Below are positions 1 through 64,000 of a stretch of DNA of 64,000 nucleotides, piece by piece. Made by a program: the position numbers and the translations under genes. The DNA is from Altererythrobacter sp. ZODW24. Its GTDB lineage: Bacteria; Pseudomonadota; Alphaproteobacteria; Sphingomonadales; Sphingomonadaceae. The DNA lies in NCBI RefSeq assembly GCF_003344885.1, contig NZ_CP031155.1:1764001-1828000 (forward strand), read 5' to 3'. The notes beneath the pieces were generated by a model. That model did not search any database and was not told where the DNA came from. It saw nothing but the letters and a program-made list of their open reading frames with translations. Within the stretch, counting starts at the first letter, position 1. The number at the start of each line of letters is the position of its first letter.

Positions 1-859
1 GAGCCTCAACATCCGCTGCATCGCCCCAGCCCGCGATGGTTAGGCGTGCGCCAGCTGTGTTGACGACCTCTGCTGCTGCCAGCCAGCCATCTACCAACGC
101 CGCGATGTTCTTTTTCGGATGAATGCGCCCGAGATAGAGAAATTCGGGTGCTCGCATGGAGGACGCGGGCGGCGCTGGGACAGGTCCCGCATTGGGAATG
201 ATGGTGCTATCCGTTCGCCCACTCTCATCTGCGATGTCATGGGCTTCGCGGCTCGTAAGTGCGTGCAATGCAGTTGCCGCTCGCCAAGATGCGCGCTCGT
301 AACCCGTCCGGGCAAGCGCTTTCTTCCATTTACCGCGCGCCGTGATCCATGGATCAAGCATGCCGTGGGGACTGATCAGATATGCGCCGCCTGTCCGCCT
401 CGACCAGAGATACCCCGCACGGGAAGGATATTGCCAAATTCCGTGCAAGTGGAGGCAATCCAATTCAGCCTCGACCAAGCGGGTGAGCAAGCCAGGCGCA
501 AATCCGATTTGCCGCGGCCCCGAAACGGGCGAGTGTGAAACTGGAATGGAGCCAAATCGCCCGGCATCTTCCGCCGAAAACTCGTCTTCGAGGGCAAAGA
601 TCATCGGCAGCCCGCCGCTTTCCTTGATGATTGCTGCCTGCGCTACAACGGCTTCGAACACACCGCCGCCCAGCCGCGATGCAGAAGCGGTGAGCAAACC
701 AATGCGCTTTCCGGTTAGATCGTTAGTGACGATGTCAGAGCTCGTTTTCTGGCGACTGCACTGGGCGGCGGTGCGCGCGCGGAATGAGCGCTGCCGTAGA
801 TTGCGCTCTGCCAGCTGCCGTTCGCGCGTCCGATAGCCTTGGTTTCGGCGCAGGAACAT
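1..859 (-). CDS. Glycosyltransferase family 4, partial (runs off left edge)
   Basis: The reading frame is open from an ATG at 859 to the window edge (286 codons seen, 3' end missing). The sugar-binding half shows HLHGIWQYPS (about residues 137-146) and ISPHGMLDPW (about 162-171), which are typical of GT4 enzymes of capsule and colanic-acid type loci. LGRIHPKKN (about 244) opens the second Rossmann domain that binds the nucleotide sugar. It probably adds a sugar to a lipid-linked repeat unit on the inner membrane face. The ATG at 859 gives a basic N-terminal extension of about 48 residues that overlaps the end of the polymerase gene by 125 bases. No in-frame ATG, GTG or TTG lies between this ATG and the conserved fold, which starts near 713 (TGKRIGLL). 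The family call is firm; the start is not. Confidence 0.8.
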   Translation of the reverse strand, partial: MFLRRNQGYRTRERQLAERNLRQRSFRARTAAQCSRQKTSSDIVTNDLTGKRIGLLTASASRLGGGVFEAVVAQAAIIKESGGLPMIFALEDEFSAEDAGRFGSIPVSHSPVSGPRQIGFAPGLLTRLVEAELDCLHLHGIWQYPSRAGYLWSRRTGGAYLISPHGMLDPWITARGKWKKALARTGYERASWRAATALHALTSREAHDIADESGRTDSTIIPNAGPVPAPPASSMRAPEFLYLGRIHPKKNIAALVDGWLAAAEVVNTAGARLTIAGWGDAADVEA

Positions 860-2159
860 CTCCCATCAGCCTAGCAACGAATTTCCACACAATGACCGGG
901 GCCATCATGAATAGCCCCATTCTCAGCAATGTTATCGGATATCCGTCCCGGTAGAAGATGATGAGCATGGGAATGAAGCAGAGGAATGCTGCAGTCTGAA
1001 ACGCCGTCTGTCGGCTGAGCATGAACCAGTTGTAGAGTGCGCCAAGCAAGCCGCCCCAAAGCGCGCACCAAAGTGCAACGCCCGCGAAGCCGAGCTGCGT
1101 CCACCCTTCACCTGGCAGCGACCGGGTCATCCCGATCGGGAAGCCGTAGTCATAGAGGTTGAACAAGCGGATCGGTTGGCCAATCGGCTTGTCGCGCCAG
1201 ATTGATCGCGGGATTGGTTCCGTGAAAATCTGCAATTGGCCGACAAAGTATTCGTAAGTTCCGGTTTTGCGCGGGACCGTATGAACCAGATATTCGGTAA
1301 ATTCGAGATTTCCCAAATCCATGCCCTCAAGCGGAGCAAGAGGTATCTGTTCCCAAGCATCCGCTTCGACTGCGGCTTGCTCGCCGCCCAGAGCGCCGCG
1401 TAGGCCAGCGCCTCGATCGAAGCCGACGACATTGAAGATCATTGCTGCGCCCGCGACGAGGGTTAGCACTTTCCATTCGAACCACTGCTTACGCTTTTCG
1501 TATAGGTAGAAACAAGCTAGGCCAAACAGGACCATGATAATCGGCCCGCGCCCGCCGGTGCCCGCACGGAAGAAGACAAAAACGATCAGCGGAATAAGGG
1601 AATACCACCGGAAACGACCGAACCACGCGATTAACAAGGTAATCGGCACGAGAGCGATTTGGGCCTGTTTGACATAACCACTGCCAGATACATTGACCGT
1701 GGTTCCGGTGGCCATATCGAGCTCATACCCCAGCGAGCCGGCTGACCTGTCGATCCACAGGGCATAAAGAGAATAGATCGCAATCGGAGCGAAGATCGCA
1801 ATGGTGACGGCCAGCGGCCGCCGCAGTGCCACCAAGCGTTTCGTCTGGAATGCATCGCGGTTCCAACGCATAGGCGCGCGCCCAAACCACATTGATGCAG
1901 CAGCGAAAGCGATCAAGCCGAGGTTCGTAACGACCAGCGTTGTCACCTTGTCGGCCTCGCTCGGAACGAACTCAAAGACCCGGTAAATCAGCGTGTAATC
2001 GTAGAACCATGCAAGCCACGGTCGAATCACAAAAACCAACCCATGAAAACCCAGATAGAGCGTTAGCGGGTGGAAGATGTTGCAACTGCGGCGCGTCATG
2101 AAGACGGCGATAACCGCAAGGTAAATGACCACCGACGCGATTAGGGCGAACAGATACAT
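735..2159 (-). CDS. Wzy-like O-antigen/exopolysaccharide polymerase
   Basis: A polytopic membrane protein of 474 residues with roughly ten hydrophobic segments, starting MYLFALIASVVIYLAVIAV. The large periplasmic loop contains EPIPRSIWRDKPIG (about residue 315), a motif I know from oligosaccharide repeat-unit polymerases. Its expected role is to join undecaprenyl-linked repeat units in the periplasm of a Wzx/Wzy pathway. The last about 45 residues are Ala/Arg/Pro rich and overlap the start of the next glycosyltransferase gene. It sits 38 bases downstream of the sulfotransferase gene on the same strand. Polymerases diverge strongly, so the exact linkage made cannot be read. An O-antigen ligase is the main alternative. 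Confidence 0.75.
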   Translation of the reverse strand: MYLFALIASVVIYLAVIAVFMTRRSCNIFHPLTLYLGFHGLVFVIRPWLAWFYDYTLIYRVFEFVPSEADKVTTLVVTNLGLIAFAAASMWFGRAPMRWNRDAFQTKRLVALRRPLAVTIAIFAPIAIYSLYALWIDRSAGSLGYELDMATGTTVNVSGSGYVKQAQIALVPITLLIAWFGRFRWYSLIPLIVFVFFRAGTGGRGPIIMVLFGLACFYLYEKRKQWFEWKVLTLVAGAAMIFNVVGFDRGAGLRGALGGEQAAVEADAWEQIPLAPLEGMDLGNLEFTEYLVHTVPRKTGTYEYFVGQLQIFTEPIPRSIWRDKPIGQPIRLFNLYDYGFPIGMTRSLPGEGWTQLGFAGVALWCALWGGLLGALYNWFMLSRQTAFQTAAFLCFIPMLIIFYRDGYPITLLRMGLFMMAPVIVWKFVARLMGDVPAPKPRLSDARTAAGRAQSTAALIPRAHRRPVQSPENEL

Positions 2160-2197
2160 TGGTTAGGTGGCCCGCTCTGTATGGAGGCCGGGCCTGT

Positions 2198-3055
2198 TCA
2201 TACCCAATAGGCCTCTTCCAAAGCGCGTTCACCGAATAATTCGGCTGCCCGTGCCTTCTGCGCCTCGGACCAGCCGCGCCATGCGCCAGCACTAGCCTCG
2301 ACCGATTTCTTGCCGCGGATGACCGGATCTTCGAGCCCGTAATTGTGGTTCTTGTCACCAAATGCGAGCATTTCTGGATCGTAATTGAGGCCGATCTTGG
2401 TCATCGCTGCCGCAAGCGTAGGACCGGGATCGCCGCAGAGTTCACGGTAATCGAGCCGGGTGCATCTGTCCGGCTGAGCCTCTTCGAAAGCGAGCAGATT
2501 GTCGATGGCCTGACGGACGTAAATCATGGTCGATTCAAACGGGTCTTCGATATCATTGAAGCTCCAGCCCCGCTTGTGGATCGAATGGACGATATCGCAG
2601 GGGTGCCGCAGCACCATTACAAAGCGCGCCTTGCGGCCAAACAACCGATCAATGCCGTCAAGGTGGCCTGTATATTGCGGTGTCTTATCAGCCCAGATCT
2701 CCTTGCCCTGCGCCCTTCGGAACGCCTCGTGCTGTGACGCTGCCTTGCGCGCGAGATCACCGCGCATCGCATCGGCATTCTGACCAAACCCCTCATAGCC
2801 AAGCGCAACATCGGCATCATCTAACATAGCGACATAATTGGCGATGAAGAACGTCTCTGGCGGGCAGGCAATCTGCGGGTGGGAATTGAACATCCGGCGA
2901 ACCAAAGAGGTACCCGAACGATGCGCACCTACGATGAAGATGGGGCTTTCGCAGCGGTCCTCATCATCGCGTTCGATCACACGCTCCTGTACGATCAGGC
3001 GCGGACGCCCGATGTACGATTTCACACGATTAAAGTACCAACGCCAGGCGGACAT
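2198..3055 (-). CDS. PAPS-dependent sulfotransferase family protein
   Basis: The 285-residue product has the 5'-phosphosulfate loop in IFIVGAHRSGTSLVRRMF (about residues 39-56) and a second PAPS-binding element around VMVLRHPCDIVHSIHKRGW (about 145-163). These are the signatures of the P-loop sulfotransferase family, which moves sulfate from PAPS to a hydroxyl group. Its place between a polymerase and glycosyltransferases points to a sugar of the polysaccharide as acceptor, but the acceptor cannot be read from sequence. No membrane segment is seen, so it should act in the cytoplasm. It appears to be the first gene of a leftward unit with the polymerase and the edge glycosyltransferase. Confidence 0.85.
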   Translation of the reverse strand: MSAWRWYFNRVKSYIGRPRLIVQERVIERDDEDRCESPIFIVGAHRSGTSLVRRMFNSHPQIACPPETFFIANYVAMLDDADVALGYEGFGQNADAMRGDLARKAASQHEAFRRAQGKEIWADKTPQYTGHLDGIDRLFGRKARFVMVLRHPCDIVHSIHKRGWSFNDIEDPFESTMIYVRQAIDNLLAFEEAQPDRCTRLDYRELCGDPGPTLAAAMTKIGLNYDPEMLAFGDKNHNYGLEDPVIRGKKSVEASAGAWRGWSEAQKARAAELFGERALEEAYWV

Positions 3056-3288
3056 AGTAATGTTCGATCAAGTATGAGGTCTGCAAGGATGGAGCTTAAC
3101 GGCATAATCCGGCGAGACCAGCGCGATTGTGTTGCAAATGCACAGTTTCCAAACGTTAGAAGCGCCGGGCGGATCGTATGATGCAGGCAACCGGCTGGAC
3201 CATGCAGAGAACCGTGGCTACTGCCGGTTCAGCCGCGCAAGCTGCCCGCATAATTTTCTGATGTGACCTGAGTTTCTGGATTTCATTT

Positions 3289-4434
3289 ATGACCAATCGA
3301 TCTGGAAAGCCGGCGAAGGTTGTGTTTGTCTGGGAGAATTTGGGGCCAAGCCACATTGACCGGCTTGAAGCATTGAACGACCGCTTTCCGGATCAGGTCT
3401 TTGCTGTGCAGCTCTCTGCATCCAGTCACACATACAAATGGGATGGTACCAGCGGGCAAGCCGTTCCAACGACCACGCTGTTTGATCAGCCCGAAGACGC
3501 GACCGGCCTAGCCTGCATGACGGCCCTAGTCGGAGCGGTCCGCAAGTTGGGCGCGACTGACGTTTACCTGTGTCACTACCAGCTTTGGCCGATGCTCATG
3601 TCAGCGATGATCCTGCGGCTGCTGGGCAAACGCGTCGTTGTGATGATTGATTCAAAGTTTGACGATTACCCCCGCCGGTTGTGGCATGAGGTAGGAAAGT
3701 CAGCCTTCCTTTGGCCCTATAATGCTGCCCTTACGGCTAGCTTGCGCAGCCGTGACTACCTCCGTTTTCTGGGCTTTAGGAAGCGCCAGATCGAACTTGG
3801 TTATGACACATTGTCGGTCGCCAGAATACGCGGTCAATCAGCCAGTTTGCCTGCCCCGGGCGGCGCCCTCCATAGTGACCGAGACTTCCTGATCATCGCT
3901 AGGCTCGAGGAAAAAAAGAATATCGGTTCCGCCTTGGAGGCCTATTCCCTGTGGCAAGCCAGAGGAGGTACTGGGCGGGTGCTGCGAATTCTTGGATCTG
4001 GCGCTCTGGAGGATGAACTTCGCGATAAGTCTGTGGCGCTTGGAATCGGCGACGCGGTGATTTTCGAAGGTTTCGTTCAAACCGAAAGGGTGAGCGAAGC
4101 CCTCAGCAATGCGCTGTGCCTGATCCTGCCCAGCACCGAAGAGCAATTCGGCCTCGTCGTTATCGAGGCGATGGCGATGGGAGTGCCCGCTCTTGTCTCC
4201 AGCAACGCTGGCGCTGTCGATGTTATGATCGACAATGGGGTGAATGGCTGGGTGATTAATCCGCGCTCGCCCGCGGCTCTTGCGGCGGCGATGACTTCGC
4301 TTTCGGACGATGAAAGCTGCTGGAAGACGATGGCAAGCGCCGCGCAAACAGACAGTCTGCGCGGCGATGCCAACCATTTTGTCACAGCCGTGGCGAAATT
4401 ATCGGGGCTGGGTCAGGCCCCTAGCGACGAGTGA
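3289..4434 (+). CDS. Glycosyltransferase family 4
   Basis: The protein has 381 residues. The C-terminal half has the GT4 pattern: RDFLIIARLEEKKNIGSAL (about residue 198) followed by the EX7E-type motif EEQFGLVVIEAMAMG (about 284-298), which binds the nucleotide sugar. The N-terminal half is an acceptor domain with VFVWENLGPSH near the start. It lies alone on the plus strand, is divergent from the sulfotransferase gene, and its last 22 bases overlap the end of the leftward beta-helix gene. Donor and acceptor are unknown. It is most likely one of the transferases that build the repeat unit. Confidence 0.85.
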   Translation: MTNRSGKPAKVVFVWENLGPSHIDRLEALNDRFPDQVFAVQLSASSHTYKWDGTSGQAVPTTTLFDQPEDATGLACMTALVGAVRKLGATDVYLCHYQLWPMLMSAMILRLLGKRVVVMIDSKFDDYPRRLWHEVGKSAFLWPYNAALTASLRSRDYLRFLGFRKRQIELGYDTLSVARIRGQSASLPAPGGALHSDRDFLIIARLEEKKNIGSALEAYSLWQARGGTGRVLRILGSGALEDELRDKSVALGIGDAVIFEGFVQTERVSEALSNALCLILPSTEEQFGLVVIEAMAMGVPALVSSNAGAVDVMIDNGVNGWVINPRSPAALAAAMTSLSDDESCWKTMASAAQTDSLRGDANHFVTAVAKLSGLGQAPSDE

Positions 4435-6485
4435 TCGAAAGCGATCACGATGTCAGCCGGCGCTTTATCGATGGTGCCGCTGGTCGGATTTTCAAACACC
4501 ACACTCGCGAGGCCTGCTTTCGCTTCAGCCGACCGGATCGAGAGACCTGACAGGCCGGAGCTAAGGGTCAGGCTGCGAATATGGTCTGTCGCTGCCATGT
4601 CGGGAATTGTGAACTCGGCAGTAGTGGATCCGCCTGCAGCGATCGCAGGCAAGTCGTAGCCTCCGAAACGCGCTTCGATAGCGTTGCCATCGTCGCGGTT
4701 GCTGCGCCAACTGAGCTCGCTTTCCGTCCAGTCTGCGCCGTCAGGTTCGGCCATCCATGCCTCAATCTCGACAAATGCCGCGGCATTTTCGAGACCGCCT
4801 CCGGCTGGCGTGGCGACCACAATTTGCAGTGGCTTGTCACGCTCGGTCCACTGCACGCCGCCAACCGTCCCACCGATAATCTCGAGTTGGGAGTCCACTC
4901 CGGGCTGAATGCCTCCCATCGAACCATGCGCGACGTTCCCGCCATTGTCGCCCTGGCGCCCGAGCGTGAAGGCCTGCAATTGTTGTCCGGGCCCGACCGT
5001 GATTTCTGGCGACACATAGACCCGGCACTTCACCAACAGGCCGCTAGGCCCAAGCGTGCTCAAATATTGACCGTCGCGAAGATTAAAGCGGCGGCGATAA
5101 GGCCGCAGCTTGTCTAGGTCATAGGTCTCACGCGAGCCGCCGATTTTCATGTCCAAAACACCACTCATCCGGCCTATTGGTAACTGATACGGGTCATGTG
5201 AGTGAACCAAAACGGTTCGGCCAGATATGCAAATATCGCCATCGTGCCCAGAAACGCCATTGGATTGGACGGAGAAGCAATAGCCGCCATCGCCTGTGAT
5301 CGTTGTGTCATGCAAGCTGATCCGTGAGCGACCACTGGCAGAGAAAACCTTCACTTGATCGCTCAGCGAATTGCCATTTTCATCATAGAAGTTGTTTTCG
5401 AAGCGCGCGCCAATCGCTTGGACTTCCGCTCCAGCCTCTGCACGGATCATGGTGCGCGCACCGGCAGCGCTCGGGCGAACAAGTTGGATGTTGCGGCATT
5501 CAGCAAAAGAAAAAGCCGCGCCGCTGCTTGCTTGAGTGATGCGGACACCTTCGGTCCAGCAATCAGTAAGCGTTGCGCCATCGACAAAGTGCAATCCAAT
5601 GGTTGCCGCTGAAAGATTGCGTGACCCAATCCGGTTGAAAGAGAGCCGTTCACCGCCGTAAATTGCGACCCCCACCTGAGCCAGCTCGGTCTCCATGGTG
5701 ATGTCGCTGATGGTCAGGTCACGTGCGAAATCAGCTTTACGCAAATGGCGATTGCTGAGGGTGGGGGCGAGCGTGAAGCCTTCAGGGATTTGCTTGTCGA
5801 GTGTGACGGTGTCGCCCGCGATTTCTGTCACTCTGGCGATGCCCCAATTATAGGTTTCTGGGGTGTCGAAGGGGACATCGCCGAGCATCCAGATCACTGA
5901 ATCGCCGACAGCCAATTGCGCCGAAAGGCCAGCTTCCAGCGTCACTGCCTGCGCTCCGGCCGCTACATCGCTTGCCAATTGAAGATCGGTGATCCCGCCA
6001 GCATACCACCAGCCGCAAACCAGCCCACGGCCGCTGGTTACGGTGAACGTTGCACCGCGGCCATTGATCCGTCCAGCGTCAACTGGAACGACGTAACAGG
6101 GCTGCCCGCCTTGACCGTATTCGATCTCAGCATTTGGCACAGGGGCGATGCGGTAGGCGGCGGACTCGAACGCTATGCCGCTGGCGCCAATTGCCGAACT
6201 GTAAGCATGGGCGGATGCAATTGCGGGCCTGTCATCTCCCGTTCCATCGCCAGCCGCGCCGGCGATCTCGGCAGAGATTGTTCCGCCCGAAGGGGTTGCT
6301 CGATAGGCGACGCCATTCTGGCTGGTGGTAACGAGCTGAGGGTGCGCGCCCGCTAACGCCGCTGCGTCGCTATCGGCAACATAGATTCCGGGGGTGTGCC
6401 CGATGGTGTCCCGGCCAGTGGTTTGGATGAGGTCGGTGCCTCCGATGTTGGTCGCTGAAATGTCGGCGAAAGTCAGATTGCTCAT
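4413..6485 (-). CDS. Tailspike-like right-handed beta-helix protein (pectate-lyase-3 type)
   Basis: The protein has 690 residues. After a short N-terminal module (MSNLTFADISATNIGGTDLI) comes GDGTGDDRPAIASA (about residue 79), which is close to the opening motif of pectate-lyase-3 domains and phage tailspikes. Residues from about 100 to 500 show short beta-rich repeats fitting a right-handed parallel beta-helix. The last about 190 residues look like separate beta domains. There is no signal peptide. The start has a good Shine-Dalgarno (AAAGGAAA about 6 bases upstream). It is the last gene of a three-gene leftward unit, 30 bases after the SGNH gene. It may be a polysaccharide depolymerase or binder acting on the local polymer. 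A captured phage tailspike is equally possible. No catalytic residue can be assigned. Confidence 0.7.
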   Translation of the reverse strand: MSNLTFADISATNIGGTDLIQTTGRDTIGHTPGIYVADSDAAALAGAHPQLVTTSQNGVAYRATPSGGTISAEIAGAAGDGTGDDRPAIASAHAYSSAIGASGIAFESAAYRIAPVPNAEIEYGQGGQPCYVVPVDAGRINGRGATFTVTSGRGLVCGWWYAGGITDLQLASDVAAGAQAVTLEAGLSAQLAVGDSVIWMLGDVPFDTPETYNWGIARVTEIAGDTVTLDKQIPEGFTLAPTLSNRHLRKADFARDLTISDITMETELAQVGVAIYGGERLSFNRIGSRNLSAATIGLHFVDGATLTDCWTEGVRITQASSGAAFSFAECRNIQLVRPSAAGARTMIRAEAGAEVQAIGARFENNFYDENGNSLSDQVKVFSASGRSRISLHDTTITGDGGYCFSVQSNGVSGHDGDICISGRTVLVHSHDPYQLPIGRMSGVLDMKIGGSRETYDLDKLRPYRRRFNLRDGQYLSTLGPSGLLVKCRVYVSPEITVGPGQQLQAFTLGRQGDNGGNVAHGSMGGIQPGVDSQLEIIGGTVGGVQWTERDKPLQIVVATPAGGGLENAAAFVEIEAWMAEPDGADWTESELSWRSNRDDGNAIEARFGGYDLPAIAAGGSTTAEFTIPDMAATDHIRSLTLSSGLSGLSIRSAEAKAGLASVVFENPTSGTIDKAPADIVIAFDHSSLGA

Positions 6486-6515
6486 AGCGTTTCCTTTGTT
6501 TCTTGATCGCGAGAT

Positions 6516-7808
6516 CTATTGCGCGGCGATCAAGGGGCCGACCGCAGCGGCGATGCTGTGGGCGACCTGGCTTGCGCAGAACTCGTGGCCTTCATGTGTG
6601 AAATGCGCGCTGTCCGCGCCGGTACACCAATCAGCATTGCCGTCGCCAAGTGGGGCAGTTTGCCTGCCGGAACCGGTCGACCATTTGCGCGCTAGATTAT
6701 CGATGAACGCCACGTTGCGAGGGAAGCTCGCTGCGGCATTCCGTTTGGCATCTCGAACTGCAATATTGCTTGCGGCGCTGTTCTCTGCACCGCCTCGCGA
6801 GAGGATCGGTCCGGACATGAATATGATCGTGTCAGGCCGGCTCGCCAGAACATTGGCAATCCACGCTCTTACCAATCCTTCGAGCTCGATCTGACTGATC
6901 AGGCCGCCGTCATTGCGGCCGCCGAGTTCAATGATCACATCTGGAGCGGGGGCGATGACATCGAGTGCCTGCCTCGCGCCGAATGTCGCCTTTGCTCCGC
7001 CATTATCATTGACCCAGCCGGTGCCGCCCACGCCCGAAACCCAGCAATCAGGCTGGCCCAGCAAGTTTGCTAGCAATGTACCTTGCGAAGGCTGCGCCGC
7101 GTTCGCGAATGTTGCCGTATCAAACACCGTCGAAAGCATGCTGTCGCCGTGGACCAGCAGATTCAACCCATTCACCGGTTTTGCGGGCTGCACATCATAT
7201 TCCGGTGCAGTGTAAACGCCGCCAAAGGCGCCGTTTGATGACCATTCAAGTTCGTAAACCCGCGCTCGCCTTTCAGTCGCGCTGCCATCCCCCCAATTGA
7301 CGCCGATTACTCTGGGTGCGCCCACCGGCGTACCATCGGAACTGTTGCCAAGTAGGCCGAGGTGGACATATTCGCCATCAACCTTGAGCCGGAAACCGCC
7401 AAAAGCATCGCCATAAAGCACGCGCAATTCGAGGGCCGGTGCCCATGAAACGAAGCGCACGCGTTGGCCCTGGCCTTGTTGCGCGTCAGCAGCCGGATCG
7501 CCGCTGATTCCGGGATGGACCGTCATTGGACGGACAAACTGATTCTTTGGATATTGAGGGCCGGCAACGCTCCAGACGCCGCCGGTCAGGTGGAATTGTT
7601 CGGGCTCGGATAGGGCCGAATGCAGAACGCTGCTGCCGATGATCGACGCGGTGGCGGGAGCTGAAATAGCCGGCAAGGCAGCGGCCATTTCTGGCGCGCT
7701 TAAGCCGGTCCTTTCCATCGACCGACGCAAGGTTGAGAGGATGCCAATCCGGCGGCTGCGAGCAGTCTCGGCGGCAGTCAGTCCGCGTGCTGCAAAATCG
7801 AGCGCCAC
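6516..7808 (-). CDS. SGNH/GDSL-type hydrolase (phage-tail-like context)
   Basis: The catalytic blocks of SGNH hydrolases are visible: GDS in LLVHGDSMLS (block I, nucleophile Ser), GGRND in IIELGGRNDGG (block III Gly-Asn pattern), and DSAHFTHEGHEF (block V Asp-His). Such enzymes remove acetyl or other acyl groups, often from sugars. I chose the GTG at 7808, one base after the stop of the upstream gene, giving 430 residues. The same frame stays open to an ATG at 7910, but that start would overlap the upstream gene by 101 bases. No signal peptide is seen. It may deacetylate the polysaccharide made by this locus or serve as a virion-like decoration enzyme. The fold is firm and the substrate is inferred. 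Confidence 0.78.
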   Translation of the reverse strand: MALDFAARGLTAAETARSRRIGILSTLRRSMERTGLSAPEMAAALPAISAPATASIIGSSVLHSALSEPEQFHLTGGVWSVAGPQYPKNQFVRPMTVHPGISGDPAADAQQGQGQRVRFVSWAPALELRVLYGDAFGGFRLKVDGEYVHLGLLGNSSDGTPVGAPRVIGVNWGDGSATERRARVYELEWSSNGAFGGVYTAPEYDVQPAKPVNGLNLLVHGDSMLSTVFDTATFANAAQPSQGTLLANLLGQPDCWVSGVGGTGWVNDNGGAKATFGARQALDVIAPAPDVIIELGGRNDGGLISQIELEGLVRAWIANVLASRPDTIIFMSGPILSRGGAENSAASNIAVRDAKRNAAASFPRNVAFIDNLARKWSTGSGRQTAPLGDGNADWCTGADSAHFTHEGHEFCASQVAHSIAAAVGPLIAAQ

Positions 7809-7809
7809 C

Positions 7810-8238
7810 TCAGTTAGCCAACCGGAATTGGGCTGTCCCCGAAGCAATTGTGATGTCGAGATAGAAGCTCGCCGATGGATCGGCTTCTTCCCAAACTGGC
7901 TCGCAGGCATTGGCGGTGAAGTTTGCCCATGGTTGCCCCCCGATCGTTACTGGAAGGCGGGTCGCGCCGCCGTCGGTTGAGCGCAGCAGACTGACCTCGC
8001 CGTTCCAGGTGCCCGACAGACTGAGGGTAATGGGCCTGCCAGTGGCTGGCATCCATGGCCCGGCGATGGTGCTGGCCGTGGCGTTGCCCTCAAGCGCATC
8101 TGGCGCCGCGAGCTGTTCGAAGGAGACCGGGAACGGGGTGGCGGATGACACAAGCGCAAGCGACCCGTCAGGATCGGAAAAGCCAACTGCATTGGCGGGG
8201 GCAAAACCAGCGGGAACTGAGATCGGTGTTTGTGGCAA
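7810..8238 (-). CDS. Small beta-rich protein, phage-tail-like, unknown function
   Basis: The protein has 142 residues and reads as alternating beta strands without membrane segment or signal peptide. A central stretch (LSLSGTWNGEVSLLRSTDGG, about residues 71-90) resembles small structural modules I associate with phage and prophage tail proteins, but I cannot name a family. The start codon is TTG at 8238, supported by a strong GGAGG site (8244-8248, minus strand) five bases upstream. It is the first gene of the unit with the SGNH hydrolase (one-base gap) and the tailspike-like protein. Its place suggests an adaptor or carbohydrate-binding part that works with them. Confidence 0.6.
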   Translation of the reverse strand: MPQTPISVPAGFAPANAVGFSDPDGSLALVSSATPFPVSFEQLAAPDALEGNATASTIAGPWMPATGRPITLSLSGTWNGEVSLLRSTDGGATRLPVTIGGQPWANFTANACEPVWEEADPSASFYLDITIASGTAQFRLAN

Positions 8239-8243
8239 AGTAA

Positions 8244-8248
8244 CCTCC
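8244..8248 (-). promoter_or_regulatory. Strong ribosome binding site for a TTG start
   Basis: GGAGG on the minus strand lies five bases before the TTG at 8238. No ATG or GTG in this frame is as well placed, so this site decides the start of the 142-residue gene. Confidence 0.7.
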
Positions 8249-8270
8249 GTGACGATTCGAAGATTATTTA

Positions 8271-8287
8271 ATAACCATAACGGTTAT
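8271..8287. repeat. Inverted repeat upstream of the phage-tail-like unit
   Basis: ATAACC (8271-8276) and GGTTAT (8282-8287) form a perfect six-base inverted repeat with a five-base spacer. It lies 33 bases upstream of the TTG start of the leftward three-gene unit, in an AT-richer part of the 188-base divergent gap. It could be an operator. A second, wider repeat (CGATAGG near 8320 and CCTATCG near 8352) lies further on. Confidence 0.35.
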
Positions 8288-8426
8288 GTGTAGGAAAGTT
8301 CTTTCTCTATTTGGTGAGCGATAGGGCGTCTCGATTGGATTGCTTGCGACCTATCGTTAGGCCATGGTCGGGCTATCGGTTGGGAAATTCGCCTGACGCA
8401 GGCTCGTTGGTTATTGGAACGCAGAA

Positions 8427-9671
8427 ATGAACATCGGTGTTTTCCATCCCGGTACACAGCATAGCTGGCAGACCGCGCTCGCTCTTCAACAGGCGGATCG
8501 TTTGGCTTGGTATGCTACTTCTCTTTTCTACAAGCCCGATGAATGGCCATACCGAATAGAGCGATATCTCTCTGGCAAGTTGCGGAAGCGGGTGTCGGCA
8601 GAGTTTGGCCGCCTTGCGATGCCAGCCTTAAACCCCGAGCTCGTGCAGGCCAGCGGTGCCGCTGAATGGTTTGAACGGATCGCCAACCGGCTTGGGCAAC
8701 GCGAATTGGCCAAGTGGCTCGACCGGCGCGGCAATCGCAACTTTGTCCATGGCATTAGCGAGCTCGTACGCGCGCCGGGCGATCTGGCATTGTGGGGCTA
8801 TAATGGCAGCAGCCTGACCAGTTTTGAATTGGCTAAACAGGTTGGAGGCAGGCCTTGCATTCTGGATCGGACCATCGGTGATGCCCGCGCCTACAATGCC
8901 GCGATGGTTGATCTGCAAGACCGCTTCGGTGAGTGGTTCTTGCCCGTCGAGCGCGCAGTCCCGGAAGATACAATCGCGCGCGATGACCGCGAATTTGAAC
9001 TCGCCGATCACATCTTGGTTGGATGCGAATATGCCCGCCGCACATTGATTGATCATTCGCCCGTTGTTTCAGTCGCGTCCAAAACGCAGGTTCTGGGTTA
9101 TTGCTTCGACGAGGCGCTGTTTTCGGACATTCCGGCCCCGAAACCAGTGAAGAAAAATAGACCTGTTCGCTTCCTCTTTCTCGGCCTCGTGATCCCGCGC
9201 AAGGGTATTCACCACATTCTGGAAGCGCTGGGCCAAATCCCGGAAAGCGAAGCGGAACTCACGATAGTGGGGGATATGAAAGTGCCCGCCGAAGCCTTCG
9301 CGAAATATGCCGGCCGGGTGACTTACAAACCCACCGTCGCGCGCTCCCAAGTGCCAAAAATCATGGCCGAACATGACGTGTTGCTACTTCCGACTTACCA
9401 CGAAGGCGCGGGCATCGTGCTCTACGAAGCGCTTGCTGCGGGAATGGGCATCATCCAGTCAAACCGGGCCGCTCTGGTCGCAACGCCAGAGACCGGTCTC
9501 ATTCTAGACCAGCTGGATACCAACACTGTTTTGCAGGCACTGCGCGTGCCGATTGAAGACCGTGACCGGCTGAACGGATGGCGCGCCGCCGCGCAAAGCG
9601 AGGCGGCTAACTACACCTTCGCCAAATACCGCCAGGGCATCGAGACCTTTTTGGCGAAGGCGGGGATATAG
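8427..9671 (+). CDS. Glycosyltransferase family 4
   Basis: The protein has 414 residues. It starts MNIGVFHPGTQHSW and its C-terminal half carries VRFLFLGLVIPRKGIHHIL (about residue 247) and a GT4 EX7E-like region, HEGAGIVLYEALAAGMG (about residue 325). The N-terminal part is unusually long and charged before the second domain, which is common in this subgroup. It is a single rightward gene, divergent from the phage-tail-like unit and convergent with the fkbM operon (gap of three bases). It is expected to add one sugar of the repeat unit in the cytoplasm. Sugar specificity cannot be told. Confidence 0.83.
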   Translation: MNIGVFHPGTQHSWQTALALQQADRLAWYATSLFYKPDEWPYRIERYLSGKLRKRVSAEFGRLAMPALNPELVQASGAAEWFERIANRLGQRELAKWLDRRGNRNFVHGISELVRAPGDLALWGYNGSSLTSFELAKQVGGRPCILDRTIGDARAYNAAMVDLQDRFGEWFLPVERAVPEDTIARDDREFELADHILVGCEYARRTLIDHSPVVSVASKTQVLGYCFDEALFSDIPAPKPVKKNRPVRFLFLGLVIPRKGIHHILEALGQIPESEAELTIVGDMKVPAEAFAKYAGRVTYKPTVARSQVPKIMAEHDVLLLPTYHEGAGIVLYEALAAGMGIIQSNRAALVATPETGLILDQLDTNTVLQALRVPIEDRDRLNGWRAAAQSEAANYTFAKYRQGIETFLAKAGI

Positions 9672-9674
9672 AGT

Positions 9675-10421
9675 CTACTGGCCGCTGAGAAAGTCAGACT
9701 TCAGCGCGATCCCGTCGCTCGTCCAACCACCGTAGTGAAAATCGTAACCTGCGTCACAAAGATGCTTAGCCACAGCCGCTAGATCACGGCGTCCAAGATG
9801 CCCGGTTTCAAGCTGGATCAAGGTGGGCGACACGGCAGACAAATCCAAGGTTTGCAGGATCTGCCAGTCATACCCTTCCGCATCGATTTGCAACAGATCG
9901 AGCTCGGCAATCGAATGTTTGGCGAACAGGGCGTCGAGGGTCATGGCCGGGACGTCAATCGACTGCAGGCTTGATGTGCTGACATCGAGCTGCTGCGCCA
10001 ATACCGCCGGATTGTTCGATACCATAGACTCAGGCTGCATTTCGGCACGGGCTGGCTTGTAGCCTTCGGGCGGAAGATAAAGCCTCAGGCTATCTCCGTC
10101 TGAAATGGCGACATTCTCAAACGCTAACCGGTCAGCACATTCTGCGTAATTGGCTTTCAATTGTTCAAACAAGGGCGGCTGTGGTTCGACCAGAACGCCG
10201 GTCCAGCCGCGATTGAGGATGTAAGGCCTGAGAGGATCGAAATACTTTCCGTCATTGGCCCCGATTTGTACGAACTTCAGCGTATCGCCATGCTTTGCCA
10301 TCAGCGATTCGACCACCAGTTCGAAAACCGGAAGCGGACGATAGCTTGCCGGGGCTTTGCGAACCTCGATGCCGCGCTTCAGCAGCCGGTCTTGCGCCAT
10401 TCGGCGAAATTTTTTGATCAC
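9675..10421 (-). CDS. FkbM family methyltransferase
   Basis: The 248-residue protein has the SAM-binding start KFVQIGANDGKYFDPLRPYI (about residues 49-68), followed by GVLVEPQPPLFEQLKANY, the pattern of FkbM O-methyltransferases. DLLQIDAEGYDWQIL (about residue 173) is the family's second conserved block. FkbM enzymes in polysaccharide loci usually methylate a sugar hydroxyl, so a methylated residue in the polymer is likely. It is the last gene of the leftward operon and overlaps the flippase stop by four bases (ATGA). Confidence 0.85.
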   Translation of the reverse strand: MIKKFRRMAQDRLLKRGIEVRKAPASYRPLPVFELVVESLMAKHGDTLKFVQIGANDGKYFDPLRPYILNRGWTGVLVEPQPPLFEQLKANYAECADRLAFENVAISDGDSLRLYLPPEGYKPARAEMQPESMVSNNPAVLAQQLDVSTSSLQSIDVPAMTLDALFAKHSIAELDLLQIDAEGYDWQILQTLDLSAVSPTLIQLETGHLGRRDLAAVAKHLCDAGYDFHYGGWTSDGIALKSDFLSGQ

Positions 10422-11776
10422 TGGTCCGCTCCTTTGTCGCTTGGCAGGCGCATATGGCTCGGCAAGATCGCTAAAAATGTATCGCGCCCAAACGCCAACG
10501 CGCCGATATTGATGCGGGTTGAGATAATGATCGTGACCAGCATCAATGCCTCGAGCGCAACGCCCGCTGCTGCTGCTCCGCTAACGCCCATACTGCCGAC
10601 CAGCACATAGGTCATCCCGATGCTCAGCGCTGCCCCGATTACGAAGACGTAACTATATGCCTCGTGCCGATTGATCGCGAGCAGTAAGTTGCCAAGGGGG
10701 TTCCATACCACCGCCAGCGCCGCCGCGATCCCGGTGAGGGTTATCATCAATTGCGGCGGCTGGATCGCGCCGCCGGTCCAAACCCTTAGAACGTCCGCTC
10801 CAAACACGGCAATTATGAATCCGAATATCACTCCGCAAATCACATTCAGGGCGGCGACCAGTCCACCAATCCGGGCAACCCGTCCGTGGTTCTCTTGCGC
10901 GAAGGCGGCGGTGAAGTCCGGCATTAGCGGGATTACGAACGTCGACATTATCTGCAGGCCGACCCGCGATACAGTACGCAAAGACGTATACAGCGGCACC
11001 ATCGCTGCGCCGCCCGCTGCGCCGATTGCGATTGCCGTACCTTGCAGAAACCCTGCCTGCCCAAGCGGCAATAGCATCGCTGCAAATGCTGGACGGAAAA
11101 GCATGCGGACCCGGTCACCACTGGCCTTTTTGCTGCCAAGCCTCATCCAACGGGCGAAACGCTTTGAGAGTATCACGTGAGCCAACAGCCCGGCGCTGCG
11201 GACAGCAAGATAGGCGATCGCAGCATCAAGTGGTGAGCCGCCAAACCAGACAATAGCCAGAACCGAGAGTCCCTCAACTAGCTGGATCGTTGCAATCAAA
11301 CTGATCGACTGGGCTTGCCTTCCTTCCGACCGTGCAACCGCTGCGAACAGGAATATCTGGAGCGATATGATGCCGTAGAGGCAAAGTATTGCGAGCGCGG
11401 TCCGCGCATCGTCTGCGTTCATTCCGCCATCGACCGCCAAGATGGAGCTAGGCAGATATGCGACGACCGCAGCGGCAATCACCAGCGTGACGGCCGAAAT
11501 GCCTATGATCATTGACCAGGCGCTTTGGAATGTGACCAGCGCTTCGTCACGATCGGCTTTCGCGACCTCGGCAATGATCCGGTTGCCTGCTGCAGTGCTG
11601 AAACCGAAGTCGCTCGCCGCGAGGAAAACCGGAATGGCCGACAGCATCAGCCATTGGCCGTAGAGCGGCAATCCCCATTGCAGTGCGAGGACGGGGACCA
11701 GCGCTAGCTGGATAAGTGCGCCCACCAACTTGCCATAGCCCATGGCCGCAACGCTCATAAGAATCCGGCGCCTCAT
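10418..11776 (-). CDS. Wzx-like polysaccharide flippase (MATE/MOP superfamily)
   Basis: A 452-residue membrane protein with about 12-14 hydrophobic segments. The beginning, GYGKLVGALIQLALVPVLAL followed by GLPLYGQWLMLSAIP, fits the MOP exporter superfamily, as does ASDFGFSTAAGNRI (about residue 54). Its role would be moving undecaprenyl-linked repeat units across the inner membrane for the Wzy-like polymerase at 735-2159. It overlaps both neighbours by four bases, which points to translational coupling within the operon. Confidence 0.83.
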   Translation of the reverse strand: MRRRILMSVAAMGYGKLVGALIQLALVPVLALQWGLPLYGQWLMLSAIPVFLAASDFGFSTAAGNRIIAEVAKADRDEALVTFQSAWSMIIGISAVTLVIAAAVVAYLPSSILAVDGGMNADDARTALAILCLYGIISLQIFLFAAVARSEGRQAQSISLIATIQLVEGLSVLAIVWFGGSPLDAAIAYLAVRSAGLLAHVILSKRFARWMRLGSKKASGDRVRMLFRPAFAAMLLPLGQAGFLQGTAIAIGAAGGAAMVPLYTSLRTVSRVGLQIMSTFVIPLMPDFTAAFAQENHGRVARIGGLVAALNVICGVIFGFIIAVFGADVLRVWTGGAIQPPQLMITLTGIAAALAVVWNPLGNLLLAINRHEAYSYVFVIGAALSIGMTYVLVGSMGVSGAAAAGVALEALMLVTIIISTRINIGALAFGRDTFLAILPSHMRLPSDKGADQ

Positions 11777-12633
11777 TGCGGTGCATCCGGTAAATCGATT
11801 GCGGCTGCCTCAGTTAGGATCGAGGCAAGGCGCGTGCGCGAAGTAGTGGCAAATATCATTCGGGCGTTTGGATGCCGTGTGGCCAACAACAGCATTGCAG
11901 CCAGTAAGTCGGTGGTCGCGCTGTCGGCGCGGCAAGTCAGTTCGGCACGAATTTTTTCTAATGCGCTGTTCGCCGCGCCGCTGCGCGACAAGGCGATCGC
12001 GGCGCTTGTTCTGACCGAATGGAATATCCTTGGCTCGGCGGAAAGTGAGCAAAACTCGGATTCTCGCGGGGCCACCTGAACCACGCAACCTTCTCGCCCT
12101 GCTTTGACGGGCCCGGTGTGCGCGTAGCCGATGTTCTTGGTTCGCCCGCTTTTCTGCTCGCCGGTAAACACTTCCCAGCTTTGAGGCGCAATATCGCCTG
12201 GTTCCGCCGCATGGAGCAGCAGCAGCTCCAGCGTTTCAACGCGAAGCAATTCCCGGCTCCGCTCAACCGACTGCTGCAAGGTGGATTTGCCATACTGTCC
12301 TGCCGAGGCGGGCGCATGATATTCCAAAAGCTCAGGCTGCCAAGCGGCAGTCCCGCCTGCGCCAGTTTTTGAGCGCAGCCATTTAGCCCAGCCACGCAAG
12401 GCAGATACTCCGGGGCGCGGTAGCCCTGCCTTTGTGTGAATTTTTGCTGCATTATCACCGGCAAGAACTTCGCCTAGCAGTTGCTCCGCTGCGCCCATTC
12501 CATAAGCTGGCGCCGTATCGAAATGCATCAGTCCGGCAGTGCAGCAATCTTCGATAAGTTGCCGCGATGCTCGAGCGCAGCCCCCACCCGCGAGCCGCGC
12601 CGTTCCGAAAATCATGCGGTCGAGCAATTTCAT
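11773..12633 (-). CDS. Aldo/keto reductase family protein
   Basis: The ATG at 12633 shares its A with the stop of the upstream gene (TGATG) and gives 286 residues starting MKLLDRMIFGTARLAGG. The family's residues can be seen: the Asp and Tyr in HFDTAPAYGMGAAEQ (about residues 35-49), the Lys in KIHTKAGL, and the His in LELLLLHAAEPGD. Such NADPH-dependent reductases act on carbonyls of sugars and similar compounds. Next to a GMC-like oxidoreductase, it may help convert one sugar or sugar acid for this polymer. The frame extends upstream to 12768, but that part lies inside the previous gene and is unlike the family. Confidence 0.8.
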   Translation of the reverse strand: MKLLDRMIFGTARLAGGGCARASRQLIEDCCTAGLMHFDTAPAYGMGAAEQLLGEVLAGDNAAKIHTKAGLPRPGVSALRGWAKWLRSKTGAGGTAAWQPELLEYHAPASAGQYGKSTLQQSVERSRELLRVETLELLLLHAAEPGDIAPQSWEVFTGEQKSGRTKNIGYAHTGPVKAGREGCVVQVAPRESEFCSLSAEPRIFHSVRTSAAIALSRSGAANSALEKIRAELTCRADSATTDLLAAMLLLATRHPNARMIFATTSRTRLASILTEAAAIDLPDAPQ

Positions 12634-14192
12634 CACCCGCGACCCGACAAGTGGTCGGCCAATCTCAGGCCGGTCGCAATTGCAGTCAGGGTGGGGTTGG
12701 CGAAACTGCCCGACGGGAATGTCGCAGCGCCCGCCACATACAGGTCGGGCATTCCGAAGACCTGACAATCGCTGTCCACCACGCCGCCTTCAGCCGACGC
12801 CGCCATTCTAGCGCCGCCTGCCTGATGACTCGAGTCAGTGCATTTATCAAAGAAGGCCGGATCAGCGGCTTCGACTAGCGGGTCGAGCTCGATCAGTCCC
12901 AGCCCGCGACCTTCGCAGGCCGCCTTGGTTGCTTTCGCGCAATGTGCCACCGCGGCCATCTCGGTGCCATTAACCGACCAATGGACTGCGATATCGGCCC
13001 GCTCCGGATGAACATCCTCTTGCAGGGCGATGTAGCTACCTATTGACGGCACCTGCTCGAATTCTACGCCTAGAGACGCATCGCCGCTCAGGAACTTGCC
13101 CGAGCGACGGCTGGTCAGATAGCGCCATGCTAGCGGTGCCAATATCCTTGCCGACTGCGCAGTTTGGCGAAGGTCTTGCAGCGCTCCAGTCGGGCCGTTG
13201 CCTATCCTTTTGGCCAGCCCCTTCATCTCGGCAATCGCCTCCCCTGCACCAAGGCGGGCGTTAATCGTCATTGCGCAATTTGAGAGTGCGTTCGCTTTCA
13301 TAGTGGCATCGGACAGCCTGATCTTCGGCGTAATCTTATGCTCTCGTGCATAGAGCGTGTCGAACATGTCGCCAAAAACCTTGCGGTTCTGCGGGTGGAT
13401 CGTTCCGGCCACACCATGCAGATGGTCGATGAACCACTTGCCGACATGGCCATTCTTGCCGAGCGGAGTTTGCGGCAGCTGGGCTTTTGCACGCAGCAAA
13501 AGGCGCGAAATCTCCAAGGTGCCGCAGGCGAGCAACGTCGATTTGGCGCTGAGCGTATGTTTGCCCCCAGTGTGATCGCGCAATCGCACACCAGAAATGC
13601 GCCCGCTTGTATCATCGGACACAACACCGATTGCTTCGTGACCCATGAGGATTTGAGGGCCGTCATTGCTAGCAATCGCTGCGTCAAAATGATGGTTGAA
13701 GTCGGGCCTTCTCATCCAGACGCTTGGCGTGATTTGTAAGCCGCTGCCAAATTCCAGAGTGTGGCCAGTCTTCTCCTGCCAGCTTACTTCCAGTGCCTCT
13801 GCATCGTGAGCGATGCCGAGCATCCCCAATGCTTCCTCAATCCACGGTGCAATCTCGTCATGGGTAAATGGCCAGCCTGGCTTGTTGCTTGCTGGATCGG
13901 GCAGGAAATCAGCCGGTGAGAAGGGCATCAACTGGCCGCCCCACAGGCGGGTTGTGCCGCCAAGGCCTTTATACCGTCCCCGGGTCAGGCCGAGGTGTTC
14001 GCGCGGCCCGGTTTGTTGGCCCGAATTGAAATTCTGATAGTCAGCCGCCAGTGCATCGCTGCCAGTTTCGACAACGCAAACGTTCTTGCCGCTCTGCGAG
14101 AGCTTGATTGCCATTGTGAGCCCCACCGCACCTGCTCCGACGATGATAACGTCGAAGACTTGGCTTTCAGATGGGCAGGAAGGGAGTATCAA
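12633..14192 (-). CDS. GMC-type FAD-dependent oxidoreductase
   Basis: The 519-residue protein has the FAD Rossmann motif in FDVIIVGAGAVGLTMAIKLS (about residues 13-32). GLGGTTRLWGGQ (about residue 76) is typical of the GMC family, and the C-terminal part carries SSHQAGGARMA and DLYVAGAATFPSGSFANPTL, the conserved cap with the catalytic His region. It would oxidise a hydroxyl group of a sugar or polyol with FAD. The start is TTG at 14192, inside a TTGA overlap with the preceding glycosyltransferase stop. The substrate is unknown. The pairing with the next-gene aldo/keto reductase suggests linked oxidation and reduction steps. Confidence 0.82.
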   Translation of the reverse strand: MILPSCPSESQVFDVIIVGAGAVGLTMAIKLSQSGKNVCVVETGSDALAADYQNFNSGQQTGPREHLGLTRGRYKGLGGTTRLWGGQLMPFSPADFLPDPASNKPGWPFTHDEIAPWIEEALGMLGIAHDAEALEVSWQEKTGHTLEFGSGLQITPSVWMRRPDFNHHFDAAIASNDGPQILMGHEAIGVVSDDTSGRISGVRLRDHTGGKHTLSAKSTLLACGTLEISRLLLRAKAQLPQTPLGKNGHVGKWFIDHLHGVAGTIHPQNRKVFGDMFDTLYAREHKITPKIRLSDATMKANALSNCAMTINARLGAGEAIAEMKGLAKRIGNGPTGALQDLRQTAQSARILAPLAWRYLTSRRSGKFLSGDASLGVEFEQVPSIGSYIALQEDVHPERADIAVHWSVNGTEMAAVAHCAKATKAACEGRGLGLIELDPLVEAADPAFFDKCTDSSHQAGGARMAASAEGGVVDSDCQVFGMPDLYVAGAATFPSGSFANPTLTAIATGLRLADHLSGRG

Positions 14193-15439
14193 AGCTGCTT
14201 GCCGCCCGCTTCACGCAGCAATTCGGTCTCGAAGCGGGCAATAATGGCGTCGCGCTCCCAACGCTCAGCGGCTCTTCGCGAAGCTTGCGCCCCTAAATTT
14301 GCTGCTTTGACCGGATCATCGAGCAATTCTGCGATAGCTGCCGCGAAGGCTTCGGAATCGCCCGGGGCGGTCGTAGTTCCGCAGCCTTGAACTTCGTCTG
14401 CAAGCCCTGTGCCCTTAGCCGCAGTGGCCACGGTCGGGCGGCCAGACAGCAACATGTTGGTTAGCTTTGAGGGCAGTACTAAATCGGCCGCATCCGTTAT
14501 TTGCGGAAGCAAATGCACGTCAGCCAGTGCCAGCAATCCGCCAACATGCTCGGCAGGTTGCAGGTCATGCAACTGGACATTTCCCAGCTTGGAAGCAAGC
14601 TGTTCCAGACGCGCCTTGTTCGGGCCCTGACCGCAAATTACGAACGTCAAATCATCTCGCTTCGACAGGCTTTTCGCTGCCTTGATTATGATTTCAATCC
14701 CTTGTTTGTTGGCGATGTTACCCGAATACAGCGCGACCTTCTTTCCTTCGAGATGCCACTGTTTCCGGTACTCAGCGGCCTGTTCGGCGTTGGGCGCGAA
14801 ATCGGCATTCGCCCAGTTTCTTAGCTCGAACGTCCTTCCAGGGGATATGCCTTTCTCATGCAGTTTCGCGATCATTTGGGGGCTGATCGTTGAAACGCGA
14901 TCCGCCAGCTTGAGCAGACCATTTTCGAGCGTTCTGGCGAGACGGGCACGGATACCATTCGGTTTGAGCAGGCCTGTGGCGAATGCGGCTTCTACCTCGA
15001 AGTCTTGGATATGTAGCCAAAGCTTGGCGCCGGCTAAGCGAGCGGCGAGCCAAGCCGTCGGGACCGACAGCGCTGACGGGGCCACGGTAAGGACTATATC
15101 AGGCCGCTGCCGGCGGGCCATGCTGATCGCAGGGATTAGTGCGGCCAGAGCAAAGCTCACCAGATGCAGGGTGCGTTTCAGCCCACTGGGCTCGGTAGGA
15201 ATGTAGTGCCTAACCCGCTTGACGCCGACCCCATTTTCAATGTCGCGTATGCCGCTTGGCGGCTGGTCTGGGTGCCGCTGCCATTGAGGATAATATGCTT
15301 GGCCGGCGACAACTTCGACAACGTGACCACGAGCTACGAGCGCCTCGGCCAACCCAGAGGTGTAAGGCCCGATGCCCACTTGCTCAGGTGCATAGTTAAG
15401 GCCGACGATCAGCAATCGGAGCGGGCCGGTATCGCTCAT
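14189..15439 (-). CDS. WcaI-type glycosyltransferase family 4
   Basis: The 416-residue protein begins LRLLIVGLNYAPEQVGIGPY, the hallmark N-terminus of WcaI-like (colanic-acid fucosyltransferase type) enzymes. VVEVVAGQAYYPQW follows at about residue 40. The second domain starts at KVALYSGNIANKQGI (about residue 229) and has VLPSKLTNMLLSGRPTVATA (about residue 329) where the nucleotide sugar binds. In colanic acid loci WcaI sits next to gmd and fcl and transfers fucose. The same neighbourhood here makes GDP-fucose a sensible donor, though this is inferred. It overlaps fcl by four bases. Confidence 0.87.
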   Translation of the reverse strand: MSDTGPLRLLIVGLNYAPEQVGIGPYTSGLAEALVARGHVVEVVAGQAYYPQWQRHPDQPPSGIRDIENGVGVKRVRHYIPTEPSGLKRTLHLVSFALAALIPAISMARRQRPDIVLTVAPSALSVPTAWLAARLAGAKLWLHIQDFEVEAAFATGLLKPNGIRARLARTLENGLLKLADRVSTISPQMIAKLHEKGISPGRTFELRNWANADFAPNAEQAAEYRKQWHLEGKKVALYSGNIANKQGIEIIIKAAKSLSKRDDLTFVICGQGPNKARLEQLASKLGNVQLHDLQPAEHVGGLLALADVHLLPQITDAADLVLPSKLTNMLLSGRPTVATAAKGTGLADEVQGCGTTTAPGDSEAFAAAIAELLDDPVKAANLGAQASRRAAERWERDAIIARFETELLREAGGKQL

Positions 15440-16392
15440 TTAGCGCCGGTTTCATTTGCCTCGGTAGCTACATTTGCGCGGAAATAATCGTAAGTAGCGG
15501 CGATCCCGTCCCGCAGCGTGATGGCGGGCTTCCAACCCATGGCGGCAATCTTGTCGCCGCTCATCAGCTTCCGCGGTGTGCCATCAGGTTTGCCTGCGTC
15601 TGCCGTGACCTTGCCTTCAAACCCAACAACTTCGCAGACGATTTCTGCCAATTCGGCAATCGTTATGTCACTGCCGGAGCCAAGATTGACGTGCTCTTCA
15701 CCAGAATAGTTCTTGAACAGGAAGACGCAGCCATCGGCCAGATCATCGACGTGCAAAAACTCGCGGCGTGGTGTTCCGCTGCCCCAAATTTCGATGCTTT
15801 CGGCCTCTGCCAGCTTCGCTTCATGCGCCTTGCGCATCAGGGCTGGCAGAACATGACTTGAGGTTAAATCGAAGTTATCGCCTGGGCCATATAGGTTCGT
15901 CGGCATAGCGCAAATGAAGTCACTGCCATATTCGCGGCGGTAAGATTGGCATAGTTTGATCCCGGCGATCTTGGCAATCGCATACCATTCGTTGGTCGGC
16001 TCAAGCGGCCCGGTGAGCAGAGCGCTTTCGCGGATCGGTTGCTCGGCTAGTTTCGGGTAAATGCAGGATGAGCCAAGGAACAGGAGCTTTTCTACAGCAG
16101 TTTGTCGCGCCGCCTCGATCACGTTCGCTTCGATCATCAAGTTGTCATAGAGGAACTGCGCGGGGAAACTGTCGTTCGCCAAAATACCGCCGACTTTGGC
16201 TGCTGCGAGGATCACGGCATCGGGCTGATTATCGTTAAACCATGCGCGCACCGCGGCTTGTTCGCGCAAATCGGTGCTTCGGTCTGATGTTAGAACTTCA
16301 CAATTCTCGCGTTCCAGCCGGCGGATAATAGCGGAGCCCACCATTCCCCCGTGTCCCGCGACATAGACCCGCTTTCCGGCCAGCTCGAACAT
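15436..16392 (-). CDS. fcl: GDP-L-fucose synthase
   Basis: The 318-residue SDR enzyme carries the NADP motif RVYVAGHGGMVGSAI (about residues 8-22), LFLGSSCIYPK (about residue 103) and the catalytic Tyr-Lys pair in EWYAIAKIAG (about residue 133). It converts GDP-4-keto-6-deoxymannose to GDP-L-fucose by epimerisation and NADPH-dependent reduction. It directly follows gmd with a one-base overlap (TAATG), so the two consecutive pathway steps are coupled. Length and motifs match the family well. Confidence 0.95.
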   Translation of the reverse strand: MFELAGKRVYVAGHGGMVGSAIIRRLERENCEVLTSDRSTDLREQAAVRAWFNDNQPDAVILAAAKVGGILANDSFPAQFLYDNLMIEANVIEAARQTAVEKLLFLGSSCIYPKLAEQPIRESALLTGPLEPTNEWYAIAKIAGIKLCQSYRREYGSDFICAMPTNLYGPGDNFDLTSSHVLPALMRKAHEAKLAEAESIEIWGSGTPRREFLHVDDLADGCVFLFKNYSGEEHVNLGSGSDITIAELAEIVCEVVGFEGKVTADAGKPDGTPRKLMSGDKIAAMGWKPAITLRDGIAATYDYFRANVATEANETGAK

Positions 16393-17465
16393 TAGCTACC
16401 TTTCGAGATGGGTGCGTCGCGCATCAGTTCCATATCCGCGAGGGTCATTTCGCGGGCTAGCTCGCGTGGGCTGATTTCATGCGTCCAGCCCAGTTTTTCG
16501 CGCGCCTTGGTTGGATCGCCGAGGAGAACCTCAACTTCAGTCGGACGGAAGTACCGAGGATCCACCTCGATCAAAACGCGCCCATCGCTTTGCGCATAGC
16601 CCTTTTCCTCCAGGCCCTCGCCGCGGAACTCGACGGGAATTCCGGCATCCTCAAACACCCAGCGCACAAAGTCGCGAACTTCGGTCGTAATACCCGTAGC
16701 GAGCACATAATCATCGGGCTCGTCCTGCTGCATCATCAACCACATCCCATGCACATATTCGCGGGCATGACCCCAGTCGCGCTGCGCATCCATATTGCCG
16801 AGATAAAGTTTGTCCTGTCGCCCGAGCGCAATAGCTGCAGCTGCACGAGTGATTTTGCGCGTTACGAATGTTTCGCCGCGTAGCGGGCTCTCGTGATTGA
16901 ACAAGATGCCGTTGGACGCATGAATGCCGTAAGCTTCGCGGTAATTCACCGTGATCCAATAGCCATAGAGCTTCGCCACCGCATAGGGGCTGCGCGGATA
17001 GAACGGCGTCGTTTCGCTCTGCGGCGATTCCTGCACCAGACCGTAAAGCTCCGACGTGGATGCCTGATAGAAACGGCTGTGCTTCTCAAGGCGGAGAATA
17101 CGGATCGCTTCGAGTAGCCGCAGCACACCCGTCGCATCAGAATTCGCTGTATATTCAGGTGTTTCAAAGGAAACCGCCACATGGCTCTGCGCAGCAAGGT
17201 TATAAATCTCGTGCGGCCTGACCTCCTGCATGATGCGGATCAGATTGGTCGAATCTGTCAGATCGCCATAATGCAATTCAAAGCGCTGATCTTCCTCGTG
17301 CGGGTCCTGATAAATGTCCTCGATCCGCCCCGTGTTAAACGAAGACGAACGGCGCTTGATGCCATGGACCTCATAGCCCTTATCCAGCAGCAGTTGGGCC
17401 AAATATGCGCCATCTTGCCCGGTAACACCGGTGATTAAGGCACGCTTCCGCTCATCATTGGCCAT
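16392..17465 (-). CDS. gmd: GDP-mannose 4,6-dehydratase
   Basis: I chose the ATG at 17465 ([19 protein letters not shown]), giving 357 residues, the usual size. The frame upstream of it, to 17543, has no family-like sequence. The NADP motif [31 protein letters not shown] and the catalytic YAVAK (within [15 protein letters not shown]) are all present. The enzyme turns GDP-mannose into GDP-4-keto-6-deoxymannose, the first step to GDP-L-fucose. It heads the tightly coupled leftward operon gmd-fcl-wcaI-GMC-AKR-wzx-fkbM. Confidence 0.96.
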
Positions 17466-17546
17466 TGCTTGGTTGTGTCCCCGAAGTCTGCTGCTTGTCT
17501 CTGTGTAGCTATATTGCACTTGCGAGCAAGCGCTAGGCCTCAATGT

Positions 17547-18683
17547 CTACTCAGCTGATTCAAGCCACGCGCCAAGCTCGCCCAGCGCCGCGCCGGTTTG
17601 CCGCACGTCGGAGCTAGTAATTTGGCGAAGGCTTTGGTCGAGGCGCGCGCTTAGCCATTTGGCATAACCTCCGCTCTTAGCGTTAGTTAGCCTTGCCAAA
17701 ATTCGCTTTGCAGGCGGAATTGGGCGACCACTAAGCGACGCTATCAGACTTGCTGACTTCCGCGCTGACGGGTCTTGCAGGAGTAGGTCGGGCGCGGCCT
17801 GGAGAATTGTTTCGGGAACAGTCGCAGGCAATGCGCTTCGCTCCACCAGTCCTTCGCGGCGCCACCGGTCCGTGATTGTCAGCACCAATGCGGCGCCGCG
17901 CGTGATCTCCAGCTCCTCGCAGCGTCGCCAGAAGTGCGGCCAATCAACGGTGGTAATGTCGAGCAAATAATCCACGTCGCAGAGCATGAGCGGCCCAACA
18001 TCCAGGCTGATCTCCCCATAGACTGCATGGAGGATCAGATGCAGCAGCATGTCGTCTGCGGCGGGATAGCTTGAAGGATCATCCGCCGACGAACCGCGAA
18101 CTCTGTTGCTGATAACAGTGCTTTCGAAGGCCAGCGTACTGTCGTCTTTTAGCGCGGAATGCAGTTCGATTCTGACGCCCGATTTCGCCAGTAGCGGCGG
18201 CTTGTGCCGATGCCCCTCGTCATAGTCTTCGGAACCTGCCTCGAGTTCATACTCATTGGTAAGCAACAGCAAGAATGCCTCATCTGCCTGGTCTGCAGGA
18301 ACGAGGATATCGAGATCGCGGACGGGCCGTTCGGCAGCGGCAGAATAGGCGTACCAAGCGAGCCAAGCGCCTTTCAACGCAATGCTGACAACTCCATGTT
18401 CGGACAGAAGGCGCGTTAGCGCGAAGAGCTCAGCGCGGTGAGTCAACGCTGAAATCGCTGATGATCTGTGTGCCTGCGCCCAATTTGTCATGATGCTTGG
18501 GGGCGGCTCAGCTGTTAGTTCGCCTCGCATCAACCGGCCATGAAGATGCGGTTGCAAACGGTGGATATGGGCGAGATCGTCGACAGCTGCCCAGTCCTCG
18601 ACGTTGAGCCGTGGCTGTTTGTCAGTTGGCCCCAACATCGCGAGTACGATCCGGCGTAATTCTGAAGGGGATGGTGCGCTCAC
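17547..18683 (-). CDS. Nucleotidyltransferase-like family protein (NTP_transf_5 type)
   Basis: With the GTG at 18683 the product has 378 residues. VSIALKGAWLAWYAYSAAAE followed by RPVRDLDILVPADQADEAF shows the G[GS]xxL-like and hDxDhhh pattern of the nucleotidyltransferase fold seen in the uncharacterised NTP_transf_5 family. These are often found in polysaccharide and lasso-peptide-like loci with unknown substrate. The frame is open to 18833, but that would overlap lptA. The gene lies 31 bases downstream of lptA and 81 bases upstream of gmd, so it bridges the lipopolysaccharide transport genes and the polysaccharide operon. The start is uncertain. Confidence 0.68.
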   Translation of the reverse strand: MSAPSPSELRRIVLAMLGPTDKQPRLNVEDWAAVDDLAHIHRLQPHLHGRLMRGELTAEPPPSIMTNWAQAHRSSAISALTHRAELFALTRLLSEHGVVSIALKGAWLAWYAYSAAAERPVRDLDILVPADQADEAFLLLLTNEYELEAGSEDYDEGHRHKPPLLAKSGVRIELHSALKDDSTLAFESTVISNRVRGSSADDPSSYPAADDMLLHLILHAVYGEISLDVGPLMLCDVDYLLDITTVDWPHFWRRCEELEITRGAALVLTITDRWRREGLVERSALPATVPETILQAAPDLLLQDPSARKSASLIASLSGRPIPPAKRILARLTNAKSGGYAKWLSARLDQSLRQITSSDVRQTGAALGELGAWLESAE

Positions 18684-18714
18684 TTGGCCATCACCGTTCC
18701 CCGCCAGTCCGCTC

Positions 18715-19275
18715 TCAGCTTTCCGGAACGGCGAATGTCCCGCTGACCCGGCCATTGCCTGTGGTGGTCGTGCCCGGCTCGCCGGATACGGAGGAGGAGC
18801 CAGACGCGCGGCCATCGACGCTGGAGATACCACTGCGCAAATCGATAACCAAGCGCCCGCCGTTCAAGGTGTCTGTCCCGCGCCGCAAGCGAACATTGCC
18901 GGCCAGCGTGATGATCCGGCGGTTGAAGTCATAGACCGCGACGTCGCCGCTCGCCGCTTCGCCACCGCGTGTAACGCTGACGCCGCCCGTCGCGGTAATC
19001 CGCTGGATTTGGAGCGATCCTGCATCGCTGTAATTCACGATTGTCCGCGCTGCCGTCAGTCGCAACCCAGCCTGTGTGATATCGACACCGCCAGAAAGGA
19101 CGACGCGGTTCTGGCGGTCCTGCAGCTCAATCCGGTCAGCGGCATAGCTAACCGGCGCATTGGAATTGTGACCGGCGATCGCTTGCGCGCGCAGCTGCAT
19201 TCCGCCGAGTGCCAGCACAGTGGCGACAAATCCGATCAACGCCGGGCGCCATGAATTGCGGATCGTATTAGTCAT
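18715..19275 (-). CDS. lptA: LptA-like lipopolysaccharide transport periplasmic protein
   Basis: The 186-residue protein starts with a signal-peptide-like stretch (PALIGFVATVLALGGMQLRA). It continues with an OstA/LptA domain: VSYAADRIELQDRQNRVVLS (about residue 42) and repeated beta-strand units such as ITLAGNVRLRRGTDTLNGGR. It bridges the periplasm between LptC and LptD in LPS export. Its ATG region touches the stop of lptC (shared position 19275), as is usual for this operon. In many relatives lptB and rpoN follow directly; here they do not. Confidence 0.88.
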   Translation of the reverse strand: MTNTIRNSWRPALIGFVATVLALGGMQLRAQAIAGHNSNAPVSYAADRIELQDRQNRVVLSGGVDITQAGLRLTAARTIVNYSDAGSLQIQRITATGGVSVTRGGEAASGDVAVYDFNRRIITLAGNVRLRRGTDTLNGGRLVIDLRSGISSVDGRASGSSSVSGEPGTTTTGNGRVSGTFAVPES

Positions 19276-19934
19276 CAGGGCATCCTCAATTTTCCGGGTT
19301 CCATGCGCAGCCGAGCATTACCTTGCAGGGCAATTACGCGGGCGTCCAGATCGGCTTCGATAGTGTCTGCGGAGAAGGTTCCGGCTGGTATCGCACCTGC
19401 AATGCCGCCGCTTCCGAACAGTGATTTGTTCGGTAGGTCGATGGTCACATTGCTGGCACTCATCCGGTAGCCGTCCGATGCGGCAAAGCGCACCGGCCCG
19501 ATCACGCCCACTTGGTTCTGGTCGATATCGTAGCGGCCAGCATTAGCGACCAACCGCGCAGGCCCGTCATCCAGCATGATCCGGGCGACTAGATCCTGCA
19601 TCCGCACGATCCCCTCAGCGGCGCTGCGCTGCACAGCCTCACCAGCGGTCAAGGAGAACGGTCGGTTCTGTTTGTCCGACCCGCGGTACAGCGCATCGTC
19701 GACCCGCAGGCGGTTTTCGATCACGGCAACCTTGTTCCGGTCGAGAAGGAAGCTGACTTCGCCGCGAGGACTGAGCGGTGTAATCACCATCAATGCGGCG
19801 AGGACGCCGACACCCATGGGCAGCACCACTCCGAGGAATTTAACGAGCCTGTCATGGAAGCCACCAGGCGCAGCGAATGCCTGGCGCTTGGAGCGCAGCT
19901 GTTTCGCTTCGGCGGTTTCTATGCGGGCGCTCAT
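19275..19934 (-). CDS. lptC: LPS export ABC transporter periplasmic protein LptC
   Basis: The ATG at 19934, eight bases after the rnd stop, gives 219 residues beginning MSARIETAEAKQLRSKRQ. One membrane segment follows (LVKFLGVVLPMGVGVLAALM, about residues 26-45) and then a beta-jellyroll periplasmic part with RVDDALYRGSDKQNRPFSLT. It takes LPS from the LptBFG transporter and passes it to LptA. The frame is open to 20021, but that start lies within rnd. Order rnd-lptC-lptA is the expected alphaproteobacterial arrangement. Confidence 0.87.
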   Translation of the reverse strand: MSARIETAEAKQLRSKRQAFAAPGGFHDRLVKFLGVVLPMGVGVLAALMVITPLSPRGEVSFLLDRNKVAVIENRLRVDDALYRGSDKQNRPFSLTAGEAVQRSAAEGIVRMQDLVARIMLDDGPARLVANAGRYDIDQNQVGVIGPVRFAASDGYRMSASNVTIDLPNKSLFGSGGIAGAIPAGTFSADTIEADLDARVIALQGNARLRMEPGKLRMP

Positions 19935-19942
19935 TGTCGGAA

Positions 19943-20560
19943 TTACATGTGGCTGAAGATGTCGTGCTCGGCCCAACCAGCCAGGTCGAGGCGAGCGCGG
20001 GCGGGTAGGAAGTCGAAGCAAGCCTGGGCCAGTTCGGTGCGCCCTTCGCGTTCCAGCTTCTCAGCGAATATCACTTGCATCTCATGCAGGAATCGAACGT
20101 CGGATGCAGCATATTCCTGCTGCGCTGCACTCAATTCAGCCGCGCCCCAATCGCTTGACTGCTGCTGCTTGGAAATGTCCTTACCCAGTAATTCCGACAC
20201 GATCATTTTCAGGCCGTGGCGGTCGGTATAGGTGCGGGTCAGCTTACTGGCGATTTTGGTGCAGAACACCGGTGCCGCTGTGACGCCGAGATAATGCTCA
20301 ATCGCTGCCAGATCGAAGCGTGCGAAGTGATAGAGTTTGAGCCGCTCTGGATCGCCCAAAACCGCCTTCAGGATCGGCGCATCATAGCTGCTACCGACTT
20401 TGAAACGCACCAGATGCTCATCGCCCTTGCCATCGCTGATCTGGACAACGCACAGGCGGTCGCGCGGTGTGATGAGGCCCATCGTTTCAGTGTCGACGGC
20501 AATGGGACCCGGCGCGAAAACGTCTTCGGGCAGGTCTTCTTCATGTAAGTAAACTGTCAT
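19943..20560 (-). CDS. rnd: Ribonuclease D (exonuclease domain only)
   Basis: The protein has 205 residues with the ATG at 20560. It has the three DEDDy exonuclease blocks: IAVDTETMGL (Asp and Glu), KLYHFARFDLAAIEHYLG (Asp), and QEYAASDVRFLHEM (Tyr and Asp). It trims the 3' ends of tRNA precursors. Unlike the E. coli enzyme it lacks the HRDC domains, as is usual for this short alphaproteobacterial form. It is the first gene of rnd-lptC-lptA, divergent from ung with an 79-base gap between the chosen starts. Confidence 0.88.
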   Translation of the reverse strand: MTVYLHEEDLPEDVFAPGPIAVDTETMGLITPRDRLCVVQISDGKGDEHLVRFKVGSSYDAPILKAVLGDPERLKLYHFARFDLAAIEHYLGVTAAPVFCTKIASKLTRTYTDRHGLKMIVSELLGKDISKQQQSSDWGAAELSAAQQEYAASDVRFLHEMQVIFAEKLEREGRTELAQACFDFLPARARLDLAGWAEHDIFSHM

Positions 20561-20639
20561 GTCCGCCGCCTTAGTCCGATTGGGGAAAGAGGGAAAGGCT
20601 TCGCTGGCGCCCATCCGTACCTCCGCCTAAACTGCACGA

Positions 20640-21320
20640 ATGTCTGATCCGATCCCCGAAAGCTGGCACAAGGTACTCGAACCGGCGCTGAACACGCCAG
20701 AGGTGCGCAAATTGGGCACTTGGCTGCGCGCCGAAGAGGATGCGGGCAAGGTCATGTACCCGCCGAGGGGCCAGCGGTTGGCGGCCTTGGAGCTGACGCC
20801 GCTCGAAGCTGTCAAAGTCGTGATCCTTGGCCAAGATCCCTATCACGGGCCGGGGCAAGCGCATGGCCTCAGCTTCTCGGTGCAGGAGGGCGTCAAACTG
20901 CCGCCCAGCCTGCGGAATATCTACAAGGAGCTTGCAAGCGACATCGGCTGCGCAGTGCCAGCTTCCGGTGACCTTAGCCACTGGGCTAAGCAGGGCGTGT
21001 TGCTGCTCAACAACTCGCTGACAGTCGAGGCGGGGCTTGCCGGTAGCCATGCGAAACGTGGCTGGGATGCGATTACCGATGCGGCTGTTGCAGCGGTGGC
21101 GGAGCGGGCGGAACCGGCCGTATTCATCCTGTGGGGCAGTCATGCTCAAGCGAAGGCCGCACGCATTGCTGGCCTGACAGACGGACCGCATCTGGTGCTC
21201 AAATCCGTCCACCCAAGTCCGCTTTCCTCCCATCGGGGGTTCTTCGGATCAAAGCCCTTTAGTCAGGCGAACGCATTTCTGGAGCATGCCGGACGAGGCG
21301 GGATCAACTGGTGCCTCTAG
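20640..21320 (+). CDS. ung: Uracil-DNA glycosylase
   Basis: The 226-residue protein has the family 1 water-activating motif VVILGQDPYHGPGQAHGL with the catalytic Asp at residue 66 and the DNA-intercalation motif HPSPLSSHRGFFG with the catalytic His. Length is typical. It removes uracil from DNA as the first step of base excision repair. It stands alone on the plus strand, divergent from rnd. No operon partner is evident. Confidence 0.96.
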   Translation: MSDPIPESWHKVLEPALNTPEVRKLGTWLRAEEDAGKVMYPPRGQRLAALELTPLEAVKVVILGQDPYHGPGQAHGLSFSVQEGVKLPPSLRNIYKELASDIGCAVPASGDLSHWAKQGVLLLNNSLTVEAGLAGSHAKRGWDAITDAAVAAVAERAEPAVFILWGSHAQAKAARIAGLTDGPHLVLKSVHPSPLSSHRGFFGSKPFSQANAFLEHAGRGGINWCL

Positions 21321-21505
21321 GGTTACACAAGTTACACCCTGTCACCTTAGAGATATTCATGTAAGACACTGGAAATAATAATAAACACCACGAAAAAGTG
21401 TGAGTGACACCTTTCGGCAATGCGCGAAAAAACGCGAAATGAACAACAGCAATAGGAAAGAGCCAGCCGAAAAGGTAGCATCACGCAAACGTGTAGGAAA
21501 ATCAT

Positions 21506-21832
21506 ATGACCGAGGACGAAGCCCGCACCGTATTGCTGGCCCGCAAGGCCGAACTCGCCGAAGAGGATAGCATGTCGGCCGAGGCACGCGCCCCGGTAAC
21601 TCTGCAACAAGACAGCGTCGGCCGTCTCAGTCGTATGGACGCGATGCAAGGCCAAGCCATGGCCCTAGCCGCAGAGCGCCGCCGTGAAAGCGAACGCCAG
21701 CGGATATTGGGCGCGCTGGCCCGCATCGATGAAGGCGAATGGGGCTATTGCCTCACTTGCGGAGAGGGAATTGCAGCGGCTCGGCTAGGGAACGACCCGA
21801 GTGTAGCGAAGTGTGTGGGATGTGCGGGGTGA
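21506..21832 (+). CDS. DksA/TraR-type C4 zinc-finger protein
   Basis: The 108-residue protein has a charged helical front part and a C-terminal four-cysteine zinc finger: YCLTCGEGIAAARL and VAKCVGCAG (CxxC - 17 residues - CxxC). ALARIDEGEWGYC just before it is typical of DksA/TraR relatives, which bind the RNA polymerase secondary channel. It is shorter than classic DksA (about 150), closer to short TraR/YbiI-like forms. An AGGAAA site lies seven bases before the ATG. The stop overlaps the start region of the Stealth gene, so the two are probably co-translated. An AT-rich 185-base gap precedes it. Confidence 0.8.
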   Translation: MTEDEARTVLLARKAELAEEDSMSAEARAPVTLQQDSVGRLSRMDAMQGQAMALAAERRRESERQRILGALARIDEGEWGYCLTCGEGIAAARLGNDPSVAKCVGCAG

Positions 21833-22767
21833 TTGCTGACATTGTAATTACGTGGGTCGATGGATCGACACCTGAAATGACAGCGAAGCGAGCCCACTAT
21901 CTGGGGGCTGAGCAGGCACCGCTGCATGGGAACGGCATTAACCCGCATCGCTGGGTATGCAGTGACGAGCTCGACTACTGCCTGCGATCAATTGCCAAAC
22001 ATGCCCCTGATGTGAGGCGAATTTGGATCGTTACTGACGGACAGATCCCTAGCCTGTCAGGCTTGCCGGCTGCGTTCAGCAGCAAAATCAGCATCGTTGA
22101 TCATAGGGATATTTTTGCCGGATATGAGTCAGCGTTGCCCACGTTCAACTCGCTCTCGATTGAAACTTTTCTGTGGCGAATTCCCGACCTTGCAGAACAT
22201 TTTGTCTATTTCAACGATGATGTATTCCTGACTTCGCGTGCGGAATTTACTGACTTTTTCACTGAGACCGGGCCTGTGATGCGCGGCGAATGGGTCGACT
22301 TTTCACATCTGCCGGAATGTGAGGATAGCCGGGTCGAGGCCGCCCTGCTGAACCATTACAACCAGATCGTTTCCGGTAATCTGGCAGGATTTAGCGCTGA
22401 CCACATGTTCGAAAGCGCGCATGTGATCCACCCGATGCAGCGGTCAGTCATGGCGAAGCTGTTTGCTGATTACGAAGAGCACTTCGTGCGAAACAGCACA
22501 TTCCGCTTTCGCAGCACGGCCCAGTTCCTGCCACAAAGCCTGCATAATCATTATTGTATCAAGAATGGGCTGGGTCGCATTCATGAAGCCCGCGATTACG
22601 TGCACATCTCTGCAGATGCGTCAGTCCAATGGACTGAGGATGCGATCGCCTCATTCCTCAGCAGTATTCAGAGAGCTGACATAAAATTCATCTGTATCAA
22701 TGATCTGCCGCAGATAGAGCGCCGATTCCCCAAGGCGCGCCGATGGATCGAAGCAGCGATCGGTTGA
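21820..22767 (+). CDS. Stealth family sugar-phosphate transferase
   Basis: Conserved regions of the Stealth family are visible in order: IADIVITWVDGSTPEM (CR1), ELDYCLRSIAKHAPDVRRIW (CR2), FNSLSIETFLWRIPDLAEHF with VYFNDDVFL, and a final KFICINDLPQ (CR4-like). These proteins transfer hexose-1-phosphate to a polysaccharide, as in bacterial capsules with phosphodiester links and eukaryotic GNPTAB. The start is either the ATG at 21820 (315 residues) or the GTG at 21829, which overlaps the zinc-finger gene by exactly four bases (GTGA). It converges on the YeeE gene with no gap. Confidence 0.86.
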   Translation: MCGVIADIVITWVDGSTPEMTAKRAHYLGAEQAPLHGNGINPHRWVCSDELDYCLRSIAKHAPDVRRIWIVTDGQIPSLSGLPAAFSSKISIVDHRDIFAGYESALPTFNSLSIETFLWRIPDLAEHFVYFNDDVFLTSRAEFTDFFTETGPVMRGEWVDFSHLPECEDSRVEAALLNHYNQIVSGNLAGFSADHMFESAHVIHPMQRSVMAKLFADYEEHFVRNSTFRFRSTAQFLPQSLHNHYCIKNGLGRIHEARDYVHISADASVQWTEDAIASFLSSIQRADIKFICINDLPQIERRFPKARRWIEAAIG

Positions 22768-23751
22768 TCATACCGCTGATGCGAGCCGTTCCTTCCGCAT
22801 AGGCATGAACGAGATCGCCAGAATGATGCTCATCGCGGCATAGGCTGCCCAGGCATGATATGCGCCCGATGGCAGAGAATAGACCAGCAATGCGCCGTTT
22901 CCGCCCGGTATTACACTGGCCGCGGAGCCCATGATCGCTCCGCCTATCACGCAGCGGATGAATTTCATTGGCGGACCTTTGGTGAGCTGGAACCGGCCGG
23001 AGCGAATGGCAGCAAATAGCGCGCCAGCCACCATCGCGCTGGCACCGATGATTGCTTTCAGAGTGCTGCGCCTGTCTGCGCCACTGGTGAGGTGGACGCC
23101 TTCGTCGCCAATGACTGCAAGATAGGTCCAATTGCCTGCCAAGGCAAAGAGCAAGCCGCCCAAAACGCCGATAATCAGCATGGCGGTGAAGGGACGTAGC
23201 AAAGCATCGCGGCGCGTGAAGATTGAACCTAGATTTTGCAGGTGCCGCCTCTTTAATGCGGGCAGTGCCAGCACGAGGCAAAGCCCGAAGGCAATCATCG
23301 CGGCATGGCGAGATCCGATAAATGGTGAAGGCAGCGCATCTTGTGGGCTCACCATCATCATCGTCCCCATCACGCCCACAATTGAGCCGATGATTGTCCC
23401 AAGGAAACTCAAATTTCCGCCACTGAGTTTCGCCAATGTACCAAACGCGCAGCCGCCATTGATACGCGCACCGATTCCGAACGCAGCCCCGGCCAAGAGG
23501 ACAGTGACGGTCACTGGATAGGTAGATGCAAGAACGCTCTTGCCGGGGAAGATCCAGCTCAACGGGATGATTGCCAGGCCGGACGATGCAGCAGCGACGA
23601 CAAAGGCGCGAATGCGCAGCGTCTTGCGTTCCACGATCCATTGCTTGGAGGCATCAACCGCGCAAATGCTGCCGCGCCTGATGGCAAAACCGACGGCAAA
23701 AGCGAGAAGCACTGCGAGTAACGAAATCGCGTAATCTGCAACTTCGTTCAT
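22768..23751 (-). CDS. YeeE/YedE family sulfur-compound permease
   Basis: A 327-residue protein with about nine hydrophobic segments. Key positions of the YeeE/YedE (TsuA-like) family are present: a Cys in IRRGSICAVDA (about residue 30), the second Cys in INGGCAFGTLAKLSGGNLSF (about residue 101) and IPGGNGALLV (about residue 286). Relatives take up thiosulfate or other sulfur compounds through conserved cysteines. No tusA-like partner gene is next to it. Supply of reduced sulfur would be useful to a cell making PAPS, but that link is only a guess. Confidence 0.8.
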   Translation of the reverse strand: MNEVADYAISLLAVLLAFAVGFAIRRGSICAVDASKQWIVERKTLRIRAFVVAAASSGLAIIPLSWIFPGKSVLASTYPVTVTVLLAGAAFGIGARINGGCAFGTLAKLSGGNLSFLGTIIGSIVGVMGTMMMVSPQDALPSPFIGSRHAAMIAFGLCLVLALPALKRRHLQNLGSIFTRRDALLRPFTAMLIIGVLGGLLFALAGNWTYLAVIGDEGVHLTSGADRRSTLKAIIGASAMVAGALFAAIRSGRFQLTKGPPMKFIRCVIGGAIMGSAASVIPGGNGALLVYSLPSGAYHAWAAYAAMSIILAISFMPMRKERLASAV

Positions 23752-23775
23752 GCTCGGTCCGTCCCCATTAGCGCT

Positions 23776-24429
23776 TCAATCAGTCAGTCGAACCCGCACG
23801 AAGTTTTCCGTCGATCCCATAAATGAGAGGCTCAGCGCTTCGCCTTCTAACACCCCTGTCGTGCCAGTCATATCCAGTACGCCGAAGGAATTGGGCACGA
23901 GCGTAAACCGCAGTGCCCCGGTCTCACCGCTGATATCAAAGCGCGGTGACTTGATCTCGTGAATGCCTTCAGTCAGCTCGACCCATTCGGGTGTGGCGCA
24001 TGCGCCCTCGGGCGGCGACCAGCCATCATATTGGGTGTAATCGCGCAGTACCGTGTCTTCTCCGCAGCCGAGCACGATATCGACACCGGGCACGCCATTG
24101 CCGTTGGGCCATGCGACCATGATAAATGGCGCGTCGGCTGCTTCGTCATTGGCTGCTCGCTCGAATTCGGGCGGCACAGGCTTGGGCGTCGTGGTGAGCG
24201 TGACCTGCTGCCCATCCTGCTCCCAAGTGCCGCTCGACCGCTTGTCGAGCGCGCCAACGCTGAGCGCGAATTGATAGGTGCCATCTTCGTTCAACCGTAG
24301 GCCGAGAAACATCTCGAGGGAGCCAGGGACACGGTATTCGCCCGCCGCGCTTGCTTGCGCGAATGATGGCGAGGTAAAGCCAAGAGCTGCCAATGCAGCG
24401 AGCAGAAGCGCGACGAATGGGCGCATCAA
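23776..24429 (-). CDS. Secreted protein of unknown function, coupled to gltD
   Basis: The 217-residue protein begins with a clear signal peptide ([20 protein letters not shown], cleavage near SFAQA). The mature part is beta-rich and acidic with two cysteines close together in sequence (VLGCGEDTV and EGACATPEW), perhaps a disulfide. I do not recognise a family. The ATG overlaps the gltD stop by four bases (ATGA), so it is the third gene of the glutamate synthase operon. Its periplasmic place and that operon have no obvious link. Confidence 0.72.
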
Positions 24430-25862
24430 CGCGGCAGTTCCGTCGTGCCCATCAGTGCCTCGTCGACGCTACGTGCTGCTTGGCGGCCTTCACGGATTGC
24501 CCAGACGACCAGGCTTTGGCCGCGGCGCATGTCGCCGCAAGCGAAGATGTTCTCTTCGCTGGATTTGTAGTCTTCCGTGTTGCCCAGCACATTGCCGCGC
24601 CCGTCGAGTTCAACGCCGGCTTGGTCCAGCATTCCCGATTTCACGGGACCAAGGAAGCCCATCGCGAGCAGGATCAGATCGGCTTTCAAAGTGAAGGTGC
24701 TGCCTTCGACTTCGGTGAACTTGCCATCTTTCCATTCGATATGCGCGCATTCGAGGCCGGTGACTTTGCCGTCTTCGCCCACAACGCGCTTGGTCAGGAC
24801 TGACCAGTCGCGCTCCACGCCTTCTTCGTGGCTGGATGTGGTGCGCAGCTTCATCGGCCAGTCGGGCCATGTCAGCGCTTTATCTTCATGCTCCGGCGGT
24901 TTGGGCATAATTTCGAGCTGTGTGACGCTGGCTGCGCCCTGCCGGTTGGATGTGCCGACACAGTCAGAGCCCGTGTCGCCACCGCCGAGCACAACCACGT
25001 GCTTGCCTTCGGCGCTCAGCGTTCCGCGCGGCGCGGCGCGGACTTCGTCGTCGCCTGCATTACGCTTGTTCTGCTGGGTCAGGAATTCCATCGCCAGCCG
25101 AACGCCCGATAGTTCCGCGCCGGGGATTTCGAGCGGACGGGCGGTTTCAGCGCCGCCTGCCAGAACTACTGCGTCGAAGTTTTCCTTCAGCGATTTGATC
25201 GAGACATCCACACCCACTTCGGTGGAGCTTCTGAAAGTCACGCCTTCGGCTTCCATCTGCACCGCACGCCGGTTGATCAGATGCTTTTCCATTTTGAAAT
25301 CGGGGATGCCGTAACGCAGCAATCCGCCGATCCGGTCGCTTTTCTCGAAGACTGTTACCGCATGTCCGGCGCGCGCAAGTTGCTGTGCGCAGGAAAGGCC
25401 CGCAGGACCTGATCCCACGACAGCAACGGATTTGCCGCTACGCACTGCGGGAACTTGCGGTTTGACCCAGCCTTCGTCCCACCCGCGGTCGATAATCGCC
25501 ATCTCGATGGATTTGATGGTGACCGGCTCGTCCGTGATATTGAGCGTGCAGCTTGCCTCGCAAGGGGCCGGGCAGATGCGGCCGGTGAACTCGGGAAAGT
25601 TGTTGGTCGAATGCAGCACGTCGAGCGCGTTCTGCCAATCGCCTTCATAGACCAGATGGTTCCAGTCCGGGATGATGTTGTTCACCGGGCAGCCGTTATG
25701 GCAGTATGGAATCCCACAATTCATGCAGCGTGACGCCTGGCTTTTCAGCTTGTCTTCCGAAGGCGGAATCGTAAATTCGCGGTAGCTCTTCAGCCGCTCC
25801 TCGGGAACGATATAGTCGCGGTCCTTGCGCTCGACTTCGAGAAAGCCTGTTTCTTTACCCAT
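24426..25862 (-). CDS. gltD: Glutamate synthase (NADPH) small subunit
   Basis: The 478-residue protein has the iron-sulfur cysteines in [17 protein letters not shown] (about residues 46-62), the FAD motif [21 protein letters not shown] and the NADPH motif [38 protein letters not shown] near the end is the second FAD contact. It feeds electrons from NADPH to GltB in glutamine-dependent glutamate synthesis. It follows gltB by 11 bases, as usual. Confidence 0.96.
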
Positions 25863-25873
25863 CGTATCTGCCC

Positions 25874-28800
25874 TTATTCCGCCGCAACCGAGGCGGCTTC
25901 GTCGCGCTCTGTTTCCATTTGCTTCAGCGCGGCCGCGTAATCGCGCGGCATTACCTTCACGAATTTACTGAGCGTACCTGCCCAATCATCGAGCATGTTT
26001 GCCGCCCGGGCAGAGCCGGTGTGCAGCTTGTGGCGCTCGATCAAGATTTTCAGCCGCTCGCCGTCATGCCGCAGCATATCACCCATGCCGAAATCGCCGA
26101 CGCTTGTGCCGCGCTGTTTCGGACGGCCAGCGCCCTCTTCTGTATCCGGTTCAGCGGATAGCTTCTCAAGCGTAACCATCGACAGGTTGCAGCGCTCGTG
26201 GAACGTGCCCTTGGGGTCGTAAACATAGGCGACGCCGCCGCTCATTCCCGCTGCGAAGTTGCGGCCTGTGCGGCCCAAAACCACTACGACACCGCCAGTC
26301 ATATATTCGCAAGTGTGATCGCCTGTTCCTTCGACGACTGCGATGGCGCCGGAATTGCGGACTGCAAAACGTTCGCCGCCGACGCCATTGAAGTACGCCT
26401 CACCTGCAATCGCGCCGTAGAGAACGGTGTTGCCAACGATGATGTTCTGCGAAGGATCGCGGTCCAAACCTTCCGGCTGGCGCACGATAATGCGTCCGCC
26501 CGACAGACCCTTGCCGACATAGTCATTGGCATCGCCAACCAGATCGAGCGTTACGCCGTGAGCAAGCCATGCGGCGAAACTCTGGCCCGCAACGCCGGTC
26601 AGATTGATGCGGATCGTTTCGGCAGGCAGGCCTTCATGGCCGTAAGCCTTAGCAATTTCACCTGATAGCATCGTGCCCGTGGTGCGGTTCACATTCTTGA
26701 TCGTGCGGTCCAGTACGACCGCGTCACCCTTAGTCAGCGCGGGCTCGCAAGCCTTGATCAGCTCGACATCCATCGCTGCGCCGAGGTTGTGATCCTGCGC
26801 CTCTGTGTGATGCAGTTCTTTGCCCTCAGCAGGCTTAACCTGATGCAGCATTTTGCTCAAATCGACGCCTTCGGCTTTCCAGTGGCGGATCGCTCGGTTC
26901 ATGTTGATCCGGTCAACGCGGCCAACCATTTCTTCCAGCGTGCGGAAGCCCATTTCGGCCATAATCACGCGCAATTCTTCGGCGACGAAGAAGAAGTAGT
27001 TGATCACATGTTCTGGCGTGCCGACAAACCGTTTGCGCAGTTCGGGGTTCTGCGTAGCCACGCCGACAGGGCAGGTGTTGAGATGACACTTACGCATCAT
27101 GATGCAGCCTGCCGCGATCAGCGGAGCGGTGGCGAAACCGAACTCATCCGCGCCTAGCAATGCGCCAATCGCAACGTCGCGCCCGGTGCGCAGCCCGCCA
27201 TCGACCTGCACAGCGATGCGGCTGCGTAGGTCGTTGAGCAGTAATGTCTGCTGCGTTTCAGCAAGGCCAATTTCCCATGGGGAACCGGCGTGGGTCAGCG
27301 AGGTGAGCGGCGATGCGCCTGTACCGCCTTCGTAACCCGAAATAGTGACATGATCCGCACGCGCTTTCGAAACGCCCGCAGCCACTGTGCCGACACCCAC
27401 TTCGGACACCAGCTTCACCGACACGCGCGCACCGGTGTTCACGTTTTTGAGGTCGTGAATCAGCTGCGCAAGGTCTTCGATCGAGTAGATATCGTGATGC
27501 GGCGGCGGCGAAATCAGGCCTACACCCGGTGTCGAATGGCGCACCGCGCCGATCCGCTTATCGACCTTGTGGCCGGGCAGCTGGCCGCCTTCACCAGGCT
27601 TCGCGCCCTGTGCCATCTTGATCTGGATATCATCCGCATTGACGAGATATTCGGTCGTTACACCGAACCGGCCCGAGGCAACCTGCTTGATACGGCTGCG
27701 CATGGAATCGCCGTTGTCCATTGGCGTATAACGCGCGACTTCTTCGCCGCCTTCGCCGGTGTTCGAACGGCCGCCGATACGGTTCATGGCAATCGCCATG
27801 GTCGAATGCGCTTCGTGGCTGATCGAGCCGAAGCTCATCGCGCCAGTGCTGAACCGTTTGACGATCTCGGCTGCCGGCTCGACTTCGGAAAGCGGGACTT
27901 TCTTGTCCGCTGGCTTCAGTTCCATCAGGCCCCGGATTGTTAGCAAGCGTTCTGCCTGCTCGTTCACCGATTTGGCGAAGTCATCGTAATTCTTGTGATC
28001 GCCGCCGCGTACAGCGTGCTGCAAACTTGCGACATTGGCCGGCGTCCATGCGTGGGTCTCACCGCGCAGCCGGTATTGGTAGATCCCGCCGACATCCAGC
28101 ATGCTCTTATAGAGCGGGCTGTCGCCATAAGCGGTTCCGTGACGGCGTGAGGCTTCCTCGGCAATTTCCTTCAAGCCAACACCTTCGATGCTGGTGGCAG
28201 TGCCCTTGAAGTAATCGTCCACGAACTTGGTCGACAGGCCCACGGCGTCGAAAATCTGCGCGCCGCAATAGGACTGGTAAGTCGAAATGCCCATCTTGGA
28301 CATGACCTTGCGGATGCCCTTACCAACTGCCTTGATGTAGTTTTGTTCGACCTCTTCACGCTCGAGGTGATCAAACTTGCGGGCGCGCAGGTTTTCCAGC
28401 GTTTCGAAAGCCAAATAAGGGTTCACCGCTTCTGCGCCATAGCCCGCGAGCACACAGAAGTGATGCACCTCGCGCGCTTCACCGGTTTCCACCACTATGC
28501 CGGTTTGCATCCGCAATCCCTGCCGCACGAGGTGATGATGCACCGCTGCTGTTGCGAGCAGCGCAGGCATTGGCACACGGTCCGGCCCCTGCGCGCGGTC
28601 TGACAGGATCAGGATCGTGTGATCCTGCAGCACAGCCTCGGTTGCGGCCCAGCACATTTCCTTGATCGCCAGAGCGATACCGTCTTTGCCGGTGGAAACG
28701 TCCCAAGTCATGTCGATGGTCGCGGTGCGGAAAGCGCCGTCCAGCGCCGCCTCGACCGAGCGGATTTTCGCCAGATCGCGGTTGGTCAGGATCGGTTGCT

Positions 28801-30514
28801 GCACCTCGAGGCGCTTATGCGTACCGCCATCACGTCCGAGCAAATTCGGGCGCGGGCCGATCATCGACAGCAGGCTCATCACCAGCTCTTCGCGGATCGG
28901 ATCAATCGGCGGATTGGTGACCTGCGCGAAGTTTTGCTTGAAGTAATCGTAGAGTAGGCGGCTTTTGTCCGAAAGCACTGCGATCGGCGTATCCGTGCCC
29001 ATCGACCCAAGTGGATCGTCAGCATTCACGGCCATCGGTTCGAGGAAGCGGCTGATGTCTTCTTGGGTATATCCGAATGCTTGCTGGCGTTGCAGCAGGC
29101 TGGAATCGTCCATCGCAAGTTCGGAAAGTTCGGGCTCGATGGTGTGCAGGTCTTCGAGCTTATACTGAGCCTTCTCAAGCCATTTGGCATAGGGATGCGC
29201 TTCGGAGAGGCTGGCCTTCACCTCCTCATCTTCAATGATGCGGCCTTCTTCGAGGTCGATCATCAGCATCCGGCCCGGCTGCAAACGCCATTTGCGGGTG
29301 ATGTCTTCTTCGGCAAACGGCAGCACGCCGCTTTCCGACGCGAGGCAGACGATATCGTCCTTGGTCACGCAGAAGCGGGCCGGACGCAGACCGTTGCGGT
29401 CGAGCGTCGCGCCAATTTGGCGGCCATCGGTGAAGCAGACGGCGGCAGGGCCGTCCCAAGGTTCCATAAGCGCAGCGTGATATTCGTAAAACGCGCGCCG
29501 TTCGGGGTCCATCAGGTCATTCTTGGCCCAGGCTTCTGGGATCAGCATCATCATTGCATGGGCGAGCGAATAGCCACCCGCGATCAGCAGTTCGAGCGCA
29601 TTGTCGAGGCACGCCGTGTCTGACTGGCCATGCGGAATGATTGGCCACATCTTGTCGAGATCAGGACCGAGCAGGTCGGATTCCATCGTCCGGCGGCGGG
29701 CGTTCATCCAGTTCACATTGCCGCGAACCGTGTTGATCTCACCATTATGGGCGATCAGGCGGAACGGGTGGGCGAGCCGCCAGCTCGGGAACGTGTTGGT
29801 GCTGAAACGCTGGTGCACGAGGCCCAGCGCGCTGGTGCAATCGGGATCGCGCAGATCATCATAGAAGCTGCCGACTTGCGTGGCGAGCAGCAGGCCCTTG
29901 TAAACAATGGTCCGGCTGGAAAAGCTCGGCATGTAAAATTCGGTTAGGCCCGGCATCGAATGCTTTGATGCCAGCTTTGCCAGCGGGTTGTGCACCTGCT
30001 TGCGAATGGTGAGCAGTTTGCGCTCGAATGCGTCTTGATCGGCGCAATTTTCGCCCATGGCGATGATGCACTGGCGAATTACCGGCATCGAATCGATCAC
30101 GGCCTTGCCCAGACCGTCCATTGTGGTTGGCACATCGCGCCAGCCAATTAACCGCTGGCCTTCCTTGGCAACGAACTTTTCCATGCGCTCGGCGACGAAA
30201 CCGCGTTCCTGTTCGCCCTGCGGCAGGAAGCACATGGCGACCGCATATTCGCCTTCGCCCGGGAGGTCATGGCCGTTTTTATCGGCCCATTTTTGAATAA
30301 GCAGGTGCGGGATTTGCATCAACAGCCCCGCACCGTCGCCCAGCAAGGGGTCAGCGCCCACGGCGCCGCGGTGGTCGAGATTCGCCAGAATTTCCAGCGA
30401 CTGTTTGACTATGTCATGACTTTTGACGCCCTTGATATGGGCAACCATGCCCACACCACATGCGTCGTGTTCGTTACGTGCGTCGTAAAGCCCTTGGGAC
30501 ACCGGAAAGCCCAT
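25874..30514 (-). CDS. gltB: Glutamate synthase (NADPH) large subunit
   Basis: The 1546-residue enzyme starts with a short propeptide before Cys19 in [14 protein letters not shown], the N-terminal nucleophile of the glutaminase domain (about residues 19-430). The FMN-binding synthase domain (about 850-1200) has [11 protein letters not shown] and [15 protein letters not shown]. Iron-sulfur cysteines lie in [13 protein letters not shown], and the C-terminal GXGXG domain follows ([16 protein letters not shown]). It makes two glutamates from glutamine and 2-oxoglutarate. A promoter-like pair lies about 110 bases upstream. Confidence 0.97.
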
Positions 30515-30619
30515 TCAATTCCCATCCTGTCAGTAGCCGAAATACTCTATGCCTGCGGGATTCGGCAATTAAGCGCACCGAATCTCGCCGCAAACGCAGC
30601 ATTATTAGCGTGAGCAGCC

Positions 30620-30648
30620 ATAATGGCGACAGGAAACATTTTTTGCAA
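30620..30648 (-). promoter_or_regulatory. Candidate sigma-70 type promoter for gltB
   Basis: On the minus strand TTGCAA (30648-30643) is followed after 17 bases by CATTAT (30625-30620). The gltB start lies about 105 bases downstream. The 230-base gap between gltB and the next gene (30515-30744) holds no coding frame of note, so the operon promoter should be in it. Confidence 0.4.
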
Positions 30649-30744
30649 CCGCGAAGGAATGCTATTCTGCCAGCTAATTCGAATGCACGCCGGTTCTAGT
30701 AGCTACCGGTAACGGGAAGTCGAAGCGTGCGGCCGCCTTGGGCG

Positions 30745-32427
30745 TTACGCCGCGCCGCTCATGCGCCGTAGCGTTGAGAGGGCATCGCGCAGAGCTTTTT
30801 CCGTCTCAACGGGGTCGGCCTTCTGGGGCGCCGGCGAAGCTGCAGAGAAGGCTGCGCCGGGAGCATCGAATGGACGAATGGTGTCAGGCGCACCAAAAGT
30901 CGACAGTTCTGGAGAAGCTTCGTCTTCACTTGCGTCACTACCGAAAGAGGAGGCCTGACCATGGAGGATGTCGGCGTTGGGGAACACCACCATCGGCTGA
31001 ATCTCGCCCTCGTCTTCGTCTTCTTCCTCGATCCGGACAGGTTCCTGGCCGGGAAGGAACGGGCTCTTCATGGCGAGGAGTGAGGTATAGGAGCCTTCTT
31101 CGGAATCTTCGTCATCGTTTTTGGCTGTATCTTCCGCGGCGTCGCAGGCGAAATCGCCTTCGGCATCTTCCGTCTCGGTAACCCATTCCTCTTCAATCGC
31201 TTCGGCTTCGGTGCCAAGTTCAACCGGCTTTGGAAGCACGGTGAATTGGTCGTCCGAATAGTCCTCGGTTGTTTCTTCCAGATATTCGCCCACATCTTTA
31301 GCGGTATTTTCGGCGGCAATATCCTCTATCGGCGCGCTGAACGGACGAAGTGACTTGGTCAGATCAAGCGCCGGGAACGGCTCATCATCATCTTCATCGT
31401 CATCTTGCTCATCAATCATCAGCGACTGGAGGGCCGAGGGCATAACGCCGAACTCAGTTGGCTCCTGACCTGCGGATTCGAGGTTTTCGGTGACTTTCAA
31501 TGTGTCTGCTTCCACCGCTGGCGCAGCGAAGAATGATTCGGAGATTGCCGCGCGTGCCGCAATTGGTGCTTCACCGCGCTGCTTGATCGAAAGGGCGAGC
31601 CGTTCGACGAGCTCGACCATGCCGAGTTCCTCCACGGGACGATCGCCGACGGGAAGTTTGATGGCTTCTTCGGCCGGTGCAGGGTTGCCGTCGATTTCTT
31701 GTGCAGACTCGTCTGCTGGTTGCTCAAGCGCATCGATCTCTTCTTCCTCTTGGGCAATAAGATCGAGCGGCTCTTCAAGCTCTACAGGTGCTGAAAAGGC
31801 CTGAGGTTCGGCAATTTCTGCAACGCTGTCTTCAGGTTCTTCGGCAGGCAGCATATCAGGGTGGTCGCTGAAATCGAGCACATCTGCGCTATCATTTCCA
31901 GGAAAAGCCGCGCGTTCTTTGTCACGTTCTTGGCCGGGAAGCGGCACAAAATCGAGATATTCGCTGCGGCCGCTTTCTTCGGTTACCGAGAGCGAACGGC
32001 GACGGCGCGGCGTTGCGGCCTCTTCTTCCTCTTCGGCATTTTCTTCGGGGACGGACTCGGCGAGTTTCTCTTCGCCAAGCTCTTCCAAAGCGGAAATAGG
32101 GCGGCGAGCTGGTGCGTCAGGATGCGCGTCTTCAGGGCGCAGATTGGGCGCGCGTTTGCGAACAGGCGCGGTGGCTTGTGAAGCAGCAATTTTGCGGGCG
32201 ATCAATACACCCAGAAGTGCACCAATAATGGCAGCAACCAATGCGATCACAATCTTTGCGGTCACACCAAGCGTTTCTTGGCCGGAAATCGCTCCGAACA
32301 GCTGTGCGGGCAGCACAAAGCTGCCAATGCCGAACAGCGCGGCGAACCATAAAGCCACGATGGCCGGAAAGGCCTTGTGACTGCTGATCGGTGCCTGTTT
32401 GGCGCCATTTGGCTGCTTACTTGCCAC
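30745..32427 (-). CDS. Acidic membrane-anchored disordered protein of unknown function
   Basis: The 560-residue protein has two membrane segments (about residues 20-44 and 57-78). After a basic stretch (KIAASQ...VRKRAP) comes a tail of about 470 residues that is very rich in Glu, Asp, Ala and Pro and should be largely disordered and cytoplasmic. Short motifs recur in the tail: LPGQE at 163 and 458, RPFSAP at 361 and RPFDAP at 518, FSAP at 211. Two helical islands stand out, GDRPVEELGMVELVERLALS (261-280) and the C-terminal ALRDALSTLRRM (545-556). I do not recognise the family. The shape suits a scaffold or docking protein. It is a single leftward gene 44 bases downstream of the glycosyltransferase stop. 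Confidence 0.7.
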   Translation of the reverse strand: MASKQPNGAKQAPISSHKAFPAIVALWFAALFGIGSFVLPAQLFGAISGQETLGVTAKIVIALVAAIIGALLGVLIARKIAASQATAPVRKRAPNLRPEDAHPDAPARRPISALEELGEEKLAESVPEENAEEEEEAATPRRRRSLSVTEESGRSEYLDFVPLPGQERDKERAAFPGNDSADVLDFSDHPDMLPAEEPEDSVAEIAEPQAFSAPVELEEPLDLIAQEEEEIDALEQPADESAQEIDGNPAPAEEAIKLPVGDRPVEELGMVELVERLALSIKQRGEAPIAARAAISESFFAAPAVEADTLKVTENLESAGQEPTEFGVMPSALQSLMIDEQDDDEDDDEPFPALDLTKSLRPFSAPIEDIAAENTAKDVGEYLEETTEDYSDDQFTVLPKPVELGTEAEAIEEEWVTETEDAEGDFACDAAEDTAKNDDEDSEEGSYTSLLAMKSPFLPGQEPVRIEEEDEDEGEIQPMVVFPNADILHGQASSFGSDASEDEASPELSTFGAPDTIRPFDAPGAAFSAASPAPQKADPVETEKALRDALSTLRRMSGAA

Positions 32428-32472
32428 GTTTAGATTACCCCAGTTGCGTTTGGGAATCAGTCCAGCGCTACC

Positions 32473-33705
32473 TTATGCAGCGTGGGACAAACCCGTTCTC
32501 GCCGCAGGGGCTAACAGGGTTTGGTAAACGTCTTGATAACGACGAATGTTTTGCGCCCAGTCATGATGCGCCGCAACATGGGCGCTGGCCCGTTCGCACA
32601 TGGCATCCCAGCCACTGCGATCTGCGATCATCAACGCCAATTCGCGGGCGATTGATTCAGGATCATCGGGCGCAAACAGCATGCCTGTCTCGCCATCTTT
32701 CATCAGCTCACGGTGGCCGCCAACATCGGAAGCGGCAACCAGCCGGCCCTGCGCCATCGCTTCGAGCGGTTTAAGCGGTGTGACCAGATCGGTCAGGCGG
32801 CTGGCCTTGCGGGGGTAGGCGAGGATGTCGATCAGCGAGTAATAGCGCTCAACGTCGGAATGCGGGACGCGGCCGGTGAAGTGGATTGAAGCTGCGGCGG
32901 GCGATGCAGCAGCTTGTGTGCGCAGTGCTTCATCCATTGGTCCGCCGCCGACGAGCAGAAGCTGTGCCTCAGCTTCGCTGGCAAGCAATTCAGGCATGGC
33001 AGCGATCAGATCGTCCAGCCCTTCGTAATCATAGAAGCTACCGACATAGCCGAACACCGGAGCGCCATCGGCAAACCCTAGCTCTGCTGCCAGCGCATCA
33101 TGGCGTGGCGGCGGATCGCCGAACAGTGACAGGTCCACGCCGTTGGGCATAATCCCGATCTTGCCAGCGGGATGCCCGCGCGCGATCAAATCATCGCGTA
33201 GGCCGTGGCAGATCGTGAAGACAGCATCCGCTCCCGACACGACGCGGTTTTCAAGCGCGCGGGTCAGGCGGTACTTGGCTGAGCCAGCTTTGCCTGTGCC
33301 ATTGCCGACAGCGGCATCTTCCCAAAAGGCGCGAATTTCATAGACCACGGGAATACCCAGCTTGCGACCTGCCTTCAAAGCGGCCGCGCCGCCAAGCGCG
33401 GGCGAATGGGCATGCAACACATCAGGCCGCCAGTCTTGGGCCAGTTTTTCGATCGCATCGGAAAGCGCAGAAATTTCACGCCATTCGCGCAAGGCAACCG
33501 GGCCGCTCGCGGTGCCGGGGGTGCGGTGGAATATCAGTCCGTCATGCGTTTCAACCGGAGCGCTCTCGGCCTCGTGCCGCATACCGGTAATCCCGCGCAC
33601 TTCGATGCCCGCCGCCTGCTGAGCCGTCAGGATCGCACGTGTGCGAAAGGTATAGCCGCTGTGAAGCGGCAGCGAATGGTCAAGGACATGGAGCACGCGT
33701 GTCAT
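32473..33705 (-). CDS. Exosortase-A-system-associated glycosyltransferase
   Basis: The ATG at 33705 has a GAGG site eight bases upstream and gives 410 residues. The start RVLHVLDHSLPLHSGYTFRT is characteristic of the GT4 subgroup named after PEP-CTERM/exosortase A systems. The second domain shows FGYVGSFYDYEGLDDLIAAM, GGGPMDEAL and PLKPLEAMAQGRLVAASDVGG (the donor-binding region). It likely works on the exopolysaccharide or glycans linked to PEP-CTERM proteins. It is divergent from the O-glycosylation ligase gene; the exosortase itself is not in the window. Confidence 0.85.
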   Translation of the reverse strand: MTRVLHVLDHSLPLHSGYTFRTRAILTAQQAAGIEVRGITGMRHEAESAPVETHDGLIFHRTPGTASGPVALREWREISALSDAIEKLAQDWRPDVLHAHSPALGGAAALKAGRKLGIPVVYEIRAFWEDAAVGNGTGKAGSAKYRLTRALENRVVSGADAVFTICHGLRDDLIARGHPAGKIGIMPNGVDLSLFGDPPPRHDALAAELGFADGAPVFGYVGSFYDYEGLDDLIAAMPELLASEAEAQLLLVGGGPMDEALRTQAAASPAAASIHFTGRVPHSDVERYYSLIDILAYPRKASRLTDLVTPLKPLEAMAQGRLVAASDVGGHRELMKDGETGMLFAPDDPESIARELALMIADRSGWDAMCERASAHVAAHHDWAQNIRRYQDVYQTLLAPAARTGLSHAA

Positions 33706-33789
33706 GACCAAAGCCTCTGGCACAATAGGCTTAACGCCGCGTCAACTTGCCTCTGTTACGGCGCACTATCTGAATAAAGGAATGCCCGT

Positions 33790-33945
33790 TTGATCGACTA
33801 CGCCACCCTTGCCCTGACGCATGGCCTGCTTGCGCTCGCCGTGATCCGGTTGATGGTGCGCGGCGATCTCGACAGTGAAGGCGAGACGAAGCGGCCCTCG
33901 CGGCGATCTGCACATAAGCGCCCTAGCGAACAGACGGATAGCTAA
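33790..33945 (+). CDS. Possible micro-protein with one membrane segment
   Basis: A 51-residue frame starts with TTG at 33790, preceded by AAAGGA about nine bases upstream, and ends five bases before the ligase ATG. It reads IDYATLALTHGLLALAVIRL, one membrane helix, and then a short basic, polar tail ending SEQTDS. The position and coding-like codon use support a real gene in the ligase operon. The rare start codon and small size keep this uncertain. Confidence 0.42.
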   Translation: MIDYATLALTHGLLALAVIRLMVRGDLDSEGETKRPSRRSAHKRPSEQTDS

Positions 33946-33950
33946 GGCAG

Positions 33951-35363
33951 ATGCTTGATCTTGCTCTCTTTGCTTTTGTTATGGCGCTGCTCGCCGCAGG
34001 TGTGCGGAGGCCCTTCATTTGGGTCATGGCCTACATCTACATTGACGTGCTTGCCCCGCAGAAAATTGGCTGGTCGCTGGTACAGGCCATCCCGCTTTCG
34101 TTGATCGCCTTTGCCGCCGCCTTTGCCGGGTGGCTGTTGGTGGATGACAAGACCAAGAGCCGCTTTACATACCGCCAGTTCCTGATGGTTCTGCTGTTGG
34201 TGTGGTGCGCATTTACGACGTACACGGCTGATTTTCCGGAGGTTGCGCTCGAAAAATGGGACTGGGCGTGGAAAGCGATGGTCTTTGCGATCTTCCTGCC
34301 GCTCACCCTAACAACCCGCCTACGCTTCGAGGCCACATTGATGACGATGATCCTGGCATTGGGCGCGATCGTGATCGGTGCGGGCATCAAGACCATCGGG
34401 TCGGGCGGTGGCGGCTACGGTAAATTGCCGCTGCTCGTTGATTCTGATTACGGTCTTTATGAAACGTCCACATTGGCTTGTGTCGCAATTGCGAGCATTC
34501 CGCTGATCCGCTGGCTTGTGAATCACGGCACGATCTTCCCCAAGGATTGGCGCGTGCAGCTCTTCTCCGCCGGGTTGATCTTTGCCTGCCTGCTAATTCC
34601 CGTAGGCACCGCCGCGCGCACGGGCCTGATTTGTATCGTTGCGCTCGGTTTTATGATGCTGCGCGATGTGAAGAAGCGTTTCACCTATCTTGCCATGGTT
34701 GGTGCCTTGGGCGTGGTGGCGCTCCCGTTTCTGCCGGCGACCTTCTACGAACGGATGAGCACCATCGGCGGCTATGAGGGTGACGAATCCGCATCGACCC
34801 GCGTGGCCGTGTGGAAATGGACACTCGATTACACGGCTGAAAACCCTAGCGGCGGGGGCTTCAATGTCTTCCTCGGTAATAGTTTCACCTACAAAACGCG
34901 TGAGGCGCAGGGCGAGGGCAACAACCGGAAAATCGTGACTGAAGTCGTGACCGACGAAGCGCGCGCCTTCCACTCCAGCTATTTCGAGATGCTGGGCGAA
35001 CAAGGCTACTTCGGTTTTCTGATTTGGATGCTGCTGCAGGTTAGCGGCGTGTGGCAGATGGAACGCTTGCGCCGCCGCTGGAAAGACCGGACTGCGGATG
35101 GCGAGACATGGCAGGCTCCGCTCGCCAATGCGCTGCAATTGGCGCAGTTGACTGTGCTGATCGGATCGCTGTTTATCGGGATCGCTTACCAGCCTTATGC
35201 CTTGCTGATTTTGGCGATCCAATGCGGGCTGTGGTCCTATTGCCGGCGGACTGATTCGCAGCCGACTGGCCGCATCAGGGTCCGGCCTAACACGCACCCA
35301 GACGGGGATACCCCCGCCAAGCCCCGCGATACCGTAACGGCAGGCTCTCCCGCGTTGCAGTAA
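33951..35363 (+). CDS. Putative O-glycosylation ligase, exosortase-A-associated
   Basis: The 470-residue membrane protein has about ten or eleven hydrophobic segments. Its start (LFAFVMALLAAGVRRPFIWV, then YIYIDVLAPQKIGWSL) is that of the Wzy_C-containing ligase family associated with exosortase A. The C-terminal half holds the O-antigen-ligase-like loop with a conserved HSSYFEMLGEQGYFGFLIW (about residue 342). It is thought to transfer glycans onto sorted proteins or to act as a polymerase. It pairs with the divergent glycosyltransferase at 32473-33705. The C-terminal 40 residues are polar and disordered. Confidence 0.85.
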   Translation: MLDLALFAFVMALLAAGVRRPFIWVMAYIYIDVLAPQKIGWSLVQAIPLSLIAFAAAFAGWLLVDDKTKSRFTYRQFLMVLLLVWCAFTTYTADFPEVALEKWDWAWKAMVFAIFLPLTLTTRLRFEATLMTMILALGAIVIGAGIKTIGSGGGGYGKLPLLVDSDYGLYETSTLACVAIASIPLIRWLVNHGTIFPKDWRVQLFSAGLIFACLLIPVGTAARTGLICIVALGFMMLRDVKKRFTYLAMVGALGVVALPFLPATFYERMSTIGGYEGDESASTRVAVWKWTLDYTAENPSGGGFNVFLGNSFTYKTREAQGEGNNRKIVTEVVTDEARAFHSSYFEMLGEQGYFGFLIWMLLQVSGVWQMERLRRRWKDRTADGETWQAPLANALQLAQLTVLIGSLFIGIAYQPYALLILAIQCGLWSYCRRTDSQPTGRIRVRPNTHPDGDTPAKPRDTVTAGSPALQ

Positions 35364-35420
35364 GGCGCTTCTTGCTCCATGTATCGCCGCAACAAACAGG
35401 CAATATAGAGGAGAGGCGAC

Positions 35421-35870
35421 ATGACCCCGCAGGATATCGCAGCCAAGGTTGGCGAAACTATCGGCACCAGTGAATGGGCTGAAATGAGCCAGGAACGCAT
35501 CAACCAGTTCGCCGAGGCGACCGGTGATCACCAGTTCATCCATATCAACGAAGAAGCTGCTAAGATGACGCCATTTGGCGGCACTATCGCGCACGGTTTC
35601 CTGACACTGTCGATGATCCCTTATCTGTCCGCCGAATCCGACATTCCGCGGATGGAAGGCATCAAGATGGGCGTGAACTACGGCGGCAACAAAACCCGCT
35701 TCATCGCCCCCGTCCGCAGCGGCAAGCGCATTCGCGGCCATTGGAAGCTTACGGAAATGGTCGAAAAGCGCCCCGGCCAATGGCAGCAGACCTGTGAAAT
35801 CACCATCGAGATCGAAGGCGAAGACAAGCCTGCCCTGATCACTGAATGGATCACGATGTTCTTCGTCTAA
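35421..35870 (+). CDS. MaoC family (R)-hydratase-like protein
   Basis: The 149-residue hotdog protein has the hydratase-2 motif in [18 protein letters not shown] (catalytic Asp and His, about residues 31-48) followed by [17 protein letters not shown]. PhaJ-like enzymes of this size hydrate enoyl-CoA to (R)-3-hydroxyacyl-CoA, which can feed PHA synthesis. A GAGGAG site precedes the ATG. It lies 58 bases upstream of a thiolase gene and about 1.9 kb from phaZ, which suggests a PHA or fatty-acid role. The precise substrate is unknown. Confidence 0.87.
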
Positions 35871-35928
35871 ATCCCAATCCCCCTCCCCGGGAACTAGACT
35901 GAGTATTAAACAACCTAAGGAGTTCGCC

Positions 35929-37107
35929 ATGCGCGACGCAGTAATCGTTTCAACGGCCCGTACGGCCATCGGCCGCGCCTATAAGGGCGGCTTCAACAAC
36001 ACTTCGGGCGCGACGCTCGGTTCCTATTCGCTATCCGCCGCTGTTGAGCGTGCCGGTATCGAAGGCGCTGAAGTTGACGACGTAATTTGGGGCGCTGCGC
36101 TCCAGCAGGGCACACAGGCCGGCAATATCGGCCGGCAGGTTGCTTTGCGTTCGGGTCTTCCGATCACCGTTTCGGGCATGAGCCTCGATCGTCAGTGTTC
36201 TTCGGGCCTGATGAGCATCGCCACCGCAGCCAAGCAGGTCATCGTGGACCGCATGGATATCGTTGCAGCTGGCGGTCAGGACTCGATCAGTCTTGTGCAG
36301 ACACCTGAAATGCGCGTCGCACCAGATCGCGAATTGATGGCGATGCACGGCGATGTTTACATGAACATGCTGCAGACCGCCGAAACCGTTGCCAAGCGCT
36401 ACGAAGTCAGCCGCGAAGCGATGGACGAATATGCGCTTAGCTCGCAAATGCGCACTGCCGCCGCTCAAGAAGCCGGCAAGTTCGACGACGAAATCGTTTC
36501 CGTGTCGACCTCGATGAAGGTCAAGGACAAGGAAAGCGGCGAAATCAGTGATGTCGACGTCACCATCGCTAAGGACGAAGGCAATCGCCCTTCGACCACG
36601 CTTGAAGGCCTCCAGTCGCTGAACCCTGTGATGGGCCCCGGCATGACAATCACTGCCGGTAATGCTTCGCAGCTTTCCGATGGTTCCAGCGCTTGCATCG
36701 TGATGGAATCCAAGGTTGCTGAACAGCGCGGCCTTACGCCGCTTGGCCGCTATGTCGGCATGGCGGTTGCTGGTACCGAGCCAGACGAAATGGGCATCGG
36801 CCCAGTCTTCGCCATCCCCAAGCTGCTCGAACGCTTCAACCTGAAGATGGACGACATCGGCCTTTGGGAACTCAACGAAGCCTTCGCCGTGCAGGTAATT
36901 TACTGCCGCGACCGTTTGGGCATCGATAATGACCTGCTCAACGTCAATGGCGGCTCGATTTCAATCGGCCACCCATACGGCATGACCGGCGCACGTTGCA
37001 GCGGCCACGCATTGATCGAAGGCAAGCGCCGCGGCGCGAAATACGCCGTCGTAACAATGTGCGTTGGCGGCGGCATGGGTGCCGCTGGATTGTTTGAGAT
37101 TTTCTAA
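35929..37107 (+). CDS. Acetyl-CoA acyltransferase (thiolase)
   Basis: The 392-residue thiolase has the acylated cysteine in [15 protein letters not shown] (about residues 86-100), NEAFAVQ (about 316), the GHP motif in [13 protein letters not shown] (about residue 345), and the second cysteine in [17 protein letters not shown] near the end. It cleaves 3-ketoacyl-CoA or condenses two acetyl-CoA. An AAGGAG site lies seven bases before the ATG. Codon use is more biased than its neighbours, which suggests high expression. A strong hairpin follows the stop. Confidence 0.92.
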
Positions 37108-37114
37108 ACGTCAA

Positions 37115-37144
37115 ACCCTCCCCGGTGTTCGCTCCGGGGAGGGT
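37115..37144 (+). terminator. Strong GC hairpin after the thiolase gene
   Basis: An 11-base perfect stem (ACCCTCCCCGG with CCGGGGAGGGT) and an eight-base loop begin seven bases after the thiolase stop. No T-run follows on the plus strand, so it may work as a Rho-assisted terminator or 3'-end stabiliser rather than a classic intrinsic terminator. Confidence 0.55.
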
Positions 37145-37182
37145 AACTTGCGCCTCGCCAAAATTCGGCGCATTCTCCCTCA

Positions 37183-37791
37183 ATGGGGATCATGGAAATC
37201 ATCGGAATCGCTGGAAGCGTCAGCCTGTTATCGGGTTGGCGGCTCTATCTGACTGTGTTCGCGACAGGCGTCGCTATGCAGACAGGCGCGGTGCCGATTC
37301 CGGAGCATTTGGAGAGCTTGCAAGTTCTTGCCAATCCGTGGGTGATGGGCGCGGCTGGTCTGGCGGCATTGCTCGAGTTCTTCGCTGATAAGGTCGCGTG
37401 GCTCGATAGCGTTTGGGACGGCATTCACACCTTCATCCGCCCGGTCGGCGGGGCGCTGCTGGCGCTGGCTGTGGTTGATCCGTCTGACCCAGCGACACAG
37501 GTCATTGCCTTTGTGCTCGGCGGAGGCGGAGCGCTGCTCGCCCACGGCGGCAAGGCTGGTGCGCGGGCTGTGGTGAACACCAGCCCTGAGCCTGTGTCCA
37601 ACGTGGTGGTGTCGACAGCCGAAGATGTCGCGACCGCCGGACTGCTCTATGCGACTTACGAATATCCCTATGTCGCCGGCGGCATCGCGCTAGGCTTGCT
37701 GGCTCTGACCGCGTGGTTGCTGATCAAGGCGCGCAATTTTGTGCGGCGAATCTTCGGACGCGGCGCCGAGGCGACCCGCCCTGCCGACTAG
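37183..37791 (+). CDS. DUF4126-type membrane protein
   Basis: The 202-residue protein has about four hydrophobic segments and begins IGIAGSVSLLSGWRLYLTVF, which I associate with the DUF4126 family. The middle part HGGKAGARAVVNTSPEPVSN with a run of glycines before it (FVLGGGGALLAHGG) is also typical. The function of the family is unknown. A second ATG at 37192 is possible. It converges on phaZ with a three-base gap. Confidence 0.72.
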   Translation: MGIMEIIGIAGSVSLLSGWRLYLTVFATGVAMQTGAVPIPEHLESLQVLANPWVMGAAGLAALLEFFADKVAWLDSVWDGIHTFIRPVGGALLALAVVDPSDPATQVIAFVLGGGGALLAHGGKAGARAVVNTSPEPVSNVVVSTAEDVATAGLLYATYEYPYVAGGIALGLLALTAWLLIKARNFVRRIFGRGAEATRPAD

Positions 37792-37794
37792 CGG

Positions 37795-39045
37795 TTAGGC
37801 TACGGCCTTCAAATTCGCCTTCTTCGCGGTATGTTCGCTCATAAATTTTTCGACTTCAGGGGCGACCTTGTCACGCCATTTGCTGCCGTTGAAAATGCCG
37901 TAATGGCCCGCCCCCTCGGCAAGGTAATAGCGCTTCTTCTTCTCCGGCAGACCCTTGGCGAGTTTCAGTGCGGCCTTGGTCTGGCCTACGCCTGAGATAT
38001 CGTCGCGTTCGCCTTCGATGCAGAGGATCGCCGTGTCGGTAATCTTGCCCAAATCGACGACTTTGCCCTTATGTTCGAAGGTGCCGTTCGGGATCGAGTG
38101 CTTCTGGAACACTTCTTCCACTGTCTGGAGATAGAATTCCGCCGTCATGTCGCAGACGCTGCGATACTCTTCGTAGAAATCTTTGGTCTGGTCTGCGCTT
38201 TCCGTGTCACCGGCGGTCAGATGTTTGAACATCTCGTAATGGCTTTGCATATGCGCGCCGAGGTTCATGCTCATGAAGCTCGCGAGCTGGAGGAAGCCGG
38301 GATAAACCTTCCGCCCGCTGCCCTTGTAAGACAGTGGAACCGTGGCGATTACATTGCCGCGGAACCATTCGATCGGCCGGTCCATCGCCATATCATTGAC
38401 CGTCGTCGGGCTTTCGCGCGTGTCGATCGGGCCGCCCATCATGGTCAGAGTGGCTGGGCGCGAAGGATGCTTGTCGATATTCATCAAAGCCGTCGCGGCG
38501 AGCGCGGGCACTGACGGCTGGCATACAGCCATCATATGCGTTCCGGGACCGATGTGATCCAGGAATTCGATGATGTAATCGATATAGTCGTCCAGATCGA
38601 AATTACCGTCGCTCACCGGCACCGTGCGGGCATCGGCCCAGTCGGTAATATAAACCTCGGCGCTTTCGATCATGCGTTCGACGGTGCCGCGCAACAGCGT
38701 GGCATAGTGCCCGCTCATCGGCGCAACGATAAGCAGCTTAGGCGCGTTTTTGGGCAGGCCCTTGCGGCGGAAACGGAGCAGGTCACCGAACGGTTTGGTG
38801 ACGACGATGCTCTCGACAACTGCGTCATGCTCACCGTCTACTTCGACGGTTTCGATGCCGAATTCGGGCTTGCCGCGCGTTGCAGCAGCGTGGGCGAATA
38901 CTTCCAAGGCAGACGCAGCCATCGGGCCGAGGCCCAGATAGCCCATTGGCATCACCGGATTAGACAGCATTTCGGACGAAATCGAAGCCCATGCGCTGGC
39001 GCTGGCCAGCCACGAGCGCTGCATTTCATGCATATGGTAGAGCAA
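37795..39045 (-). CDS. phaZ: Intracellular polyhydroxyalkanoate depolymerase
   Basis: The 416-residue protein starts MLYHMHEMQRSWLA like other intracellular PHB depolymerases. It has LIVAPMSGHYATLLRGTV (about residue 105), YITDWADARTVPVSDGNFDL (about residue 131) and the cysteine nucleophile in MMAVCQPSVPAL (about residue 177), used instead of the serine of lipases. EGAGHYGIFNGSKWR near the end holds the catalytic His. It degrades stored PHB granules. No phaC or phasin is in the window, but the MaoC and thiolase genes nearby fit PHA metabolism. Confidence 0.93.
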   Translation of the reverse strand: MLYHMHEMQRSWLASASAWASISSEMLSNPVMPMGYLGLGPMAASALEVFAHAAATRGKPEFGIETVEVDGEHDAVVESIVVTKPFGDLLRFRRKGLPKNAPKLLIVAPMSGHYATLLRGTVERMIESAEVYITDWADARTVPVSDGNFDLDDYIDYIIEFLDHIGPGTHMMAVCQPSVPALAATALMNIDKHPSRPATLTMMGGPIDTRESPTTVNDMAMDRPIEWFRGNVIATVPLSYKGSGRKVYPGFLQLASFMSMNLGAHMQSHYEMFKHLTAGDTESADQTKDFYEEYRSVCDMTAEFYLQTVEEVFQKHSIPNGTFEHKGKVVDLGKITDTAILCIEGERDDISGVGQTKAALKLAKGLPEKKKRYYLAEGAGHYGIFNGSKWRDKVAPEVEKFMSEHTAKKANLKAVA

Positions 39046-39201
39046 GTCTGAAGTCCCCTGCGTTTGCCCCGTCGGGCTTTTGTTACGCCCTTAGTGGGCG
39101 CAAGCGTTTCATGTTGCAATGCACAATGCGGCGAAATGAGCCTCTCGCGGTGGATAGGTTGCACGCTTTCAAGCGCTGCAGCGATGGGCTAGAGGGCGCG
39201 A

Positions 39202-41061
39202 ATGGATTCCCCCGACACTATTCAAGAGCCTGCCGCAGCCGAAGAGAAATCGCGCTTTTCTCTGCGACGCACCAGGAAACTCAGCACTGAGCCCAAGCCA
39301 GCAAAGACGCTTGGCCCGCTCAAGATGATCTGGACTGCCGCGCTCAACTATCCGGCGCAATTGGCGCTCGCGTGGATCGCGCTGATGATCACAGCGGCCG
39401 CGACTTTGGCGATTCCGGCAGGTTTTAAGCTGATTATCGATGAAGGCTTTGGCGGCGGTGCAAATCCGGAAGATATCGGACGCTGGTTCCGCTACTTGCT
39501 AATGATTGTTGTCGTCCTGGCATTAGGCACGGCGATGCGGTTTTACTTCGTCAGCTGGCTTGGCGAGCGGGTGGTCGCGGATATCCGGCGGCAGGTGCAG
39601 GAAAACCTCCTGCGGCTCGCGCCCGGTTTCTTCGAGGAAAATAGCCCCAAGGAAATCTCCAGCCGCATGACGGCAGATACGGGCCTGATCGAGCAGGTCG
39701 TCGGCACAACTGTCTCCGTCGCCTTACGTAATCTGATTATGGCGATTGGCGGCACGATCTATCTCTTCACCCTCGCGCCCAAGCTGACCATGGGGCTCGT
39801 GATGGCGATCCCGCTAATCATCCTCCCGATCGTATTTTTCGGACGGCGGGTGAAATCGGTTTCACGCTCGAGCCAGGACCGAGTGGCCGATGTCGGCTCA
39901 ATGATTGGCGAAGTGCTCGGTGCAATGAAGATCGTGCAAGCCTTCAATCAGGAAAGCCGCGAGCAGCAGCGTTTCACCGATGCAGTCGAGCGGACATTCG
40001 AGACGGCGAAGAAACGCATAATGCTTCGGGCCATGATGACCTCGATCATCATTCTCTTCATCTTCGGGTCGATCACGATGCTGATGTGGCAGGGCGCATT
40101 GGGCGTCGCCACTGGCGCGATAAGCGGCGGCACGATTGCGGCCTTTGTGCTTACGGGCGGGCTTGTGGCTGGCGGCTTTGGCGCGCTGACCGAGGTTTAC
40201 GGCGATCTTCTGCGAGGCGCGGGTGCGGCCAGCCGCCTCAATGAATTACTCAATGAGAAACCCACAATAGCGGTGCCGGAAAGGCCTACTGCGCTGCCCG
40301 AACCGCCGCGCGGTAGCCTGTCCTTCCGCAATGTCACTTTCCGCTATCCGACACGGCCTGAGATCGCGGCGCTCAAGGACTTCAACCTTGAGATTGAACC
40401 GGGCGAAACGGTCGCGATTGTCGGTCCATCGGGTGCAGGTAAATCAACCATCTTCCAATTGGCAGAACGGTTCTACGACCCGCAAGCTGGCACGATCCGG
40501 CTTGACGGTGTGGCGCTGCCGAGCGCTGATCCTGCCGAGATCCGCCGCCGCATGGCGCTGGTCCCGCAAGACGGCGTGTTGTTTGCCGCAGATGCCCGCG
40601 ATAACCTGCGCTACGGTGAATGGTCCGCCAGTGACGAAGCCATTTGGGAGGCTGCGCGCAATGCCAATGCGGCGGAGTTCCTTGAGAAACTACCGCAGGG
40701 GCTTGATACATATCTCGGAGAAAGCGGGGCGCGCCTATCGGGCGGTCAGCAGCAACGCATCGCCATTGCGCGCGCTTTGCTCCGCGATGCACCTATCTTG
40801 CTTTTGGACGAGGCAACAAGCGCGCTCGACGCAGAGAGCGAGAAACTGGTGCAGGACGCGCTCGACCGCTTGATGGCCGCACGTACCACCCTCGTGATCG
40901 CCCACCGCCTCGCTACAGTCCGCGCGGCAGACCGGATTATAGTCATGGAAGATGGCCAGATCGTTGAGCAAGGCACGCACACACAGCTATCAGCGGCAGG
41001 CGGCCTATATGCCCGGCTCGCCTCGCTGCAATTCGACCAAGTGCATGATCGGGTCGGCTAA
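39202..41061 (+). CDS. ABC transporter, fused permease and ATPase (MsbA/LmrA-like)
   Basis: The 619-residue protein has a polar N-terminus (about 45 residues), six membrane segments and an ATPase domain with Walker A GPSGAGKST (about residue 409), the signature LSGGQQQRIAIARALL, Walker B ILLLDEATSALD and the switch His in VIAHRLATV. It exports a hydrophobic compound, perhaps lipid or a drug. TrpSer-rich features of any special subgroup are not seen. It is preceded by GAGGG and stands alone between phaZ (divergent) and the M13 peptidase. Confidence 0.88.
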   Translation: MDSPDTIQEPAAAEEKSRFSLRRTRKLSTEPKPAKTLGPLKMIWTAALNYPAQLALAWIALMITAAATLAIPAGFKLIIDEGFGGGANPEDIGRWFRYLLMIVVVLALGTAMRFYFVSWLGERVVADIRRQVQENLLRLAPGFFEENSPKEISSRMTADTGLIEQVVGTTVSVALRNLIMAIGGTIYLFTLAPKLTMGLVMAIPLIILPIVFFGRRVKSVSRSSQDRVADVGSMIGEVLGAMKIVQAFNQESREQQRFTDAVERTFETAKKRIMLRAMMTSIIILFIFGSITMLMWQGALGVATGAISGGTIAAFVLTGGLVAGGFGALTEVYGDLLRGAGAASRLNELLNEKPTIAVPERPTALPEPPRGSLSFRNVTFRYPTRPEIAALKDFNLEIEPGETVAIVGPSGAGKSTIFQLAERFYDPQAGTIRLDGVALPSADPAEIRRRMALVPQDGVLFAADARDNLRYGEWSASDEAIWEAARNANAAEFLEKLPQGLDTYLGESGARLSGGQQQRIAIARALLRDAPILLLDEATSALDAESEKLVQDALDRLMAARTTLVIAHRLATVRAADRIIVMEDGQIVEQGTHTQLSAAGGLYARLASLQFDQVHDRVG

Positions 41062-41157
41062 GAACGTCTGCGCCCTTAACCTGTGGGGTGCGATAGGCTA
41101 ACCAACCATCATCCAAAATAGAATTGTCTGAATTCACACATCTGGGGACTTATCCGA

Positions 41158-43281
41158 ATGATCAAGAGCATTCTCTTTGCTGGCGCATCTGCCGCCGCAC
41201 TCGCGCTTTCAGCGCCTGCACTTGCCGCCGCGCCGGAAGAGGCGGAAAGCACTGCACCTGAAATGACCTACGGCACTTGGGGTGTCGATCCGACCACCAT
41301 CGATAACTCGGTTGATCCGGGCGATGACTTCTTCGAATTCGTCAACGGCAAGTGGGTCGCTGAAAACGAAATCCCGGCCGACAAGGCGCGCTATGGTGCC
41401 TTCACCGCACTGGGCGAGGCATCGCGCGACGATGTGAAGACGCTGGTTGATGAGCTCGTCGCTTCCAACCCTGCACCGGGCACTGGCGAACGCCGCATTG
41501 TTGACGCTTACAATGCGTTCCTCAACGTCGAAGCAATTGATGCGAACGGCCTGACGCCAGCCTATCCTTACCTGTCCGAAATTTTCACAGCAGGTTCGCT
41601 GGACGATCTTGCGAAACTGTTCCCCAAGCCTGGCTATGCCAGCATGGTCGCAGCGGGCGTATCGGTCGATAGCAAGGATCCCAATAGCTACATCGTATCG
41701 GTTGGTTTCGACGGTATGGGCTTGCCGGACCGCGATTATTACCTCGTCGATAATGAGCGTAACGAAGGCATTCGCACCGCCTATATGGAATATCTGACGC
41801 TGCTGTTCGACAAGGCAGGTTATGCCGATGCGGCAGGCACCGCGAACGCTGTCTATGCTTTTGAGAAGCAAGTTGCCGAGCTTGAATGGGCACGGACTGC
41901 TCTGCGTAATAGCGACATTACGTACAACAAACTGACGCGCGACGAGTTCATGGCGCTGGCGGGTGACTTCCCGCTGGCGACTGTTCTCGAAGGCGGCGGC
42001 TTTGGCGATCAGGATATATTCCTCGCGCCGCAGATTCCGCCAAGCGCGGAAGAAGCTGAAGAGCTGGGCCTGTCTGAAAAGATGCTGTCCGGCATCGGCG
42101 GCGGTACGCCGGCGATGATGAAGCTGTTAACCGAAACGCAGCTTCCTGTCCTCAAGGCTTACATGGCTAAGAGCTTCCTTTCGAGCAATGCAGCCGTTCT
42201 GACGAGCGAGCTGGATGCCGCGAATTTCGCGTTTTACGGCACCAAGCTAAGCGGTCAGGAACAGCAGCAGCCACGTTGGAAGCGCGCCATTTCGGCCACG
42301 CAAGGCCAGCTGGGTGAAGTGCTTGGCAAGAGCTATGTCGAGCGGTTCTTCCCTGCTGAAAGCAAGGCAGCGATGGACGAGCTGGTAGCGAACCTGCGCC
42401 TCGCAATGGCTGAAGGCATCGCTGAAAACGACTGGATGACGCCGGAAACCAAGGCTGCTGCCAAGGACAAGCTGGACGCATTCACGCCGAAGATCGGACA
42501 CCCCGACACATTCGAGACCTATGAAGGCCTGATGGTTTCGGGCGACGATCCGCTGGGTAACCGCATGTCGGCGGGCGAATGGGGCCGCAAGGACAATCTC
42601 GCTAAGCTGGGTAAGCCGGTTGATAAAACCGAATGGGGCATGCTGCCGCAAACGGTGAATGCTTACTTCAACCCGGTCTTTAACGAGATCGTGTTCCCGG
42701 CAGCGATCCTGCAGCGCCCGTTCTTCAGCGCCAGCAATGATCCGGCTGTGAATTACGGCGCCATTGGCGGCGTGATCGGTCATGAAATCGGGCACGGTTT
42801 CGACGATCAAGGCTCCAAGTATGATGGCACCGGCACGCTCCGCAACTGGTGGGGCGACGAAGATCTGAAGCGCTTTACTGTTTTGGGCGACCGTCTCGCT
42901 GCACAATATGATGCGTATTGCCCGTATGACGAAGGCAAAACGTGCGTAAATGGCCGCTTCACCCTTGGTGAAAACATCGGTGATGTCGGCGGTCTGTCGA
43001 TGGCCTACCGCGCCTATCGCCTTTCGCTGAACGGCGAAGAAGCTCCTGTGATCGACGGTCTGACCGGCGATCAGCGGTTCTTCTTGTCATGGGGCCAAGT
43101 GTGGCGTTCGATGCAGCGTGAGGCCATGGGCCGTCAGCGTTTGCAGGTCGACCCGCACTCACCTGAAGAGTTCCGCGTGAACGGCGCGGTCCGCAATCTC
43201 GACGCATGGTATGATGCCTTCAACGTCACTGAAGACGATGATCTCTATCTGGCGCCGGAAGAGCGCGTGAAGATCTGGTAA
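41158..43281 (+). CDS. M13 family metallopeptidase (PepO/neprilysin-like)
   Basis: The 707-residue protein begins with a signal peptide (ILFAGASAAALALSAPALAA). The zinc site is complete: HEIGH in VIGHEIGHGFDDQG (His542, Glu543, His546) and ENIGDVGG (Glu605, Asp609). NAYFNPVFNEIVFPAAILQ upstream is the substrate-binding motif of the family. It cleaves peptides in the periplasm or at the cell surface. The length is typical. A hairpin follows the stop. Confidence 0.94.
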   Translation: MIKSILFAGASAAALALSAPALAAAPEEAESTAPEMTYGTWGVDPTTIDNSVDPGDDFFEFVNGKWVAENEIPADKARYGAFTALGEASRDDVKTLVDELVASNPAPGTGERRIVDAYNAFLNVEAIDANGLTPAYPYLSEIFTAGSLDDLAKLFPKPGYASMVAAGVSVDSKDPNSYIVSVGFDGMGLPDRDYYLVDNERNEGIRTAYMEYLTLLFDKAGYADAAGTANAVYAFEKQVAELEWARTALRNSDITYNKLTRDEFMALAGDFPLATVLEGGGFGDQDIFLAPQIPPSAEEAEELGLSEKMLSGIGGGTPAMMKLLTETQLPVLKAYMAKSFLSSNAAVLTSELDAANFAFYGTKLSGQEQQQPRWKRAISATQGQLGEVLGKSYVERFFPAESKAAMDELVANLRLAMAEGIAENDWMTPETKAAAKDKLDAFTPKIGHPDTFETYEGLMVSGDDPLGNRMSAGEWGRKDNLAKLGKPVDKTEWGMLPQTVNAYFNPVFNEIVFPAAILQRPFFSASNDPAVNYGAIGGVIGHEIGHGFDDQGSKYDGTGTLRNWWGDEDLKRFTVLGDRLAAQYDAYCPYDEGKTCVNGRFTLGENIGDVGGLSMAYRAYRLSLNGEEAPVIDGLTGDQRFFLSWGQVWRSMQREAMGRQRLQVDPHSPEEFRVNGAVRNLDAWYDAFNVTEDDDLYLAPEERVKIW

Positions 43282-43304
43282 GCTGAACTACCAACTGAAA
43301 GCCT

Positions 43305-43341
43305 AAGGGGCGGCGCGGGTCACTTGACTTGCGCCGCCCTT
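43305..43341 (+). terminator. Hairpin after the M13 peptidase gene
   Basis: AAGGGGCGGCGC (43305-43316) pairs with GCGCCGCCCTT (43331-43341), leaving one bulged G and a 14-base loop. It lies 23 bases after the peptidase stop and just before uppP. Only a weak T-run follows, so it may only partly end transcription. Confidence 0.45.
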
Positions 43342-43358
43342 ACTTCAATGGACGCGCC

Positions 43359-44171
43359 ATGAATCAGACACTCACTGCGATCCTGCTCGGCATTGTCGAG
43401 GGCCTCACCGAATTTGTGCCTGTCTCTTCGACCGGCCATCTGATCCTCGCCACCGAATTGTTCGGCTATGACGCAGCGCAATGGGCGATGTTCAACGTCG
43501 TCATCCAATTGGGTGCGATCCTGGCGGTGGTGTATCAATATTGGGGCACGTTCTGGAAAGCCGGAATGGGTATCCTGCGACTGGAAAAGGAGGGGCTCAA
43601 TTTTCTCCGCAACATCCTCGCCGCATTTACGCCCTCAGTAATTTTAGGCCTCGCTTTCAAAGACCAGATCGACATTATGTTGGGCAGTCCGATGCTGGTG
43701 GCATGGGCGCTTGTAATCGGCGGTATCGCGATCCTCGCGATCGAAAAAGTCGCCAAGCCCGGCAATTATGTCGAAGTCGGTCAGATGTCGCTTAAGACCG
43801 CGATCATCATCGGTATGGCCCAGTGCCTCGCGATGGTTCCCGGCGTCAGCCGTTCCGGTGCGACGATCATGGGCGCATTGGCGATGGGCGTGAACCGCAA
43901 GACGGCGGCAGAGTTTTCCTTCTTCCTCGCAGTGCCGACCATGATCGGTGCATCGACGTTGGAATTAGCGACCAAGGGCGACCAGCTAATGGCCGGCACG
44001 ACCTCTGTTGGTTGGTACGAGATCGCGATTGGCTTTGCGGTCAGCTTCGTCGTCGCGCTGGTCGTGATCCGCGCCTTTGTTGCCTATGTCAGCCGCGCCA
44101 CTTTCGCGCCGTTCGCATGGTACCGCATTGTCATCGGCATCGCTGCCATCGCATGGCTGGCCCTGCGATAA
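43359..44171 (+). CDS. uppP: Undecaprenyl-diphosphatase
   Basis: With the ATG at 43359 the protein has 270 residues and about eight membrane segments. Both family motifs are present: GIVEGLTEFVPVSSTGHLIL (Glu-rich and PxSSxGH) near the start and PGVSRSGATIMGALAMG (PGxSRSxxT) in the middle. It recycles undecaprenyl diphosphate, the lipid carrier used for peptidoglycan and for the polysaccharide made by the first part of this window. A start at 43329 is open but lies in the hairpin region. Confidence 0.95.
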   Translation: MNQTLTAILLGIVEGLTEFVPVSSTGHLILATELFGYDAAQWAMFNVVIQLGAILAVVYQYWGTFWKAGMGILRLEKEGLNFLRNILAAFTPSVILGLAFKDQIDIMLGSPMLVAWALVIGGIAILAIEKVAKPGNYVEVGQMSLKTAIIIGMAQCLAMVPGVSRSGATIMGALAMGVNRKTAAEFSFFLAVPTMIGASTLELATKGDQLMAGTTSVGWYEIAIGFAVSFVVALVVIRAFVAYVSRATFAPFAWYRIVIGIAAIAWLALR

Positions 44172-44259
44172 CACGCTACGGAATACATCGGTTCGTCGCA
44201 TTGTCGGAACCAAAGGCCTCTGCCGCGCTTTGGTGAAGTCAAAGGAGCGATAAACGGCC

Positions 44260-44514
44260 ATGGGTTTATTAATTCTGATTGTTGCCGGCGGTGTCTTGGG
44301 GTGGCTTGCTGCTATTCTGGCGCAGATCGAGGATGATCAGCGCATTCTTCAGAACATTGTTGCAGGAATTGCTGGTTCCCTGTTGGCCGGATTGCTTGCC
44401 AACAGCGAATCGCTGATTGGTGCAGTTAGCGCCGACAGTTTGCTTTGGTCGGTATTGGGCGCTTTGGGCGCAACCGCGCTGGTTCATCAGCTCAGGAACC
44501 GGCTCGCCCGCTGA
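44260..44514 (+). CDS. Small membrane protein, GlsB/YeaQ/YmgE-like
   Basis: The 84-residue protein has three hydrophobic segments with a glycine-rich start (GLLILIVAGGVLGWLAAIL) and a second segment with ILQNIVAGIAGSLLAGLLA. This matches the small transglycosylase-associated (YeaQ/YmgE) family in size and pattern; despite the name, no enzymatic role is known. An AAAGGAG site precedes the ATG. Confidence 0.65.
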   Translation: MGLLILIVAGGVLGWLAAILAQIEDDQRILQNIVAGIAGSLLAGLLANSESLIGAVSADSLLWSVLGALGATALVHQLRNRLAR

Positions 44515-44591
44515 AAACAAAATATTTTCAAAGCTTTAAACCTGAACCGGCAGCGGCTATGCTGCGGTTCCACCCACGAAGGGAATACAAC

Positions 44592-44855
44592 ATGAAATTC
44601 ACAGCAAAGACCGCAATGGTTGCAACTGTCGCCGCACTCGGCCTGAGCGTCGCTGCATGCGATGGCGCAAATGAAAACGCCATGGAAGATGCCGGCGAAG
44701 AAGCTGTAGAAGCAGTGGCTGAAGAAGCTGATGCCATGGCTGCCGAAGGTGAAATCACTGACGAAACTGCCGATGCTATGGTCGATTCAGCTGAAGAAAC
44801 AGCTGATGCCATGGAAGAAACCGGCGAAGCAATTGACGAAGCTGTAGCTGAATAA
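44592..44855 (+). CDS. Small acidic lipoprotein of unknown function
   Basis: The 87-residue protein starts MKFTAKTAMVATVAALGLSV and has a lipobox ending at Cys23 (LSVAAC). The mature part is almost only Ala, Glu, Asp, Met and Thr in a heptad-like pattern (EEADAMA, EETADAM), probably a long helix. I do not recognise a family. It resembles the lipoprotein at 51645-51980. A GGGAA site is near the ATG and an intrinsic terminator follows. The frame is open upstream to 44445, but that part overlaps the previous gene. Confidence 0.72.
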   Translation: MKFTAKTAMVATVAALGLSVAACDGANENAMEDAGEEAVEAVAEEADAMAAEGEITDETADAMVDSAEETADAMEETGEAIDEAVAE

Positions 44856-44880
44856 GCCAAGTTAGCGTTACGAATTAGAA

Positions 44881-44914
44881 ACGGCCTCGGAGCGATCCGG
44901 GGCCGTTTTCTTTT
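44881..44914 (+). terminator. Intrinsic terminator after the acidic lipoprotein gene
   Basis: ACGGCCTCGGA and TCCGGGGCCGT form an 11-base stem (one G-T pair) with a GCGA tetraloop, followed by TTTTCTTTT. It lies 26 bases after the lipoprotein stop. It also sits just past the phhA stop on the other strand and may serve both genes. Confidence 0.82.
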
Positions 44915-44916
44915 AC

Positions 44917-45855
44917 CTAAACTGCCTTCGCGCCGCTGCCTCTGCCGCCGCGCAACAGATATTCCTGTGTCCCCCGGTGGACGACATTGTCGACGTCGAT
45001 CACGGCAGAATTGGCGTAGGTAAAGGCGGGGGAAATAGTACGGTACAGCCGATCGAAATCACGCTCCACGGTTTGGCGGTAAAGATCCTCAAAGCTCTCG
45101 ATCACGAAATACGTCGGCTGCAAATCGCTGATCACGTAATCCGTCCGCATCACCCGGTCGACATTCAGCATGATCCGGTTCGGTGACTGTGCCTCGACCG
45201 CAAATTGCGCTTCCATCGGGCCAGACAGAATGCCTGCGCCATAAGCGCGAATGCCCTCCGATTCCTCGATCAGGCCGAATTCGACCGTGTACCAGTAAAG
45301 CGCGCCGAGCGCTTTGAGCCGGTTGTAGCGCATCGCCTTCCACCCGGCTTTGCCGTATTCCTGCATATAATCGGCATAGACCGGGTCGGTCAGCATCGGG
45401 ACGTGGCCGAACACATCGTGGAACACGTCGGGTTCTTGAATATAATCGAAAGTCTCGCGCGTGCGGATAAAATTCCCTGCCGGGAAACGGCGGTTGGCGA
45501 GATGCCAGAAAAACACGTGATCGGGAATCAGCATGGGCACAGGCACCACGCTCCAACCGGTTAACGTGGTCAGTTCCTCGGTCAGGCGCCCGAAGGACGG
45601 AACGCCGCCTTTGCCCAGATCAAGTTTCTCCAGTCCGTGAAGGAAGCTGGTCGCAGCACGCCCGGGAAGAATACTGACTTGGCGGTTGAAGAGATCGTCC
45701 CAGATCGCATCATCTTCGGAAGAATACTGGTTCTGCTCCGGCTCCAGCCAATCCTCACCTAGATGCTCTGGCCGTTTCAAGGGCGCAGTAAATACATCAT
45801 CCGGTAATTCGGGAAGTGTCGCGAAGTCGCTTTGCGGTTCAACTAATGTGGCCAT
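44917..45855 (-). CDS. phhA: Phenylalanine 4-monooxygenase
   Basis: The 312-residue enzyme holds the iron-binding motif HDVFGHVPML (two His) and, further on, the Glu in YTVEFGLIEESEGIRAYG. IPDHVFFWHLANRRFPAGNF before it is typical of bacterial aromatic amino-acid hydroxylases. It turns phenylalanine into tyrosine with tetrahydropterin and oxygen. It is divergent from the PPK2 gene and no phhB (pterin dehydratase) lies next to it. Confidence 0.94.
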   Translation of the reverse strand: MATLVEPQSDFATLPELPDDVFTAPLKRPEHLGEDWLEPEQNQYSSEDDAIWDDLFNRQVSILPGRAATSFLHGLEKLDLGKGGVPSFGRLTEELTTLTGWSVVPVPMLIPDHVFFWHLANRRFPAGNFIRTRETFDYIQEPDVFHDVFGHVPMLTDPVYADYMQEYGKAGWKAMRYNRLKALGALYWYTVEFGLIEESEGIRAYGAGILSGPMEAQFAVEAQSPNRIMLNVDRVMRTDYVISDLQPTYFVIESFEDLYRQTVERDFDRLYRTISPAFTYANSAVIDVDNVVHRGTQEYLLRGGRGSGAKAV

Positions 45856-45923
45856 AATGTAGCGTAGACCCTATCACTGGCGTGCCAGATAAACAAACGA
45901 AGCAGACTGCCTTGGAGCCCCTT

Positions 45924-46691
45924 ATGAAGCGCAAAGATTACGAAGAAGTGCTGGAGCCACTCGAGGAAGAGCTCGTGGCGATGGCGCGTTGGGCCCGGGT
46001 CACCGGCGCGCGGATTGTGGTAGTCTTCGAAGGACGAGACACAGCCGGCAAGGGCGGCGCGATCAAGGCGGTGCGCGAACGGATCAATCCGCGGCAGTGT
46101 CATACCGTCGCCCTGTCCAAGCCGAGCGAGGAGGAAAGCACCCAGTGGTATTTCCAGCGCTATGTGAAACACCTCCCCTCTGCCGGGCAGATCGTGCTGC
46201 TAGACCGCAGCTGGTATAACCGCGCGGGCGTCGAAAGCGTGATGGGTTTTGCCAGTGATGAGCAGGTCACACAGTTCCTCAAACAAACGCCGGCCTTCGA
46301 GAAGATGCTAACAGATGACGGGATACTGCTGTTCAAATATTGGCTGACGACCGATCAGGAACAGCAGGAGGAACGGCTCGCAGAACGGCTGGACGATCCG
46401 CTCAAGCGCTGGAAGTTATCGCCCATCGATCTCGCTGCGCGCGAGCAATATGAAGCCTATACCAAGGCCCGAGCGCGGATGCTGGAGGCGACGCACACAG
46501 ACCACGCGCCATGGACGCTGGTGGATTTCAATGACCAGAAGCAGGGGCGGCTCACGTTGATCCGCGATCTGCTGGACCGTCTGCCCGACACGCATTGTGC
46601 GCCGCCGGAGTTGGAGTTCCCGGCGCTAGGGCATGAGCCGATCGCGGAAGACTACCGGGTGCTCAAGCCCATACCGGACTATCGGCCCTGA
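45924..46691 (+). CDS. ppk2: Polyphosphate kinase 2
   Basis: The ATG at 45924 has a GGAG site seven bases upstream and gives 255 residues (MKRKDYEEVLEPLEEEL). A GTG at 45882 is an alternative. Walker A VVFEGRDTAGKGGAIKAV and Walker B QIVLLDRSWYNRAGVESVMG are those of PPK2. RINPRQCHTVALSKPSEEES lies between, and the lid is near DPLKRWKLSPIDLAARE. It moves phosphate between polyphosphate and nucleotides. The single-domain length points to class I or a close relative. Confidence 0.93.
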   Translation: MKRKDYEEVLEPLEEELVAMARWARVTGARIVVVFEGRDTAGKGGAIKAVRERINPRQCHTVALSKPSEEESTQWYFQRYVKHLPSAGQIVLLDRSWYNRAGVESVMGFASDEQVTQFLKQTPAFEKMLTDDGILLFKYWLTTDQEQQEERLAERLDDPLKRWKLSPIDLAAREQYEAYTKARARMLEATHTDHAPWTLVDFNDQKQGRLTLIRDLLDRLPDTHCAPPELEFPALGHEPIAEDYRVLKPIPDYRP

Positions 46692-46693
46692 CC

Positions 46694-47563
46694 TCAGGCC
46701 CGGACGGTGGCCTCTGCCGTCATCACCTGGCGGCCGTCGGCGGCGACGGCTCCTAGTTCGATATTGTTGCCTGTGCCGCGCATACCGAGGATGAGCTCCT
46801 CGCCAACAATCGCCGGGCTCGTCCCGCGAAACTTAAAATTGGCGAGGGCATTGTCGCCGAGCTGCTGTGCTGCGTGTTCGAGCAACAGCGTCGCAGTAAG
46901 CGGTCCGTGGACGACTAGGCCCCGGTAACGCTCGACATCGCTGGCATAGGGCGCGTCATAATGAATGCGATGGCTGTTAAAGGTTAGGGCGGAATAGCGA
47001 AACAGCAGCGGCTCGCCGGGCAGAACCGCGCGAGTTGCCTGCCAGTTCGAAGCATCAAATCCGCCTTCGCCAACCTGCGGCGGCACCAGGGCCGCATTCG
47101 CCGCTGCTGCATCGCGGTAAACCAAGGTCTGCTTCTCGCTAACCGCCACTCTTCCGCCAGCCGATGTCTCATGACCCAATGTCACGAAAACAAGGCGGCC
47201 GCTCGCTCCCTCTTTTTCGGCAATACTGTCGATCCGCGTCACACGCTCGACATTCGATCCCGGCACCAGAGGAGCATGAAAAGTAACGTCGCTGGCAGCC
47301 CACATACGGCGCGGCAACGGGATGGGCGGCAGGAAGCTGTCGGGTGAGTTGCCACGCTGAGGATGGCCGTCTTCACCCAAGCCAATCGTTGGCGCTTCGG
47401 GTGTGCACAGGCACCAGTGGATGCCCTGCGGCATGGCGCCGTCATCAGGCGATTGCCGGTCAAATGTCGCCAGCCAGCGGCGCGAGCGGGCAGCACTCAG
47501 GCGGTCGCTTGTCCGTTCAGTCCGCCCGATCCAGTCTTCAAATTCGTATGTCTGTGCACTCAT
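46694..47563 (-). CDS. FAS1-like/MaoC dehydratase (mesaconyl-C4-CoA hydratase type)
   Basis: The ATG at 47563 overlaps the thiolase stop by four bases (ATGA) and gives 289 residues. The N-terminal hotdog half has PIPLPRRMWAASDVTFHAPL, and the C-terminal half shows FRYSALTFNSHRIHYDAPYA followed by GLVVHGPLTATLL, the HTD2-type hydratase core with catalytic His and Asp. Relatives hydrate enoyl-CoAs, including mesaconyl-C4-CoA and itaconyl-CoA. It is last in a four-gene operon of acyl-CoA enzymes. The real substrate is unknown. Confidence 0.84.
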   Translation of the reverse strand: MSAQTYEFEDWIGRTERTSDRLSAARSRRWLATFDRQSPDDGAMPQGIHWCLCTPEAPTIGLGEDGHPQRGNSPDSFLPPIPLPRRMWAASDVTFHAPLVPGSNVERVTRIDSIAEKEGASGRLVFVTLGHETSAGGRVAVSEKQTLVYRDAAAANAALVPPQVGEGGFDASNWQATRAVLPGEPLLFRYSALTFNSHRIHYDAPYASDVERYRGLVVHGPLTATLLLEHAAQQLGDNALANFKFRGTSPAIVGEELILGMRGTGNNIELGAVAADGRQVMTAEATVRA

Positions 47564-48786
47564 GCCCGCTCGAATATAGCAGCCATGCCCTGTCCGCCAC
47601 CGATACACATGGTCTCGAGGCCATATTTGATGCCTTCGCGGTGCATTTCATGCGCCATATCGGCCAAAATGCGCCCACCGGTCGCGCCAATCGGGTGGCC
47701 CAGCGATATGCCGGAGCCGTTCACGTTGAGCATATCGCGGCGCGAATCGTCTTCGCTCCAGCCCCAGCCCTTGAGCACGGCGAGCACTTGCGGTGCGAAG
47801 GCTTCGTTGAGTTCGACCAGGCCGATATCGCCCCAACCCATGCCGCTGCGGGCGAACAGGCGCTCGACCGCAGGCACTGGGCCGATGCCCATGCGCGAGG
47901 GATCGCAACCCGCCGCCGCCCAGCCGTTCAGCCAGAGCATGGGTTCAAGGCCGAGTTCTTCGAGCTTATCCTCCGCGACGACCAAGCATGCCGCCGCCGC
48001 ATCATTTTGCTGGCTGGCATTGCCTGCGGTCACGACAGCATCCGCGTTGGTCTTGCCCTCGATGGCGCGCAAAGCGCCGAGGCTTTCCATGCTGGCATCG
48101 GCGCGGAAGCCTTCATCCTTCGAAAAGGTGACGGGATCGCCGCGCCGCTGGGGGACATCAACTGGCACAAGCTGCGCGTCGAATTTGCCTTCATCCCAAG
48201 CCGCCGCTGCGCGCTGATGGCTGCGCACTGCGAATTCATCCGAAGCCTCGCGACTGATGTCATAATCGGCGGCGAGGTTTTCGGCAGTCTCGATCATCCC
48301 GCTGATAACGCCGAAGCGTTCGATCGGCTGGGACATCAATCGTCCACGCGTCAGCCGGTCATGCATGGTGAGATCGCCGAACCGCATGCCTTGGCGGATG
48401 TCGGTTGTGTAGTGCTCGACGTTGGACATGCTTTCGACGCCGCCTGCTACCACTACATCGGCAGCGCCCGTCTGGATCATCATGGCCGCATTGACGACCG
48501 ACTGCAGGCCTGATCCGCAGCGCCGATCCACCTGATAGCCGGGCACCGAAATTGGCAGGCCTGCCGCAAGCCAACTCCATCGCCCGATGGCCGGAGCCTC
48601 CGCGCTGCCATAACCTTGGCTGAAAATGACATCATCAACGCGCTCTGGATCGACACCGCTGCGCTCGATCAAAGCCTTCAGGATCACAGCGCCCAATTGG
48701 CCGGCCTCTATCGGCGCAAGTGAGCCAAGGAACTTACCGACCGGCGTGCGGAGCGGGCTGACGATTGCGGCGCGTCTAAGTTCCAT
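47560..48786 (-). CDS. Acetyl-CoA acyltransferase (thiolase)
   Basis: The 408-residue thiolase has its acyl-binding Cys in VDRRCGSGLQSVVNAA (about residue 92), ELNEAFAPQVLAVL, GISLGHPIGATGGR and the terminal Cys in ETMCIGGGQGMAAIFE. It performs the last cleavage of a 3-ketoacyl-CoA. It is two bases from the CoA transferase gene and overlaps the hydratase gene, so it is an operon member. It is clearly distinct from the thiolase at 35929-37107 (different spacing and insertions). Confidence 0.92.
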   Translation of the reverse strand: MELRRAAIVSPLRTPVGKFLGSLAPIEAGQLGAVILKALIERSGVDPERVDDVIFSQGYGSAEAPAIGRWSWLAAGLPISVPGYQVDRRCGSGLQSVVNAAMMIQTGAADVVVAGGVESMSNVEHYTTDIRQGMRFGDLTMHDRLTRGRLMSQPIERFGVISGMIETAENLAADYDISREASDEFAVRSHQRAAAAWDEGKFDAQLVPVDVPQRRGDPVTFSKDEGFRADASMESLGALRAIEGKTNADAVVTAGNASQQNDAAAACLVVAEDKLEELGLEPMLWLNGWAAAGCDPSRMGIGPVPAVERLFARSGMGWGDIGLVELNEAFAPQVLAVLKGWGWSEDDSRRDMLNVNGSGISLGHPIGATGGRILADMAHEMHREGIKYGLETMCIGGGQGMAAIFERA

Positions 48787-48788
48787 AG

Positions 48789-50036
48789 TTACTTCCTGCT
48801 TTCGGGTGCGTCGCTGCCTGCGACCACGCCATTGTCTATCAGCTTGCCGATCGCGCCGGAGGCAAGCCCCAGACGCTCGGCCAATACTTCTTCGCTGTGC
48901 TGCCCAAGAAACGGCGCGGGATGAGGCTTGCCGCGTTCTTCCGCCGGTAAGTTCGCGAAGGGACCAGCGGCGGGATATTCAAAGCCGCTGGGGTTATCGG
49001 GCGAAGGGCCGAACAAGGGATTGTTCGTCACAAGGTCGGGATCGCTCGCGGCCTCATGCATCGTGCGGTAGCGTTCGAAAGTTGCTCCAGCATCACCAAG
49101 CCGCTTGGCCAGCGTATCCCAATCGAGCGTGCCGATGACCTGCTGGAACAGCGCGAACAGCTCTTCGCGGTGCGTGAAACGATGGTGGTCACTGCGCGCG
49201 AACGACAGGCCATGCTTGGCTTCAATCGTCGCGATTTTTTCGGCCAGGCCCATGGCTTCGACCAAGGCCGCCCATTGCTTATTCGTCAGTGCAGCGAGCA
49301 TCATACGTTTGCCATCCGCTGTGGTGAAATCGCGTCCGAATGCACCCCAGATGGCATTGCCAAGCCGTTGCCGGTCACTGCCGCGATAAAGCATTTCCGC
49401 CATCGCGCCGCTATTGGCGACCGTACCTATGGCGACATCGCCCAGCGGAATGCGCAACTCGCCGCCTTTGCCTGTCTGGTCGCGGTTTCGCAGCGCCGCC
49501 ATCAGCGTGAAAGCGGTATATGCGCCCGTGATGAAATCCCACGCAGGCAGCAGTTGATTGACCGGAGGAGCCCCGTCCGGATCACCCGCTCCCAGTTCAA
49601 CCGGCCCCGACATCATTGGATAGCCGCTGGCGGCATTGACAGTGAAATCCATCGCTTGACGGCCATCATGCCAGCCCATGATCCGCACCGTGATCATGTC
49701 GGGACGCCCCTCGGAAACGCGTTCGTGGCTGAGGAAGCTCTTTTCTGGGACATTGGTGATCAGCTGACCGGTTGCGCGCGCCAGTTCGACCGCCAGCTCG
49801 CGGCCCTCGGCGCTGCGCATATCCAGCGCGACGCTTTTCTTGGCGCGGTTGAGGTTTTCCCAGGACAGCGAACGGCCATCTTCGGTCAGCTGGTAGCGAT
49901 CATAGTCGAGTCCGCCGCCGATCTGGTCGACACGAATGACCTCCGCGCCCATCTGCGCGCAATAGAGTCCGGCGGTTGGCGAAGCGACGAAGCTGGACAC
50001 TTCGACGATCGAAAGGCCCTTTAGCAAATCATACAT
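48789..50036 (-). CDS. CaiB/BaiF-type CoA transferase
   Basis: The 415-residue protein starts LLKGLSIVEVSSFVASPTAG and continues with AQMGAEVIRVDQIGGGLDYD, then NRAKKSVALDMRSAEG, the classic opening of class III CoA transferases. These exchange CoA between acids using an aspartate. It would activate the acid that the rest of the operon breaks down. It directly follows the acyl-CoA dehydrogenase gene (no gap) and precedes the thiolase gene. Confidence 0.92.
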   Translation of the reverse strand: MYDLLKGLSIVEVSSFVASPTAGLYCAQMGAEVIRVDQIGGGLDYDRYQLTEDGRSLSWENLNRAKKSVALDMRSAEGRELAVELARATGQLITNVPEKSFLSHERVSEGRPDMITVRIMGWHDGRQAMDFTVNAASGYPMMSGPVELGAGDPDGAPPVNQLLPAWDFITGAYTAFTLMAALRNRDQTGKGGELRIPLGDVAIGTVANSGAMAEMLYRGSDRQRLGNAIWGAFGRDFTTADGKRMMLAALTNKQWAALVEAMGLAEKIATIEAKHGLSFARSDHHRFTHREELFALFQQVIGTLDWDTLAKRLGDAGATFERYRTMHEAASDPDLVTNNPLFGPSPDNPSGFEYPAAGPFANLPAEERGKPHPAPFLGQHSEEVLAERLGLASGAIGKLIDNGVVAGSDAPESRK

Positions 50037-51236
50037 TTATGCCGCTGCTCCCGCTTCAAACTCGCGGAGCATGTTCTTCGCAATCACCAACTGGAGGATC
50101 TGCGTGGTGCCTTCGTAAATGCGGTAAATACGGCTGTCGCGGTAGAAGCGCTCGGCCTCATATTCTGCCAGATAACCTGCGCCGCCATGCACCTGCACGC
50201 AGCGGTCAGCCACGCGGCCGCACATTTCCGACGCAAACATTTTTGCTGATGCGGCTTCGATAATTGCCTTGCCATTGTTGGCCTTGGCGGCAGCATCGCG
50301 GATCATGCATTCGGCGGCGTAAATCTCTGCTTTGCTGTCTGCGAGCATCGCCTGGATCAGCTGGAATTGCGCAATTGGTTCGCCGAAGGCTTTGCGCTCG
50401 GTTGAATAGCGAACGGCGGTGTCGAGAATGCGCTTGGCATAGCCAGCACTGGCCGCGGCAACCGACAGACGCCCATTGTCGAGGCTCTGCATGGCGGTCG
50501 CGAAGCCGCGCCCTTCCTCGCCGCCAAGCAAAGCGTCGCCAGGGATATGCACGTCGTCGAAGATGATGTCGCTGATATGGCTACCAGCCTGACCCATCTT
50601 CTTGTCCGACTTGCCGCGCGTGATACCGGGCGAATCCATGTCGACGAGGAAGGCACTGACATGGGCGTTCTTCGGTTGGTTCTCGCGCTCGGTGCGGGCC
50701 ATGATCAGGCCGATTTTCGCGAAGGGTGCATTGGTGATGTAGCGCTTCGTGCCATTGAGCACATAGCCATTGCCGTCGCCCCCAGCATCACGCATCGCGG
50801 TGGTCTGCATGGCGGCGGAATCTGATCCGCTGCCTGGCTCTGTCAGGCCGAAACAGGCAATTTCACCGGCAGCGAGGCGCGGCAAGAAATGCTGCCGCTG
50901 TTCTTCGGTGCCGCCGTTCTTGATCGCTGAACACACCATCCCGAGATTGATCGAGGTGAGCGAACGATAGGCCGGGAGCGCGTAACTGAGCACGCGAATA
51001 GTCTCGACATATTGCGGGATGTTCATGCCCGCGCCGTCGTATTCTTCGGGCATAGTCAGGCCAAACAGGCCCATTGCGCGCATCTCGTCCACGATATCAT
51101 CCGGGATCATATCATCGGCAATCACCTGATCTTCGGCAGGGATCAGTCGGTCACGCACGTAGCGTTTTAACTGATCCAGAAACTGGTCGAAGATTTCGGC
51201 ATCCATGCCGTTTTCTGCGGTGATTGAGTGGCTCAT
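50037..51236 (-). CDS. Acyl-CoA dehydrogenase
   Basis: The 399-residue flavoenzyme has ACFGLTEPGSGSDSAAMQTT (FAD-binding, about residue 134), RYITNAPFAKIGLIMAR, and the C-terminal region SRIYRIYEGTTQILQLVIA with the Glu that acts as base in most members. It introduces a double bond into an acyl-CoA, passing electrons to ETF. It is the first gene of the operon with the CoA transferase, thiolase and hydratase genes. The chain specificity cannot be read. Confidence 0.93.
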   Translation of the reverse strand: MSHSITAENGMDAEIFDQFLDQLKRYVRDRLIPAEDQVIADDMIPDDIVDEMRAMGLFGLTMPEEYDGAGMNIPQYVETIRVLSYALPAYRSLTSINLGMVCSAIKNGGTEEQRQHFLPRLAAGEIACFGLTEPGSGSDSAAMQTTAMRDAGGDGNGYVLNGTKRYITNAPFAKIGLIMARTERENQPKNAHVSAFLVDMDSPGITRGKSDKKMGQAGSHISDIIFDDVHIPGDALLGGEEGRGFATAMQSLDNGRLSVAAASAGYAKRILDTAVRYSTERKAFGEPIAQFQLIQAMLADSKAEIYAAECMIRDAAAKANNGKAIIEAASAKMFASEMCGRVADRCVQVHGGAGYLAEYEAERFYRDSRIYRIYEGTTQILQLVIAKNMLREFEAGAAA

Positions 51237-51300
51237 GCGGGGCGTTCCTCAGCTTGGCTTAATCGCTTGATTAAACCTATGCACTGCGGCCCAACGTGAA

Positions 51301-51537
51301 TCAATCGGTTGGCTGATCTTGAGGTGTTTCGGGGTCGGTCGCAGAGACGGCAGCAGGTGCTGCGGGTTCGGGGATTACTCCCGGCTCCGGCCTGCGTGCT
51401 TCGATCATCTCCGCCGCTTCGTCGAGCGCCTTGGCCTCGCCCACGCTGACGCCGCCCGGTCCGGGCTCATTATCCTCTGCCCCGCAACCGGAGGTCAGCA
51501 AAGCTATGGGCAGGACGAGCATGGACAGGTTTTTCAT
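51301..51537 (-). CDS. Small lipoprotein of unknown function
   Basis: The 78-residue protein starts MKNLSMLVLPIALLTSGC with a lipobox at Cys18 (LLTSGC). The rest is polar, Glu/Pro/Ala-rich and probably disordered (ARRPEPGVIPEPAAPAAVSA). I do not recognise a family. It lies downstream of the terminator of the next lipoprotein gene on the same strand. Confidence 0.6.
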   Translation of the reverse strand: MKNLSMLVLPIALLTSGCGAEDNEPGPGGVSVGEAKALDEAAEMIEARRPEPGVIPEPAAPAAVSATDPETPQDQPTD

Positions 51538-51570
51538 CCTTGCATTCTAACGCGCGCATTGCGGCGGCAC

Positions 51571-51608
51571 AAAAGAAAACGGGCGCGAGACCGTTAGCCT
51601 CGCGCCCG
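51571..51608 (-). terminator. Intrinsic terminator after the Ala-rich lipoprotein gene
   Basis: CGGGCGCGAG (51580-51589) and CTCGCGCCCG (51599-51608) form a perfect 10-base stem with a nine-base loop. On the minus strand it is followed by TTTTCTTTT. It lies 36 bases after the stop of the lipoprotein gene at 51645. Confidence 0.85.
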
Positions 51609-51644
51609 CATCTGTTTCCTTACCGTGACCGGCAAGAAATTCGC

Positions 51645-51980
51645 TTACATAGCGTCTTCTGCAGCGCCGGTTGCAGCTTCTGCGGCATCCGCAGCAGTTG
51701 CAGCGGCGGCTTCAGCATCAGCAGCGGCGGCAGTTGCGGCATCAGCAGCAGTTTCAGCAGTTTCCTGAGTTACGGCTGCAGGAGCGTCTGCATCAGCCGA
51801 TGCATCAGCAGCTGCGTCGGCATCCGCGTCAGCAGCAGGCTCTTCTGAAACGTCGGCCATGGCTTCGTCAGCTGGCATTTCAACTGTGTCGGCCATTGCG
51901 TCTTCGGAAGCGTCATCCGAGCTACCGCATGCGGCGAGAGCGAAAGCGGCGGTCGTGGCGATAAAAGCGATCTTCTTCAT
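51645..51980 (-). CDS. Ala/Asp-rich small lipoprotein
   Basis: The 111-residue protein starts MKKIAFIATTAAFALAACGS with a lipobox ending at Cys18. The mature part is made of Ala with Asp, Glu and Thr in short repeats (ADADAAADASADADA, then AADAAEAATGAAEDAM), likely a long flexible helix. It resembles the lipoprotein at 44592-44855 in leader, size and composition. The frame is open upstream to 52148, but the ATG at 51980 is the natural start. A clear terminator follows. Confidence 0.75.
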   Translation of the reverse strand: MKKIAFIATTAAFALAACGSSDDASEDAMADTVEMPADEAMADVSEEPAADADADAAADASADADAPAAVTQETAETAADAATAAAADAEAAAATAADAAEAATGAAEDAM

Positions 51981-52110
51981 GGTATCTTCTCCAAAAAATC
52001 CTGGCGGGGCGTAAGCACCCTCGCAAGTGCGTTGTAGCGGCGGTATTTTGTGGGCGCAAATGCTCTTGGAATGTTTGCATCGCTGCGCCGCTCTGGCAGG
52101 GGTGCTTGCG

Positions 52111-53913
52111 ATGGACGCGCTCACACAAACACCGACGAACGATGCCACTGATCCGCTGGCGGTGCTGCGCCAAACCTTTGGTTTTCAGGAGTTTCGTGGA
52201 GTCCAGAGACAAGTGATCGACCGTGTGCTTGGCGGCGGATCGGGCATGGCCGTGATGCCGACGGGCGCGGGTAAATCGCTGACCTTCCAACTACCGGCGA
52301 TCATGCGGCCCGGCACTTGCGTGGTGGTTTCGCCTCTGATTGCGCTGATGCACGACCAGATCGATTCGGCCCGCGCCAATGGGATTCGCGCTGCCAGCCT
52401 GACCAGTGTGGATACTAACCGCGAAGAAACTGTCGCGCGGTTGCGCGGTGGCGAGCTGGACCTTCTTTATATAGCGCCCGAACGTGCCAGCCAGCCGGGC
52501 TTTCGCAATCTGCTCGCTCAAGCAAATTTGAGCATGTTCGCCATTGATGAGGCGCATTGCGTTTCCGAATGGGGCCATGATTTCCGCCCCGATTACCGCC
52601 AACTCCGCCCGCTGATGGATGAATTTCCAGATGTGCCGCGCCTCGCGCTGACTGCGACTGCGGATGCACACACCCGCGCGGATATTCTGGCGCAGCTCGG
52701 CATCCCTGAGGACGGGCTGGTTGTCGCTGGCTTTGACCGGCCGAATATTCGCTACGTCATTCGCCACCGCGATAATCCGGTGCGCCAGTTAACCGACTTG
52801 ATGGCTCAGCAGCCGGGCCCGGGCATTGTCTATGCGCCGACCCGCAAGAAGGTAGAGGACATTGCCGCCAAACTGGCCGCCGCAACCGGGCGCACAGTGT
52901 TGCCCTATCACGCAGGCCTTCCCCCAGAAGAGCGTGCCGGCAACCAGCGCGCTTTCGTGGCGAGTGAGGATATGGTGATGGTCGCGACGGTCGCTTTCGG
53001 CATGGGGATCGACAAACCAGATGTCCGCTTTGTTGCCCATGCCGGCATACCGAAATCAATCGAGGCCTATTATCAGGAAACTGGCCGTGCAGGGCGTGAC
53101 GGGGACCCATCGCAGGCGGTGCTCCTATGGGGCGCGGGCGATTTTGCACTCGCTCGTCAGCGCGTGGCAGAGGTTGAAGAAAGCCGTCAGGCGTCAGAGC
53201 GCACACGGCTGGATGCGCTAGCTACATTGGTTGAGGCGCCAACTTGCCGCCGTGCCGTTTTGCTCAAACATTTTGGCGAAGATCCGCCTGAGAAATGCGG
53301 GAACTGCGACAATTGCCTCGATGCACCGGGCGTAACAGATGCCACTCAAGTGGCGCGCAAACTGTTGAGCGCGGCCTACCGTACCGGCCAGTCCTTTGGC
53401 TTTGGGCATCTACAAAAAGTTCTCACCGGTCATGCGGATGATCGTGTCCAGCAAAAGGGACATGACCAGCTATCGGTGTTCGGGATTGTTGATGCAGAGG
53501 AAGCAGGGTTACTGCGCCAAGTGGCAAGAGCGCTGCAGGCGCGGGGTTCGCTCGTTTCGACCGAGCATGGCGGTTTGGCGCTGGGTGGTGATGCCCGCGA
53601 AATTCTGAAGGGCGAAAAGGATGTCGAGATCGTCCTGCCGCCCAAGCGCGAACGTGGGCGCGGCAGGCGCAGCAGCGGCGCTGGGCTCAATCCGGTTGGC
53701 GATCCGTTGTTCGACGCATTGCGTGAACTGAGACGCGAGATGGCCGCCGAAGCCGGCGTACCGCCTTACGTGATCTTTCACGACAGTACATTGCGCGACA
53801 TGGCGGCCAAACGGCCCGTTTCGATGAGCGATCTTGCCGGCGTTTCAGGTGTCGGGGCGAAAAAGCAGGAAGCTTACGGTGAAGCGTTTCTGACTGTGAT
53901 CCGCCAACACTAA
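52111..53913 (+). CDS. recQ: ATP-dependent DNA helicase RecQ
   Basis: I chose the ATG at 52111 (AGGGG about nine bases upstream), giving 600 residues. Helicase motifs are all seen: GFQEFRGVQRQVIDRV (motif 0), MPTGAGKSLTFQLPA (Walker A), FAIDEAHCVSEWGHDFRP (DEAH box and aromatic loop) and QETGRAGRDG (motif VI). The RecQ zinc-binding part has KCGNCDNCLDAPG, then the winged helix, and a C-terminal HRDC domain (about residues 525-600). It unwinds DNA in recombination and fork repair. Confidence 0.95.
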   Translation: MDALTQTPTNDATDPLAVLRQTFGFQEFRGVQRQVIDRVLGGGSGMAVMPTGAGKSLTFQLPAIMRPGTCVVVSPLIALMHDQIDSARANGIRAASLTSVDTNREETVARLRGGELDLLYIAPERASQPGFRNLLAQANLSMFAIDEAHCVSEWGHDFRPDYRQLRPLMDEFPDVPRLALTATADAHTRADILAQLGIPEDGLVVAGFDRPNIRYVIRHRDNPVRQLTDLMAQQPGPGIVYAPTRKKVEDIAAKLAAATGRTVLPYHAGLPPEERAGNQRAFVASEDMVMVATVAFGMGIDKPDVRFVAHAGIPKSIEAYYQETGRAGRDGDPSQAVLLWGAGDFALARQRVAEVEESRQASERTRLDALATLVEAPTCRRAVLLKHFGEDPPEKCGNCDNCLDAPGVTDATQVARKLLSAAYRTGQSFGFGHLQKVLTGHADDRVQQKGHDQLSVFGIVDAEEAGLLRQVARALQARGSLVSTEHGGLALGGDAREILKGEKDVEIVLPPKRERGRGRRSSGAGLNPVGDPLFDALRELRREMAAEAGVPPYVIFHDSTLRDMAAKRPVSMSDLAGVSGVGAKKQEAYGEAFLTVIRQH

Positions 53914-53928
53914 ACGCCGGCTACTCGC

Positions 53929-54105
53929 TCAACCCGCGATAGAGGGCTGGTTAGAAAACCGCGCCAGACGATCCTTGATCGCCAGCTTCATCTTCTTCAA
54001 CCGGCCCACTTCATGCGGGTCTGGCATCACGCTTCGCTGCGCAAGCCGTAGCTTCTCATCAAGTTTCTGGTGTTTTTCCATCAGGCTATAAAGACGCTCT
54101 GACAT
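53929..54105 (-). CDS. YdcH/DUF465-type small protein
   Basis: With the ATG at 54105 (GAAGGGAAG just upstream) the product has 58 residues: MSERLYSLMEKHQKLDEKLR, then PDPHEVGRLKKMKLAIKDRL. This heptad-like two-helix pattern with the central DPHEV...LKKMKLAIKD is that of the DUF465/YdcH family of small cytoplasmic proteins of unknown role. The frame upstream to 54198 is not family-like. Confidence 0.78.
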   Translation of the reverse strand: MSERLYSLMEKHQKLDEKLRLAQRSVMPDPHEVGRLKKMKLAIKDRLARFSNQPSIAG

Positions 54106-54315
54106 AGTGCTTCCCTTCGAACATAATTGTTGAGTTCGATCAGAAGGTACCGAGCTTGAGCCTAGGTATCTGGGAGGGGGTAAGACCCTTGGACCCAAGC
54201 ATCGGTACTATCCGATGCGGTCCGACATCACGCAGCAGAAGAAGGATAACCTTCGAAACTGCCGCGCCAGAGGGGCCCGGTCCCGCAATACATAAATGGT
54301 CGTCAGTCGATTTGG

Positions 54316-54363
54316 TTTCAAGATACTTGAAATTTTTTTCAAATGATATAAATATGATATCAT
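54316..54363. promoter_or_regulatory. AT-rich operator-like repeats upstream of the SPFH gene
   Basis: TTTCAA-GATAC-TTGAAA (54316-54332) is a perfect inverted repeat. Then ATGATAT occurs twice, starting at 54343 and 54354 (11 bases apart, one helix turn), and the second copy is part of the palindrome ATGATATCAT (54354-54363). The block lies 27-74 bases before the ATG of the SPFH gene in an otherwise GC-richer region. It probably holds the promoter and operator of the SPFH-RHH-CPBP unit. The ribbon-helix-helix protein encoded there is a natural candidate to bind it (inferred). Confidence 0.45.
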
Positions 54364-54389
54364 AATTAAATCGAATCGGGAGACGCATT

Positions 54390-55304
54390 ATGGCTAGAGA
54401 GCCAGGTAGAATGAACATTAGCACCGAGAGGCCTGCTAAGGGACAAAACGGATATGTGATGTTGCTCGTATTGCTGGCCGTGGCCGTTATCGGCTTTCTG
54501 ATTGTCAGCAACGGCATACCTGCCGATGGCTCATCAAAAGCCACCAAGATCATGTTTGTGTTGAGCTTGATTGGATCGATCCTAACGCTCCTGCTGGTGT
54601 CAGCCGGCTTCTATATGATCCAACCCAATCAGGCTGCGGTTGTCACTCTGTTTGGCGCTTATGCCGGTACTGACCGGACCGAAGGCCTGCGCTGGGTATG
54701 GCCATGGATGATGCGCAAAAAGGTCTCTGCTCGCGTGAACAACATCATCTCCGAGCGACTGAAAGTGAATGATCTACGCGGTAATCCGATCGAGATCGCA
54801 AGTAACGTCGTATGGCGCGTGGAAGACACCGCGCAAGCGACCTTCGACGTCGATGACTACAAGGAATTCGTGCACGTTCAGATTGAAGCAGCGATCCGCA
54901 CGGTTGGCGCGCGCTATGCTTATGACGACATTGAAGACGATGAAATTACTCTGCGTGCGCACCCTGAAGTGGTGAATAAGGAATTGCGTGAGGAGCTTAA
55001 CGACCGGCTCGATGTCGCCGGAATCGAAGTGGATGAAGTGGGCCTAACGCACCTTGCATATGCCCCTGAAATTGCTGGAGCGATGCTCCGTCGTCAGCAG
55101 GCCGAAGCGGTAATCGCCGCGCGGACCAAGCTCGTGATGGGCGCGGTCAGCATGGTCGAAATGGCGCTGGTGAAACTCGGTGAAGATAAAATCGTCGAGC
55201 TGGATGATGAGCGCAAAGCCGCCATGGTATCCAACCTGATGGTCGTGCTGTGCGGCGATAAGGAAGCGCATCCGGTTGTGAACGCCGGCACGCTGTACCA
55301 ATAA
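54390..55304 (+). CDS. SPFH/band-7 domain membrane protein
   Basis: The 304-residue protein has two membrane segments (about residues 22-46 and 52-74). A band-7/SPFH domain follows: IQPNQAAVVTLFGAYAGTDR, then EGLRWVWPWMMRKKVSARVN and IASNVVWRVEDTAQATFDVD. The end is helical (AGAMLRRQQAEAVIAARTK), as in flotillin and stomatin relatives that form membrane rings around partner enzymes, often proteases. It opens a three-gene unit with an 18-base gap to a ribbon-helix-helix gene and then a CPBP protease gene. Confidence 0.88.
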   Translation: MAREPGRMNISTERPAKGQNGYVMLLVLLAVAVIGFLIVSNGIPADGSSKATKIMFVLSLIGSILTLLLVSAGFYMIQPNQAAVVTLFGAYAGTDRTEGLRWVWPWMMRKKVSARVNNIISERLKVNDLRGNPIEIASNVVWRVEDTAQATFDVDDYKEFVHVQIEAAIRTVGARYAYDDIEDDEITLRAHPEVVNKELREELNDRLDVAGIEVDEVGLTHLAYAPEIAGAMLRRQQAEAVIAARTKLVMGAVSMVEMALVKLGEDKIVELDDERKAAMVSNLMVVLCGDKEAHPVVNAGTLYQ

Positions 55305-55322
55305 TCTTGGACTAGCGCGGCC

Positions 55323-55550
55323 ATGGCCAAACCTCCTTCAGATGCGAAAGGCAAAAAGGCCTTTGCGCTCAGGCTCGATCCGGCAGTTCATGCTGCGATC
55401 GAGCGGCTGGCGGGGGCGGAGCTGCGCTCAGCAAACGCGCAAATCGAAATGTTGCTGCGCGAGGCGCTGGCAAAGCGGGGGATCCGGCCTTCGAAGACCG
55501 ATCTGCCCAAGCGAGGACGGCCGCCCGGCAAGCCACCCAAATCTGAATGA
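55323..55550 (+). CDS. Arc-like ribbon-helix-helix DNA-binding protein
   Basis: The 75-residue protein has KKAFALRLDPAVHAAIERLA followed by LRSANAQIEMLLREALAKRG: a beta strand and two helices with the RHH (Arc/CopG) pattern, where the strand (AFALRLD) enters the DNA major groove. A basic, proline-rich tail (KRGRPPGKPPKSE) follows. It lies between the SPFH gene (18 bases) and the CPBP gene (10 bases). No toxin-like partner is next to it, so a role as regulator of this unit is more likely than an antitoxin. Confidence 0.78.
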   Translation: MAKPPSDAKGKKAFALRLDPAVHAAIERLAGAELRSANAQIEMLLREALAKRGIRPSKTDLPKRGRPPGKPPKSE

Positions 55551-55560
55551 AGGGAATGAC

Positions 55561-56286
55561 ATGACTTTCGCACCAATCGAACGCCGGGGTTGGCCGTTTG
55601 TCATCACTCTCTTGGTTCTTGCGCTGATCGGCGTCGCGTCGCTCGGCGTTATACCGCTCGAAGAAATGCTGCCGGACGGGGTCGAGGTGCTCCGCGCTGT
55701 TCTGCTGATCCAACCTGCGGTTCTTGCCATCGGCGCGACCTTTCTCGGCTGGTGGGCCGCTCCGAAAGTTGGTCTTGATGCGCCGGTCATCGGCGGACTG
55801 ACAGGCGAGGGCGACTGGAAAGCTGCCTTGGCAAAAGCCGCGTTACCTGCTGCGATTGTCGCGGCCATCGTTGCGGCGGTGCTGGTGACCTATGCAAGGG
55901 TAACGGTTGGCGAGTTCCCCGATGATCCAGCTGCGGAAGGTCTGCCATTGGCACCGCGCCTCCTTTATGGCGGTATCAGTGAAGAAGTGATCAGCCGCTG
56001 GGCGATCCTATCGGTAATCATGCTCGGCCTGATCAAGATCAAAGTGTCCACAATGACTTCATTCTGGATCGCCAACTTGCTCGCTGCGTTGCTCTTCGCA
56101 ATCGGCCATTTCGGCGTGTTGTTTGGCGTAGTCGAAAGCCCGTCAGCGTTCCTCATCACGGCAGTCGTGATCGGAAATATGGTGCCCGGATTGCTGTTTG
56201 GCTGGCTGTTTGCCTCACGCGGGCTCGAAGCGGCGATGTTGGCACATGCAGGCGGGCATTTGATTGCTTTCTTCATCCTCGGCTGA
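55561..56286 (+). CDS. CPBP family intramembrane metalloprotease-like protein
   Basis: The 241-residue protein (ATG at 55561, GAAGGGAATGAC just before) has about six or seven membrane segments. CPBP (Abi) motifs are all present: YGGISEEVISRWAIL with Glu141, Glu142 and Arg146 (EExxxR), AIGHFGVLFG with His183 (second motif), and GNMVPGLLFGWLF with Asn206, then AHAGGHLIAF. Such proteins cleave within membranes (Rce1-like). It ends the SPFH-RHH-CPBP unit. The substrate is unknown. Confidence 0.9.
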   Translation: MTFAPIERRGWPFVITLLVLALIGVASLGVIPLEEMLPDGVEVLRAVLLIQPAVLAIGATFLGWWAAPKVGLDAPVIGGLTGEGDWKAALAKAALPAAIVAAIVAAVLVTYARVTVGEFPDDPAAEGLPLAPRLLYGGISEEVISRWAILSVIMLGLIKIKVSTMTSFWIANLLAALLFAIGHFGVLFGVVESPSAFLITAVVIGNMVPGLLFGWLFASRGLEAAMLAHAGGHLIAFFILG

Positions 56287-56326
56287 GCTTAGCGAGCAAT
56301 TAACCCTTTCCCGCTAGGCCGGGCAC

Positions 56327-57325
56327 ATGGAAAACTACGCCCCAAATCCGTCCGCCGTGCCGCAATTTGTGTCGCGCAAGTCCTCACGCTTTCTGATCGC
56401 TGCTGCGGTTGTGGCAGTTGCCGCAATTCCGGCTGGCGCTTTGCTTGCACAGGCTCAAGCGCCTTACACGATTGTCGAGACAGGACAGGGCTTTGGCCGC
56501 CTCCAGCAGGCAGTTGATGCGATTGGCGAGGGTTCAGGCTCCATCGCGATTGCACCGGGCATGCACCGCGAATGTGCGGTCCAGACCGGTGGCAACATTT
56601 CTTATCTCGCGGCACAGCCGGGTCAGACTGTGTTCGACAGCGTAACTTGTGAGGGCAAAGCTGCATTGGTTTTGCGCGGACGCAGCGCCAAAGTTTCCGG
56701 GATTGTTTTCCAGAATATGGCTGTCTCTGATGGCAACGGTGCAGGTATCCGCCTCGAAACCGGCAATCTAACCGTCGCGCAAAGCTGGTTCAAAGATAGC
56801 CAGCAAGGTATCCTGACAGCCGACGATGCGCGATCGGTGATGATCATCGACAAGAGCACATTCACGCGCCTTGGCACTTGTGAATATTCAGGCGGCTGTG
56901 CCCATTCGATCTATGCCGGTGAAATCGGTCAGGTCCGCGTAACCCGCAGCCGTTTCGAAGAAGGCCGGGGCGGACATTATCTCAAGAGCCGTTCGGGCCG
57001 CATTGATGTGGCATCGTCCAGCTTCGACGATACAGGGGGCCGCGAAACCAACTATATGATCGACCTGCCCGATGGCGCAACCGGTCAGATCACCAACAAT
57101 TGGTTCGTTCAGGGCGAGAGCAAGGAAAACTACTCTGCCTTCATCAGTGTCGCTCCCGAAGACCGTGCAAACAGTTCTGACGGTTTGCTGATCGCCGGCA
57201 ATGACGCGCGGATTGCTCCGGGCGTTGATCGCAGCACGATCTTCGTGGCTGACTGGTCGGGTGACCGCCTCGCAGTGGACGACAACCGCCTCGGACGCGG
57301 ACTGTCCCGCTACGAACGCCGGTAA
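56327..57325 (+). CDS. Envelope protein with right-handed beta-helix repeats
   Basis: The 332-residue protein has an N-terminal membrane segment or signal anchor (FLIAAAVVAVAAIPAGALLA, about residues 24-43). From about residue 55 it has beta-helix repeats such as VSGIVFQNMAVSDGNGAGIR and VTRSRFEEGRGGHYLKSRSG. Cysteine pairs (CEYSGGC and others) are present. It looks like the NosD/pectate-lyase-like binding or lyase folds of the periplasm. No active-site residues can be named. It lies 40 bases after the CPBP gene, so it may share its transcript. Confidence 0.75.
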   Translation: MENYAPNPSAVPQFVSRKSSRFLIAAAVVAVAAIPAGALLAQAQAPYTIVETGQGFGRLQQAVDAIGEGSGSIAIAPGMHRECAVQTGGNISYLAAQPGQTVFDSVTCEGKAALVLRGRSAKVSGIVFQNMAVSDGNGAGIRLETGNLTVAQSWFKDSQQGILTADDARSVMIIDKSTFTRLGTCEYSGGCAHSIYAGEIGQVRVTRSRFEEGRGGHYLKSRSGRIDVASSSFDDTGGRETNYMIDLPDGATGQITNNWFVQGESKENYSAFISVAPEDRANSSDGLLIAGNDARIAPGVDRSTIFVADWSGDRLAVDDNRLGRGLSRYERR

Positions 57326-57375
57326 TCTGCGCTGCTGTCTAGTCGCCTTGTGATCGGGGCGCTAAGGCGGCGGAC

Positions 57376-58221
57376 ATGTCGACCAACCCCTTTATCTGGC
57401 TGCAGCATATATTGCCGCAGCATCTGCTTTCGCGCGGCACCGGTTCACTGGCGAGCAGCGAATCCCCGTGGCTCAAAAACCTGCTGATCCGGCGTTTCAT
57501 TGCTGCCTATGATGTGCAGATGGATGAGGCGCTGCGGCCCGCTTCCGAATATCGCTCGTTCAATGACTTTTTCACGCGTGCTCTGAAGCCCGGCGCTCGG
57601 CCTTTGGCGGATGCCAGCACGTCGATCCTCTGCCCTGCTGATGGTGCGGTAAGTCAGCTTGGCAAAATCGAGGATGGCCGGATCGTGCAGGCCAAGGGAC
57701 AAAGCTACACCGCGGCGGAACTGCTCGGCGGGGACGAAGCGCTTGCAGCGAAGTTCGAGGGTGGATCGTTCATCACGATCTACCTTTCGCCGAGCGATTA
57801 TCACCGGGTCCACACGCCGGTCGCAGGAAGCTTGGTCAGGACTGACTACATCCCGGGCGATCTGTTTTCAGTCAACACGGCCACAGCAGCAGACGTGCCG
57901 CGCCTGTTCTCGCGCAACGAACGCCTATCCTCGATTTTCGACACGCCTGTCGGGCAGGTTGCCAATGTCATGGTCGGGGCAATGATCGTCGCGAGTATCG
58001 AAACGGTCTGGAGCGGATTGGTGCAGCCGCACGGCAAGCGGGTCATAAATTCGCGGTTCAAGCGGGGCGAGCATGACTTTGCCGCTGGCGACGAGATGGG
58101 CCGCTTCCTGCTGGGCTCCACTGCCATTCTGCTGTTCGAACCCGGCAAGGTGCAATGGCGCGAAGACCTCAAACCGCTCGATACAGTCCGGATGGGCGAG
58201 TCCATCGCTCGCAAGACCTAG
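57376..58221 (+). CDS. psd: Phosphatidylserine decarboxylase
   Basis: The 281-residue protein has the autocleavage motif in RFLLGSTAILLF (Gly247-Ser248), where Ser becomes the pyruvoyl group. LPQHLLSRGTGSLASSESPW opens the protein and the His-containing YLSPSDYHRVHTPVAG lies about residue 138. It makes phosphatidylethanolamine from phosphatidylserine at the inner membrane. pssA is not next to it. It is convergent with the GNAT gene, overlapping by four bases. Confidence 0.95.
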   Translation: MSTNPFIWLQHILPQHLLSRGTGSLASSESPWLKNLLIRRFIAAYDVQMDEALRPASEYRSFNDFFTRALKPGARPLADASTSILCPADGAVSQLGKIEDGRIVQAKGQSYTAAELLGGDEALAAKFEGGSFITIYLSPSDYHRVHTPVAGSLVRTDYIPGDLFSVNTATAADVPRLFSRNERLSSIFDTPVGQVANVMVGAMIVASIETVWSGLVQPHGKRVINSRFKRGEHDFAAGDEMGRFLLGSTAILLFEPGKVQWREDLKPLDTVRMGESIARKT

Positions 58222-58718
58222 CCGAAAGCGGGCGGGTAGCTCACGACACCTGCTGGGGCATCGCCTTCCAGAACCAATCGCTGGAAATATTGCGGCGGCG
58301 GGCCGGGATATTCGAGCTGCGGATCATGCTCGAAACCGAAACGTCCATAATAGTCAGGATTACCCAGCAGAACGATGCCCTTCGCGCCGCGATGCCGTAA
58401 ATCAGCGATACCATGTCCGATCAGCGCGCTGCCGATGCCGGTCAGCTGTAACTCGGGTGCGACCGAAACCGGTCCGAGGTCGTACCAGTCCTGCGCGCCA
58501 TCCGAGATCGCAACGCGCGAAAACGCGATGTGGCCGACTATTCTTTCCGCATCCAGCGCGACCAGCGAGAGCGCTAGATCACCGGCTTCACGCAAGGCGT
58601 CAACCAGATCCTGCTCGTCGCCTTCGCTAAACGGCATCGGTGCAAATGCGACCTTGGTTAGTTCGTAAATCGCTGGCTCGTCGCCTGCTTGCTCTGGTCT
58701 GATGGTAACTGCTGTCAT
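58218..58718 (-). CDS. GNAT family N-acetyltransferase
   Basis: The 166-residue protein has the acetyl-CoA-binding motif A in GPVSVAPELQLTGIGSALIG (QxxGxG/A, about residues 75-94) and begins with TIRPEQAGDEPAIYELTK, the usual first strand and helix. VLLGNPDYYGRFGFEHD follows (about residue 118), as in YhbS-like acetyltransferases. The acceptor is unknown. Its ATG overlaps the ribA stop by four bases, so they are probably co-translated. Confidence 0.86.
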   Translation of the reverse strand: MTAVTIRPEQAGDEPAIYELTKVAFAPMPFSEGDEQDLVDALREAGDLALSLVALDAERIVGHIAFSRVAISDGAQDWYDLGPVSVAPELQLTGIGSALIGHGIADLRHRGAKGIVLLGNPDYYGRFGFEHDPQLEYPGPPPQYFQRLVLEGDAPAGVVSYPPAFG

Positions 58719-59752
58719 TTCAGCAAATGCCCCGAACGATCACGTTTGGTGGCGAGGTAACGCGCGTTGTGCGGGTTGGCGGGCAGCTCATGCGCGACAC
58801 GTTCAGTGATTGTCACACCTGCTCCTTCCAATGCTGCAACCTTGCGCGGATTGTTGGTCATGAGCCGGACTTCTCGTACACCGAGCAGCTCCAGCATACG
58901 GGCGGCGGTACCGAAATCGCGTGCCTCATCCGGTAGGCCAAGCCGCTGGTTCGCATCGACCGTGTCAAAACCCTGATCCTGCAATTTGTATGCGCGCATT
59001 TTGTTGACCAGGCCGATGCCGCGCCCCTCTTGCCGCATATACAAGAGCACACCCCAACTGCCCTCCGCCGCTTCATCAGCCATGGCCGCCAGTGCGGCAT
59101 CGAGTTGCGGCCCGCAATCGCATTTCAGGCTGCCGAGAATATCACCGGTGAGGCATTCGGAATGCAGCCGGACGAGCGGGGTCTTGTCCGAATTCTGTTC
59201 GCCGATGATCAGCGCGACGTGTTCGCGGGTGTCATCAGCGCTGCGGAACGCGACGATTTGTGCGTCGTCACTGGCAGCGACCGGGAGTGCGGCGCGCGTT
59301 GCAATGGTCAGATGGCTGGTGTCGGCCCATTCTGCCAAGTCGGATGTAGCGACCGGCTGTGCTTCGCCTGCATCCATCGGATTGACCATGAAGGCAGGCA
59401 GAATTCCAGCCAGCCGCGCCAGCTCCAGCGCCGCCTCGGCATGGGTCTGCCAATCAATCGCTTCGGCCAGAAACGGGCCTTTCATCGGCGCATGCAAATC
59501 GAGCGCGGGATCGGCAATCGGACCCGATGACGCCAGCGTGAAGGGTTCAGCACCCTTGATCAGAACAGGTGAATGGGGCGCAGCAGCTTCTCGCTGGTTA
59601 GCGAGCTTCAGGGTAATGGCGCGGGCGCATGAGATCAGCAGGTCGCGCGATGTGGCACCGCTCGCAATGCCCGTTTCCACTGGCAGCAGAACAGGCCCGC
59701 CGTCCATCGCAATCGGCCAGCCATGGCGCAGTGCGTCAATGGCCTGCGCCAC
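58715..59752 (-). CDS. ribA: GTP cyclohydrolase II, with degenerate N-terminal domain
   Basis: The GTP cyclohydrolase II half carries the zinc cysteines in SECLTGDILGSLKCDCGPQL, then MRQEGRGIGLVNKMRAYKLQ and TNNPRKVAALEGAGVTI, all typical of RibA. It makes the first riboflavin precursor from GTP. About 150 residues in front match the position of a DHBP synthase (RibB) domain but lack its acidic active-site motif, as in many alphaproteobacteria. The GTG at 59752 gives 345 residues. No good ribosome site is seen, and the frame is open upstream to 59896, inside xth; the start is uncertain. Confidence 0.85.
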   Translation of the reverse strand: MAQAIDALRHGWPIAMDGGPVLLPVETGIASGATSRDLLISCARAITLKLANQREAAAPHSPVLIKGAEPFTLASSGPIADPALDLHAPMKGPFLAEAIDWQTHAEAALELARLAGILPAFMVNPMDAGEAQPVATSDLAEWADTSHLTIATRAALPVAASDDAQIVAFRSADDTREHVALIIGEQNSDKTPLVRLHSECLTGDILGSLKCDCGPQLDAALAAMADEAAEGSWGVLLYMRQEGRGIGLVNKMRAYKLQDQGFDTVDANQRLGLPDEARDFGTAARMLELLGVREVRLMTNNPRKVAALEGAGVTITERVAHELPANPHNARYLATKRDRSGHLLK

Positions 59753-59781
59753 TCGGCGGGAAGGAGAGGGCGTGTCCGAAC

Positions 59782-60576
59782 TCAGAGATCGAACTCCGTG
59801 ATCAGCGGTACATGGTCGGAAGGCTTTTCCCAGTCGCGGCAATCTTCCAGCACGCGGTGGCCGGTGGATTTTGCAGCCAGATCGGGGCTGGCCCACATAT
59901 GGTCGAGCCGCCGCCCGCGATCATTCACGCGCCAATCTTTCGAACGGTAGGACCACCAGCTGAAATAGCGCTCCGGATCGCGGATATGCTCGCGGCCGAT
60001 GTCGACGAAGCCGTGCGCATCCTTGAATTTCTGCAAGACCTCGACCTCGAGCGGGGTATGGCTGACGACTTTTAGAAGCTGTTTATGGCCCCACACGTCG
60101 CTGGGTAGAGGCGCGATGTTAAAGTCGCCAACGATCAGCGTAGGCGCGTCGATCTTGCCTGCCCAATCTGTCATCCGCGCGAGGAAATCGAGCTTCTGGC
60201 CAAACTTCACATTCTCGTTCCGGTCGGGAATATCACCGCCCGCCGGGACGTAAACATTCTCGATCACAGTGCCTTTGCCCTGCTCGGTGAGTTCGACGCC
60301 CACGTGCCGCGCCTCGCCATTATCCTGCCAGTCGTGCCGTGAATATTCCTTCAGCGGAATACGGCTGACCGTGGCGACGCCGTAATAGCCCTTCTGCCCG
60401 TGCACCGCATGGTGAGTATAGCCGAGCGCATTGAAGGCCTCGAACGGGAAGGTTTCTTCGACCGTTTTAATTTCCTGCAGGCACAACACATCGGGTGCTT
60501 CCTCAGTGAGAAAGCGTTCGACGATGGGCATACGCAGGCGGACGGAATTTATATTCCAGGATGCAACAGAGATCAT
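59782..60576 (-). CDS. xth: Exodeoxyribonuclease III
   Basis: The 264-residue protein has the endonuclease/exonuclease/phosphatase family residues: SVASWNINSVRLRM, DVLCLQEIKTVEETFPFEAF (catalytic Glu), VYVPAGGDIPDRNENVKFG, TLIVGDFNIAPLPSDVW (Asp and Asn) and a C-terminal PSDHVPLITEF (catalytic Asp-His). It cuts at abasic sites and removes 3' blocks in base excision repair. It lies 29 bases upstream of the ribA GTG. Confidence 0.95.
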   Translation of the reverse strand: MISVASWNINSVRLRMPIVERFLTEEAPDVLCLQEIKTVEETFPFEAFNALGYTHHAVHGQKGYYGVATVSRIPLKEYSRHDWQDNGEARHVGVELTEQGKGTVIENVYVPAGGDIPDRNENVKFGQKLDFLARMTDWAGKIDAPTLIVGDFNIAPLPSDVWGHKQLLKVVSHTPLEVEVLQKFKDAHGFVDIGREHIRDPERYFSWWSYRSKDWRVNDRGRRLDHMWASPDLAAKSTGHRVLEDCRDWEKPSDHVPLITEFDL

Positions 60577-60620
60577 GGAGAGGGAGATAGGGCGCAGGTG
60601 GGGCTGAGTCTATTTTCTCC

Positions 60621-60650
60621 AACAAAAAACACCCCGGAATCATCCGGGGC
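60621..60650 (-). terminator. Intrinsic terminator after ctrA
   Basis: CCCCGGA and TCCGGGG form a seven-base stem with an ATCA loop (60632-60649). On the minus strand GTGTTTTTTGTTGG follows. It lies about 40 bases downstream of the ctrA stop. Confidence 0.78.
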
Positions 60651-60689
60651 GTTCATTGTTTTGAAGACTAAGACTTCAGGAAAAATCTG

Positions 60690-61385
60690 TTAGGCAGCTT
60701 CTTGCTGCTCGTCCGGATCGCGAAGCACGTAGCCGCGGCCCCAGACTGTTTCGATGTAGTTTTCGCCGTCACATGCGTGGCTGAGCTTCTTGCGCAGCTT
60801 GCAGATGAAGACGTCGATGATTTTGAGTTCGGGTTCGTCCATGCCGCCATAAAGGTGGTTTAGGAACATTTCCTTCGTCAGCGTGGTGCCTTTGCGCAAG
60901 CTAAGCAGCTCGAGCATGGCATATTCCTTGCCGGTCAGGTGAACGCGGGCGCTGTCGACTTCGACTGTTTTGGCGTCGAGGTTTACGGCGAGTTTGCCTG
61001 TGCGGATGATCGACTGGCTGTGGCCCTTCGAACGGCGCACAACAGCGTGAATGCGGGCAACCAGCTCTTCGCGATGGAATGGCTTGGTCACATAATCATC
61101 AGCGCCGAAACCGAAGCTGCGGATCTTGCTGTCCATTTCGGCAATGCCGGAAAGGATAAGAACGGGCGTCTGCACCTTGGCGACACGAAGTTTCTTGAGC
61201 ACGTCATAGCCGTGCATGTCAGGCAAGTTCAGGTCGAGCAGAATGATGTCGTAATCATACAGCTTGCCGAGGTCCAAACCCTCTTCACCCAAATCGGTGG
61301 AATAGACATTAAAGCCTTCCGTTGTGAGCATCAGTTCGATGGCTTTCGACGTCGTTGGTTCGTCTTCAATCAGCAAAACACGCAT
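60690..61385 (-). CDS. ctrA: CtrA-type cell cycle response regulator
   Basis: The ATG at 61385 gives 231 residues. The receiver domain has the acidic pair in [14 protein letters not shown], the phospho-acceptor Asp51 in [17 protein letters not shown] and the switch Lys in DDYVTKPFH. The OmpR-like DNA-binding domain is very close to Ctr[55 protein letters not shown]. It ends in Ala-Ala, as does Caulobacter CtrA, which ClpXP degrades through this end. Upstream TTAACC half-sites suggest autoregulation. Confidence 0.95.
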
Positions 61386-61418
61386 GGGAAATTCCCCCTT
61401 CACCCTAAAAATCTGTAA

Positions 61419-61443
61419 CCGGTAGCCCCTGGCCGGTAACCCC
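61419..61443. repeat. Tandem repeat in the ctrA 5' region
   Basis: CCGGTAGCCCC (61419-61429) and CCGGTAACCCC (61433-61443) are two copies, one mismatch apart, with a 14-base period. They lie 34-58 bases before the ctrA ATG, between promoter and start, and may be part of the untranslated leader. Confidence 0.4.
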
Positions 61444-61464
61444 TTCGTAAGAGGTATTGACCTG

Positions 61465-61505
61465 TATTAACCACACAACTTCTGAACAGAAAAGGTTAAT
61501 TTAAC
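61465..61505. promoter_or_regulatory. Candidate CtrA half-sites upstream of ctrA
   Basis: ATTAACC (plus strand, near 61467-61473) and the palindrome GTTAATTTAAC (61495-61505), which on the minus strand reads ...TTAACC, lie 80-120 bases before the ctrA ATG. The CtrA consensus is TTAA-N7-TTAA(C) or half-site TTAACC(AT), so autoregulation is plausible. The spacing does not fit a full consensus site. Confidence 0.35.
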
Positions 61506-61541
61506 GTAAACCTAGGGAATCCGGCGAGTCGCGGGGTGTGT

Positions 61542-63014
61542 TTACCGCATCCCCTCAAGCTTTTTCTGCCGCCTGCGTTGAACGCTGCTGCCTATGCCAA
61601 TGGCCTCGCGGTACTTCGCAACGGTACGCCGTGCGAGGTCGAAGCCTTTGTCCTTCAGCAGCTCCACCAGCTTATCGTCCGACAGAATCTTCTTAGGATC
61701 CTCGCCGTCGACCAGATTGCGGATTTCAGCCTTTACGGTTTCAGCGGAGACATCGCCGCCGCCATCACTTGAGCCGACCCCGCTGGTGAAGAAGTACTTC
61801 AGTTCATACGTCCCGCGGTCGCAGTGGAGGTATTTGTTCGAGGTCACTCGGCTGACCGTGCTTTCGTGCATCTCAATCTCGTCAGCCACGACTTTTAGCG
61901 TGAGCGGTTTTAGCGCGGAGACGCCCTGCCGGAAGAAACCGTCTTGCCGCTTCACGATTTCGGCAGCGACTTTCAGGATCGTCTTCTGCCGCTGGTCGAG
62001 CGCTTTTAGCAACCAATTGGCGTCGGTCAGCTTCTCGCCGAGCCACGCTTTGCTTTCCTTATCCTGACACCCCTCGCGGAGTTCCACGTAATAAGAGCGG
62101 TTCACGACCAGACGCGGCAAAGTGGCTTGATTGAGCGATATGTCCCAACCATCATCGTCAGCCTGTTTGATCAGAACGTCCGGCACCACGCTCTCACCGC
62201 CGCCGCTGGAAAAGCGCAAGCCGGGCTTGGGGTCATAGCCTCGCAGCTCGTTCAGCATATCGGCGAAGTCTTCATCATCGACATCGCACATTCTGCGCAG
62301 CTGGGCGAAGGAGCCCTTTGCCACCAGATCGAGGTTCTCGATCAAACGCGCCATGCAGGGATCGTGACGGTCGGCCTCGCGGGCTTGCAGGGCTAAGCAC
62401 TCGCTGAGTGTTCGCGCGCCGACGCCTGTCGGGTCGCATGATTGGATCACCACCAGCGCGCTTTCGACCTGAGCCAGTTCGACATTCAACTCTCGGGTGA
62501 TTTCGCGCAGATCGGTGGCGACATATCCGGCCTCGTCCAACTGGCCGATCAGATGGCGCGCGATGAACATTTCTTTCGGCGTGGTCGCGACAGTGCCGAC
62601 CTGCTCCTCAAGATGTTGCGCCAAAGTAATGTCGCCTTCGCCGCGTTCGTCGATCGACATGACATCGATTGAACCGCCCGAAGATGCCGCGCTGCCCCAC
62701 TCCGCGTCGCCGGGGTTCTTGTCGCCATGCAATGCCTCTGGCGACACGTCGAGCGGTCGGTCGCCTTCGCCCAGCCCGTTTTCAAGCAGGCTGTCGGTAG
62801 AGCTTTCTTCTGCAGTGGAGGGCATCTCGCCCTCTTCGGCCGCGCGGTCGCGGGTCTCGCCCGCTTCGAGCAGCGGATTGGATTCCAGCGCGTCGCCGAT
62901 GAATGCTTCAATCTCGAGGTTCGACAATGCCAGCAGCTTGATCGCTTGCTGCAATTGCGGCGTCATCACCAGCGATTGGGATTGCCTGAGGTCGAGACGG
63001 GGACCGAGGGCCAT
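61542..63014 (-). CDS. rpoN: RNA polymerase sigma-54 factor
   Basis: The 490-residue protein starts with the glutamine-rich activator-interacting region (LRQSQSLVMTPQLQQAIKLL, then LSNLEIEAFIGDALESNPLL). An acidic middle follows, then the core- and DNA-binding parts, with the RpoN box ARRTVAKYREAIGIGSS (about residues 461-477). It directs transcription of sigma-54 dependent genes such as nitrogen, flagellar and stress genes. It follows lptB by 26 bases, the classic order. Confidence 0.96.
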   Translation of the reverse strand: MALGPRLDLRQSQSLVMTPQLQQAIKLLALSNLEIEAFIGDALESNPLLEAGETRDRAAEEGEMPSTAEESSTDSLLENGLGEGDRPLDVSPEALHGDKNPGDAEWGSAASSGGSIDVMSIDERGEGDITLAQHLEEQVGTVATTPKEMFIARHLIGQLDEAGYVATDLREITRELNVELAQVESALVVIQSCDPTGVGARTLSECLALQAREADRHDPCMARLIENLDLVAKGSFAQLRRMCDVDDEDFADMLNELRGYDPKPGLRFSSGGGESVVPDVLIKQADDDGWDISLNQATLPRLVVNRSYYVELREGCQDKESKAWLGEKLTDANWLLKALDQRQKTILKVAAEIVKRQDGFFRQGVSALKPLTLKVVADEIEMHESTVSRVTSNKYLHCDRGTYELKYFFTSGVGSSDGGGDVSAETVKAEIRNLVDGEDPKKILSDDKLVELLKDKGFDLARRTVAKYREAIGIGSSVQRRRQKKLEGMR

Positions 63015-63040
63015 ATATTATGTTCCGGCACGCCTTCGCA

Positions 63041-63838
63041 TTACAAGGTAAACCCTTCGCCCAGATACAGGCGGCGGACGTTCTCGTCGGCGACCAATGC
63101 TTGCGGGGTACCGGCGAACAGCACCTGCCCGCCATATATAATGCAAGCGCGGTCGACGATTTCCAGCGTCTCGCGGACATTGTGATCAGTGATGAGCACG
63201 CCAATGCCGCGTGTCTTCAGGTCTTTCACCAGATCGCGAATATCGCTGATCGACAGCGGATCGATCCCGGCAAAGGGCTCGTCGAGCAACATGATCGAAG
63301 GCTTCGCCGCGAGTGCGCGCGCAATTTCGCAGCGACGACGTTCACCGCCTGATAGCGCCATGGCAGGGCTGGAACGAAGGCGGTTAAGGCCGAATTCGTC
63401 GAGTAGACGCTCCAGCTCGCTCGCCCGCGTGTCCTTGTCCGGCTCAACCATTTCCAGAACGCAGTTGATATTCTGTTCGACCGTCATGCCGCGAAAAATA
63501 CTGGTTTCCTGCGGCAGATATCCGAGACCCAGAATCGCGCGGCGATACATCGGCAGCTTGGTCACGTCCTCGCCGTCCATCAGGATGCGGCCTTCATCCG
63601 GGCGAACGAGGCCCATGATGGAATAGAAGCATGTCGTCTTGCCGGCACCGTTTGGGCCCAGCAGACCAAGCACTTCACCCTTGCCGACGGTCAAAGAGAT
63701 ATCCGTCAGGACCGCGCGCTTGTCATAACTCTTGGCGATAGACACGACTTCCAGACCGCCTTGGGGGATAGGCGGCGCGGCGCCTTCTTCCATCAGCTCG
63801 GAATCTTGCAGCGTCTGTGTCTCGTCTAATGCACTCAT
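63041..63838 (-). CDS. lptB: LPS export ABC transporter ATP-binding protein LptB
   Basis: The ATG at 63838 gives 265 residues. Walker A LLGPNGAGKTTCFYSIMGLV, the signature LSGGERRRCEIARALA and Walker B IMLLDEPFAGIDPLSISDI are typical of LptB, as is VLITDHNVRETLEIVDRACI. It powers LPS extraction from the inner membrane with LptFG and LptC. It stands directly before rpoN, yet lptC and lptA lie about 43 kb away. The frame is open upstream to 63907, but the extra part is not LptB-like. Confidence 0.94.
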   Translation of the reverse strand: MSALDETQTLQDSELMEEGAAPPIPQGGLEVVSIAKSYDKRAVLTDISLTVGKGEVLGLLGPNGAGKTTCFYSIMGLVRPDEGRILMDGEDVTKLPMYRRAILGLGYLPQETSIFRGMTVEQNINCVLEMVEPDKDTRASELERLLDEFGLNRLRSSPAMALSGGERRRCEIARALAAKPSIMLLDEPFAGIDPLSISDIRDLVKDLKTRGIGVLITDHNVRETLEIVDRACIIYGGQVLFAGTPQALVADENVRRLYLGEGFTL

Positions 63839-64000
63839 ACGCCTGTCTAACCCGCATATCCTCCTTGCGAAACCCGCAATTGCCCTAAACTGGCAAGCTT
63901 TGTGCATGGCAGGTGAGAATTCGTGTGAAATTGGCCACTTGGTTAGCGCCCTTGATCAGAGGCCGTCCTTCTGGTCTACTCCGAATCGGAGAGTGAAGGA
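63839..64000. other. Right edge: short unassigned stretch upstream of lptB
   Basis: The last 162 bases contain the lptB upstream region. On the minus strand a frame ending SFTLRFGVDQKDGL at about 63956 could be the C-terminus of a gene beyond the edge. A plus-strand ATG at 63906 opens a frame of 31 codons to the edge. Neither can be supported as a gene. Confidence 0.3.

Follow-up and report, generated by a model that had tools for sequence, protein, structure and literature searches.

Three leftward genes of phage-tail type lie within a polysaccharide locus on a 64,000-nucleotide stretch of DNA from Altererythrobacter sp. ZODW24 (NZ_CP031155.1, positions 1,764,001 to 1,828,000; hereafter the window). 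We asked what these genes do there, and how proteins that lack a recognizable export signal would leave the cell. Our preferred answer, to which we give a probability of roughly 0.7, is that the trio, as a cassette within the polysaccharide locus, encodes head spikes of a gene transfer agent (GTA) of the RcGTA type. The features concerned are as follows, in window coordinates.

735-17543, no strand: polysaccharide locus surrounding the trio (most gene functions read by eye; synteny with G001)
3289-4434, + strand: flanking glycosyltransferase-like gene, convergent with the 690-aa spike gene (function by eye)
4413-6485, - strand: gene for the 690-aa spike-like protein (open reading frame)
6516-7808, - strand: SGNH-hydrolase fibre gene (430 aa, GTG start at 7808, N-terminal VALDFAARGL)
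7810-8238, - strand: base-like protein gene (142 aa, TTG start behind GGAGG)
8272-8297, - strand: promoter element TTTCCTACA-N-ATAACC-N5-GGTTA, exact copy before the trio
8427-9671, + strand: divergent glycosyltransferase gene (Pfam match)

The trio and its locus

An earlier note, made from the sequence alone, had described three leftward genes separated by gaps of 1 and 30 bases, and we confirmed this layout, the 1-base gap holding with the GTG start at 7808. The 690-aa gene also overlaps the 3289-4434 gene tail to tail by 22 bases. The note had placed the trio between two rightward glycosyltransferase genes; a Pfam match bore this out for 8427-9671, and for 3289-4434 the support was limited to inspection by eye and likeness to other loci. 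In 10 of the 20 regions fetched, homologs of the 8427-9671 glycosyltransferase lay close to the base-like gene. Likewise, inspection by eye agreed with the note that none of the three window proteins has a signal peptide. Sequence searches of the PDB with all three yielded no credible match.

The note had also proposed looking for the trio in polysaccharide loci of related genomes, and it was found in one. Another species in the genus (G001) had the entire trio at ~80% identity, in the same position of a syntenic locus. Because of this conservation in place, we concluded that the trio is more than a chance arrangement.

The association with polysaccharide genes extended across the family. Polysaccharide neighbours were present in 16 of 20 regions containing the base-like gene, versus 0 of 20 GTA-cluster control regions, and a second comparison gave 8/9 versus 2/26 endolysin loci. 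Three loci in the first of these comparisons (L228, L230 and L236) were without such neighbours, which we counted against the GTA-cassette reading. The head-spike genes of Rhodobacter capsulatus are described as adjoining capsule genes and sharing regulation with them (PMC10218006).

A base-like protein followed by variable fibres

The base-like gene occurred in 80 of 397 family genomes and 34 of 96 genera. Its product was modeled as a conserved N-terminal arm plus a beta-sandwich (mean pLDDT 73), a predicted fold that resembles phage decoration and turret proteins. In structure comparison the best Z scores were 10.6 for YomS and 8.2 for the cement protein of phage KHP40, on a scale where unrelated proteins reach 8.1; a Foldseek search of the PDB gave no match at E 0.001. 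The RcGTA base was not among the VIA-align matches listed for the model, a result that excludes nothing.

Even with E values as high as 1 allowed, the window protein did not match the RCAP_Rcc01079 spike-base family model (NF048002). Relatives of 115-118 aa matched it weakly, at 6.7e-4 (below the cut-off) in one search and at best 2.8e-5 in another (4/67). The window class aligned with these relatives at E 1.3e-8, chiefly over the arm, and had no profile match to true spike bases. That the window protein matched neither NF048002 nor true bases was counted against the GTA-cassette reading. Because the window protein did not match NF048002, our claim is that it works like a GTA base, not that it belongs to that family.

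In all 19 readable regions of the 20 fetched, a fibre gene directly followed the base-like gene, starting within -4 to +3 bases of its stop. These fibres were variable; their N-termini carried D-x-x-A-R-[GA] in 16/19, and an A-L-x-L form in the other three that resembles the base-binding residues of the RcGTA fibre, IALGLGLGL (PMC7296036). In the window the fibre is the SGNH protein, whose GTG start (VALDFAARGL...) agrees with that of the G001 ortholog (MPIDFAARGL...). The longest frame (464 aa, from 7910) runs into the base-like gene and is probably over-extended.

The earlier note's identification of the SGNH protein gained support, since residues of the GDS, GxND and DxxH types were present, and D222-S223, N299-D300, D399 and H402 (430-aa numbering) were invariant over six relatives. 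Pfam assigned this protein to no family, even with E values up to 1 allowed. Its longer version matched phrog_9703, a head-decoration family, at E 1.5e-10.

For the 690-aa protein, the note's beta-helix is weakly supported, by Pfam matches that both fell below the cut-off (End_N_terminal, E 0.024; Pect-lyase, 0.43), and AlphaFold gave no usable model (mean pLDDT 36). Its N- and C-terminal parts resemble spikes that follow the base-like gene in loci L106 and L081 (37% identity over 100 aa with the L106 spike, E 4e-11). The base-binding peptide is absent from it, a point counted against the GTA-cassette reading.

A promoter element shared with lysis genes

The motif T[GT]TCCTAC stood upstream of 29 of 30 examined base-like genes, versus 0 of 225 other called genes in the 20 regions. 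Exact copies of the full element elsewhere preceded mostly GTA-type lysis genes: among 67 open reading frames called at 80 listed loci, we counted 26 GH108 endolysins, 2 GTA_holin_3TM proteins and 4 spike bases of the RCAP_Rcc01079 family. Gene calls throughout came from scripts that choose frames on length and GC3, and where frames overlap these may pick the wrong one. The core of the element (AACC-N5-GG) was also found in the genome's own GTA promoter and in 15/20 relatives. A search of the own genome allowing three mismatches or fewer returned 1 site, and the backwards control returned 2. In the literature searched we found no published description of the element.

That the trio and GTA-type lysis genes have this element in common suggests that lysis sets the proteins free, carried on particles. 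Leaving in this way, they would need no signal peptide. The note's suggestion of an immunity-like arrangement gave way to this base-plus-fibre cassette with a lysis-gene promoter element, which is better supported.

Gene transfer agent genes in the genome and the family

A head-tail cluster of the RcGTA type is present in the own genome, with terminase, portal, protease, capsid, tail tube and an Rcc01698-type gene (Rcc01698_C). Its g12-type gene is split across two frames, which may be a sequencing error. No GH108 gene was found in the genome, and both points were counted against the GTA-cassette reading.

GTA_TIM (PF13547) was rejected as a GTA marker, since it did not match in the own genome and the 397 genomes yielded a single weak match. 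It was therefore useless in Sphingomonadaceae, and we took PF09343 (g12) as the marker instead. Tests on the 397 genomes, from lists copied by hand, showed no genome-level association of g12 with the element (74/110 with it versus 177/287 without, p = 0.35), with the base-like gene (57/80 versus 194/317, p = 0.12) or with strong base-like matches alone (39/60 versus 212/337, p = 0.88). Among PF09343-negative genomes, the GTA main promoter was present in 21 of 36 element-positive versus 11 of 36 element-negative genomes (p = 0.03), the sample comprising all 36 of the former and 36 chosen from 110 of the latter. The corresponding values were 7/9 with the base-like gene and 25/63 without it (p = 0.07). 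Six PF09343-positive genomes, all with the main promoter (6/6), had been used to write the promoter pattern. GTA clusters were often reduced in the family, to pieces in 18 of 22 stretches, with none in 4. G004 and G017 retained, behind the promoter, no more than the end of the last GTA gene, and their base-like and SGNH genes were still open. Both this and the missing genome-level association with g12 count against the GTA-cassette reading.

These results bear on the possibility that the trio is the cell's own polymer-editing set, in which a phage-derived SGNH esterase and a spike trim or release the polysaccharide, leaving the cell by some unobserved export route and not on a particle. Such a set would fit the location of the cassettes in polysaccharide loci, their survival intact in genomes that have lost the GTA cluster, and the missing genome-level link to g12. 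The SGNH protein of L097 has an apparent signal peptide (by eye), which also counts against the GTA-cassette reading. We nevertheless consider this set unlikely, as the window proteins lack such a peptide, the same element elsewhere stands mostly before lysis genes, and the base-like gene precedes the fibre in every readable region. The earlier note had proposed a domesticated depolymerase/deacetylase set; the phage-derived nature of the trio and its tie to polysaccharide loci are supported, and a free-standing depolymerase is less well supported than the GTA cassette.

The split g12 and the fragmentary GTA clusters could also mean that the cassette is a now functionless relic of a GTA decaying in the lineage. 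We regard this as quite improbable, given three open genes ~80% conserved with G001, invariant SGNH catalytic residues and an exact promoter element, and the g12 split may itself be erroneous. Spikes of a true phage or tailocin, or an anti-phage decoy, lying in the locus by chance, are least probable of all: distant relatives of the SGNH body do occur in 28 phage records (23-33% identity among the 20 listed) and the predicted base-like fold resembles phage proteins, but phage records matched neither the base-like nor the 690-aa protein, no viral contig matched the SGNH protein, and the adjacent intact prophage that the note had named as counting against its reading was not seen in the window's open reading frame list.

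A model for the cassette, and known systems

Under the GTA-cassette reading, the 142-aa base would dock on the particle head, probably via its N-terminal arm, and the SGNH protein would join it through the N-terminal peptide LDFAARGL, displaying a hydrolase that binds and de-esterifies cell-surface polymer, presumably the locus's own. The 690-aa protein may be a second polymer-binding or polymer-cleaving spike. In producing cells, a GafA-like GTA activator would turn on the trio operon at the same time as the head-tail cluster and the lysis genes. With the cassette placed in the receptor's own biosynthetic locus, the receptor and the proteins that bind it would be inherited and exchanged as one, and particles would thus be aimed at cells with the same coat.

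The closest parallel is GhsA/GhsB of R. capsulatus (Rcc01079 base, Rcc01080 fibre). Both systems pair a small beta-rich protein, a base or putative base, with a fibre bearing a hydrophobic N-terminal peptide. In both, the genes stand apart from the head-tail cluster and next to polysaccharide genes, and belong to a set that includes an endolysin and a holin. In contrast to GhsA/GhsB, the window trio comes from Sphingomonadaceae; its putative base is longer, has a conserved arm and is unrecognised by the spike-base model, its fibre is an SGNH hydrolase accompanied by an extra spike, and it has the promoter element described above. The RcGTA tailspike TspA (Rcc02623) is described in a preprint as GTA-linked, polysaccharide-active, encoded outside the cluster, adjoining lysS and controlled by the GTA activator; that preprint reports it in Rhodobacterales and not in other Alphaproteobacteria (PMC13420450). 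By description only, the trio can be likened to TspA as a putative GTA-linked, polysaccharide-active spike set that is encoded outside the cluster and would be under the GTA activator. Phage head-decoration and esterase SGNH proteins share a related body with the window fibre, and differ in that no phage surrounds the window genes.

GTA production kills the producer, and is described as favoured only if the benefit stays with clonal or close kin; polysaccharide receptors are one proposed means of confining it (PMC10883770). If our reading is true, a receptor-binding cassette inside the receptor's biosynthetic locus, in many genera, offers a concrete and testable mechanism of confinement. More tentatively, we propose that the Sphingomonadaceae coat locus also encodes an exchangeable set of GTA spikes that carry polymer-modifying enzymes. 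Coat and recogniser might then travel together and DNA pass preferentially to same-coat cells, a greenbeard-like kin targeting in which swappable fibres could outlive the particle genes. The cassettes also point to esterases and spikes naturally fitted to particular exopolysaccharides.

A candidate type of activator

In Sphingomonadales, the promoter element provides a handle for finding accessory GTA genes that lie apart from the head-tail cluster. CtrA was considered as the binder of its palindrome and rejected, as the published CtrA sites (GTAAC-N6-TTAAC and TTAAC-N6-GTAAC; PMC6363796) differ from the element's inverted repeat; a dimeric activator therefore seems the likelier binder, judging from the sequence of the repeat. 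As a separate observation, TTTCCTACA bears a likeness to a DnaA box, and GafA is described as having a DnaA-like domain (PMC6363796, PMC9638019).

A gene transfer agent reading of the trio

We concluded, at a probability of roughly 70%, that the trio is a head-spike cassette of a gene transfer agent (GTA) with enzymatic fibres. The genes and their setting are as follows.

4413-8238, minus strand: trio of leftward genes for the 142-aa, SGNH-hydrolase and 690-aa proteins (open reading frame, ORF, reading)
about 735-17543: polysaccharide locus enclosing the trio (functions mostly by eye)

The earlier note had described three leftward genes with intergenic gaps of 1 and 30 bases, which was confirmed given a GTG start at 7808, and had placed them between rightward glycosyltransferase genes inside a polysaccharide locus, which was borne out with locus functions assigned mostly by eye. 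It had also proposed looking for the trio in polysaccharide loci of relatives; a second species of the genus (G001) has it at the corresponding position of a syntenic locus, with roughly 80% identity. Separately, the later part of the aldo/keto-reductase-like gene at 11773-12768 looked odd by eye against the open copy of a relative (L223, 11192-12085), and the window gene may be frame-disturbed.

Recurrence of the base-like gene and its fibre

The SGNH protein was found in 7 of 98 genomes, its own counted; the six further loci all lay amid polysaccharide genes (by eye), each with a small gene immediately upstream. A profile search with A2 placed the base-like protein in 80/397 family genomes and 34/96 genera. 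We fetched 20 regions around strong profile matches, and the fibre gene directly behind the base-like gene was readable in 19, the short contig L231 showing none. Every readable fibre started -4 to +3 bases from the base-like stop. Near this start, 16/19 carried D-x-x-A-R-[GA] and three another form (SALGLSALGLA in L236, SALALPAMGLA in L239, SALALPALGLA in L241). Fibre lengths ranged from 382 to 746 aa, and the bodies varied: SGNH hydrolases, relatives of the window's 690-aa spike and, by eye, a pectate-lyase-type spike in L130. The base-like gene and its fibre are a recurrent module.

The catalytic residues of the SGNH protein do not vary across six relatives, so it would be expected to work as an esterase or deacetylase. 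In its N-terminal part the 690-aa protein is related to the spikes that follow the base-like genes of L106 and L081, its C-terminal part resembles that of the L081 spike, and it has no base-binding peptide; among the loci examined, the window and G001 were the only two with this protein behind an SGNH gene. The SGNH partner in L097 (3518-4906) has an apparent signal peptide ahead of a conserved DPVARGLS peptide (by eye), the only hint of Sec export that we saw and a point against the head-spike reading.

Polysaccharide genes were frequent neighbours. At loci with the exact promoter element (below), such a neighbour occurred at 10/11 base-like loci (8/9 excluding L102 and L119, which overlap the reference set), compared with 2/26 endolysin-type (GH108) and 2/43 other loci. 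At least two such neighbours were present in 16/20 profile-found base-like regions vs 0/20 GTA-cluster regions; L228, L230 and L236 had zero and L231 had one. A homolog of the window glycosyltransferase at 8427-9671 was present in 10/20 base-like regions.

Promoter element

The base-like gene of the window is preceded by TTTCCTACACATAACCGTTATGGTTA, which is exact in 6/7 comparable SGNH-search loci, window counted, the L013 copy being degenerate. At up to 3 mismatches the window element was the single site in its own genome (backwards control, 2); at up to 2 mismatches it occurred in 110/397 family genomes, with 0 for the backwards control among the matches listed. Across 84,980 species the exact element gave 113 stretches, and the 80 listed we take from their titles to be all Sphingomonadales, bar one Pseudomonadota MAG (L093).

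The first downstream ORF was callable at 67 of these 80 loci: 26 matched GH108 endolysin and 2 GTA_holin_3TM; by eye, about 10 were helix-turn-helix (HTH) proteins and 11 of the base-like type, including 4 that match the RCAP_Rcc01079 spike-base model; the remainder showed no clear gene. The HTH proteins, with a GWTPERQRAF-like motif by eye (L086, L094, L095, L099, L101, L104, L131, L132, L149, L153), may be regulators or small-terminase-like. Sphingorhabdus-type loci (L084, L085, L091, L096, L108 and similar) had no clear gene behind the exact element and a recurring short MTGTLAGKPVGTVGAIGC-like ORF; these stretches are possibly a repeated non-coding unit.

The half-site T[GT]TCCTAC, first noticed in seven SGNH loci, stood upstream of 29/30 base-like genes that a profile, not a motif, had picked out, although its general form was derived from these same 30, among which are the window, G001 and some genomes met earlier in the 397-genome search. 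TAACC-N4-5-GG was present in 17/30. The 20 regions hold 239 called genes; the half-site marked 14 of them, all base-like, and 0/225 others.

Is the small protein a spike base?

The element also stands before the gene of a true Rcc01079-family base (L040, E 2.3e-30) and, beside polysaccharide genes, before that of an L029/L049 protein, a putative spike base 54% identical to the L040 one. In L049 (10024-11780, genome G321) this protein is paired with a 487-aa partner. The 115-118 aa class beside SGNH genes matched the spike-base model weakly (6.7e-4, below the cut-off; best 2.8e-5) and true bases at an hhalign probability of 49% (E 1.8e-4). With this class the window's 142-aa class aligned chiefly across the arm, at a probability of 95.6% (E 1.3e-8), and it gave no alignment to true Rcc01079-family bases. 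We propose that the 142-aa protein works like a base, judging by position, partner and promoter, and do not assign it to the Rcc01079 family.

Its model is a beta-sandwich preceded by a flexible arm (mean pLDDT 73). Among known structures it was closest to prophage YomS (Z 10.6), followed by a phage cement protein (8.2) and then a viral turret (7.4); unrelated proteins scored as high as 8.1. At E 0.001 Foldseek returned six small or partial phage matches from a viral library (best 6.1e-5) and none from the PDB.

Gene transfer agents

An RcGTA-type head-tail cluster lies in the same genome (C1 1395382-1409265), with terminase, portal, protease, capsid, tail tube and an Rcc01698-type gene. AACC-N5-GG shortly before TTGACAT, a pattern written only once sites had been seen, is the core of its promoter and of those in 15/20 relatives. 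In R. capsulatus, GafA and CtrA trigger the late GTA genes that lie outside the cluster, those for head spikes, tail fibres, endolysin and holin (PMC9638019, PMC8601537); head-spike genes adjoin capsule genes and are co-regulated with them (PMC10218006); and in the RcGTA spike a jelly-roll base pentamer grips the fibre through an N-terminal IALGLGLGL (PMC7296036). Of the fibres described here, 16/19 start with D-x-x-A-R-[GA] and three with an A-L-x-L form like that RcGTA peptide; having two forms rather than one slightly lowers our confidence in the head-spike reading. Literature on GTA head spikes and exopolysaccharide, spike gene names and GTA loss, largely outside subscription journals, yielded no report of spike cassettes in Sphingomonadales polysaccharide loci, and the word 'spike' is absent from the comparative GTA papers PMC9765227, PMC10883770 and PMC9836097.

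Against the head-spike reading, neither the element (74/110 vs 177/287, p = 0.35) nor the base-like gene (57/80 vs 194/317, p = 0.12) was associated with the GTA marker g12 in the 397 family genomes, which may partly be because of repeated GTA loss. In 22 of 32 promoter-bearing g12-negative genomes we read the sequence behind the GTA main promoter (L190, L191, L242-L261; one stretch just 1.1 kb); GTA genes or pieces of them, one or more, survived in 18 and none in four. Family genomes negative for g12 often retain the main promoter with the head-tail cluster reduced to pieces. In G004 and G017 the last GTA gene's end alone remains while the base-like and SGNH genes are still open, as would be expected if the loss were recent or the genes had a second function. 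GH108 was found in 1/7 genomes searched, with none in the ZODW24 genome. In that genome two frames share the g12-type gene, whereas the G001 counterpart is a single 770-aa frame. Within the cluster stretch L073 (C1 about 1395382-1405824) the terminase small and large subunits reach just 49% and 67% identity to their G001 counterparts, most other cluster genes being 73-94% identical. Rhodobacter GTA genes are controlled by CtrA; a response regulator at window 60690-61403 is CtrA-like by eye.
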